Below, in pieces: positions 1-64,000 of a DNA stretch of 64,000 nt. Position numbers and translations under genes: made by a program. This DNA comes from Artocarpus heterophyllus (taxonomy: Eukaryota > Streptophyta > Magnoliopsida > Rosales > Moraceae). The stretch spans positions 18,635,274-18,699,273 of the forward strand of contig CM046350.1 of NCBI GenBank assembly GCA_025403435.1, given 5' to 3'. The notes beneath the pieces were generated by a model. It worked only from the letters and a program-made list of their open reading frames with translations. It was not told the DNA's origin and did no database searches. Every line of letters begins with the position of its first letter. Within the stretch, counting starts at the first letter, position 1.

Positions 1-3558
<3,558 letters not shown>

Positions 3559-6500
3559 GTTAGGAGATTAATTCTCAACTAGATTTTGGTTGACAGACAT
3601 TACTAACTTCTTTTGTGCAAAATAATGCAGTTGTTTTGTGCAAATTTTGTGTATTCTATGTATGGACATTGCATAAAAAAACATACGTGCCTACTCTTGT
3701 GGCTTTTTTTGTCTTGGTGTCGTCTGTTTTGGAGGCCCAAAAAAAAATTTTCTTAACTATAATAGACTTGTCTCTAGTGTCTCTGCATTAATAGACATAC
3801 TCTGTTGCTTCTGAAAATTTAACAACACACAAGACAGCAACAAAGGAACTATTTTTCTGCTTTCGTTTCAGAAGCTATACATAATTTTTTTCTTTTACTA
3901 TTTCTTTCTCTTTCGTCTTCTTCCAAGTATATCTTGGAGACTTGAAACTTAAAAAGTGAATTGAACTTAATTTATGTCCCCTTGATTTTTTGTCCTGGCT
4001 CTACCTCTGTTCACATGTGCTTTGGTGACTCCATATTTGCGCGTGATCTAATTTTAAGGAAGCACCTTTGCCCCAAATGAAGCTTAATAAAGCTGGTGGG
4101 AGTGGCAATTTTACTCACAAATCCATTTATTCATAGAGACTCGCGTGAAACTCGGGATGAGGAAATATCTAGTTTAAACAAGTATGGTTTGTAAACAATT
4201 TAGAACGCCATTTGTAATCGGGAGGATTAATTTAAATATATTATGTAAAATGCTCAGTTATGTTTTAAATTTTAAGTATAATGTTATATTATAGAATATA
4301 TATTAACATTCAAGCTATAGTTTTCTTTTATTTTTAACGTAAAATCTTATATAAGTGTACTATTTATTTATTTTTTGCTTTATCAAGAAATAATGGGGTA
4401 CTTGCAAATATGTCTAATACGTTACAGGGAAAGTTGCCATATCCTTACCAACTTAAGAGGATAATATTTTGAGCATTTGGATTGTTTTTCTTAGCAGGGC
4501 AGGTTGGTGAGAACGCCGGTACCCCACCCAAACCCACTCAATTGCCATCTCTATGTGCTAGCTACACATTGAGCAACTATTTTGTTCGTTAAAAATGTGC
4601 CTAATTAGGAAAAAAGATAAAAAGATGAAGAAATTTATCTTTCAGTAATAACTTACACGCTGAAAATTTGCTTACATTCCTTTAAATAAAAAAAAAAAAA
4701 AAAAACCCACCTTGGAGTGGGGGCGAGGTGTGTGTCTATATATTTATCAAAACATATAAATTATTAAGGTAAAGAGTTTGGATTCCATCCCTATTCTAAA
4801 TAATAAGAATAATAATAATAAAGAGCAAGAACGTTTAAAAAAAAGGGATGAAAGAGTGAGTCAAGTTGCTTTAACGATGAACGTAGACATTGATATTGTG
4901 CCACAATATTAATTGCCTTACAGAAGCGACCAAAATATAATTGTTTTGTTTTGCCTCTTTCTTCCAATTTCGATCGTAAAATGGGCCTTCATCTGAGTAG
5001 TCTCATAAACTCAAGTCAAGGACATTATGAAACTTCCTGCCGACAGATGTAGAGGACCCCTAGACAAACAAATAAATCCAAATCCGTATTGTTGCAAATA
5101 TCAATTTGTGGTAGGGCAATATTAATAGCAAATTTTGAGATTCCTAGTCCGTAAACTGATTGATTATCCAAAATACAGTCACTTTTTAACGAAGTACAAA
5201 ATTGTACGATATTTTTTACTTTTAAGGTTTCACGCGTACACCTATGAGGTAATCAATTTGCTGACAAACTCGCCTATTATGTGGTAATTCAATCTGAAAA
5301 TCATCGGTGGCTTTTAGCTGCCAACTTTGTTCACTCTTTTATTGCTTACGATGAGTTAGTTCTCCCAGCTTTAGATTCACATGATTGAAAGATCATACGT
5401 TGTTTTGTGTTTTTATCATACGTTGTTTTTGTTTATCTTTCTCATTGGGTCTTATCAGTTGATAATGTTTTAACGAGCTTTCATTAGGCTGCAGGTTCAA
5501 ATTCTTTGGCTAATTTTTCCGTGTCTAATCAATCAATAATATTTTATTAGTTTCCAAAAACTGTGCATCAAATAACTTTTTTCTTTTGGTTCAAGTATTT
5601 AAGTAGATTATTTGAACGAAAATTTAAATTTTTGTGAAAGAAAATACTGTAGTAAAATAATTCAAACAGTGATTCAAATATCCAACCAAACCGGCTACTT
5701 CTTTTCTTGAGACTTGAGACTACGGTGCAGTGGATTTTTTTTTTTCCCGTGGTAAAAGGATGTGTATTCGATTGCCGTGTGAGGTTCCTTCCACCCAAAA
5801 AAAAAAAAAATGGTGTACATCGTCCTCTGTAAGTTGTCTCGTCTTCTTCCATCATGAGTCGTACGATGGTAATTTCTATACCACATCTTACCTTATAAAC
5901 AAGGACTGAAGCTTGAAGCAGTAAATGGCAGGAGAATAATGGAAATTAATATCATAATATTTCATAGATTTTGTTTCAAGGACATGCATAAAGAGGGTGA
6001 TTTTGAATCTTAAACAAAAGGAAAAAAAAAAAAAAAAAAGAAAGCGAAAAAGGAGCAGACTTTCTCTTCTTGTTTGATCCCTGTTCCTTCTTCTAATTAT
6101 CCACCGCCTCTTCGATGTGAATTGTGATGAGTTTAAAGAACACCAACACGGATTAAAATATAGAAAAGGAAGGTAAAATACGGAGGTATAGAGGATTACA
6201 TTCACGACTTTCAATGAAATGAAAAATTGAACAGAGGAAGAGGAGCTTTTTAAAAGAAAAAACTGAGTTTTTTTTTTTTTTTTTCGTGACAAAAAATTAG
6301 GACTCTAACGTTTGAGAAATCTGTTAAATTCCACCAAACCTCATTCAATGAGGTGGCATGTTTTTATAGATTAGACACAATTTAAAATAGAGAAAATTAA
6401 ACAAAGGATCTAAGTTTCGTTTCCACTCATGGAGTTTTCTTAGCTTCTTTTTTGCAATTTTTTGTAGAACGTGAAAAAGCTCAATATATTACAGTGTTTA

Positions 6501-7368
6501 TTGTAAAAACACCAATTGGTATGTATGACACAAAATATTAAAGTATTTGGTAATTTTATTATGTTTAAACCTAATTTGAATTTAACGGTTGATATAATTA
6601 TTTAAAAATTTTAATTGTTAACTGAAATAGACTAAAAAGCATTTTTTATTGCTTCCATGTGACTGCACGGGGAGAAACTAACAAAGTAATTGTATGCTGA
6701 CTCTCATTCTTTGAGTAAATTGTAATTTTTTTTGTCAGAAATTCTAAAAATTACCTTTTCCTTAATATTCGATAAATTACACGTTTCACCTCCTCCTTCA
6801 AAATCCTGAAGCGCCATAAATTAAACATAATTAAGCAGACTGAAAAAGCATTAAAGTTTTTCTTTTTAATAGTTTCACTTATGTAATAAAAGAAATTATT
6901 AAAACAACATCAGGAGTAGCGGATCATCTGTGGAGAGCAGAATTAAGTTATAGACCTAACGTTAAATCTGATAATTTTCGAGCTTTAGAGGACAAGTTAC
7001 TCTGAGAAAGTGACTAGGGAGTCAAATGGCAAGTATAAAAAAATAAAAATAAATAAAGAAAATAGGGGAAAAAAAAAAACAAAGAAAAAAGGTGTAGCGA
7101 TCGAGTTGAGTTAATAGCGAAACTCCTAGATCAGCGGTAAGAAGTTTAGAAAGTAACAGCTTTTTTTTTTTTTTTAGTTTTTTACCTTCAAATTTTCAAT
7201 TCTGGAATTCCGAAGTACGATATTGTTCAAGCAATAAACTCACTCCTACTCTGCGCATAGCTGCAACGCCCAAAGCCTTTTTGTACTTTCCAGAATTGCT
7301 CCTAAAAAAAAAAAAAAGAAAGAACCTAACAGGTTTGAATAGAGAGTTAAAATTTTGTTTTGAATTAT
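3559..7368. other. Intergenic AT-rich region between copy A and the LOG retroelement
   Basis: No gene was recognised. The first about 330 bases (to roughly 3886) are collinear with the 3' flank of copy C (44809 to about 45133) and mark the right edge of the A/C duplication. The rest is AT-rich, with many A or T runs (for example near 4687, 6020, 6270, 7160 and 7305). It includes a short element-like stretch at 5598-5690. Open frames here are low-complexity. Confidence 0.6.
5598..5690. repeat. Short dispersed repeat related to 60550-60667
   Basis: This stretch shares a core of about 50 bases (a GAAAATTTAAATTTTTGTGA block followed by AGAAAATACTGTAG) with the short inverted-repeat element at 60550-60667. 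It is flanked by a remnant of the ACCAAAC-type terminus. It is probably a degraded miniature DNA transposon of the same family; its ends are not well defined. Confidence 0.45.
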
Positions 7369-7373
7369 GGTTT
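7369..7373. repeat. Target-site duplication, left (GGTTT)
   Basis: GGTTT immediately precedes the first LTR and is repeated immediately after the second LTR at 15577-15581. A perfect 5-bp duplication is what LTR-retrotransposon integrase leaves, so it fixes both element ends. Confidence 0.9.
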
Positions 7374-9346
7374 TGTAACGCCCTTATATGAGGGTTAACA
7401 GTTTTTAATGAGATAAAATAAAAATAAATAATAAAAGTAAAACCTTAAAAATAAAATTTACCCGGGACTTAAATGAAAACTCTCAACTCAAAAATAAAAA
7501 TATAAACGATAAATAAACCACAGTTTTAATGTAGCACCTTAAATTTAATAATATAAACTGTTGTCATCATCATTTTAACCCTCAACACATTGTAATACAG
7601 TCACAGAAAGTAACAATTGATGCTTACATTATCATGAAGAACATTCTCAACAATTGAAGCAGTCCCAATGTAATATAGCTACATCACTTCCTCAACTATA
7701 TTTCTCGTAGCCACCTCACACTTAGTGAGTCCTGAAAAGATAAAAATATAAGGGTATGAGCAACACTATGCTCAGTAGAGAAAGCCATTACTCACCTTTA
7801 GGTTTTTATCATTACCACATTAAAACCTGCATGGTTAGTAAGTCACATCATATTCCAGATTATGAGGTTTATTATGATCACATCTTATGGATACCGTAGT
7901 TAATCATTACCAAGTGTCATAATTACACATTTATACAAATATTACCAATCATCATTGTTCCTAGGTATCCATGTTAAATTGAGTATCACTCAACTCATCG
8001 AAACTCAAATGGGCGCACTTGATCACCCTATAAACATTCCAAGGGTGTTCCGGTGAGGGGACATCAAGCCCCGAGTCCTCACCAAATCGATTCCTGTACA
8101 GTGTGTTCTGGGACTTTCAACCCAAGGAAGCGTCATCACCTTCCCCCTATTTTACCTTTTAGGGTATTCATGCCCAAGGACGTAATCGCCGCCCTCTTCA
8201 TGTCTCACCATTTCTCTATATTAAATCATTATTAATAGAGTCAGTTTTCCTAACCATGCTTCTCAATTTATAACATGTGTCAATTCATTATGTTCCTCGC
8301 CGTACAATACAAGACGAGTCCATGTCATAGTTTCATATGTGATAATCATATAATATCAGTTCAACATAGATATATATATATTGCGGCAAAACAATCAATT
8401 TTAATTCTATAAAAACCTCACAAAAGATGAGTAATAGAATCCCTACCTTTCAAGCTTATCAACAGTCTCTTAATCCAGGAATCAATTAACGTTAGCTCCA
8501 TACTCCCTTGATCCTAAGGCGTGCATAAGGACAATTAAAACTAAAGCACAACATACAACTACATTCATAAAATTTATTTTAATTTAATCTTAGAATTTCA
8601 AGAAATAACCACTGCCCATAGAGGTATTATAAAGTTTAACAATATAAATTTTCTGTCTAGGGCATATACACTTAGACTTCATACATATGCTCCAAAATAG
8701 CAACAAACATATACTTAGGTTTAAGAACGCAAATTTGAATAATCCTTTAGTATAAAAGAAAATTTATAAATGAAAGACTAAATTTGTTCATAAGATTCTA
8801 ACCTCGGATTATGGTTAGTTGGAAGCTTGAAATGGCTTCAAAACAGGTTCCTTTACTTCGGTATGACTGAAATTCTTGCTCAAATGGAGGTGATGGTGGC
8901 TGATTTTTATGGCTGCCTTGAAGAAGTTCTCTAAGTATTTTGCTTCAGCAAAGAAATGAGAAGAAGAGTGTGGGAACCGTGGAAGAAAAAGGAAGAAAAG
9001 ATGAAGTCTTTGAAAAGAAGTGATAGAAACAATTATAGAGGAGACATGTTGAAGCATGTCACGGAGGAAATAAAGAAAATGAGGGTCAAGAGTAGTTGGA
9101 AAAGATATCCTTATGTCTCATCTAAAGACTTTAACACACATAATGCCAATATGACATTTTTGAGATTTATTAGAAGTTCTAAGGCTTTTTAGTAATCATA
9201 CTAAATAAATATAGGAGAATTTTAGAAAATTTAAAAATAGATAAAAATAAATATTATAAAATAAATTTAAATGAAGCAATTTTTTTTATACATTAAAAAT
9301 TAATTTAATTACCTCAATACCCGTTAAAAGAATAACGGGTGTCACA
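7374..9346 (-). repeat. 3' LTR (in element sense) of the LOG retroelement
   Basis: 1973-bp direct repeat of 13604-15576, offset exactly 6230. On the + strand it starts TGTAACGCCC and ends GGGTGTCACA. Differences noticed: 7384 (T versus C), 7391 (A versus G) and 8477 (A versus T). Both ends can form hairpins: CCCT/AGGG around 7381-7394, and an 8-bp stem ACCCGTTA/TAACGGGT near 9320-9341. Short open frames inside it (for example 8053-8235) recur unchanged in the other LTR and are not genes. Confidence 0.93.
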
Positions 9347-9360
9347 GCTCTACCCCCCTT
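9347..9360 (-). other. Polypurine tract of the LOG retroelement
   Basis: Directly next to the 3' LTR, the - strand reads AAGGGGGGTAGAGC. A purine run touching the inner LTR edge is the expected plus-strand DNA primer site and confirms the - orientation. Confidence 0.75.
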
Positions 9361-10017
9361 AAAGAAATTTCGTCCTCGAAATTTCAATTCTAGCAATACT
9401 AGTAAAAATTATGATTCCACTATGATTCCAATTCTGAGTCTAAACCGTTAATGTTGTTTGTCCTCCAAATTTAAGTTATCGTATCTCCACTTATTTACTT
9501 GCATAATAAATCTTACTCCTAAATCCCTCAATGAGAGTATTTCTGACAAGTTTCAACTTATAACACCGTATAATAGTCTAAGAATCTGATCAGGCCTACA
9601 TATTGACCATATCATGATTCCAGTCCTTCATTGTCCATGGACTGTGATTTACAATCACATTTAAGGAGATTGCCAGAGAAATTTTATATACTTCATCTTT
9701 AGGTTCCTTTTCCTTTTTGAGTAAGGAAAAGTCAAATATATTTGATTTCATACCTCAACTAATAAACTAAAACATAATCATAAAACATATATCACAAACA
9801 CTTATATTCAAAACCATACATTAAACTTATTCATAGAGATATTAAACGGAATCTCTGGTTGCAAACATACCCGACATATTTTTCATTAAACAGCTATCCT
9901 CATGACACAAACATTCAATCCAAATAATATACTCATATTTCATATGGAATATCCCCATAACTGACTTTGGTACTTCCACATAATATTAACAGAATATTAC
10001 ACATTACAAACATGATA

Positions 10018-10167
10018 CGGATACGTTTCGAGAGTACAAGGCACTCCGTATACCAGCTATCCATATCATGCATGCTTAGAGGATACAAAAACATCGATAA
10101 ACAAAAGATCGGACCTTAAGAAGGATGCGTTTCGAGAGCATCAAGTACTCCGTATCCAGCCATCCCG
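10018..10167. repeat. Two 44-bp imperfect repeats in the 3' region of the LOG retroelement
   Basis: A block starting GGATACGTTTCGAGAG at about 10018 recurs as GGATGCGTTTCGAGAG at about 10125. Each continues with an ACTCCGTAT...CCAGC block. The period is about 107 bases. It lies in the 3' untranslated part of the element, downstream of the LOG ORF in sense. Function unknown; it could be an RNA structure or a recombination scar. Confidence 0.7.
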
Positions 10168-10300
10168 GCATTAGGCTCAATGAATCTAAAAGATTGAACA
10201 ACAATGTACCACAAGAAACACAGAATACAAGGCAAACGGTTATTTGTAACACACGAAATACGGACACACATGCCTACATGCCAAAGATAAAACAAAAAGA

Positions 10301-10951
10301 TTACAGATGGAGATTCAAATCAATTGGCCGCTCCCGGCTTTCCCTTTCCCATTCAAGCTTGGATGTTGCAGTGTCGGATTCTGGATGTATGATTTGCATT
10401 TTATCTATCAATTCCTCAGCTATTGAAGCAGTGACAAAGATTTGTCTCTCCGATTCTGTAGTGATGTTTTCTTCCACAGCGTAATCTAGAAATTTCAAAA
10501 GACCGTCATAAAAACCCTTTACGTTCAGCAGTCCCAAAGGTTTGGAATAAAAGCCCAACAATTGCCCACAAGCAACTATAAATATTTCCTCAAGAGTACC
10601 TAGACCACCAGGTAATGCTATAAAAGCATCAGAATTATAGATTATGTCTTTAAAATTTTTAGGGATACTCCTGACTCCTTCTCCCTTACCTATGGCTTCC
10701 TTACAAAGGTTTCCTTCAACTGGAATATGAGGCCAAATTCTTACATCAGTAGCGTCACTAGACCTAGCTGCTAGTGCCATATTTACCATCATTTTTATAC
10801 TACCACCCCCATAGATTATGTTAATCTTCTTGCGTGCTAGGACTTGCCCTAAGTGATTTGCAGCTTCTAAATAAGCTTTATCTTTTCCAAGGCTGGAACC
10901 ACAAAAGACACAGACATTCTTTATTTTCTTCGTGGACTGGGAGGTAGACAT
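10301..10951 (-). CDS. LOG-like cytokinin riboside 5'-monophosphate phosphoribohydrolase, retrotransposon-borne
   Basis: 216 codons, the usual size for LONELY GUY proteins, which split cytokinin riboside 5'-monophosphates into free active cytokinin and ribose 5-phosphate. Visible motifs: VCVFCGSSLGK at residues 13-23 (nucleotide-binding start), YGGGSI at 47-52, SDAFIALPGG followed by LGTLEE at about 107-122 (signature PGGxGTxxE), and KPLGLLNVKGFYD. The ATG at 10951 is preferred because the frame extends upstream only to a GTG at 10990. It is a single exon, whereas plant host LOG genes have several introns, which suggests capture from spliced RNA. Oddities: the family M-x-x-R-K block before SDAF is replaced (Asn99-Phe100 where Arg-Lys is expected), and GLMG after GGGSI is changed to KMMV. 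Activity is therefore uncertain. It is sense with the element and likely transcribed from its LTR. Confidence 0.85.
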   Translation of the reverse strand: MSTSQSTKKIKNVCVFCGSSLGKDKAYLEAANHLGQVLARKKINIIYGGGSIKMMVNMALAARSSDATDVRIWPHIPVEGNLCKEAIGKGEGVRSIPKNFKDIIYNSDAFIALPGGLGTLEEIFIVACGQLLGFYSKPLGLLNVKGFYDGLLKFLDYAVEENITTESERQIFVTASIAEELIDKMQIIHPESDTATSKLEWERESRERPIDLNLHL

Positions 10952-11594
10952 ATTTGGTTTATAGAAGTGGTTGCTTAATGTCTGCTCCACTTAGACTTCG
11001 GGTTCTACATGAGTTTTTAAAGATGAGAAATATACAAAAAGGGCTAAAGAGATAGACAAGTAGGTAATGAAAAGGTAATCCAAAGATTTAAACAAAATCT
11101 TGTGCGGATAAGAAAGTAAGATAAGGTGATTGATAGTTTACAGAAAATTTGATTCACTTTTTGAAAAAGATTAGACTCTAATTGTATAACTTTTGACAAT
11201 TGAGAACAATTCGACAGAAGACCCTCATGACACAACTGTAGACTTTTTGACAAATATACACCAAGTCTAGAAATTTAATATAAACGACAAATACTGTAGA
11301 ACTTTTGAAATTTGAGACACAAATCTTGAAATATCTGGATAAGCTTTTCAAAATTCAAACATATTACTGTACCGTATGTGACGTGTCTGATAAGATAATA
11401 TATTTTATTATATATATATTTAAGAAAATCATAAATTAAATAAGATATTAACACTTACTGTATCAATCTAATAATCACAATTATTTCAAACACAAAAGCA
11501 AATATTTTGAGTAAAAGAAAAACACAAACTGTTGAACATCAGCTAAAACTGCTTCAAATAAGTAAAGACTAAATAACCTTTATAGAGCGATGAC

Positions 11595-12116
11595 TTATTC
11601 CCCATCCAGTTTTCTTATGGCTTGGCAAACAGGATCTAAAAATACCATATTCCTGAGGCGTTGTCTTTCTGTATAAAATTTAGGCCAGAGTTTAAAAATA
11701 GCTCCTTGAACATATCCACTAGGGTGACCGTGGAGAGGAGGATGGATGCTATCCAAGTTCTCCTTTGAAAGTCCATCCCTACAAAACCTTATTTTATCCT
11801 CTCTATTCGTAGACATATAACCAGGTGAAGTACATTTACCGTTACAATTTTGTCTTCCACATTTGTTACAAGTGACCACGATGGCACGAGCTCTTCTTTT
11901 CATTGCACTACGACTGGTACCTGTTCCTGGTAAACCGACATCTTGACTAAAGTCACTCGGACGGATTTTCCCCTCTATTAACATTCTCACATCACAAGGG
12001 ATGCCAAAACGCATAAGAATCCACAACCGAGTAATTCTAGCCTTGTATTTCTTTCTAAGAATCTTTTGGGAGAGTGATGGGAAATACTTTCTCAGGTGTT
12101 GGTACTTTGGGTCCAT
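11595..12116 (-). CDS. Small basic Cys-cluster protein ORF of the LOG retroelement
   Basis: 173 codons from ATG at 12116, sense with the element and 643 bases upstream of the LOG start. Basic N-terminal half; then a basic patch KRRARA at about 73-78 followed directly by cysteines C83, C86, C91 and C95 (C-x2-C-x4-C-x3-C) and a C-T-S-P-G turn at 95-99. The C-terminal part is His/Pro- and Lys/Arg-containing without transmembrane segments. A basic patch plus a Cys knuckle suggests a nucleic-acid-binding protein. The arrangement resembles the small cysteine-rich nucleic-acid-binding proteins of some positive-strand plant RNA viruses (carlavirus type) more than a classical CCHC gag knuckle. That is pattern resemblance only. 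A diverged nucleocapsid of the retroelement is the main alternative. Confidence 0.6.
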   Translation of the reverse strand: MDPKYQHLRKYFPSLSQKILRKKYKARITRLWILMRFGIPCDVRMLIEGKIRPSDFSQDVGLPGTGTSRSAMKRRARAIVVTCNKCGRQNCNGKCTSPGYMSTNREDKIRFCRDGLSKENLDSIHPPLHGHPSGYVQGAIFKLWPKFYTERQRLRNMVFLDPVCQAIRKLDGE

Positions 12117-13584
12117 GATGAGATGAAAGAAGAGTAAATAGAAAGGAAAAATTAAGATAGTAAATTGCAGAATCCTAGAATTCCTTCTTCTTTTAGAGAA
12201 AAAGAAGAATTTTTAATGAAAAAGAAGAGGATTTGCGATTTAGAGAGAAAATAACAAATTAAGAGAGAAAAAGTGAACTCAGAGAAATAAGCTCCTATGC
12301 ACAGTAACCGTATTTGTAAACATTAATTAAACCACTGTATATGACACGTATAGAGACCACGTGGGAGAGACAGTGTGAATCAAACTGATTTAGGATTTAA
12401 ACTAGGCCCAAATGTTCTTAGTTGAAAATGGTCAGGTTGTTTCGGGCCTTAACACATTTAGAACGAGTTAAATAACAAACATAAAATTGAAAACCAATTT
12501 GTATAAATCTTAAACCCAATTTAAAGCCCACTATAGATAAAGTTAACTATGAACAACAAATCTAATTTAACGACAACAAGGATCTTCCTAAATGATATTT
12601 AAAATCATTTCATAACAACATAATCTTCCAGCAACTCAAATAATTTTGTTTTAATCAAAACCTTATTGAACAATGCATACACCCATATGTTATTCCTAAT
12701 ACTCAACATCTATCAATGGATTCATCATCATTACTACCAAGGGTTTAGAATGCGACTAACCTTGAAATCAATACGATTTACGTCTTTCAACGTAGACCAT
12801 ATCAATGAACAAAGACACTTGATGTTACTACTTAAGAACATCTATAATCCCCACAATTCTACTCATACAATATATAATTTCCTCATATAACAAAACCTTA
12901 GGTAACCAAAAGATTCACTGATACACTTAAATACAATGTACGTAACGAAATATTCCAATTTTGAGATTCATGCATTCTAGACTTTACAGTCTCAACAGAC
13001 CAAAAGTCTAACATTTATCTCTCTCAAGATTCAATACCATGATTCCCAACTTATATCATATTCCTCAAATATATAGAACTTTTAAGAAAAGACATTGACA
13101 CTTATGTGCTCCATCGAATCCACACATAATCATTACTTAGGTTTGAATCAATTACGAAAAATTTGGCATATCTATGTCAAACTTTAAAATCAATAAATCA
13201 AGCCTTATATTTCTTATTGTTTTTCACGAGACAAAAGGCTTTTAAATCCTCGTATCTATACGAATTTCTCATCGTTTATACGAATTAGATATGCTTATAG
13301 ATCCAAATATTATACGAATCTCTCATAAGCATTCTACTTATAAACTCATTCCATATAATTATCATTCCCTTATAACTATTAATACTTTCCTTCTATATAA
13401 TTATTGTACTCATATAACTATTGATATTTTCATTCTATGGCCTTTCCATGTTACATCCTTCTAGACTGTATAAATCAATGTGAAGGTTCATTTTGATGAT
13501 GACAATAAAAATTCAGCTTCAAAACCATCTCAAAAATATATTTTTTTAAAGTGGTGCTACACTCCCTAGGTTAACCGAACCTAG
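12117..13584 (-). other. Leader region of the LOG retroelement
   Basis: About 1.5 kb between the primer-binding site and the Cys-cluster ORF, AT-rich. No ORF of note and no gag-like motif. Near 13250-13420 it holds several short TATACGAAT- and TATAATTAT-like repeats. It probably acts as untranslated leader and packaging region. Confidence 0.55.
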
Positions 13585-13596
13585 GCTCTGATACCA
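13585..13596 (-). other. Primer-binding site (initiator tRNA-Met)
   Basis: The - strand reads TGGTATCAGAGC, the classical plant primer-binding site complementary to the 3' end of initiator tRNA-Met. It starts 7 bases inside the LTR ending at 13604. This fixes 13604-15576 as the 5' LTR in element sense. Confidence 0.9.
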
Positions 13597-13603
13597 AAAA
13601 TTC

Positions 13604-15576
13604 TGTAACGCCCCTATATGGGGGTTAACAGTTTTTAATGAGATAAAATAAAAATAAATAATAAAAGTAAAACCTTAAAAATAAAATTTACCCGGGACTT
13701 AAATGAAAACTCTCAACTCAAAAATAAAAATATAAACGATAAATAAACCACAGTTTTAATGTAGCACCTTAAATTTAATAATATAAACTGTTGTCATCAT
13801 CATTTTAACCCTCAACACATTGTAATACAGTCACAGAAAGTAACAATTGATGCTTACATTATCATGAAGAACATTCTCAACAATTGAAGCAGTCCCAATG
13901 TAATATAGCTACATCACTTCCTCAACTATATTTCTCGTAGCCACCTCACACTTAGTGAGTCCTGAAAAGATAAAAATATAAGGGTATGAGCAACACTATG
14001 CTCAGTAGAGAAAGCCATTACTCACCTTTAGGTTTTTATCATTACCACATTAAAACCTGCATGGTTAGTAAGTCACATCATATTCCAGATTATGAGGTTT
14101 ATTATGATCACATCTTATGGATACCGTAGTTAATCATTACCAAGTGTCATAATTACACATTTATACAAATATTACCAATCATCATTGTTCCTAGGTATCC
14201 ATGTTAAATTGAGTATCACTCAACTCATCGAAACTCAAATGGGCGCACTTGATCACCCTATAAACATTCCAAGGGTGTTCCGGTGAGGGGACATCAAGCC
14301 CCGAGTCCTCACCAAATCGATTCCTGTACAGTGTGTTCTGGGACTTTCAACCCAAGGAAGCGTCATCACCTTCCCCCTATTTTACCTTTTAGGGTATTCA
14401 TGCCCAAGGACGTAATCGCCGCCCTCTTCATGTCTCACCATTTCTCTATATTAAATCATTATTAATAGAGTCAGTTTTCCTAACCATGCTTCTCAATTTA
14501 TAACATGTGTCAATTCATTATGTTCCTCGCCGTACAATACAAGACGAGTCCATGTCATAGTTTCATATGTGATAATCATATAATATCAGTTCAACATAGA
14601 TATATATATATTGCGGCAAAACAATCAATTTTAATTCTATAAAAACCTCACAAAAGATGAGTAATAGAATCCCTACCTTTCAAGCTTATCAACAGTCTCT
14701 TAATCCTGGAATCAATTAACGTTAGCTCCATACTCCCTTGATCCTAAGGCGTGCATAAGGACAATTAAAACTAAAGCACAACATACAACTACATTCATAA
14801 AATTTATTTTAATTTAATCTTAGAATTTCAAGAAATAACCACTGCCCATAGAGGTATTATAAAGTTTAACAATATAAATTTTCTGTCTAGGGCATATACA
14901 CTTAGACTTCATACATATGCTCCAAAATAGCAACAAACATATACTTAGGTTTAAGAACGCAAATTTGAATAATCCTTTAGTATAAAAGAAAATTTATAAA
15001 TGAAAGACTAAATTTGTTCATAAGATTCTAACCTCGGATTATGGTTAGTTGGAAGCTTGAAATGGCTTCAAAACAGGTTCCTTTACTTCGGTATGACTGA
15101 AATTCTTGCTCAAATGGAGGTGATGGTGGCTGATTTTTATGGCTGCCTTGAAGAAGTTCTCTAAGTATTTTGCTTCAGCAAAGAAATGAGAAGAAGAGTG
15201 TGGGAACCGTGGAAGAAAAAGGAAGAAAAGATGAAGTCTTTGAAAAGAAGTGATAGAAACAATTATAGAGGAGACATGTTGAAGCATGTCACGGAGGAAA
15301 TAAAGAAAATGAGGGTCAAGAGTAGTTGGAAAAGATATCCTTATGTCTCATCTAAAGACTTTAACACACATAATGCCAATATGACATTTTTGAGATTTAT
15401 TAGAAGTTCTAAGGCTTTTTAGTAATCATACTAAATAAATATAGGAGAATTTTAGAAAATTTAAAAATAGATAAAAATAAATATTATAAAATAAATTTAA
15501 ATGAAGCAATTTTTTTTATACATTAAAAATTAATTTAATTACCTCAATACCCGTTAAAAGAATAACGGGTGTCACA
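13604..15576 (-). repeat. 5' LTR (in element sense) of the LOG retroelement
   Basis: 1973 bp, direct repeat of 7374-9346 with no indels. In element sense it starts TGTGACACCC and ends GGGGCGTTACA. It should hold the promoter that drives the Cys-cluster and LOG ORFs. Confidence 0.93.
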
Positions 15577-15581
15577 GGTTT
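15577..15581. repeat. Target-site duplication, right (GGTTT)
   Basis: Perfect copy of 7369-7373, directly after the outer LTR end. Confidence 0.9.
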
Positions 15582-16690
15582 GAACCATTAAAACGAACGA
15601 CACAGTATACATATAAATCCCAATCTTATTATATAAACCTACTGCTTAACTTGAATGTATCTGTAGGCCCTAGTTTTTTTGTTCCTCTAAAAAATAATTG
15701 AACAAAAAAAAGATTGTAGCAGATTAAAACTTTGCAGCTTGCCACTGGAAGTGTACTGAAAATAGAAGAGTAAAAGGAACTAAAAAGTACAAGTACAAAC
15801 AAAAGGAAAAAAAAATAAGGAAAAGGAAATGAAAAAAATGAAGTTGGCAGACATTACAGTTAGGCAAAAAATTTTAAAATTAATCTAATATAAGAAGGCA
15901 ATATTTTTAACTTTTCTGTAAATCTGTTTTATGTAAAATGAGAGTAACATATAAAAAAAATAAAAAAAAATTGAATTGATAATATAATTAATTATACACG
16001 ACGGAATTACAGGGAAGGTGCAACAGGAGACTTTTCCATGGAGTATAATTAAAGTGCAGATGGCACGCATTGAATATTGAGGGAACGAGAAGAGATGCAT
16101 GAAAAATCAACAGACGCCGATATTGAAATTGATCTTTAATTATTTACTTGACCAACTATGTATATACTCATCTGTGGAAGATGCAAAACGACTTAAAATG
16201 ATTCCTTTTATTTTCTTGTTATTACCTTTTTCCTTCCTTCCAGATAAGTGGCCCCGGCCACTACTGAGATTTTTGATTGAATTAAATAAGATGACCAAGT
16301 CCAAGTGTGCTTTAAGTGTGGACATGGACATGTGTAGTACAAAAATTAGTAAGGCAGACAAGGACGTGGCCGAACTAAGTCCGAGCCCAGTTGTGTAGGT
16401 ATGCTCTAAGATATGAGCAGTATTTTCATGACTAGTGGAAGGAATATAAAAAACAAATTAATTGGATGCTAAAGGGCGATCCGACTAATGTGTACGAGGG
16501 CATCGTTTCTATGACCATCACATAATTTCGAGCCCTTGTCTCCAAAATGATAAATTCAGCTAGAATTGAAAATGTGAACTTGAGTGCCCAAGGTAGTTGG
16601 AATATTTTTCTATTCCAGATGCTAGTTATCCGTCTCATCATTTATCCAAAACGTGTGTATATATGTTGTGTTTATTCTTACTAGAAATAT
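15582..16690. other. Intergenic region between the LOG retroelement and the hAT element
   Basis: AT-rich, with A-rich stretches at about 15690-15840 and 15950. No gene, RNA or repeat could be supported; open frames here lack family motifs. Confidence 0.5.
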
Positions 16691-18647
16691 ACTATTAGAT
16701 AAAGATGCAAGAACAGGTCAGGCCAGGCTAGCTCTCTTTAAGGCCATGCAAGACGTGGGCCGGGTTGGTTTAGCCTTTGAATTTTGTAGGTCAGGCCGGG
16801 CCGGGCCATATAAGAATTACCTTGACCCAGCCCACACATGGGCTGAATTTACGTGGGTCAGGCTAGGCCATGCCATGGGCCTTGAATGGGCAACCACATT
16901 CAAGCCCATCTACGAGTTATGATGGGTAGGCCCATCTTAACCCATTATAGGTGGGCAGCCTATCTAAGCATACGATTTTCAATTTTTTATTTTTATTTTT
17001 TATTTTTGCATTTTTAAACAAGTTAACAAATATAAAAAGTTTGAATAGTCAACGAAAATATGAAAAGGGATATTTTTTTTACGCTTGCCTCATTAAAAAC
17101 TTTTCCAAGAAAAACGTAGTGGGACAACCCTTGGTAAGGAAAAAATAGTCTGCTCAGGATAATTATACATAAGATGTTTACAAAATTACTAAAAAACATA
17201 AAAAAAAAATAAATATTGTTCATAATTACAACATATTACTCCAAGTGATAGTATCAAAAATATCCAAATTTTCAGAGTTATCCATCCAATCATCTTGAAC
17301 TTGTTGGCTTCTTTTACAAGTATCTTCCCAATCTTTGACAGACATTATTGCCTCCAAAATATGTCACTCATGCGTGCATTCCATTCATCAAGTACTCTAC
17401 TACTGCAACTAAATATTTGTTCACTTGTAACTATGGACACTGGTAAGTATGTCACGAACCATTCTAGAAAACACAATAAAAGTTCTTGTATGTGATCTCC
17501 AAAATGACAAAGATCAAACTTATTAAAATCATGACAACCACCTTGCTCACTGAAAAATGAATGCTGCAAAATTTGTTTACAAATAGTTTTACAATTCATT
17601 GCATGCTGAAGATGTGGATGATACACTGAAACTAAATCCAATATAGCTAGTCATACTTCCCAACAAAGAACCATATGGTACAAATATAGTACTCGCCAAA
17701 GGTATAGAGGATACTGTTTGCCCTCCTCTATATTTTTCATTATATGCAGTAAACATATTGTTAACTTTTACTTACACATTTTAAATAGTTATGATGTCAG
17801 AATGTACCATTATTTTTTCCCTATATCCATAAGCAAATATTCAAAACCAACAAATTTAACTCTTGGATCCAATACGGTGGCTATGTAAAACAAGGATGGA
17901 ACACGCTTCCAATATTTTTTGAATTTTTGCTCCATGAACTCAACAGATTCCTTAAACATGTCAAAATCTCTATGCATATCAAAGATTGCAGCATTGTCGT
18001 ATGATTTATATTATACATAAGGAGAAGAGAGTGGCTTCCTCAAAAACCTTCACGAAATTATAGAAGCATAAAGCAATTTGCCAATCAAATTCTTGAAGCA
18101 GCTTAGTTGGATTCTTTAAGTTGTAATACGCAGCTATAACCTCTTTTTATGGCAAGCATGCATTTAGCATCAAATATGTTGAATTCCATCGATGTTCCAC
18201 ATCAGTAAAAAGTATTCTAGGTCTCATGCTTACATTCTTACAAAGTTTAACAAACTCTTCAATTCAAGAGTCAGAACTTGTTATATAACCTAAGGCTATT
18301 CGAATATTTTCTAAATAACCTTTTAAAAATTTCATGTCATCTTAAACACACAAGTTAATAGTATGATAAGCACATCTTTGGTGAAAAAGTGTTCCGCATG
18401 TTATGGTCTTAAAGTTGTCTTGAAAAGGTTAATAGCAACAGGTATTACCTGATGCATTGTCAAATATAATGCTCAAAACCTTTTCTTTAATGCCATAATA
18501 ATCAAAAACTTTCATGATGACATCATGAATAGCCTTGGCATCATACGGATAAGGCATTGGGCAAAAAGCAATTAACCTTTTTTGAAAAGATCAATCTTAT
18601 CAACATAGTATGCAGTTACATAAATATAACTAGTTTTGGTGCGACCT

Positions 18648-21041
18648 TGTAACGCCCCTATATGGGGGTTAACAGTTTTTAATGAGATAAAATAAGAATA
18701 AATAATAAAAGTAAAACCTTAAAAATAAAATTTGCCCGGGACTTAAATGAAAACTCTCAACTCAAAAATAAAAATATAAACGACAAATAAACCACAGTTT
18801 TAATGTAGCACCTTAAATTTAATAATATAAACTGTTGTCATCATTATTTTAACCCTCAACACATTGTAATACAGTCACAGAAAGTAACAATTTATGCTTA
18901 CATTATCATGAAGAACATTCTCAACGATTGAAGCAGTCCCAATGTAATATAGTTACATCACTTCCTCAACTATATTTCTCGTAGCCACCTCACACTTAGT
19001 GAGTCCTGAAAAGATAAAAATATAAGGGAATGAGCAACACTATGCTCAGTAGAGAAAGCCATTACTCACCTTTAGGTTTTTATCATTACCACATTAAAAT
19101 CTGCATGGTTAGTAGGTTACATCATATTCCAGATTATGAGGTTTATTATGATCACATCTTATGGATACCGTAGTTAATCATTACCAAGTGTCATAATTAC
19201 ACATTTATACAAATATTACCAATCATCATTGTTCCTAGGTATCCATGTTAAATTGAGTATCACTCAACTCATCGAAACCCAAATGGGCGCACTTGATCAC
19301 CCTATAAACATTCCAAGGGTGTTCCGGTGAGGGGACATCAAGCCCCGAGTCCTCACCAAATCGATTCATGTACAGTGTGTTCTGGGACTTTCAACCCAAG
19401 GAAGCGTCATCGCCTTCCCCCTATTTTACCTTTTAGGGTATTCATGCCCAAGGACGTAACCGTCGCCCTCTTCATGTCTCACAATTTCTCTATATTGAAT
19501 CATTATCAATAGAGTTAGTTTTCCTAACCATGCTTCTCAATTTATAACATGTGTCAATTCATTATGTTCCTCGCCGTACAATACAAGACGAGTCCATGTC
19601 ATAGTTTCATATGTGATAATCATATAATATCAGTTCAACATAGATATATATATATTGCGGCAAAACAATCAATTTTAATTCTATAAAAACCTCACAAAAG
19701 ATGAGTAATAGAATCCCTACCTTTCAAGCTTATCAACAGTCTCTTAATCTTGGAATCAATTAACGTTAGCTCCATACTCCCTTGATCTTGAACTCCAAGC
19801 AAAACAGATCTAGTTGTATCTCGCTGTATCTACGAAGCATCCTCTGTAGTGCTCCTAGAGCGACTATGAATGGCTAGGAATGCTTCCTGGAGATCATACA
19901 TTCTTGAAAACGTCATTCTGGACTCCAATACTGCTATTTGAATCGCCTCGATTCGCGTGCAGTCGGTACCGGATGATTTTCATCGGAGTGGAATTTGCTC
20001 GAACGGAGGTCACCATTGCATCCAGAGCATCGAAACGAGTCAGGAGGCGGTCTCGGATCTTCGATCGGAGGTCCGGATCACAAAATCCCAATTTAGCCTT
20101 TGACTGGCCGTTGACCGGCGTTGACCACCGTTGACCGGCGTTGACCGACTTTGACCGTCGTTGACCGGCGTCAATCGGGGTCTGTTGGCAGCTGGGCTCG
20201 GGCCTACCCCCCCTAAATCGACCCTTCTGAGTCCAATGGCGGGGTCAATTTCACCCAATTCTGCCTCTAACATAGCGGGTCGTGAAGTACAACGTCGGTA
20301 GAAATGGATGAGCTCCGATCTTGATTCTCCGACGATGGAAACCTGAAATTGGCTGAGGGCTTTTGCTACCCATCCTCCTATGAGCATTTCCCCTCATCCA
20401 ATTTGAAGAAACGTGGCTGGGAAGAGCCAAAACGGAGGCTCCCGCGGCGGTTGACGGCGGCGTTGGCCGTTCTCCAGCGAAACCGGCTCCTTCCGTGCAA
20501 TTGATCGAGGGGTTTTACTCCCCTTGATCCTCTGAACTCATTGGGAGGGGTGGTGTCAGTCACCTCCTCCGACAAGGCGGAGTTCCACCATGGGGGCGGC
20601 GGTACACGGCGGCAATAGGCGGGCGGAGCAATCCGGCGGTTGTTGAGCTGCCACCAAGGGTGGGTTTTGTTCCTCTCATCACGGTGGTCGTGTAGGAACA
20701 AGAATCACGTCGATCGGACGTCGGACGGCGAAGATATCTCGTCGGAAAGAAATGGGTTTTGCCGCCACTTTGGGCGGCGCGTGTGGTCTCCTCCGGCGGC
20801 GTTTTGGGCGGCGCGGCACCTCGTTGGACTCAGCTCGTCGAGAGCTTTCCATTGGTGCGGGAGGTGTCGAAAACGGATGCCGAAATCTCAAACGATCTTT
20901 GAGGAGAGAGAGAGAATTCTAGAGAGAGAAAGAGGAGAGAGAAAGTCTCGAGTTTTGTGATATTTTCTGATTTTTTTTATATATATACTAGGTAATTAAT
21001 CTAATTACCTTAATACCCTTAGGAGAATAACGGGTGTCACA
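18648..21041 (-). mobile_element. Solo LTR of the LOG-retroelement family, with a different U3 segment
   Basis: 2394 bp, starting TGTAACGCCC and ending GGGTGTCACA like the 1973-bp LTRs. The left 1140 bases (18648-19787) align without length change to 7374-8513, with scattered substitutions. The last about 50 bases also match. The 1.2 kb between (19788 to about 20991) is unrelated to the corresponding 783 bp (8514-9296), is much more GC-rich and holds a W-box array. In element sense the replaced part is U3, the promoter region, while R/U5 is conserved. It interrupts the hAT transposase. Confidence 0.88.
20100..20166. promoter_or_regulatory. Array of seven W-box cores at about 10-bp spacing in the solo-LTR U3
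   Basis: TTGACT at 20100 is followed by TTGACC at 20111, 20121, 20131, 20141, 20151 and 20161. TTGAC(C/T) is the W-box core bound by WRKY factors. Spacing of 10 bases places the sites on one face of the helix. In element orientation they lie on the lower strand inside U3. Binding is inferred, not shown. Confidence 0.65.
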
Positions 21042-22261
21042 GACCTTCCTATAAATCAGATATTCGTGCAATAGATGTAGTGAACAAACTAAATTTAGTT
21101 ATTAAATTTTCCCTCGTTAAATGAAAAACTTTCATAGTATCAACTCTTGTGGTAGTTCTTAAAACAAATATATATTGTGGATTATAAGCATTTTAAATGT
21201 ACTCCTCAAAAGTTGGATCATCAGCGAGACTAATTGGTTGTTAAGTACTAGCCAAATATCTAACGTGTCATTCTCTAGCTCTTTGTTGGTCATATAACCA
21301 ATTGGTAATACTATCGTCAGAACTAAATTGAAGTGTTTGTTGACGACAACTAACATCACCTACACTATGCTTAGCTTTGTACTTTTTGCAATGCCTCTCT
21401 AAGTGACTAGTACCAAAAGAGGATTTACTTGTGTAGTCTTGTTTGCACACTTTGCAAATTGCATATTTTTCTGTTACACCATTCTCATTTGTATGTATTA
21501 CTAGATCAAAATAGCTCTAAACTAGTAAAGTTTGTTGCACTTTTCTTTTGCCTTTACTAGTCACTTTGGAGGAGCCACCAACTTGAGATAGTAGAGCTCC
21601 AATTTCTTTAAGTGGATCATCAAATTGTTCATTTTCGTTGATCACTAAATTCGAAACGCTGGTTCTCCTTCTATGTGATGTTGCCATTGCTTAAATAAAA
21701 TATAACAATGACTTAATGTAACACTATTAATAAAAATTAAATAAAAAATTACACAATAAAATTAACTTATAACAATGCAAAATTAATGAACAACAAATGA
21801 AATATATTATCCCTTCAAGTTTTTTTCTTTTCTAAAGAACTCTAAGTAAACTAAAGAAAAGTAGACATTGCATAAAATTTGAGAAGTTTGTTGAATGAGT
21901 ATCCTTATGGAGTTTCTACGTCTATTTATAGGTAAAAAGTTTATTTTTTATTTATTTTTTTTAATTTTTTAAATTTTTTTCTTTCAAATGTTATTTGATT
22001 AAATAATTCCCTGAAGACTTAAAGTCTCAGCTTTGCACATTGCAGGCCTTTTTTTTGAGCCTCTATGTTAGACCTACCCCCTTTATAATTGCATCAGAGA
22101 AATCTTATGCCATGTTCACACATGGATGAATATGGTATGTATGTGTGTGTATATATATATTATTTAATTCTTATATGTATTAAATAATAATAATTATAAT
22201 TATTATATATTAAATATATAATATATTAATATGATAATACATGACCTACAGACTCAGTGTT

Positions 22262-22455
22262 TGAGTCTTAGCTTTGAGAAGCAAAGCATGTCTACAAGCC
22301 AAAAAAAAAAAAAAAGCTTTCCATGATGTGATGTGATGTGTGAGGCCTTGAGGCCTTGTCTCAGCTTTACTTTGTAGAAGAAGCAAAGCATGCCTACAAG
22401 AGGGAAAAAAAAAAAAAAAAGCTTGCCATGATGTGATATGTGAGGCCTTTTGCTG
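22262..22455. repeat. Tandem duplication inside the hAT right arm
   Basis: Two copies of a roughly 100-bp unit: CAGCTTT/TAGCTTT, GAAGCAAAGCATG(T/C)CTACAAG, a run of 13-16 A, AAGCTT(T/G)CCATGATGTGAT, then GTGAGGCCTT. They begin near 22265 and 22367. Confidence 0.75.
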
Positions 22456-22797
22456 GAGAAGGTCATACTCAATTATGTTCACCTGTGAATGCACATAAAA
22501 AATATATAAATATATTTTATAGATAAATATTTAAATGAAAATTGGGCTATAAAAGGCCTTCGGTGGACTGGCCAATTGTGGGTCTATATGGTCCTTACAC
22601 AGGTCGAGATGGGCTGGCCCAATGTGGGCCAAGATGTGCCAGATATATGTTGGCCTAACCTAGCCTATCAATATTTATGGGTTGAGTCATGTCTTAAACA
22701 ATGACAGACCGTGCTAGCCTGACCTGGCCTGTCACGATATCAGGATAGGCTTGGGCAAGCCCAAGGGGCCTGGCTCATTATTGCATCTCTACTATTA

Positions 22798-23880
22798 AAG
22801 ACTAGTGACCTATTTATTTTGATTTAGTTATTTATTTTAGGGAGAATGAGGGACATAGCAGGTTTTTAAAACTTTTTTAAGTAGATAATAGATTTTGAAA
22901 ATATTTGTGGTAAATAGAAAATTTACCATGTAAACAACTTATTTAATGTGTAAATAAGAATTATTTACATTATAAACAAGAGCGTCGATAAATTATTTGC
23001 ATCTTAAATTTATTTACTGTATAAACAAGAATTATTTACAATATAAATAAGGGTAAATAATTTATACTATAAATTTAATTTTTATTACAAATATTTTTAA
23101 AACCTGTTATTTGTTACTATTAGTTTTGGAAAAAGTGTTGTTGATTACAATTTTTGTTTTTTGCTTTTCCTATTTCTGTGCACAACATTGACTTCCACGT
23201 CGTTGTCCCGATTCGAGGAATTCTATCCTGCCGACACAACCCAAGAGAATCAATGGTTAATTGTTTCAAAAATAACTTTTGTACTGCAGTTTTAGCAGAC
23301 AAAAAAAGTTCGAGCACTAGTTTATAAATGAAGTAAGAAAAATAAGACTAGAACGAAATCTTTTCTGAAAAAACAGGGAAGAAAGTAAATACCTATTAAC
23401 GAGACCAAAAAATATCTAGCTTTAAATTTTAGCTGCAAGACAGGATTGAAATTTGCGTTATGTTGGTTGAATAGTTCCTTTCATTTATAATCTCTTTATT
23501 GTGTTATGTCATTTGTGCGTTAAGAATTAGATGCCTTAGAGTTCTATACTTAACAAGAGCAATAAAATAACCGAAGAAAAAAAATGAAACAAACAATAAG
23601 GCAAAAGTTATGCCTATTTTCAATCGTTATAGAAATTATGAAATTCCCAAACTCCCATTAATAAAATTTTAGTTTGGAGGCTTTACCCCACAATTGATTA
23701 CATTACGTATATTGTTCTCTCCAAGTAATTTTGTGGATAATAAAAATCAATAAAACAAATATCATAAATGCTAGATGTATAGTTTAAAGAAAAAACTCTT
23801 TTGAGAATACAATTATGTCTTTGTGCGCGTGAAACGCATGTGCAAAGCTTATATATATATAAATATATGTACATGTCTGC
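22798..23880. other. Upstream region of receptor kinase copy B
   Basis: No gene recognised. 22860-23100 has repeated AAATAAGAATTATTTAC-like units (irregular AT-rich repeats). The remainder is unremarkable up to the promoter of copy B. Confidence 0.5.
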
Positions 23881-23883
23881 GTC

Positions 23884-23893
23884 TATATATATA
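23884..23893 (+). promoter_or_regulatory. TATA box candidate for copy B
   Basis: TATATATATA at 23884-23893, 46 bases before the ATG at 23939. Transcription would start about 25-30 bases downstream, giving a very short leader. A second TATA-like run at about 23850 is possible. Confidence 0.4.
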
Positions 23894-23938
23894 GGTCAAC
23901 CTATACTTAGGCTATCATTCCAATACAAACAATTAAGA

Positions 23939-26900
23939 ATGTTTTCAATCAAGCAGTGGTGGTTTCCTCTACTTTTTATCATTGTGTGGAGCTGTGCTGG
24001 AGTACTGTTAACAGACGCTCAACTTCATGCTGATGAAGGTAAGCAGCTTTTGCTGACCTTAATGTGCAGAAACAAAGTACATACATAAGTTTTTTAGTTT
24101 CTTATTTTTTGGTAATGTCTCTTGTCTTTCTTATAATTATTAAACCCATAAACTCCATATATAATGAGTTTGATCTTGGGATGGTAAAAATAGTGCAAGC
24201 TCTAAAAGAAATAGCTGCACAAGTTGGGAAGAAAGACTGGAACTTCAGCATAGACCCCTGCAGTAATCATACAACATGGACAACACCAAAACCCAACGAC
24301 ATGTCATTGTACAACAATACTGTCAATTGCAGTTGCACGTATGGGGTTTGCCACGTTATTCACATGTAAGCAATTCCTAAATTCTTGGTTTGATATGGTT
24401 GTTGTTTCATCAAAGTTTTTTGAACTGAAAACAGGACAAAGGCAATTTATTTTTTTTTCTGGTATTAGAAATAAAATCAACTTTGACCAAGTATAAAAAT
24501 CTAATTTGTCATGTATTTGACCTTAATTTGAATTTGTGCTCCCAAGAGCTCAAGTTTTTTAGGAAAATTGGTTAGCACCAAAGTAGGCAGTCTTGAGTTT
24601 GAACCATTGTAATTTGAATTTATTATTTCTCAAATGTAATTTCTTCTACGCTAGTCTTTAGGTTTTTTTCACCCCTGAATATAAACTTTTCGATTATGCG
24701 ATACAGATTTCTTAAAGGGCAGGATCTTGATGGAGTGCTTCCTCCATCTCTTGCTAAGTTACCGCACCTCGAACAAGTGTAAGGATAAAATTTGGACTAG
24801 TTGTCTTCACCTTCCGTGCATAAAAATTTGAATTGGATCCTTCAAATGCTAACTATGTTATATGTTTTTCTATGTAATCTTTTTTATAGTGATTTTTCAA
24901 GAAACTATCTCCATGGCAACATACCAAGGGAATGGGCTACTATGAAGCACTTGGAATTCCTGTAAATAACTACTTACTTTTGATAAAATTAAAGGTCTGC
25001 CAAATTGATGCCATTTTGGTTTAATTTACAGAACGCGTGACAAAATGCAGGTCTGTCATGGCAAACAACTTAACGGGACCGATTCCTAACTACTTGGGAA
25101 ACATTACAAGTCTCATATATCTGTATAGAATGCCTGCTTTTTCACTCAATTATCAACTATGCTTTTTTTAATCATTTGTTCAAAAATTTGTAGTTAACAA
25201 AGAGAATACTTTCAGGAGCTTAGAGAACAACATGTTCTCAGGCACAGTTCCACCTGACCTGGGGAAATTGGTCCACTTGGTAAATCTGTAAGTTTGATCC
25301 CTTTATCTCCTTTAAATACTTCTGCTATTTTTTGTCTTCTTTTTTTTCTCTATACTGTGTCATGAGAACTATTTATTCTGCATAGCTTAAGATGTCTATC
25401 TTTGGTGCGTGCAGGATTCTTAACGCTAACAATCTCACGGGACAATTACCACTGGCTCTCTTTAATATGAAAAATCTGACAGAACTGTATAGTTTTTGAA
25501 ACTTATAAAATTCTAGAACAAAATATCATGTATCATTTTTTTTTTACATATGTAACATCAATTTTGGCTCCATTTTTACAACATGCAGTAGAATTAGTAG
25601 CAATAACTTCAGGGGAAGAATTCCCAATGTTTTCCACCATTGGCCAAATCTTGAGAAATTGTAAGTGTAATTCCTTACACGCATTCTATATCTCCTCAGG
25701 ACATTAAATGTGTTTACAGGTTTTTAAAAAGTCATGCATTTATGTGTTGTTAACAGAGAAATCCAAGCTAGTGGTCTCGAAGGGCCGATTCCATCCAGTA
25801 TATCCCTGCTAAGTAATTTAACTGAACTGTAAGTCCTTTTTCCTATATATGCTCATGTTACAACTCTTTCTCAAAATCTCAATGTGGTTTCTAAGCAAGG
25901 AAAATATTTTTTCTATTTTCTTTTTCTTTTTTTCCCAATTACTCATGTTCACAATCCAACTTTCCGCAGAAGGATCAGTGACTTGAATGGAGAGCAGCGT
26001 TCAGAATTTCCTCCCTTGGAGAATGCAACAAACTTGAAAAGATTGTAAGTCATTGAGCATTCATGTATAATGCTTATAGTTTGACAATTCATTCATGTTT
26101 AAGTCTTTTTACAATTTAGTTTTTATAATGCAGCTGAGTTCTTAAATTTAAATGATTCATTATAATAGTATATTTTTGGTAAATAGCCAACAGTACAAGA
26201 AATGCAGAACAGCACATCTGAACTGGTATTAGAGAACCCTCAGTTAAGGGTACCTTTATAACATGGAAGTTTATTTATATGACAGGATGTTGAGGAGTTG
26301 TAATCTCTATGGGAAAATCCCTGCATACATATCTCAGATGACACAGCTCCAAAAACTGTAATGGTCCTCTTCCTCTCACCTTCACTAGCGAACCTGCTTA
26401 ACTTTATGTTCTCTAACTTCTTTTTTCCTCCTTCATTTGGGTGCTGTAGAGATCTCAGTTTTAACAAATTGGAAGGTCATATTCCTCAAGATTTGAAAGT
26501 CCTAGAGAAGTTGGAGGAAATGTAAGCAATAACACTAACACATATTTAAATTTTGTAATGCATATGCCGCTTCCAAGCATATTTATGTGGTGATGGCTTG
26601 TTAGAAAATATAATTTTCACAACATAGTTGGTAATAAATGTCGTTAAATAAGAGTTATGGCTGAATTTTTTTTTTGTTAATTTTGGCTTCTTAATTGACA
26701 GATATCTGACAAGCAACTTGCTCAATGGTCCTATTCCTGATTGGGTGATGCAAAGACGTGATTCTAAGCTGTATGTTCACCAATCTAAGTTCCATTAGAT
26801 ATACGTTGTTGTTGTTTTTTTTTTAAATTAAAATAACCCATATTCTTATTTTAAAAAAATATATACTTTTTATTCTTGAAAATATATACACTTTCTTTGT

Positions 26901-29900
26901 CTTCATTAATTATGTATGTTTATGTGCAGTGCGACAGATCTATCTTATAATAACTTTTCTGAGAGCTCTATCCCGCCAACTTGCAGTGAAAATCTGTGAG
27001 AAGACTGTTCTTCCTTATTATTAATTATATCTTGTTTGTCATTTTTTTTTTCCTCCTATAATGAGTCGCTAATTGTTCTCACATCAACTTTCTTTGGTTT
27101 GTTATCAGGAATTTGTTCAGGAGCTTTTCTTCTAAAGACAACTCGTAAGCTTATAACTAATCCTTTAACATAAATATATAGTTCTACTTGCCCTCCCACT
27201 TTTTACTTATATAACTTGAGTTTTTTTTTTTGTTGCCTCATCAATAAGATCTCTTGCAAAGTGCTTCACCAATACATGCCCAAAAGGTATCATTCACTTA
27301 ATTTCATAGCTTCTTTTTTAATAACACGATTAGCAGTTTTCTGTCTCGAAATAATAATAATTCAAGTGCTATTTTTGTACAGATTATTACTCAGTAAACA
27401 TAAATTGTGGTGGAAAAGAAACCGCCATTGGAAAAATTAAATACGAAGCGGATCAATACTCAGGCGGTGATGCAAAATTCAAACCTGAAAGGGGTGGCAT
27501 ATGGGAAAAAAGTACAACGGGAGAGTTCTGGGATAAACCCAGCAAAGATAAAACAAACATGTATATAGCAAACAATGTATCTATACTCAGAATGGACAAC
27601 CCTGATTTGTACACAGATGCCAGTGTCTCTGCTCTTTCTCAAACATATTTTGCGCGTTGCCTTGTGAATGGAAACTACACAGTGAAGCTTCACTTTGCAG
27701 AGATTATTATCAGAGACAATAGATCTTTTCAAAGTCTTGGGAGGAGAATATTTGATGTCTATATTCAGGTAATTAAACTTGCATTCTGAATCTTTAACAT
27801 AATGTTATGCTGTCGAAGAATATCTCGTTAATAAACAATATTGTTGCAGGAAAAATTGGTGTTAAAAGACTTTAATATTATGAAGGAAGCAGGTGGGGCT
27901 GATAAGGCTGTCATTAAGCCATTCAAAAAAGTCAAGGTCAGCAATAGGATTCTAGAAATCCGGTTTCATTGGTCTGCAAAAGGAACAACAGGTGTCCCAA
28001 GGAGGGGAATATATGGTCCTCTTATATCAGCTATCTCTATAGACTCTGGTAAGTCAAGAGAAGTTCCTTTCTTGAAGGCCTAATATGATGATATATATAG
28101 TACATTTAAGTGTATCCCTCTATCATTTGAACTTAATTGAGAATCATAAGAATTCCAAGTAAAATCATGCTTTTGCATCTTAACAGATACCACGCTTGGT
28201 AATATAGTGATAAAAAGATTGAATCCATCACTTCCAATTAATTACTTTTAATACATAAGTTTAGAAACGTTAGAAAAGATGTTTGAGATGAATTTCTGTG
28301 TCTTTAGATGATGATATACTTACACACTAGTATTTTCTGATGTAAATCTTATATTGGATTCTATGAATTAATATTCTCTAATGCAGAATTCAAGCCTCCT
28401 GCAATCAGCAGAAAGGTTGCTATTGAGATTGGTGTTGGCATCACAGGTTTATGCCTTATTTTTGCAATTGCAAGCCTTCTTTGGTGGAAAGGCTTTTTTG
28501 GAGGAAGCGCATCGAGGGAAAAAGGTTCCGACGATAATAAATACACTAGAAATCACAAGTAGTTCATAATAATTTTCCTCAAAATTGCAAGGATTTCATG
28601 ATCATTTCTATGTTATTCAGCTAGGCGACTCGCTGGCTAAACACTAACCCACTTCCTTGAACAGAACTCAGAGGGCTTGACCTGCAAACTGGATTTTTCA
28701 CTTTCAGACAAATCAAAGCTGCTACTAACAACTTTGATCCCACAAACAAGATTGGGGAAGGTGGTTTCGGATCTGTGTACAAGGTACCATTGGGAAGAAA
28801 ACCCATCATTTTTCTTTTCCTCCATTATTTAATTATGCCTTTTAAATAATTTTTCCCTTTATTCCATTTCAATGCAGGGTATACTGTTGGATGGAAGCAT
28901 AATTGCAGTAAAGCAACTTTCATCAAAATCAAGGCAAGGAAATCGCGAGTTTGTAAACGAAATAGGCATGATTTCTGGATTACACCATCCAAATCTTGTT
29001 CGACTGTACGGATGTTGCATTGAAGGGAATCAATTGTTGTTGGTGTATGAATATATGGAAAACAATAGTCTTGCCCGTGCTTTGTTTGGTAAGCTTAACA
29101 AAGTCTTAATATGCATCAATGAGAAATAACAAAACTGAATTATGCAGCGAATAAGATTTTAATTTGATTACAGGTCCAGAGGATGAAAGATTGAGGCTAG
29201 ATTGGCCTACGAGGCATAAAATATGTGTAGGCATAGCAAAAGGCCTGGCTTTTTTACATGAGGAATCAATATTGAGAGTTGTTCATCGAGACATTAAAAC
29301 TACCAACATACTACTTGACAGGGACCTCAATCCTAAGATCTCTGACTTTGGATTGGCCAAGCTTGATGAAGAGGAGAACACTCACATTAGCACGAGAATT
29401 GCGGGAACAGTGTAAGCACGATTTTGCTTCACCAAGTGACGTATTTCTGCATGTGATATGTGCATGATCATCTGCTAGACAAATAACAATGTATATTAAT
29501 GCAGAGGATACATGGCACCAGAATATGCATTATGGGGATACTTGACATATAAAGCTGACGTTTTCAGCTTTGGTGTTGTTGCACTCGAAATTGTTGCTGG
29601 GAAGAGCAACATGAAATATCGACCAAATGAAAACTATGTCTGCCTGGTGGATTGGGTAAGATGGATCTTCTATTTCCCATTGCCATTTTATTTTATATAA
29701 AAAGAAATATATCATTTAAATACTTTTGTTTTTCCTGTCATGAAATCCACAATTCAAAATGTATATTGTCCTTAGGATCTCATACCAGAAAATATCGACT
29801 TTTCCAGGCACTTGTATTACAACAAAAAGGGAATTTAATGGAGCTAGTAGACCCAAACTTGGGGTCTGATTTTAACAAGGAAGAGGCGGTTAGAATGATC

Positions 29901-30236
29901 AAAGTAGCCATATTATGCACAAATCCATCGCCCGCACTTAGACCTACCATGTCTGCAGTTGTGAGCATGCTTGAAGGTCGAACCGTTGTTCATGACTTGA
30001 TTATGGATCCAAGCATTTATGGCGATGAGCTAAGGTTCACAGCCTTGAGGGAGCAGTTCAATCAAATGGCACAATGCAGCCCAAGTGAATCTCAGAGCCT
30101 CGATCAATCTTCGCATGATCTTTATAAGGTCAATCCTGACTCCATAACCGTTTCTGGCAGTGATCTCCACCAGATCACTTCGGCGTCTGTAAATGACAGC
30201 AACATTTCTTCTTTGACATCAAATCATAGCTCTTGA
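23939..30236 (+). CDS. LRR-malectin receptor-like serine/threonine kinase, copy B (intact)
   Basis: 24 exons: 23939-24038, 24194-24365, 24707-24778, 24890-24961, 25051-25122, 25216-25287, 25415-25486, 25589-25660, 25757-25828, 25970-26044, 26286-26357, 26450-26521, 26702-26770, 26930-26995, 27109-27144, 27249-27286, 27383-27768, 27850-28048, 28387-28524, 28665-28783, 28878-29088, 29174-29411, 29505-29655, 29808-30236. They sum to 3075 nt, a 1024-residue open frame, normal for LRR VIII-2 kinases. Order: signal peptide (hydrophobic 8-24, cut near DAQ), LRRs mostly one per 72-nt exon (about 90-375), malectin domain (about 402-596), transmembrane helix (about 607-628), kinase with K694, HRD D792 and DFG D810, then a Ser-rich tail. 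An RD kinase at the plasma membrane; ligand unknown. More diverged from A and C than they are from each other. Confidence 0.93.
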
Positions 30237-31226
30237 ACTTCTTGCATTAGTAAAGAAAAGCTACTGTTTTTCTGTATTTTCTCAGATAAAAAAAACCCTG
30301 TTGTTAATTAGACATTAAAATATCATGCATTAGATTTCAGACCTCCCAGTTGTAAAACATTTAGGAAGCAGTAAATCCTTTGACAAGGTTATAATAATAC
30401 ACGTGATACAGAACATCTTATCTTCACAAAACGTTATGAACGTCATATTTCTCCTACAAAGAATATGTATCTCGAATTATTGTTTTTTTTTTTTTTTTCC
30501 TTTTTGAGGGGCTTCAATTATTGTTTTTAGTTCTATTTGACTTGTCACTCATTTAATTAATAATTCAAAGAAGAGAGTATCTTATCAGAAAGGATAATAC
30601 TTATTATGCATTATAGAAAGATATCTTCTATTGGTTTTTTTATTTACTAATCAAACCAATTGTATTGATAAAATGCAGGATTTGAATTTTCCAAAACTAA
30701 TTAAGTACGCAGATGACCGTGACATAAACATATTAACTGGTATCCTAGAAAGTAACAAGGCTCGTTCTTGTTTTTCTTCTCCATGTTTACAATGTAATTC
30801 CTTTTCTTTTCTTTTCTTTTTAATTATAATTTTATATATTTCTTTTCTCTTTTGGAGCATATCTCGGACCATTAGTCAAATATTTTTGCCAGAAACAAAA
30901 AAAACGACAAGATTGAACCATTCTTTTGATCGTCCTTCTCTTCGACCCTTTTTTTTTCCTTCTTTTTGCCCTGAATCTACGAGCTTTACTTTCATTAAAG
31001 ATTATTATTGGGAGGTAGATTATAATCCTACAAAAGGAAAAACAAAGATAATACATCATGAAATTAATATCTTAACTTATAATTATTCGGGTAAAAAATA
31101 CAAAATAGAGATTTTACTCGTTCAAAACTTCTAGAATTTTGGTATATTTTTAATTGTCATAGTTAAATTCTTTCGTTCTGTCTATATGGCGCTTAGTATG
31201 ATATTCTTATAATATTTGTTTTTGTA
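30237..31226. other. Intergenic region downstream of copy B
   Basis: AT-rich 3' flank of copy B with a T run at 30482-30498. A 167-codon open frame at 30631-31134 is rich in Phe/Ser, resembles no family I know and sits in low-complexity DNA, so it is not called. Confidence 0.5.
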
Positions 31227-31231
31227 TCCAA

Positions 31232-31372
31232 TGTTGGAAAATAATTTTTCATATGGGCCTACATATGTATTTAAATGTGTTGTTTAATGTTATCTTAAGA
31301 TAAAACCTAAATTAAAGTGATATAATTAAGATAAAGTTGAAAGGCTTTTGCGTATTAATATAAAGTATGGAA
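31232..31372 (+). repeat. Inverted fragment of the copia LTR
   Basis: TGTTGGAAAATAATTTTT at 31232 and the following about 140 bases match the complement of 37535 to about 37395, i.e. the first part of the LTR, in opposite orientation to the LTR at the other end. Substitutions are frequent but the alignment is clear over the whole stretch. Confidence 0.75.
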
Positions 31373-31377
31373 GCCCC

Positions 31378-31640
31378 TAGGTATCGAGTTGGTCACGGGC
31401 CTTTGTGGCCCGTTTAAATTGATGCAATTCTGGGCTTCAGCCCAGAATGCATTTTCTTCCCGGGGGTTCACGACCCCTGGTAATCGAGGCCAGGCAGTTG
31501 GCAGAGCCAACCGTCAAAGATACTGCACAGGGCAGCTGAGGCTCTGCTCACCGGCGGGACATCACGGCCGCACCCAGAGGGCACCGTTGCCGGCGGCGGA
31601 ACAGCAAGCCGCCGGTAATCCCACGGGTTTCTGAATGCCT
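31378..31640. repeat. GC-rich repeat, left copy (related to 36180-36600)
   Basis: Shares with 36180-36600, in the same orientation, blocks such as GGGCTTCA...CCCAGAA, TTCTTCCC/TTGCCC, CCAGGCAGTTG, CCGCACCCAGAG and GGAACAGCAAGCCGCC. It is a diverged direct repeat lying after the RNase H remnant of the copia element. Confidence 0.65.
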
Positions 31641-31689
31641 TTAGAAACGATTTCCAAATCGTTTCTGCAAATTGAATTAACTGTGACTT

Positions 31690-34600
31690 AATCTCTATAT
31701 GCTTTGATTTTGAAGAGCTCCTGTTGTTGTTGGAATATAAGACTGCAGATTTATTGTCACAAAACAACTTAAGTGGTCTTTCTATACTTTTCACAATCCG
31801 CAGCCCAATGACAAAGTTTCGCAGCCATATTCCATGATTGGATGCCTCATAACATGCTATAAATTCTACCTCCATAGTAGAAGAAGCTATGAGTGACTGC
31901 TTAGCACTCCTCTAAGAAATAGCTCCTCCAGCAAGCAAAAAAATATAGCCCGAAGTGGATCGATGACTATCTTGACATCTAGCAAAATCTGAATTTGAAT
32001 AACCAATGATCTCGAGTTGGTATGACCTTCTATATGTAAGCATGTGATCTTTTGTTCTCTGTAAATATCGCATAACCCGTTTGGTTGCTTTCCAATGATC
32101 CATTCCAAGGTTACTCAAATATCTACCCAACAATCCAACAATGTATGCTATATCTGGACGAGTACAAACTTGAGCATACATTAGACTCCCAACAGCTGAT
32201 GCATATAGGATCTTTGCCATTTCCTTAACCTCAAGGTCGTTCTTAGGACACTGACTTAAACTGAACTTATCTCCTTTAGCCACAAGGGTATCTCCTGGTT
32301 TACAATCCTGCATGCCAAATCTTTTAAGTTCCTTTTCGATATAGCTCTTTTGTGATAACCCAAGTATGCCCCGAGAGCGATCTCGGTGTATTTTAATTCC
32401 TAACACAAAAGAGGCGTTACCAAGATCTTTCATTTCAAATTTCTTTGATAGAAATCTCTTGGTTTCGTGCAATAAGCCTATATCATTGGTGGCAAGTAGT
32501 ATATCATCAACATACAATACCAGAAGAATACACTTGCTCCCACTGAACTTATGGTATATAAGTCATCTACAGTGTTCATCTCGAAACCGAATGAGACTAT
32601 CACTTGATGAAATTTGTAATACCATTGACGAGAAGCTTGCTTAAGCCCATAGATGAATTTCTTTAATTTGCAAACCATCTTCTTTGGGTCTCCCAACTCA
32701 AAGTTTTCTGGCTTCACCATATAGATCGTTTCATCAATGTCGCCATTTAGAAACGCCGTCTTAACATCCATCTGATGTAGCTCAAGATCAAAATATGCTA
32801 CAAGTGCCATAATTGTCCTAAAAGAGTCTTTCATTGAAACCGGAGAGAAAGTCTCTTTATAATCAATGCCTTCCTTTTGAGTAAAGCCTTTAGCGACAAG
32901 ACGAGCCTTATATCGCTCTACATCATCCTTCGAATCCCTCTTGGTTTTAAATATCCATTTACAACCAATGAGCTTCGCACCTTCAGGCAATGGAACAAGA
33001 TCCCAAACGTCATTGTCATTCATAGACTTTATCTCATCCTTCATGGCATCCATCCACTTTTGAGAGTTTGAACTATGCATAGCTTGACGGACATTGATTG
33101 GATCATCATCCATCAATCCAACACTTTCCTCATGTTCTTGGAGAAATGCTATGTAATCATCCGGAATAGCACTTCTTTTCTCTCTAGTGGATCTCCTTAA
33201 TGACACAAGTTCCTGAGGTTCTGCTTCTTGAGGTTGTTGAGTTTGTACCTGAAGGGGTTGAACGACTATGTCTGGTTGTTCTTGATATGCAACTTGATCA
33301 ATGTCAGGGATAGAAGCCTGAACATTATCAAAAGCAATTGTGAGAATAGGAACCAATCCCTCTTGAACAAGAGGAACAAGATCAAATTCATCCTCAAAGA
33401 CAAAGTCTCTAACCTTATTTCTCCCCCCAAACTCAATATCCTTAAAGAATGTTGCAATTCCCGTCTCAAAAATAGCCTTAGTAGTGGGATCATAAAATTT
33501 GTAACCCCTTGACCGTTCAGAGTAACCAATGAAATAGCAGCTCACTGTCTTGGAGTCCAATTTTTTTTCATTGCGCCTATAAGGTCTTGCTTCCACTGGG
33601 CAACCCCAAGTATGTAAATGCTTCAGACTAGGCCTTTTGTCAGTCCAAAGCTCATAAGGTGTTTTAGCTGCTGCTTTTGTTGGCATTCTGTTGAGAATGG
33701 AAGCTGCAGTCTTTAGTGCTTCACCCCAGAGGGATTCAGGCAAGGTGGAATGACAAATCATACTCCTCACCATGTCCTTAAGTGTCCAGTTTCGTCTCTC
33801 AGCTACACCATTCATGCAGGGTGAACCTGGCATGGTATATTGAAGGATTATCCCACATGCCTCTAGGAATTTAACAAAAGGTCCTGAACGTTGTTCACCT
33901 GATCCGTCATATCTGCCATAGTACTCACCACCACGATCAGATCTGACGCCCTTAATTCTTTTACTGAGTTGAAGCTCAACCTCAGCCTTATATGATTTGA
34001 ACACGTCCAAAGTCTGTGACTTCTCATGTATGAGATATAGGTAGCCATACCGGGAGTAATCGTCTATAAACGATACAAAATATTGTTGACCATTCCATGA
34101 AGCCACAGGAAATGGTCCATAAATGTCCGTATGTATCAATTCTAAGACATCCGTAGGTCTATTGGCACTCAATCCCCTTTTGTTTGTCTATTACCCTTTA
34201 ATACAATTAACACAGGTTTCAAAATTTATAAAATCAAGGGAATTAAGAATTCCATCTGACACAAGCTTTTCCATCCTTTTCTTTGAAATATGTCCCAATC
34301 GCTTATGCCATAAAACAACAGAATTCTCATCGGTTAATTTACGTTTTATGCCACAAGAACTAACATGCAAGGTTTCATTATAAGAAGCAATTGTATCAAG
34401 CAAATATAGGTTATCTTGAAATGATAAAGAACCAGTACTAATAACAATAGAAATTAAAGTCCACCTAAACGACGGTACAACAAAAGTGTCTTTCAAATTC
34501 AAATAATAGCCGAAACTTAATAATAACCTAAAGTACCCTATTGCTTCAACTTCTACCGATTTGCCATCTCTCACATAGATGAATCTTTCAGCATTAATTG

Positions 34601-35489
34601 GCTTTCGGTAGCTCAGGCAACCCTGCATAGACACACTTATATGAATAGTGGCACCTGAATCAATCCAACAAGTGTGTCTTGGCACTGAAGTTAAACTAAC
34701 CTCAGAACAAACCAAATTGAGAAGCATACCTTTCTTTGCACGCCAAGCATGATACTTGGTGCAGACCTTCTTCATGTGTCCAGGTTTACCACAAAAGAAA
34801 CAACTGTGATTTTCATCCTTATCCTTATGTTGTTTCTTTTGTGCTGGATCTTTAGCAGCTTCATTACTTTTCTTTCTTTTCTTCTTCTTGTCATTAGAGG
34901 AGCTAGCCAAGTGAACACTTTTAGTCTTCTCTTGCTTCAGTCTTTCTTCCTCTTGCACACAATAAGAAATTAACTCATTAAGAGTCCATTTCTCTTTCTG
35001 ACAGTTGTAACTGATCTTGAATTGGTTGAGTTATGCAAGAAGAGAAATCAAGACAAGATGCACTAGAAGATCCTTAGAAATTTCCAGATCTAGTGTCTTT
35101 AATCTTGAAACGAGATGAGACATTTCCATAATGTACTCCCTTATGTTTCCTTTTGCTTTGTACCTCATTGTAATCAGGCTCGCCAAAAGCGTGCTTGTTT
35201 TAGCCTTATCATTCTTTGCAAAGCATTTCTTAATGGCCTCAAGGAAACCCTTGGCTGTTGTGACCTCATCAGGTACAGTGCCCCTGAAGACTTCTGGAAT
35301 GGCTCTCTTAATAATCATCAGACTTATTCCGTTAGAACGATCCCATCTTTCAAGTTCCTTTTTATCCTCAGTGGAACTAGAATCTGTAATAGTGGGACGT
35401 TCAACCCTTATGGCTAAGTCTAGATCTAGGCAACCGAGAACGATCAACACATTCTCTTTCCAGTCCTTGAAGTTAGTCCCATTCAGCAT
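31690..35489 (-). pseudogene. Ty1-copia gag-pol pseudogene
   Basis: Domains in order on the - strand: gag (from ATG 35489, MLNGTNFKDW), stop near 35031, CCHC zinc knuckle CFFCGKPGHMKKVC (about 34805), protease CWIDSGATIH (about 34670), GAG-pre-integrase LWHKRLGHISKKRM (about 34290), paired stops TAA-TAG near 34190, integrase core ([27 protein letters not shown]; 34130-33770), reverse transcriptase ([21 protein letters not shown]; about 32900-32730), a frame change near 32520, [11 protein letters not shown], and RNase H (DNKSAVLYS, KHIEIK) after another stop at about 31912. Each break is enough to inactivate it. Confidence 0.88.
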
Positions 35490-36020
35490 AAGAATGAAAT
35501 TAACATTTACAGATATCGAGGAAGATGATGCTATAGCTGAACAAAGAACAAAATCACATATTCACATAAGACTTCACATAAAACACCAATAAAATTCAAA
35601 CAATGATTAATCCCATCACAAGAAACCTGTAACAACATTAATATTTAGTTTTTGGACTTAAATATTAACTTGTAAGTGGTATTCTTGGTGTAGTGATCAA
35701 ATATTAACAATAAATCATATCAAATAATAAGCTAATCTTTGGATTTACTTATCATTTATATGCCAAAAATAACTATATAATTGTTACATATTTATCACTA
35801 CAAGTATGAATTTAATTCGGTCAAATATTAAACTTCCTTTGGGCCGATTAATATTCTCATGAATTAAATTCACACAACCATCTTAATATCACAAATTAAT
35901 TAACATTCACAAAAGATGGTACTTTGGCAGCTTATTGATTCAATTAATTAGTTGTTAATATTAATAATCTAAAAACACAATTTGAATTTTAAAGTTGCAC
36001 CCAAAAATGACCACAAAAAA

Positions 36021-36077
36021 AGTCAAAAAGTCAACCAGGTCAAAGTCAACGTTGACCGTTGACCCTTACCAGGTCAA
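36021..36077. promoter_or_regulatory. Cluster of W-box cores in the copia leader
   Basis: AGTCAA/GGTCAA and TTGACC cores occur seven times in 57 bases (around 36021, 36029, 36038, 36044, 36052, 36059 and 36072), in both orientations. Candidate WRKY binding region just upstream of gag in element sense. Confidence 0.5.
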
Positions 36078-36179
36078 AGGCGACCGGGTTGGATTGTGGA
36101 CCGAGTCAGGTTAACCCAACCTGGGTCCACATTCAAGCCCCCCCCCCCCCCGGTTCTTTTTTTTTTTTTTATTTGGGTC

Positions 36180-36600
36180 AACCAGGGGTTGAGCCCCTGG
36201 GTTACTGCCTGGTTACGAGCCCATGTGGTCCGTGTAAAGAAGGTGCTCTTTTGGGCTTCACCTGGGCTGAAGCCCAGAACTTCTTCTTGCCCAGGAGTCG
36301 CGACTTCTGGGAAACGATCCCAGGCAGTTGCAACGGCTGCCGCCAAAGATCCACCCCGCCGATCTACCAACCTACGCGACTTGACGGTCGCACCCAGAGA
36401 GTGCCGGCGCAGACGGCGGAGCAGCAAGCCGCCAACCCTCTCTCTTTGGTGAAACCGAACAGGCCGGCTGAACGGCGGTCAAGGCCGTCGTTTTCACTAC
36501 TCTGCCGCAGCCAAGGACCACGCCTTTTTTTGTTTCCGGCGCCGCTTGAGGGTCGCGACCGATGTTCTTTGCCGGTGGCAGTGAGATTGCCACCGGTAGT
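36180..36600. repeat. GC-rich leader repeat, right copy
   Basis: Leader segment of the copia element on the - strand, related to 31378-31640 in direct orientation. It starts after a C run (36140-36150) and a T run (36158-36170). Open frames through it have no recognisable product. Confidence 0.6.
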
Positions 36601-36977
36601 CCGACAGGTTACTTAACCCATATGCATGAAATCGTATCTACAAAACCAGATTTCATCGTTTTCTTTTCTTTTCTTTTCTTTTTTTTAAATTGAATGCAGC
36701 CTTGTTGCACGAAAGAAGGAAAAACAAAAGTTCAACAATTTAATAACAATTATGCAACAGCCATAATTAAATGAACGGCAGCCTCAATCAATGCACATCG
36801 ACATGCGTGTTCAATATCGTAAATGAGAGAAAGTTTCTCTCTAGATTCATATAAACACGCAAACCAAAAATTCATCTTTACATATAAACCGAATAATGCA
36901 ATATACTATAATCTTTATCAACGTAAAATTTAACCAAAAATTTGAGAAAATATTTCTCAATAATTCAACATAAAATC

Positions 36978-36989
36978 GCTCTGATGCCA
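36978..36989 (-). other. Primer-binding site of the copia element
   Basis: The - strand reads TGGCATCAGAGC, one mismatch from the canonical initiator tRNA-Met site, 2 bases inside the LTR end CCAACA. A second, weaker version (GTGACATCAGAG) lies about 78 bases away inside the LTR at about 37057-37068, as part of a local tandem duplication. Confidence 0.7.
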
Positions 36990-36991
36990 CT

Positions 36992-37535
36992 TGTTGGAAA
37001 CCAAATTAAACCAAAACTTTTGAGAAAAAATTTCTCACTGATTTAACATGAAACCTCTCTGATGTCACTTGTTAGAAACCAAATCAAATCAAAATTCTGC
37101 CAAGATCGTTCATGTTGAATCAATGAGAGAAATAATACTAAATTGCGGAAGCGTACCTTGATTTAGATTATGGATCAATTTAGGTTATTGTCTTCCAATC
37201 CAATACGTATTCCTTGATATTTTCTTTGAAGATGGGATTTTAGAAAAAACAGGAAGAAAAATAATACGTACGTATGGATTGAGGACCATAACCAGAATAA
37301 ATAACTTTAGTTATTTTAATGTATTTTTAGTTTTACCCATCATAAAATCTGAAAATTACAAATTGATATTTACACATATATTATTAATAATAATAACTTA
37401 TAATTTATATTAATACCAACAATTTTTCAACTTTATCTTAATTATATTACTTTAATTTAAATTTTACCTTAAAATAACATTAAATAATACATTTTAATAT
37501 ATATATAGGTCCACATAAAAAATTATTTTCCAACA
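36992..37535 (-). repeat. 5' LTR (in element sense) of the copia element
   Basis: 544 bp with perfect 6-bp inverted ends (TGTTGG at 36992, CCAACA ending at 37535), next to the primer-binding site. Its last about 80 bases and the adjoining leader form a tandem duplication (units near 36930 and 37000). Confidence 0.65.
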
Positions 37536-37540
37536 TTCAA

Positions 37541-38247
37541 TCCTTTGCAATTTGCACTAAAGTTGGCAAAAAAAAAATGTCATGTCAAAGAAGGGGAAAA
37601 AGAAAAAAACAAAGGCAGAGAGAAAAATTAAAAGTTTTTTTTTTTTTTTTAACTCGTAAAATCCAAAAGTTAAAAGATCCACGTAATGCTAATCTGGTTT
37701 GTTGCTTTTGCAAGACGATAGTTCAGTAACTAATATGAAAGCGACATAAACAATATGATTTGTTAGAACAAGATAGGACGTACGGTAATTGATTGGAACC
37801 TAAAATTTTAATTTAAAAATGTTATATAAAAATTTTATATCGTAACAATATTTTATTTTTAATTATAACGGAGAATTTTACACCGTACGATTCCCAAAGA
37901 CTTGTCAAACTCTTGTAATGTCGGTCAAAAAAGTCTGACACCAAGTGGAAGGAGAACTTGGATACTATGATTGACCGGAGAGATTTCATAGATCATTGAT
38001 TATTATTTCCGTACGTAACTTTGAATTAGGACGAGTTCATGTGTGATTGAAACTTTCTTCATGCTTGGACAAGGAAGATGGTGGGCCAGCCAAAGAAAAT
38101 TGATGCAAATAATTTTCCATTACTGAAACTAGTTCATCAGAAACAGATTTATTAAAGTTGCCTGAATAAATCTAATAAATCAAAACCGTTCACTATTTCA
38201 TCAAGTTCTGGGTGATTCATGAAGAAGAACAACTTGAAAAACAAAAC
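37541..38247. other. Upstream region of receptor kinase copy C
   Basis: AT-rich with a long T run at about 37635-37650. No gene. It presumably contains the promoter of copy C, but no convincing TATA box close to the ATG at 38248 was seen. Confidence 0.45.
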
Positions 38248-44808
<6,561 letters not shown>

Positions 44809-45358
44809 TGAGTCAGGATATTAATTCTCAACTAGATTTTGGTTGGCAGACATTATTCACTTCTTTTGTGCAAAATAATGCAGTTGTTTTGTACAAATTT
44901 TTGTGTATTCTATGTATGGACATTGTATAAAAAGAATATGTGCCTACTCTTATGGCTTTTTTTTGTCTTGGTGTCGTCTGTTTTGGAGCCCAAAAAATAT
45001 TTCTCAACTATAATAGACTTATCTCTAGTGTCTCTGCATTAACAGACATACTCGGTTGCTTCTGAAAATTTAGCAACACACAAAACAGCAACAAAGGAAC
45101 TATTTTTCTACTTCAGTTTCAGAAGCTATACACAACTATTTTTTGCCTTAATACTCTTTACCATGCCATAACAACTGTACTTACCATACATAACTATTTT
45201 GTTTCACAACCAATAACTTTTTTTTTTTTTTTTGGTTATGCTTTAATGTTCTGGAAGCTATATAAAACACCATAAGAAACTCATTCCTAAAAAAAAAAAC
45301 TAATTTTTCGTCACCAACTTTACCGAACCTAGGAGGAAACGGCAAAATCAAAAGCTTC
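44809..45358. other. Convergent 3' flank between copy C and the DRP4 pseudogene
   Basis: The first about 325 bases match the 3' flank of copy A (3559 to about 3886). The remainder has T and A runs (45219-45233, 45289-45300). Both neighbouring genes end into this gap. Confidence 0.6.
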
Positions 45359-47384
45359 CTAATCTCCATAGGAAGCAACACTGTCCATGATATGAGCCAA
45401 AACACTCTTGCATTCCTGAAGCTTCTTGACACTTCCTTTCAGCTTCGACCGCTTTATTGCTACCAAAGGTGACTCCTCCATCAGCCTCTCGATCCCACCG
45501 CCATGAGTTGTCATCAGCTTGGGGACAATCTCCATCTCCAGATCGTTGTTCACCAGGCTGAAAAGACAGAACTGCAAATGCAAAACCATGACATCAACAA
45601 GCCTTCTCAACACAATCTTCCAATATGCAATCATCCACATCTTCAGGTCGAAAGCCTGATGCAGAAGATGCGGATAACGCCTAAGATATTTGACCTCAAT
45701 CTCTCCGAACCCTTCCAAATTCACCTTTGATGGCCTTTTCTTGTCGTGCAAGACACTGTGTAAGAATCCATCCTTCTGTGTCATTAGATTGGTCCACTTG
45801 GTGGAAAAATCCAGATTACAAGTGTAATCAGTCAGCTTCTCCATCTCCACCACCTCCATTATCCACTTATTGGATCTTTCTTTCATCTTCGAGATCAGAT
45901 TGTGGCCGGCACATCTTGTGGACAGCAGAAGTTGGTAATAGTCCTCAACATGGCGCATCAAAACCGTGATCACCACCTCCCCAGTGCAGTCCCACAACCT
46001 CTCAACAAAGCTTACTGGTATGCTTGATATCCCATTGACCTTCCATTGCAAGACAGTGAGAAAAGCCGAGCGAGGGAGGAAGTTTGGCAGAGCAATCTCT
46101 TTAGCTTCTTCCAAGTTCCTGATCTCATCATTAGAAAGTTCATAATCGGATCACTCTCTGCGCACTTGTGAAGCTCATCTGAGTACTGATTCAACATTTC
46201 AACCAATCTCGCCGTGCAATGCATGCGGTTTTCATTTGGATACTCGTCGAATTCCCCTCTGAGAAGAACTTCCCTCAGGGACTCCTTCACAAACCCGAGG
46301 ATCCTAATGAAAGCAGTCATGGCTCCAGCAATTGTGGACATTTTCTTCGGCAGCTTATTGAGCTCATTCAGGTTTGAATTCAGCTTGTCATTTATCCTCA
46401 CCACAATCTCCGGCAGGTTTCTACCAATACTAGAAGCTTGAATCTGGACCAACCTCTGAGCCAAAACGGGAATTCCCACAATCGATTTGTCGATCTTCGA
46501 AAGCAGAGGATGAGCTCCGAAAAGCCGAGCTTCCTCTTTCCTTGCCACCTCATAAGACTCTCTCCAACCCTGTTCCTAACACAGACATAACCAAGACCAA
46601 TGTTAACATCATCCGCAGTTACCTTCTCTGGAAGCCCTTCGGGAGCCTTATCCGCCTTTGTCACCACGGCGAGAGTCCTCTATCTGGTCTTGTCCACGGA
46701 CTGCAACATCCGAATCGACTCGCAAGTAGGGAAATCAACAGTTGCAGAAAGAACAATGAGTATGATGCTCTCTTGAGGCACTATATACTCCATAATAATA
46801 TCCCTTATCTGATCAAAAATATTCTCGTGCTGTCCATGAACAGGAACTCTAGTGATTCCCAGATGATCAACCATTGTCAAATCAGGAACGCGTTTCCTTT
46901 TCACCACCAGAGTCAAAGGGGTGTTGGAAATTCCTTTTCCATTGCCTGCAATCTCGTCAGTGGCCTGATATATTGCCTCCGAGATGTTCTCTTCGTCGGT
47001 CGGGACAACTTTGCCATTGAATTCCAGGAAGAGCTCCGGATGAGGATTGGAGTGGTGTTGAAGCCTCATGATGAGAGGGACTCAGGTGCAAATACCTTGT
47101 CCACGAGGGAGGCGGATTCCAGCGAGGGATTCGATGACGCTGGACTTGCCGGAGGACTGATCCCGACAACGACGATCGTCGGGAGTGGAATTTCTTCCTC
47201 CATGACACCGAGTTCCCGAAGCCGGTCGAGTGCATTGAGGAAGGGACGAATGCGGTCGTTGCTGTAAGAGACGATGGATGCAGTGGAATCCACTGGAATC
47301 AATGCAAGTGAATGTTCCTCATTGACATGCATAGAACTGAACCTTTTTGATCAAAGGAGAGGAGGAGCCTCTAGTTTCAGCCAT
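45359..47384 (-). pseudogene. Dynamin-related protein 4-type pseudogene
   Basis: Collinear over its whole length with the intact gene at 57077-59125, and intronless like it. Probable old start ATG at 47384 (MAETRGSSSP), already out of frame with what follows. Breaks seen: one base lost inside the P-loop codons near 47161-47163; TGA at 47082-47084 in the G2 region; DLPG changed to DHLG near 46850; TAG at 46680-46682 before the G4 motif; a frame change near 46555; another near 46115. The C-terminal middle/GED part (46114 to 45359) is still open. Without a P-loop no GTPase could be made. Confidence 0.88.
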
Positions 47385-48755
47385 TTTCAGTGATGAGCTA
47401 CGGAAGGAGAAAAGATCAGTCTGAGAGTGCAAAAGTTGTGGAAGAGAAAGAGTACTGGTTGGGATATGTTATTGGACAGGGATAGTGTTTATTTATGGAG
47501 GTTTTGCATGGAGATAATAATTAATGAAGATTGAAGACTTTACGTGAAGTGTGGGAAATGGAGGGACTTTGCAACTCCACAGCGTTTGATACTCCAAAAT
47601 CTACAAGTGTGGGAAATGGAGGGACTTTGCAACTCCACAACGTTTGATATTCCAATAAGATAAGGTTTATGAATTATGATATGAGATTCTGAAGAACGAC
47701 ATGGACATGTACGGTTTTTAATAGGTTGGGGAAAGAAAACGCTCGAGAACCTCTAGCTCCTAGGGACGCTTCCACTTCGGTACGTCCCCCCTTACAATTG
47801 TTTTTTTTTTAAGTCCATAAAATTAGCTTTGTGAAAATTAGGTGTTTGGCGAGCATGGTTATAACAGCTTTTTAGTTATCAAATAGTACAAAGATTCATT
47901 TGATACCAAATAGTATAAGGGATCATTTGATACGCGAGTTCACAATGGTGTGCTTTAGAAATTTATGGTTTAAACTGTAGGTTTTAAACTGTATAATTTA
48001 AACAATAGTTTTAAATTGACATTTAGAACGTAAATGTTTAAAACAATAATAAAACATCACATCAAGTTTAAAATAAGAACTAGTATTTAAAAAATTATAG
48101 CTTATGAAAGAAAAACAAGAACGAGAATTTTTTTACCGTAAAAAAAGTTTCAAAATGTTTTTTTTTTATTGTAAAGAATGAGAACTGGTGTTTTTTTGAA
48201 GAGGATAAAGTTTGAATTTTTAAGGTTTTGGTCAGTTTAAATGGTTTGAACAGTCGTCATGGTTTAAACTGGTTTAAACAATTTTCAACCTACGAACCAT
48301 ACCGCCTATAAAGCTCTCACATACTACAAGAAAGCTCTCACATGCTACAGTGTAAAATTCTCACATACCATATGTTTTAAACTAAAAAGTTAATTCTAAC
48401 CATGCTTACCAACCACCCTATAAATCTATACAGTTCATTATTATATTTTTAACTTTCATTAACTCTAGATTGCTAAAAGACTTCTTTACATGCATATCCT
48501 AAGTAAGTAATTGATAAATAAGAGAAATAATGATAAATAATGGATGGACAATGCATTTTCTCAGTAAAGAAGGTGGTAAAAGAATTTATTTACAAATTAA
48601 ATGAATTGATGAAATCTATTTGTGTAGTGTAAAAATTAATAAATACCATGCAGTGGATTTCCCTTAAAAAATTAGTTAATAAATCAACAAAACATGACTT
48701 ATTTATATTTTCTTTAGACCATCTCCGATACAAATGTCAAAACTAATATTATTAG
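47385..48755. other. Upstream of the DRP4 pseudogene
   Basis: Contains a tandem duplication of about 50 bp with period 58 (47547-47596 and 47605-47655, unit starting AAGTGTGGGAAATGGAGGGA). A GTTTAAAC-rich stretch at about 47970-48290 contains several AAACTGGTTTAAAC-like inverted motifs. No gene. Confidence 0.55.
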
Positions 48756-49525
48756 GGTTGTTCTATTTGCACCCTATTTAACTCTTCACACCCCCTAATA
48801 ATTTTGAAATAATTAAATTTACTTATTGCACTTACCATTCTATTTTTCATTATTGTAACATTATTATTTTTAAATCTTTCTTCTTCTTTTTTTTTTTTGG
48901 AAGCTTAGGCATGAAGCATTTTCATACATAAAGAAAATGTTTAAATTAAAAATTATATCTATTACAATTTATTAAAAAATATTATATCTGCTAGTTACAA
49001 TTTCTAAAAACTATTATTAATTTATTATTACATTTACTAATTTTATAAAAATAGAAAATTAATAAACAATCTTGCAAACAGTTTGACGATACTGGATTAA
49101 TTCAACAATTGTATAAACTGGTTGCTTTTGACATAGTCTATATTTTGATCTATTCTCATATTACTTCTAGAAATCAATAAAAAAAAAAAAAGTAAAGGAA
49201 TAATTGTAGGTGAATAACAAAAAAAATAACATACCTCTATATGATTTTTTAGAATAGTAATTGAATAATGAAAATAGGGTCTTGTCATAAAAGAATTTAT
49301 ACATTAGGAGCTTGCTTATTTAGGGAGATGACATATAGATTTGTGTGAAAAGAAAAACAATGTATTATTAGTTTCTAATTATGACAAAGAAGATTTATTT
49401 ATGTAATTAGGTCAATTATAGTTGTCCTTTTTTTGCTATTTTATTTAAAGGTTTTTGTATAATATAAAAATATATTAAAAAGGAGTGTAAATAATCAAGT
49501 GGAGGGTGTAAATAGAATCACCTAT
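48756..49525. mobile_element. Miniature inverted-repeat element (candidate)
   Basis: The left end TTCTATTTGCACCCT (about 48762) is matched by the complement of the right end AGGGTGTAAATAGAATCA (about 49504). Further inverted blocks CTTCACACCCC and GGAGTGTAAA follow. The interior is very AT-rich, without coding potential. Exact ends and target duplication are uncertain. Confidence 0.5.
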
Positions 49526-50389
49526 ATCATAATTATATTTGTCACTAAAAAATATGAAAATAGAATATTTGATTTTTTTATTTTGTGCTCCAATGCATAA
49601 TGCTATTTTAAATGCCATATTTGTCTTTACTTGTGATTATTACACTTTGAAACTTATAAAAGTAATCTTTGAATATTAAAATAATTAAAAAGTGATAATG
49701 TTGTGATTATCAAGCTAAAAAAGTCAGTCTATCAACCAATATCAAACAAATGCTAAATCTATTATATTCTAAACTTGATGGCAAATTTGCCACCAAGTTT
49801 AACATAGAGCAAATATGTCATTAAAAATAGCATCGCATCGGAGAGTGTTATTTTACACTCAAGGCTCAAATTTACTATTGACATATCAATTAACATTGAA
49901 GTGGAGATGCCTTTAAATACTAGTATGTAGATGTGCTTGGGCTTCCTTAATAAAAGCATTTAGGAAATTGCAATAGATAAGCCAAAAACATATAGTAATG
50001 AAAATTATTCGGCCATATTTTTTATAACTTTAATAAATAGACTAAACTTATTATAAATTCATATTTTTTTTAAGTAAAATTTCAAAAATAACCCCATTCT
50101 CCTTAGCATATGCTTTCTCTCTCCTCTCCCTCATCTCTCCTCCTCTTCTTTCTCCCAGCTCCAACAATGGCGCCACTCCCTATGCGACTATAGCGACCTT
50201 TCCTCACATGACTCTAATAACAATATCGTGCCCTCTGCAACTCCAGCGACGGAGCTCACTCCTACAAATAGGAGATTAGACGCTCCTATTTTGCGAGGTT
50301 TTATAGAAAAAAAAAACTATTGTCCTATGTATTAAAAAATATGAGAAGACAATTTTCGCATTTTGAAAATTTTTACTTGCAATTAGACT

Positions 50390-51410
50390 GTTTTTTTAAA
50401 AGCCATGGCCCAATGTGCTAGAAGATAATGGTTTTTACAAAACTGTTATCTAATGTCAATGATTTTCAAAAAAAAAAAAAAAAGACAGACTTTTTCCCAC
50501 TTATTTTCTTATCAAAGTTTTTCATCATTTTCTTAAATTTTGAACACTCTTTTCTATTCTACTAAAGCTCTCTTCCATTCCACTTAATCAAATTTACAAA
50601 CTCTAAAATTCTTCTCTTAAATACCTCATTTTCTCTTTAAGTTCTCTCTATCTCCCTCTTCCTACTATTTCTTCCTCACCTTCTATCTCTTTCTCTAAAT
50701 TCCTTCTATCCTCAGGTTTGCTACTCTTCACTCCCTGAACCCTCATCTCCAATGCCGTGATTCAATGCCAAACCATTATTGTCATCGCCGTTGTTGCCTC
50801 CGCCTCCATTTTGAGCACCAAAATTTGAATACATTTGGAATCTTTTGAAATTTCCTTCATTTGATTTTATGTTTTTTTAGAATTTTGAGTGCTCTTTTGT
50901 GTTTGGGTAAGTATTTTTGTTTTTGTTGTTGTTGTTGTTGTTGTTGTTGTTAAATTTTATGGACAAACCTTGGCTATGATTCTTGACATTTTTAGGTTAT
51001 ATGAATATTTATTATGTTTACCTTTGAAAATTATTATGCATTTTTCTATGTTAGATATGGGTCAAATTTATCAAAGAAGAGGACATAAATTTGTGAATAA
51101 TACTTAAAATTATTCTTTGAGAAGAAATTGTTTTGGTGAATTTTATTTTTATTTTTTTCAAGTCTTTTAACAACGGTTTTTACTAAAGTTGCATTTAAAG
51201 TAGCACATTAGATAACTGTTTTAGTAAAAACCATGTCTAATGTGTCCTCCTGGTATTTCAAGCGCATATTAGACGATATATTTCAACCTTCGTCTAATGT
51301 ATACCACATATTACAACAGTGAATTAGATGACAATTTGGCTAACCATCAACTTATCTTTAGACGACGGTATAAAACCATCGTTTAAACTCCCGTGTGTAC
51401 TAATGGCTAC
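50390..51410. mobile_element. Foldback / miniature DNA transposon (candidate)
   Basis: ATGGTTTTTACAAAACTGTT...ATCTAATGT at 50428-50457 is inverted at about 51204-51236 (ACATTAGATAACTGTTTTAGTAAAAACCAT). Further ACGGTTTTTAC and TTAGACGA motifs lie near the right end. No transposase was seen. The exact ends are not determined. Confidence 0.5.
50923..50951. repeat. (TTG)n microsatellite
   Basis: Nine to ten uninterrupted TTG units. Confidence 0.9.
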
Positions 51411-51455
51411 TGTAGAGGATCGATAACAATAACATGAAACTTTGACGGCAAGCCC

Positions 51456-51802
51456 AAGAATCAATAGTTGCAGAGGATCCATGGCAAGTGCATGGCATCA
51501 TATATATTTTACAAAAAGGTAGCAAAGAGAGGAGAAAGAGAGAAAGAGAATAAAGGGAGGAGAGAAAGGCATGAGAGTTTCAGTTTTGATTTTAGGATGT
51601 TTTTGTAATTTGATTGTTTAATAAATCTAAGAATCAATAGTTGCAGAGGATCCATGGCAAGTGCATGGCATCATATATAGTTTACAAAAAGCTAGCAAAG
51701 AGAGAAGAAAGAGAGAAAGAGAAGAGAGAGAGGAGAGAGAGGCAGGAGATTTTCAATTTTGATTTTAGGATGTTTTTGTAATTTGATTGTTTAATAAATC
51801 TA
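51456..51802. repeat. 173-bp tandem duplication
   Basis: Two adjacent copies (51456-51628 and 51629-51802), each starting AAGAATCAATAGTTGCAGAG and ending TTGTTTAATAAATCT, with an AG-rich GAGAAAGAGAGAAAGAG block in the middle. Few differences between copies, so it is recent. Confidence 0.88.
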
Positions 51803-54539
51803 AATTTATACTAAAATGTCCTATACATTAATAGTCTATTTAATTTTTATTCTTCTATTAGTTGGGCCTATTTTGCTCATTCTCCCTAAGAATTTCATAT
51901 ACAGCTATTTCACACAATTAATAATGTGTACAAACAATACGAAGAAAAATAAGAAAAGTAAGAGAGAGCTCCTTAAAAACATAAGGTATTGTTTGTGACA
52001 TAGGATTAGGAGTGGCATGAGGATAAATTATCATAATCCTAAGTTTGGTGGTGGATTTTGACTTGATAAATAATCCATTGACCCAAAAAAAATTATAATG
52101 CCCAATTAACTCACAATTAGCCAGCAATAAGCTTCTTGCATATCTATATATTTAATGAACACATGTTATTGAATTACAAGCGTATAAAAAGCATATCTTA
52201 TGCATGAGTACTCATTATTTTTTAGATTGAATCATGCATAAATGTGCTTAGATTCACAAATATGACATTGAATAATTAATATATGATCTAACATGCTTTT
52301 TAAAAAGTTTTAATTGCAATGAAAAGCTCGGTTTCTCGATAGGGAAGATTAGTGATTAGTGTGCTAAACAGTTATGAATTGATTGGAAAGTGTTTTTCTA
52401 CTTTAAATGCAATCTAAACTAAATGTTTTGCCTATTTACACCTTAAAAATAGCTAGATTTCATTATAATTAAAAGTATATAAAATGGTGTAATTTGATTG
52501 GTGTACTGACTAGGTTATAGAAATTTAAGTTGCATTTATTTGTACTTGATTTTATTAACTAAATATTAGCTCCCGTCTTTTCCTCAACATCCTATGCACA
52601 TGTCAAAACCTTGGAAAAGATGGCAAAAGCTCCCAAGCAAGCTCCTCCCTTCACTTTTCTAATTTTGACCAAGTCAAATGAACTAGAATGTTCATTTTTG
52701 TTTCCTTCTTTCTCCCACAACCTTAAAAATATCCACAACCCTTATCTTTCAATTTCTCTCCATTGTTAAAGCCCTCAAACCCATAAAAACTAAAACTAAG
52801 TCATAGAAAATTGAATTACACAAAAAAACCATTATTTTCACTTGTTATTTTTGTAAGATTATATACTTCCCTTAATGACATTTAAATCTTGGAAATGTTA
52901 CCACCTATTTGGCTACTTGGTGTTAACTGACCAGTTGCAATTACAACTGCAACTCTTGTTTGGTTCACCCTCAGTCCAAACCAATGGCTTGGCCCAACAA
53001 TCATCAGCAGTTCTAATGTTCAACTGAGCAGTTGTAACCATTTCTCTCAGTGCCTCCACTAACCCTAGCAATCATCTTCTCTTCCCCTCAACACCTTCAT
53101 GCTGTCATGATCTAACCCGAGCAAGCATTTCCTCATTTCAGGGCCTCCATGCTCTCGCCTCCAGCCCTAGCAATCATCTCTTCTCATCTTCTGTAGTAAT
53201 AATCTTGTTTCCTCCGTCGTCGGTTCACCTTATTCCAAATCCAGCAAGCCCAAGCATCTTGTAAAATGATTCTCTCCTCTAATCGCACTCTGACCTTTAC
53301 CCCTTATCTCTAATTTCTGTTTTTGTCCTCAACACGGTGCCCGTTTTACGGCCTCTTTCTCAAGCATCGACAACTTTCTCTCCTTCGTTGCACTGAGAAG
53401 GAGCATGTAAACATCAACCCAATAGAACCTCCAGCGGCCCTCTAAAGTAGCATTTCAAAAGGAGGAAAATATCCTCCTTTTTATGGCAGAAGAAGACCTT
53501 CAATTGGCAGAGAACAACCAGCACCGATTTAGGCTTCCTAAAGGGCTCCTACCTTTCCTCTATTGGTTCAAATTCGGTACTTTTCATTTTTTTCCTTCAA
53601 CGAACTTATGATTTTGAAACATTACTCTTGTTATTGATGTGGTGATTTAGGGTTGTTGTTCAACCTCAAAAATGTTCCCGTGGTCAATGATTTTTCTATC
53701 TCTGTTTTCATCTACTCAATTTTAGTGAAGTTTGTTAATAACTCATTTTTTTCTTTCAACGAACTCCCAATTTTGAAACATTACTCTCGTTGGAGTTTGT
53801 TAATAACTCAATGTTAAGATAATCTTATACATGACCATCAATTGATGTGATTAAAACTTGCTATATTTTAATAAAAATTATTTATCTATTCATATCACAC
53901 CATGTCCCATTTCTACATACTCTTATTATGTACAAACTACAGGACACTCGTTAAATAACTTATTATATTAATAGCTCAGATAATACCATTCTATTCTCAA
54001 TAGAAAAGATTTGCACCTGTAACACTCAATTAAAGATGTCATACTTTAATTGAATAATTAATTATAATAATCAATTTTATATTACTGACTATTTTAATTA
54101 TCATCCTTAATTATTATCCTTATGTATATAACATTTATATACAATATTTAAGGTCACTAGATAATTATGAAATTTTAAAAATATTTATAAAGTATTCAAA
54201 ATAAATGTACACTAATATAATGAAAAATTCTCTTTGTTTACTAATAAATAAAGTCCATTACAAAGCATCACATATTTTAAGGGCATCTATCCTAACACTA
54301 ATTTTGTTGGAAATTACAAACCGTGCCTTCCACAAACTAAATTCTACATATCAACATAACCAACTCAATCCAAATTTGATCTTCTTTATTCAATCATTGG
54401 CTTTCTTTCTCAGTGTCGCAATTGCTTCCATTGTTTTATTATTGGTTGCTTTTCACTTTGGCCATTTTTTTAATTTACATTTTCAAAAAATTAACTTGGG
54501 AATAATTTTAAGAACAAATTAGACATTAAAAAAATTGGG
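51803..54539. other. Intergenic AT-rich region
   Basis: No gene, RNA or element could be supported. 53020-53560 is less AT-rich with CT-rich stretches, but open frames there are short and lack motifs. Confidence 0.45.
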
Positions 54540-55012
54540 ATATTATTATTTGGTATCCTTTGTTTTAGATAAACATCATATTGGTACCCTACTGTTTAAA
54601 AAATATCAAAATGGTACCCTTTAGTTTTTAAAAATACCATTTTGGTACCCTAAGTTTGTGGTTTTTGACATAAAATTTTCTTTTTATCCTCTTATTAATG
54701 AATCCTAAATTGATTTTATAAAACTATAATAGAAAATCAAAATAAAAAATTAAACAAAATTCATAAAAAAAAGCATATATGTGGACTTGTTCTTTTTTTT
54801 ATCATTATTTATATTTATTTTTTTTATAGTTTTCACTAAATAATTTAGGGTTTATTAATAAAAGGGTAAATTAGAAATTACACGTCATAAAGATAGACCA
54901 AGGTACCAAAATGATAGTTTTTGGAAACTACAGGGTATTATTTTGATATTTTTGAAACAACAAGGTACCAATGTGAATTTATCTCAAACAAATGGTACCA
55001 AAATGATAATAT
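54540..55012. mobile_element. MITE with long inverted repeats and GGTACC blocks
   Basis: The left arm (54540 to about 54650: TTGGTATCC, ATTGGTACCCT, ATGGTACCCT, TTGGTACCCT) is mirrored by the right arm (about 54900-55012: ACCAAAATGATA, AAGGTACCAATG, ATGGTACCAAAA). The arms are about 100 bases, the loop about 250, with no coding capacity. Fits a Mutator-like or foldback miniature element. Confidence 0.7.
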
Positions 55013-55149
55013 TTTTTCACAGTACTAAAATGAATTTTCAAAAATTACAATGTACCATTTAATACTTTCCAAACAAGAAACATATCAAAGTACACTACAA
55101 TGAAATTATAAAAACCCCATTCACAAAAGAACTCAATCACTTTTTTAAT

Positions 55150-55698
55150 TGATTTTTTGACACATTTGCGCCCTAAACTTTAGGCTTTTTTTAATATAAT
55201 CTTTAAACTTTTTTATTGCAATTGAGCACCTAAAACTTTGCAAAGTGTGGCAATTAAGTCTTAATCACAAAGTTTCTTTAAAATAAAGATGGAAACAATC
55301 ATATGAGATACATATGGCCAAAATACCTATATAACTCATTTAATCATAATAAGAGTCAAATTATTTAATTTATATCAAAAATTATTAAAAAAAGAAAAAA
55401 ATTATAGCATTGTTATTGATATTTCTAACAATTTTGTTATTTTTTATGTATATTTTAATCAATGTAATACTTGAAATTACATCTTTTTTCTTTTAAATGG
55501 GTTATGTATGTCTTGGGTGATTGTTTTTTATCTTAATTTTGACAAACATTAATAATCATAGACTTTATTGCCACACGTAATTAAGTTTAGAGAATTAATT
55601 GTCATACTTATCAAAATTTAAGGACTTAATTGTCATGAAAAATTTAAAAATCACATTATAAAGAAGGCTAAAGTTTAAGGGCAAATTTGTCAAAAATC
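55150..55698. mobile_element. MITE with long inverted repeats
   Basis: GATTTTTTGACACATTTGCG and CCCTAAACTTTAGGC at the left are mirrored by the complement of GCTAAAGTTTAAGGGCAAAT and TTGTCAAAAATC at the right. Inner blocks (CAATTAAGTCTTAA versus TTAAGGACTTAATTG) also pair. Non-coding. Confidence 0.68.
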
Positions 55699-55761
55699 TT
55701 TCTTTTTATTTAATTTACACCGGACAAATTATTGATTAGGGTAGACACTTGGCTTGACTAG

Positions 55762-55938
55762 TGCCATCTCGTTATTTCTTAATGATATAACTGTCGTGGG
55801 TCAAAGTCATAGGTTAAAAAAAAGTAATAGCCAATAGAATTGTTCCCCTCTGCCATCTCGCTATTTCTTAATGATATAACTGTGGTGGGTCATAATCATA
55901 GGTAAAAAAGTAACAGCCAATAGAGTTGTTCCCTTCGT
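55762..55938. repeat. 89-bp tandem duplication
   Basis: Two copies starting TGCCATCTCG(T/C)TATTTCTT at 55762 and 55851, each containing AATGATATAACTGT(C/G) and GCCAATAGA(A/G)TTGTTCCC. About 90% alike by eye. Confidence 0.85.
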
Positions 55939-57076
55939 AGAGAAGGGGAATCACATAGCCAAAAAAAAAAAAAAGAGAAGAATTTACCCAGTTGTTTCCT
56001 CGTATTCCTGCCCCTCCGTTAAAATGGCGTTCTCTTTCAAATTATGAAAAGAAAAAGGGCATTGGAGACAATCAGCCGACCGAGAAAGTAATATTCTCCC
56101 TTCAAAAAAAAAGAAGTAATATTCTCCACAAAAGGGCACAAAACTTAGAAAAGTTAAAAAATGACGTTATGACAATACTTCCCCCAAATGATGGACACAA
56201 AGGCGTATTATCCTTGCAGATGGACTTATATTTTTTTATGCAATTGCAGACGGGGATATGTTGAAAAAGGAGCCAAAAAAATTTTTGAAATGTGTTAAGA
56301 TGAACTGAAAAAGGGTAAAGCTTTGGTCCTGCCTGTTAGAAATGGTAGACTTTTATGGGATATTGAGGTAAATAAATTTTTTAAAAGTATTTTTAAAATA
56401 AGTATAATAATTTTTTAAATTAAGTAAATAGTGATTTATTGTTGATAAACTTGTCAACTTTATTAATGATAAGCTCAACAATTTTGTCAAGGTTTATCAT
56501 CGATAAACAACCATTTATATAATTTTAAAAAATAACCATTTATTTTAAAAAGACAACTAAAACTATTACACGGCCTAATTTTTAACTTTTTTTATTTACT
56601 TTCTCTAGTTAATAAAAATAGTTTAGTCTTTTTACCTTTCCATTTGTTGTCCATTTTAACTTTGTTTTGCTTTTATTTTTCAATAAGCAATAATAGAAAC
56701 CCTAGAAGCTCTTTTTCTTTCCCCTTACTTTCTCTCTACTTTGGCTTTTGAATAATTTCATTACCAAGAGTAGTTGGTGTTCTTCACTTGATTATTAATC
56801 ACCCTAGGTCTTACTTTACCCATATCAATAATCTTGTTATAAGGCAACACAAATAACGAAATAGGACTCCATATATAAGGACACAATTTAACTAACAAAT
56901 AACATACATATAATAAAAATTATAGCACGTTTCCCTATTACGAGAAATAATGAGAGTTCACAAAACACACACCCAAAATAAATAACTAAAAAAAAAAAAA
57001 AAAAAACCAAAACCACAACTTAAACCATAAACTTTAAGATCATTAGTAAAGATCAAACCCACGAAACACTGGTCAA
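55939..57076. other. 3' flank of the intact DRP4 gene
   Basis: AT-rich with A runs near 55960 and 56990. A few short open frames lack motifs. 56430-56560 holds inverted TTTATCGATAAAC-like words (TTGTTGATAAAC, GTTTATCATCGATAAAC). No gene. Confidence 0.5.
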
Positions 57077-59125
57077 TTAGGTAGAAGCAATCCTATCCAT
57101 GATGTTGGCCAAGATCTCCTTGCATTCCTTGAGCTTCTTGACACTCGCAGTCAGCCTGACACGCTTTGCAGCAACAGAAGGCGATTCCTCCATCAACCTC
57201 TCAATCCCATACCCATGTGGAGCCATCAACTCACTCACAATCTCCATTTCCAACTCCTTATTCACGAGGTTATTGACACTCAGCTGCAGATGCAAAGCCA
57301 TGGAATCCACAAGCCGTCTCAACACAATTCTCCAATAAGCTATTATTCTCATTCTCAGATCAAATGCCTGGTCGAGAAGATGCCTGGACGGCCTCAGATT
57401 TCCCATCGGAATCAAACCAAAGCCTTCCAGATTCGTTTGGTAGCGCTTATTGTCGTCGATATTTCTCATGAACTCCTCCTTTTGGGCCATGAGCCTGTTC
57501 CATTCAGATAAGAATTCCGGGTTACAAGTATAATCTGTCAACTTCTCCATCTCTACAATCTCCTTAACCCACTCCATCGACCGGTCTTTCATCTTCTCGA
57601 TCAGATTAAGCCCCGCTCTTCTTGTCGAAATCTGAAGCTGGTAATAATCTTCGACGTGACGCATCAACACAGAGATCACTACTTGCTCAATATAGTCCCA
57701 AACTTTTCCAACAAAGTCAGTGGGAATATTTGATATTCCACTCACTTTCTCTTGTAGTATCGCGAGGAAGGCGGTTCGGGGGAGGAAATTCGGGAGTGAA
57801 ATCTCCTTGGCTTCCTCCAAATGCTTGATCTCCTCCATTAGAAAGTTTCCAGCTCGATCGCTGTATGGAGATTCGTTAAGTTCATCGGAGAAATTGTTGA
57901 GCTTTTCCACTAACCTTGCAGTACAATGCATTTGTTTCTCATCTGGGTACTCGTCGAATTCTCCTCTGATCAAAATTTTCTTCAGCGATTCCTTCACTAA
58001 CCCGATGATCCTCATGAACGCCGTCATGGCTTCCGCCTCAGAAGACATGGCCTTAGGCAGCTTCTTGAACTCGACCAGATTGTAATTTAGCTTATCATTG
58101 ATCTTCTTAACAATGTCGGGCAAGTTTCTTGCTATGCTCTTGGCTTGAATCTGCATAAGCTTCTCTGCCAAGACCGGAACCCCGACAATCGACTCGTCGA
58201 TCTTCGAAAGCAGAGGATGCGAAGAGAAAAGCCTGGACTCTTCAATCCTCGCTTCTTCGTAAGACTCATCACCAATTCTGTTCCTAACACAAATATAACC
58301 GAGACCAATATTCACATCATCGGAGGTAACCTTCTCGAGAAGACCTTCGGGATATTTGTCACACTTGGTGACCACAGCAAGAGTTCTCTCTCCGTTCTTG
58401 TCAACATCCCGCGACATCCGAATCGACTCGCAAGTCGGAAAATCGACAGTCGTGGACAAAACATTAAGTATAATGCTGGCTTCTGGTTTGATATATTCCA
58501 CGATGATGTCCTTTATCTGGTCGTAGATGTTCTCAGGCTGGTCTAAAACAGCGACTCTGGTGATCCCAGGAAGATCGACCATGGTCAAATCAGGAACGCC
58601 CTGTTTCTTCACAGTAAGAGTCAGAGTTTTCTTGGATATCCCCTTTCCACTGCCGGCGATCTCGCCCGTCGCCAGATTTATGGCTTCCGAGATGTTTTCT
58701 TCCGTGGTGGGAACGATTTTGCCGTTGTACTCCAAGAAAAGCTCCGGTACGGGAGCGGAGTGGTTCTGGAGTCTCATGACAAGAGGGACTCTGGTGCAGA
58801 TGCCCAGGCCACGAGGGAGGTTGATGCGGGCGAGAGACTCGAGGACGGAGGACTTGCCGGAGGACTGATCGCCGACGACGACGATGGTGGGGAGCTCGAT
58901 GCCTTCCTCCATAACCATGAGGTTTCGGAGCTTGTCGACGGCATCGAGGACGGGGCGAATACGGTCATTGAAGGAGGAGACGATTGGTGCTGCCGTTGTT
59001 GCTGCTGCGACGACGGCCAAGTGGTTGTCTTGATCATTGTCGTTTAGGTTTAGCTTTGAGAGTGAGAAGCTTCCTTCTTGGGATCGTTTGATTAGGGAGC
59101 AAATTGGGTCATTGTAGTACTCCAT
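57077..59125 (-). CDS. DRP4C: Dynamin-related protein 4C-like GTPase (intact)
   Basis: A single 682-codon exon with ATG at 59125 and TAG at 57077, the usual intronless layout and size of plant DRP4 proteins. These are Mx/dynamin-family large GTPases whose role in plants is poorly known; other dynamin-related proteins act in membrane fission or remodelling. GTPase domain about 50-325: P-loop GDQSSGKS at 85-92, switch Thr in ICTRVP (111), DLPG at 184-187, TKCD at 253-256. A middle/stalk region follows. The GTPase effector domain lies about 580-682 (Arg/Leu-rich AYWRIVLRRLVDSMALHLQL, MEIVSELMA, GIERLMEESP). There is no PH domain, Pro-rich tail or transmembrane segment, so it is cytosolic or membrane-peripheral. 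Its broken relative lies about 10 kb away on the same strand. Confidence 0.93.
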   Translation of the reverse strand: MEYYNDPICSLIKRSQEGSFSLSKLNLNDNDQDNHLAVVAAATTAAPIVSSFNDRIRPVLDAVDKLRNLMVMEEGIELPTIVVVGDQSSGKSSVLESLARINLPRGLGICTRVPLVMRLQNHSAPVPELFLEYNGKIVPTTEENISEAINLATGEIAGSGKGISKKTLTLTVKKQGVPDLTMVDLPGITRVAVLDQPENIYDQIKDIIVEYIKPEASIILNVLSTTVDFPTCESIRMSRDVDKNGERTLAVVTKCDKYPEGLLEKVTSDDVNIGLGYICVRNRIGDESYEEARIEESRLFSSHPLLSKIDESIVGVPVLAEKLMQIQAKSIARNLPDIVKKINDKLNYNLVEFKKLPKAMSSEAEAMTAFMRIIGLVKESLKKILIRGEFDEYPDEKQMHCTARLVEKLNNFSDELNESPYSDRAGNFLMEEIKHLEEAKEISLPNFLPRTAFLAILQEKVSGISNIPTDFVGKVWDYIEQVVISVLMRHVEDYYQLQISTRRAGLNLIEKMKDRSMEWVKEIVEMEKLTDYTCNPEFLSEWNRLMAQKEEFMRNIDDNKRYQTNLEGFGLIPMGNLRPSRHLLDQAFDLRMRIIAYWRIVLRRLVDSMALHLQLSVNNLVNKELEMEIVSELMAPHGYGIERLMEESPSVAAKRVRLTASVKKLKECKEILANIMDRIAST

Positions 59126-59248
59126 TTTTCTTGGTTGGAGAGTGAGAGAGGGAAAAAGGTTTGGCAGGGGAGAGAAGGAAGAGAATACAAGTAGACTAGT
59201 AGTGTGGGAATGGAAACTCTGGAGAGTGGAGTGGAGGGGCTGTGCTTG

Positions 59249-59258
59249 TTATATAGAG
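59249..59258 (-). promoter_or_regulatory. TATA box candidate of the DRP4 gene
   Basis: The - strand reads CTCTATATAAC about 125 bases upstream of the ATG at 59125. The region between is AG/CT-rich, typical of a plant 5' leader. Single strong TATA element in this stretch. Confidence 0.55.
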
Positions 59259-59715
59259 GTTCAATGGAGGGAGTGAAACAGGAAAAAAGAAGAAGAAGAA
59301 GAAGGAGGTTGCTTTACTTTTTGTAGCAGGTGATAATTAAATTCCACGTACGAAGCGACGTTTAGTTTTTAAAATTTGTGAAGATATTTTTGTTTTGTAA
59401 ATTATAAATTTTTTAAGAATTTATGTTAAGAGTGTTTTGAAAATTTTTATCTTAAAAAATATATGAAAATATTTTTAAAAATTTTAAAAACAAAAACAAA
59501 CCGGGTTGAACGTATGTAGCGTTTGAAAGGTGTTGGATATATATTTTAATATAATTTTGTTTTATATTATAGTATGTAAGAATATATTTTTATTTTATAC
59601 TATAACATACGTGAGCATTATCTGTTTTAAGTTGTTAACTTTTTTCTTTGTCAAAGAAAAATCATTATTAATTTTTATTTTTTTATATGATCGAGCATAA
59701 CAAATAATAACAAGA

Positions 59716-60257
59716 CAGATCTGTTTGGTAAATGGATTCGAATTAGTGATTTGATTTGAGTTATTATGATTTAGATTAGGATTTGAGTTAGTGATTTGAA
59801 TTGTTATCCGAATTGGTGTTTGGATGTACATTTTAATCTGAGTGTGGAATAAAATTGAAATTTATGTTTTGAGATATAGTGAAAATAATTTTTGATTTAT
59901 TAACAAATCTAATAAAATCTTAATGTTAATGATCTTAAAAACTATGCAATATGAATCTTAATTTATTCCTCTCTTCGCTAGGAACACTATGAAAAAAGAA
60001 TCATCTCAATTAGATACAAATAAAGAAGTTATGATTTTTTTCCTCAAATATAGGAGAAAGAATTTTAATTTTTACTGTAGTAGAGGTATTCGAGTATCAA
60101 AAGTTTAAAGAAAATAAGAACTCTAAAAACTTAGATTCTTAATACTTAAAGGATTCAAATTTTAGGGGAAATAAATACGTATCTAAAGGATTCTTGGTAC
60201 TCGAATCTAAATTTGAGTCCATTGAATCCAAATAATAGTCAAAACAAACAGACCCTT
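59716..60257. mobile_element. Miniature element, copy 1 (pair with 60766-61356)
   Basis: About 540 bp with ends resembling AGATCTGTTTGG and the complement of ACAAACAGACCCT. Aligns collinearly with 60766-61356, including GATTTGAGTTAGTGATTTGA, AAAAAGAATCAT and GTTATGATTTTTT blocks. Non-coding; probably hAT-type by its GTTTGG ends. Confidence 0.65.
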
Positions 60258-60549
60258 AGTCTTTTCTAATATAAAATTAAAAAAAAAAAACTTGTAGTAC
60301 TCTCCAACTATAGAATCTTTGTCAATTTTTTGAATGTCACGTTTTATTTAATTCTAAATTATTTTAATTTTATCATTAATTAGAATTGTTCTTATACTTA
60401 ATGTGACAAATAAAAATTATAGCTTTTTAACAAAGTATTTACACATTTTCATGAGTCAACAGTAAAAGAGTAATATAAAGAACAAATAATTAATAACGTT
60501 TAACTAGTAGTTCACGTATCTTACTATTCGAGATCGCTTTACTAAACGA

Positions 60550-60667
60550 GACCGTTTGGTTCATAGATTTGAATAGAGAATTTGAATGAAAATTTAAATT
60601 TTTGTGAGAGAAAATACTGTAGCAAAATGATTCAAATTAGGATTTGAGCCACGAAACAAACGGGCCC
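60550..60667. mobile_element. Short MITE of 118 bp
   Basis: Inverted ends: CCGTTTGGTTCATAGATTTGAAT at the left, and the complement of GATTTGAGCC-ACGAAACAAACGGGCCC at the right. The core is shared with 5598-5690. Lies between the two larger related miniature elements. Confidence 0.6.
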
Positions 60668-60765
60668 GTAACACTTGCTTAACTTACTCTTTTTGAAATA
60701 CTAAATAGAGAAATTGTTTCAAGTAGTAATTTTGTTGTTTAATTGGTAAATAATAGTGGTAGTTT

Positions 60766-61356
60766 TAGGGTCTATTTGGTAATAAATTTGAATTAGTGAT
60801 TTGATTTGAGTTAGTGTGATTTGAATTAGGATTTGAGTTAATGATTTAAATTATTATCAGTGATTTGAATTAGGATTTGAGTTAGTGATTTGAATTATTA
60901 TCCGAATTGACGTTTAGATGTGCATTTAAGTTTTAATCTGAATATAGAATAAAATTGGAATTTGTGTTTAAAAAGGTAGTGAAAGTAGTTTTTGATTTAT
61001 AAACCAATCTAATAAAATCAATGTTAATGGTCCTAAAAAATATGCAATATGGATCTTAATTTATTCATCTCTTCACTAGAAACACAATAAAAAAAGAATC
61101 ATCTTAATTGGATAATAAATAAAAAAGTTATGATTTTTTTTTTGAATATAAGAGAGAGAATTTTAGTTTTTACTGAAGTAGAGATATCCGAGTATCAAAA
61201 GTTTAGGGGGAGTTAGAACTTTGAAAACTTAGATTCTTGATACTCAAAGGATTCAGATTTTGGAGAAACAAACACGTATTTAAAGGATTCTTAATACTCG
61301 AATCCAAATTTGAATCCAAAGAATCCAAAGAGTTCTTCAAACAAATGGGCTCTTAA
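60766..61356. mobile_element. Miniature element, copy 2
   Basis: Ends TAGGGTCTATTTGG and the complement of AAACAAATGGGCTCTTA. Same family as 59716-60257 but with an extra internal repeat of ATTTGAATTAGGATTTGAGT near 60860. Confidence 0.65.
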
Positions 61357-62160
61357 AAATACGTAGAGAATAACATTTTTAATATTTTACAAACCCCCAA
61401 ATACCCCTATTAAATTTTGATATCAAACTCTATCATTAAAGAAAAAAAAGAAAATAATTATACTCTATCTTTCTCTCTCCTTAACTCTCCTCTCTCATCC
61501 CTCCTCTGGCAAGGGAATCCATCGCTCACAGCCAAGCTTCAACGCCACCACCTGAAAAATGCGCTCTAGAGATGGCAAAACACCCGAGAAGTATCTTTGA
61601 CGAGCAATGGGCAGCTTTCAATGGAGATTGTGATCGCTACGGAGAAAAGTCACGACATTTTCCCTGTAGATGGCGACAAAGTTAGGTGAGGATCTTTAAG
61701 ATTTTGGTTGTCCTCAACTTTTGAGTCGATTGAAGATGGATGTGAGTAGCGAGTCATGACAGATCGGGAAGAGAGATGACGACAACACGACTCTATGTTG
61801 CCAACCCTGACGACAACGAGTGACGTATGACCACGTGGCTACCGACATTGCAAGGAATTGGCTCAGTCTAGTCCTATGGAGGCAAGTGGTCTCATCAGAC
61901 GACCTTCGCATTGGCGACGTATGGATGGCTACTCAAGAGCGTCGCCAGAGCATGACGGTAGATTACTAGAGTTGTAAAATCTTAGGATTTTTTGTATGGA
62001 ATTTTTAGCTTCTTTCTTATACGGAGGGTTTTTTTTTTATATAGTGATATGAAATCTGTTTCTTTTAATGTTGTCAAATTTGTGTATTTACTGGCTGTCT
62101 GTAATGTCACTAGTGACGTTGATGTCTAGCAATATCATTGGTAAACATTTGTATTTATAT
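61357..62160. other. Intergenic, partly GC-richer region
   Basis: 61540-61980 is richer in GC than its surroundings, but open frames are short (a 65-codon one on the - strand at 61714-61911) and without recognisable motifs. No gene called. Confidence 0.45.
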
Positions 62161-62760
62161 AAAAATACTATATTTTCATGTAAATATAGTCTTTCCTCGT
62201 AGGTGGAGACGTAACTAGTGCCGATGGTGTCTGGCAACTTAGCTGATAGATTTTTGTTTTTACATAGAAATACAGTGTTTCCATATAAATATAGTATTTC
62301 TTAGTCATTGGCGACATCGCCAATGCCCGTGGTGTCTGCAGGCATGGAGATTTTGTATTTCCATGTTAATATTGTATTTTGTAGCAATCGGTGGTTAGAT
62401 GACATCGTCGTTTTTTTTTTTATTTATATAGAATATTGTATCTCCATGTTAATATAGTATTTGCCGGCCACCGATGACATCGCCAGTGTTGGTAATGTTC
62501 AATGACGTTGCAGGTAATTTTTTGTATTTACATAAAAATATGATATTTATATGTTAATATTGTATTTCCTGACCGCCAATGATTTGACGCTGTTGTCGGT
62601 TTTTTTTTTTTGTATTTATATAGAAATATAGTATTTCCATGTTAATATAGTATTTTCCAGCTGCCGGCGATGTTGCCTTGTTGGTGATGTTCGACGATGC
62701 CAGGAAATATTGTGTTTTGGAGAAATATTGTATTTTTAGAGAAATACTGTATTTACCACC
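62161..62760. repeat. Degenerate minisatellite, six units of about 80-107 bp
   Basis: Each unit has ATATAGAAATA-TAGTATTTCCATGTTAATATAGTATTT followed by a GC-richer GGCCGCCGATGACATCGCC-like stretch and a T run. Anchors lie near 62178, 62281, 62361, 62443, 62551 and 62638. Non-coding, AT/GC-alternating. Confidence 0.7.
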
Positions 62761-63109
62761 AAACGATGCCGATAAGGCGAATGGGTAGATAAAGAGGAAA
62801 AAGAGGCAATAGTATTTTGGGATTTTTGTTCTCAATTTCTCATAAGACAAATCTAAATTTCTCATGATATATTATTTAATATATTTTTTGAAAACATATA
62901 ACGTTATTTATTAATTCTTAATCTTAATCTATTATTTTGCTTTTTCTCCCTAATAAGTATTCATCAACCTTATATACTTATAACGTATACTTGGGTCTCC
63001 ATTCTGTATAGAAAAAATATGTAAGGATATTGGATGGAAACATTTTAGGACACGTAGTTGATTGGAACATTATCAGTATACGTTTTAAAACCGTTAGATT
63101 TATCATAAA

Positions 63110-63725
63110 TATTTTTTCTACAGATATGATAACTGAAATACAGATATCTATTGTTGAGTATCTCTTTCGGTTGCCATTGGAAAAATTGCCAATATTTTAC
63201 CTCTCAAGGAAGTTGGATTTTTACCCCATAGGAATAAAATCTCATTACTCATAAAATTGAAGATCTAATATATAGTATACTTTTTAAATAAGGACCTCTT
63301 ATATAGTGTACTTTTTAGATGTAATGGTTGGAATACAAAAATTCATTGTTGAGTATTTTTTTCGGTTGCCACCAGAAAAATTGCCAACATTTTAGCTCTC
63401 AAGGAAATTAGAAAAGAAAAAACCTTTTTATCCCATGGTTTTCAAACCTTATAACTCATAAAATTAAAAATTTTAGTCTAATATATAGTGTACTTTTTAA
63501 ATAAGAACATATTATATCATGTACTTTTTAAATATGATAGCTGAAATATAGATATCTATTACTAAGTATTATTTTCGGTTGCCACTGAAAAATTTACCAA
63601 TATTTTAGCTCTCAAGGAAATTGAAAAAGAAAAAACCCTTTTATCATATAGGATTAAAACCTATTATCTACAAAATTCAAGATTTTAGCTTAATACATAA
63701 TGCCTTTTTAAGATAAAGATCTATT
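63110..63725. repeat. Three tandem units of about 200 bp
   Basis: Units start near 63123, 63318 and 63531. Each carries ATATCTATTG/A, TTTCGGTTGCCA(C/T), TTTTAGCTCTCAAGGAA, a ...ACCCTTTTATC block and AATATATAGTGTACTTTTTA. Divergence between units suggests age. No coding potential. Confidence 0.75.
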
Positions 63726-64000
63726 ATTTTATAAACAACAAAAGTTGTAACTATAAAAAGTTAATTAATAAAATGTTTAATACATGGGTTAAAATTATTA
63801 GTTAAATTTTTTTTTTATAATATATACAAGTTTAACATTATATAGTATTTTTTATTATTATTATAATATATAAAAATTTTACGGTACTTGTAACGGAAAA
63901 AAAGGGTATGACCTTGTGAAACTTATAAGATTGCTTGTTGGAGAAGGATAAATAAGAAAAGCTTTGTGATAGGTCATGTCATAGCGTACAAAGCAGGTAT

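Follow-up and report, generated by a model that had tools for sequence, protein, structure and literature searches.

The window, a 64,000-nucleotide stretch of the Artocarpus heterophyllus genome, contains at 7374-15576 a real LTR retrotransposon, young and multi-copy, whose coding strand is the minus strand. The element and a nearby solo LTR have the following features:

7369..7373, no strand: target-site duplication, left copy, GGTTT
7374..9346, minus strand: 3′ LTR, 1973 bp
9353..9360, minus strand: polypurine tract AAGGGGGG, adjoining the 3′ LTR
10010..10071, minus strand: RNA hairpin b, located 3′ to the LOG-like ORF; its stem is ATGATATGGATA / TATCCGTATCAT, from the covarying alignment A4
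10119..10169, minus strand: RNA hairpin a, located 3′ to the LOG-like ORF; its stem is GGATG / CATCC, from alignment A4
10301..10951, minus strand: LOG-like ORF of 216 codons without introns, in which the catalytic Arg is replaced; start codon ATG at 10951, last base of the stop codon at 10301
11595..12116, minus strand: CRP/NABP-like ORF, 173 codons, with a basic KRRAR stretch and then four cysteines
13585..13596, minus strand: primer-binding site TGGTATCAGAGC, which we take to match initiator tRNA-Met
13604..15576, minus strand: 5′ LTR, 1973 bp
15577..15581, no strand: target-site duplication, right copy, GGTTT
18648..21041, minus strand: solo LTR from a sister subfamily whose U3 differs; target-site duplication GACCT

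Most of this anatomy had been read correctly in the original prediction. The LTR pair shows exactly three mismatches over 1973 bp, as claimed, the GGTTT duplication flanks both ends, and the primer site and polypurine tract were located on the minus strand. The internal region of 4257 bp, which on that strand starts with GAATTTTTGGTATCAGAGC and ends with TTCTTTAAGGGGGGTAGAGC, lacks gag-pol, again as predicted, and holds only two sense frames of at least 90 codons. One is the predicted intronless LOG homologue, which is intact and in sense orientation; the other, the CRP frame, had been missed. No Rfam match was found within the element. Assuming 1.3e-8 per site per year as the LTR substitution rate, the three differences correspond to an insertion age of ~58,000 years, in agreement with the predicted age of well under 0.1 million years. 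The solo LTR, proposed as a further family copy, is real, but only ~1.14 kb and the last ~70 bp are common to it and the element LTR; the rest of its U3 did not align. Elsewhere in the genome, LTR pairs of the solo-LTR type flank CRP or LOG copies (coordinates compared by eye).

The family is indeed multi-copy, with at least ~412 places in the 985-Mb genome. In a first comparison set of 11 elements (10 from the genome and the window copy), both genes occupy the same positions in all 11, with LOG open in 10 and CRP in 11; the primer-binding site and polypurine tract are likewise present in 11/11, target-site duplications match in 10/11, and the LTR pairs carry 0-4 base differences. Both genes are also present in all seven further elements with both LTRs, giving 18 inspected elements in which LOG is open in 16/18 and CRP in 16/18. 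Of the 18 unpaired LTR matches from the LTR search of the genome, 11 were examined. No gag-pol was found in any of the 18, and the 17 others align to the internal region of the window element. Genome-wide, the best 150 CRP places listed are all identical over 173/173 residues, and at least 149 other CRP places are taken to belong to the window family. The best 150 of 6114 LOG candidates are all full length without stops, which places the LOG ORF at many sites and not at this locus alone. Some window-family copies already carry stops or frameshifts, and substitutions within the young family are 6 synonymous to 9 non-synonymous for LOG and 9:10 for CRP, both small counts.

The upstream gene, at 12116-11595, encodes 173 aa and is a member of a protein family of plant genomes that is related to the viral Carla_C4 and Viral_NABP profiles, which represent the cysteine-rich proteins (CRP) of carlaviruses. 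The viral link consists of profile matches of the family: in a scan of 42 members, 33 matched Viral_NABP and 33 matched Carla_C4 (E <= 0.001), with the window protein in neither set and under both Pfam cut-offs (16.3 bits against a cut-off of 23, and 13 bits against 20.9). Besides this profile relationship of its family, the window protein resembles carlavirus and allexivirus CRPs (PF01623 Carla_C4, PF05515 Viral_NABP) in having a basic stretch of the nuclear-localisation kind and after it a zinc finger of four cysteines, read from the sequence as KRRAR and then C-X2-C-X4-C-X3-C. The cysteine spacing is, however, shorter than the C-X2-C-X12-C-X4-C of a carlavirus example described in PMC8839810, and the window protein differs further in its length of 173 aa (relatives are mostly 178-186 aa), in an extra conserved C-terminal half and in being encoded on a chromosome inside a nuclear LTR retrotransposon, not in a plant RNA virus genome. 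Silencing suppression is reported for carlavirus CRPs in PMC8839810 and PMC12172455. Profile A1 of the CRP gave no relative among viral contigs, a PDB sequence search gave no credible relative (best E 0.34), and no report of a CRP-type gene in a retrotransposon was found among literature titles and abstracts.

CRP followed by LOG, in the same order, recurs in two divergent lineages. Compared with the window, the C17 lineage (L039) shows 75% amino-acid identity in CRP and 62% in LOG, and the C22 type shows 58% and 49%, respectively. For the C22 type, 72 of 150 listed CRP places are accompanied by a listed same-strand LOG, the two starts lying 0.68-1.26 kb apart, and other CRP/LOG arrangements within 2.5 kb number zero (chance expectation 0.03); many C22-type CRP copies contain stops or frameshifts. 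Judged by these sequence comparisons, CRP-then-LOG is an old cassette. Because the LOG cargo is common to lineages down to ~50% amino-acid identity, with the same CRP upstream, it must itself be considered old, so that of the recent LOG capture originally predicted only the young insertion stands.

Both genes appear constrained between lineages. The dN/dS of CRP is 0.15 and 0.125 in the two computable pairs, at dS of 1 or more. LOG gives 0.25-0.48 over eight pairs with the window, not near the value of 1 named as a refuting result in the original prediction: 0.25-0.27 for L039 and the C22 type and 0.39-0.48 for nearer kin, among which values reach 0.57 (L041-L043). L046, which has stops and no LPGG motif, was left out of this table. 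The middle segment of LOG, which holds the Arg, is an exception at 0.64-1.02 (window versus L039, L040, L041 and L043), whereas the rest of the frame lies at 0.16-0.31 in those four pairs. A compensated frameshift in the divergent middle was considered and rejected, because the window aligns there with L041 and L043 without gaps. When substitutions were simulated free of selection, 0.7-1.6% of runs still had an open frame once identity had drifted to 60% or 50%.

For a non-autonomous element whose proteins act in trans, the selection may have taken place in relatives that are autonomous. A LOG ORF has reportedly been described in two cases of Athila-like elements, and a C22-type locus carries a TTGGGGGGAGAAGG tract downstream of LOG. 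According to PMC9289625, LOG-like domains also appear in Ty3/gypsy consensus sequences of Citrus and Populus that were identified through their reverse transcriptase. It could be that the cassette is functional and under selection in gag-pol-bearing relatives, with the window family a deletion derivative by recent descent, yet we consider this unlikely: 18/18 inspected elements share the gag-pol-free internal region of the window, and the two U3 subfamilies have internal regions of similar length (~4.26 and ~4.24 kb), so amplification must have proceeded without gag-pol for some time. Less plausible still is that both ORFs are inert passenger DNA, intact-looking only through a very recent burst. 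The near-identical LTR pairs, the stops and frameshifts in some family copies and in many C22-type CRP copies, and the relaxed LOG middle would agree with it; the low dN/dS of CRP at high dS and of LOG outside the middle, the rarity of open frames in the selection-free simulation, and a gene order and spacing kept between lineages despite only patchily alignable intergenic DNA all argue against it.

The LOG frame matches Pfam PF03641 (E 7e-21, 75 bits, cut-off 27) and the At2g37210 structure (E 1.5e-42), and keeps the PGGxGTxxE motif as PGGLGTLEE. It had been described as cytokinin-activating, a description that its active site does not support. In CgLOG numbering, Glu122 of the catalytic pair is kept and Arg99, whose equivalent is kept in 109/119 database relatives, is replaced by Asn; the prenyl-pocket residues M96, H97, K100, E125 and W129 are all replaced, by I, P, F, I and G, respectively. 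Relatives within the same genome keep the catalytic pair. Among 120 listed database proteins, identity is at most 49% except for the near-identical P0001, and in a tree built from 49 chosen rows the branch of the window protein alone is 1.28 changes per site long, in a clade that is set apart from canonical LOGs and in which most kin lack K100. With its catalytic Arg and entire prenyl pocket lost, the window LOG probably does not activate cytokinin; a non-catalytic role is suggested, that of a likely pseudoenzyme derived from enzyme cargo. A 68-aa canonical LOG query gave at least 150 matches in the genome at 55-66% identity, looking like retroelement-type ORFs, with no recognisable host exon among the 150 matches listed. 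That a spliced host LOG transcript was captured recently and now serves, under LTR control, as a mobile and active gene for cytokinin production is very improbable, for although the ORF is intact and intronless, its PGGLGTLEE motif is kept and the insertion is very young, the active-site losses, the low identity to listed proteins, the long branch in a clade mostly without K100 and the occurrence of the same cassette in several diverged lineages of this genome all speak against it.

In two lineages the LOG ORF is followed by a covarying hairpin, which in one lineage also lies between CRP and LOG. In the window, hairpin b folds at z -4.6 and hairpin a, at z -0.4, is not more stable alone than shuffles; both match the hairpin model, but as training rows, and an untrained match occurs at L048:1504-1552 (E 5e-6). 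In the covariation test, which used the same five rows from which the structure was derived, two of five measures were weak: 19/500 shuffles attained the observed 6 pairs with two-sided change, and 61/500 the observed 15 further pair types. The structure is supported, and the hairpin probably acts in the 3′ region of transcripts.

Taken from sequence evidence, our preferred explanation, which we hold to be rather likely, is a large, recently active non-autonomous Ty3/gypsy-type family in which an old cassette of CRP and pseudo-LOG is kept by selection. The two genes, in sense orientation, stand where gag-pol would be expected, and gag-pol is presumably supplied by another element; no such partner was seen among the 40-150 matches listed per search, those for the LTR and for the other U3 being filled by near-identical copies. 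By analogy with its relatives, the CRP would bind nucleic acids through a zinc finger, as a protein of the plant-RNA-virus CRP kind, and would probably blunt RNA silencing or act on nuclear nucleic acids. The LOG-derived protein is probably a non-catalytic nucleotide-binding or partner-binding protein. Purifying selection through element lineages, as shown by the between-lineage dN/dS and the many intact copies, keeps both frames open, and the cassette is probably kept for host manipulation.

Several known systems are comparable in part. Large retrotransposon derivatives (LARDs) have long LTRs, a primer-binding site and a polypurine tract, lack gag-pol and are mobilised in trans; the window element shares this layout, but LARDs are defined as non-coding, whereas it keeps two ORFs under selection. 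AlkB domains occur in flexiviruses as well as in retroelements of orchids. The Ty3/gypsy elements of orchids that encode an AlkB m6A demethylase (PMC9289625) resemble the window element in carrying an RNA-directed accessory gene, but are large (~25 kb) with one extra ORF, as against a two-gene cassette in a non-autonomous element. Comparable in cargo is the LOG-like (YgdH) additional ORF in Ty3/gypsy elements of Citrus and Populus (PMC9289625, citing Steinbauerova et al. 2011), likewise a LOG-family ORF inside a eudicot LTR retrotransposon, so that a LOG ORF in such an element is not new. The window family differs in lacking gag-pol, in the virus-type gene upstream in a fixed pair, in the loss of the catalytic Arg and in its hundreds of near-identical copies; section 12 of PMC9289625 mentions no CRP partner, and the parts of PMC7264820 covered do not describe the CRP-LOG pair. 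LOG-like ORFs in LTR retrotransposons are already known, and no published report of the pair was found. Endogenous betaflexiviruses are similar as flexivirus-related sequences in plant chromosomes, but the survey in PMC3136472 gives one replicase-like sequence in cucumber and, in the passages concerned, names neither a CRP gene nor retrotransposon cargo.

More tentatively, we propose as conceivable a eudicot-wide, long-held LTR-retrotransposon cassette of a silencing-suppressor-type CRP and a LOG-derived protein, with a dedicated structured 3′ RNA aiding expression, under selection either for counter-defence or because it opens the way into dividing cells, and a CRP gene exchanged with plant RNA viruses, perhaps by passing from retrotransposons into viruses. 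RNA silencing keeps plant retroelements under control, and few of them are known to carry a protein able to fight it. With a relative of viral suppressors under strong purifying selection in hundreds of near-identical copies, retrotransposon counter-defence becomes directly testable. The LOG-derived partner, a case of enzyme cargo turning into a likely pseudoenzyme, raises the question of whether cytokinin signalling or nucleotides are targets of retroelement manipulation; retrotransposon CRPs offer a new route to the origin of plant-virus CRPs.

The window element carries, between its LTRs, two sense ORFs: one related to cytokinin riboside 5'-monophosphate phosphoribohydrolases (LOG) and one from a family related to carlavirus cysteine-rich proteins (CRP). 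The features read in the window are as follows.

7374-9346 and 13604-15576, minus strand: 3' LTR and 5' LTR, 1973 bp each, with three mismatches between the pair
Flanking the element: target-site duplication (TSD), GGTTT
Adjoining the LTRs, minus strand: primer-binding site (PBS) and polypurine tract (PPT), read from the sequence
12116-11595, minus strand: CRP-like ORF, 173 codons, sense, 643 bp upstream of LOG
10951-10301, minus strand: LOG-like ORF, 216 codons, sense
18648-21041: solo LTR, R-U5 part 98% like the element's LTR, U3 unalignable
31471-35561, minus strand: broken-up frames in several pieces, presumably a fragmented Ty1/copia gag-pol
45362-47350 and 57080-59248, minus strand: one gene type, which we take to be a dynamin-related GTPase, as a broken copy and as a 723-codon frame that is open
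332-763, 27361-27786 and 41567-41998: three similar exon-like frames, presumably from malectin/LRR receptor-kinase genes in a tandem group

The minus coding strand, LTR pair with three mismatches, TSD, PBS, PPT and LOG-like ORF of the original prediction were all found as described, and the 4257-bp internal region likewise contains no gag-pol; the predicted gene content was incomplete, as the 173-codon CRP-like ORF had been missed. Judging by the LTR ends, the PBS and the PPT, we assume a Ty3/gypsy placement. The solo LTR, previously regarded as a copy of the same family, shares about 1.14 kb (98%) and its last ~70 bp (81%) with the element's LTR, while the rest of its U3 is not alignable.

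The element belongs to a large family. In the genome assembly (985 Mb, 334 contigs), the best 40 of 2727 LTR candidates scored gave 40 full-length matches at 99-100% as well as two short pieces. Ten LTR pairs beyond the window's own were retrieved whole, and in all 11 elements both genes lie at identical places. CRP is open in 11/11 and LOG in 10/11, the exception (L017) having a one-base gap; L017 is also the only one of the 11 without matching TSDs. The LTR pairs of the ten differ by 0, 3, 4, 1, 0, 1, 4, 4, 4 and 0 bases and that of the window by 3, plus a few gaps. Among the 18 unpaired LTR matches, 11 were inspected: seven led to further elements holding both genes (two have a stop in CRP and one a broken LOG; one element reaches the contig end and one has a rearranged LTR), three are LTRs without internal sequence in the retrieved flanks, and one is an element with a partial internal region in which CRP is present and LOG absent.

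Gene searches extended the count. The best 150 of 5822 CRP candidates scored were all identical over 173 residues, and the best 150 of 6114 LOG candidates scored were all full length, stop-free and shown as 100% identical. With a second CRP query, 150 further places were among the matches listed; one of them represents a divergent lineage, and the remaining 149 are taken to belong to the window family, judging by 51-53% identity to the query and a stop at the same place. Within the matches listed there are 37 CRP-LOG pairs, and at least 413 places in the genome carry one or both genes (at least 412 without the divergent one), in lists ordered best-scoring first, from which the share of intact copies does not follow. 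The suggestion that the family is multi-copy is borne out, with the LOG ORF at many loci. LTR pairs with the U3 type of the solo LTR are spaced ~6.6 kb apart and therefore have a similar internal length, ~4.24 kb; by eye, such pairs enclose CRP copies (C9:2.50 Mb, C10:35.73 Mb, C224) and LOG copies (C3:12.38, C4:15.83 and C9:16.54 Mb). At C9:16537152-16564376 of assembly G000, five same-strand LOG copies at ~6.65 kb spacing look like a tandem element array with common LTRs. On C13 (L019, L020), one family copy is nested in the internal region of another in opposite orientation. The start of the 32-Mb contig C9 coincides exactly with the first codon of one LOG copy (C9:1-648), perhaps an assembly breakpoint in the repeat.

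The two genes also occur together in divergent lineages of the same genome. On C17 (locus L039), CRP and LOG are 75% and 62% identical to those of the window, and on C22 (L048, L042) 58% and 49%, each time in the same gene order. Comparing 150 CRP with 150 LOG places of C22 type among the matches listed, 72 of the 150 CRP places have a same-strand LOG downstream with starts 0.68-1.26 kb apart (0.03 expected by chance) and none has any other arrangement within 2.5 kb; unpaired entries in these matches are no evidence of the partner's absence. Many of the 150 listed C22-type CRP copies contain stops, so this family is older. The two genes are separated by 643, 753 and about 635 bp, although the DNA between them aligns only in patches. 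CRP-LOG is an old cassette.

Selection was assessed by dN/dS (Nei-Gojobori, own script). For CRP, window-L039 gave 0.15 (dN 0.165, dS 1.083) and L039-L048 0.125; dS was saturated for window-L048, hence no ratio. The check originally proposed for LOG gave ratios against the window of 0.25-0.48: L039 0.26, L041 0.45, L040 0.48, L043 (87% identical) 0.39 and C22 types 0.25-0.27. All LOG pairs giving a ratio span 0.12-0.57, with L041-L043 (0.57) and L040-L043 (0.55) at the top. Among young copies, the counts are small, with 6 synonymous to 9 non-synonymous changes in LOG and 9:10 in CRP. A LOG segment of ~60 codons from the GGG loop to SDAF, including the catalytic Arg, differs from the rest of the ORF, with ratios inside and outside of 0.89 and 0.27 (window-L041), 1.02 and 0.23 (window-L043), 0.86 and 0.31 (window-L040), and 0.64 and 0.16 (window-L039); L041-L039, a pair without the window, gave 0.29 and 0.19. 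Fisher tests on rounded counts, made only for window-L041 (p 0.007) and window-L043 (p 0.04), are uncorrected. These values reflect relaxed or positive selection on the segment in the window family's lineage.

A study of the enzyme CgLOG gives Arg99 and Glu122 as catalytic and Met96, His97, Lys100, Glu125 and Trp129 as the prenyl pocket (PMC4979012). The window LOG has Asn and Glu at the catalytic positions and Ile, Pro, Phe, Ile and Gly in the pocket. In 119 database relatives, Arg99 is common (109) and Trp129 is present in 114, but Lys100 (only 10) and Glu125 (9) are rare, with His97 in 38; therefore, most retain both catalytic residues while the pocket is altered. The window family goes one step beyond, the Arg being gone too. 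Within the same genome the Arg is present in L039, L040, L041 and C22 types and absent in L043. In a tree of 49 chosen rows, the window protein and P0001 sit on a long branch (1.28) inside a clade of 40 rows, separate from the outgroup of six canonical Solanaceae LOGs. A single residue, Thr177, distinguishes P0001 (from public assemblies) from the window protein, and the ten retrieved copies have this state as well. Three Xanthoceras relatives (P0002-P0004) are LOG-like proteins of 336-381 aa with two LOG units per gene model.

A single-sequence search with the window CRP found 15 relatives and a profile search 855 (E <= 0.01); the 120 listed include names from Xanthoceras, Populus, Acer, Hibiscus, Rhamnella and Orobanche genomes. 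One cluster at 90% identity has 566 members, as expected of repeats. The Pfam profiles Viral_NABP and Carla_C4 each matched 33 of 42 family members (the window protein and 41 relatives) at E <= 0.001; the window protein is below both cut-offs and outside the 33. In it, a basic KRRAR stretch precedes C-X2-C-X4-C-X3-C. For carlavirus cysteine-rich proteins, two papers describe silencing suppression and nucleic-acid binding, a nuclear signal and zinc finger in one such protein, and, for that of chrysanthemum virus B, a further role as a transcription factor inducing hyperplasia (PMC8839810, PMC12172455).

Downstream of LOG, RNA hairpins with covarying stems were found in two lineages.

Window 10010-10169: two hairpins
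L049:274-508 (C22 type): three hairpins

GNTG and GAAACG occur in 5/5 and GGAG in 4/5. Against 500 shuffles, the alignment has 95.5% paired cells (82.6% in shuffles; 0/500 reach it), two-sided change in 10 cells (3.8; 0/500) and a covariation score of 0.579 (0.309; 0/500), with a structure derived from the same five rows, which are few and from two lineages. Weaker measures were 6 pairs with two-sided change (19/500) and 15 further pair types (61/500). With a shift of 1-3 columns, the paired share is 29-58% of cells. Single-hairpin folding z-scores were -0.4, -4.6, -2.9, -2.2 and -2.0. A covariance model run on 125,437 bases from 11 sources had 6 matches. Four are among the five instances used for training, one is no better than chance (E 0.27), and one, untrained, lies in the CRP-LOG interval at L048:1504-1552 (E 5e-6). 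This last match is the best support for the putative element; in the window's own CRP-LOG interval the model had no match. Also downstream of a C22-type LOG is a TTGGGGGGAGAAGG tract (L049:152-167), which could be the PPT of another element, perhaps an Athila-like one.

Together, the window element represents a recently active, non-autonomous LTR element family with two conserved genes. It would be mobilised by another element's gag-pol and would express both CRP and LOG; CRP may act against silencing or as a nuclear nucleic-acid-binding factor, the LOG-like protein of the window family may be a pseudoenzyme, and the hairpin could act as a 3' RNA element. Ty3/gypsy elements of Citrus and Populus with a LOG-like (YgdH) domain are already published (PMC9289625, citing Steinbauerova 2011). 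The literature searched, with few subscription papers covered, described neither a retrotransposon with a CRP-type gene nor a CRP-LOG pair. U3 exchange between LTR subfamilies would mean a promoter swap, and the trans-acting proteins of a non-autonomous element may be kept in two conceivable ways, by cis preference or by selection in autonomous relatives.
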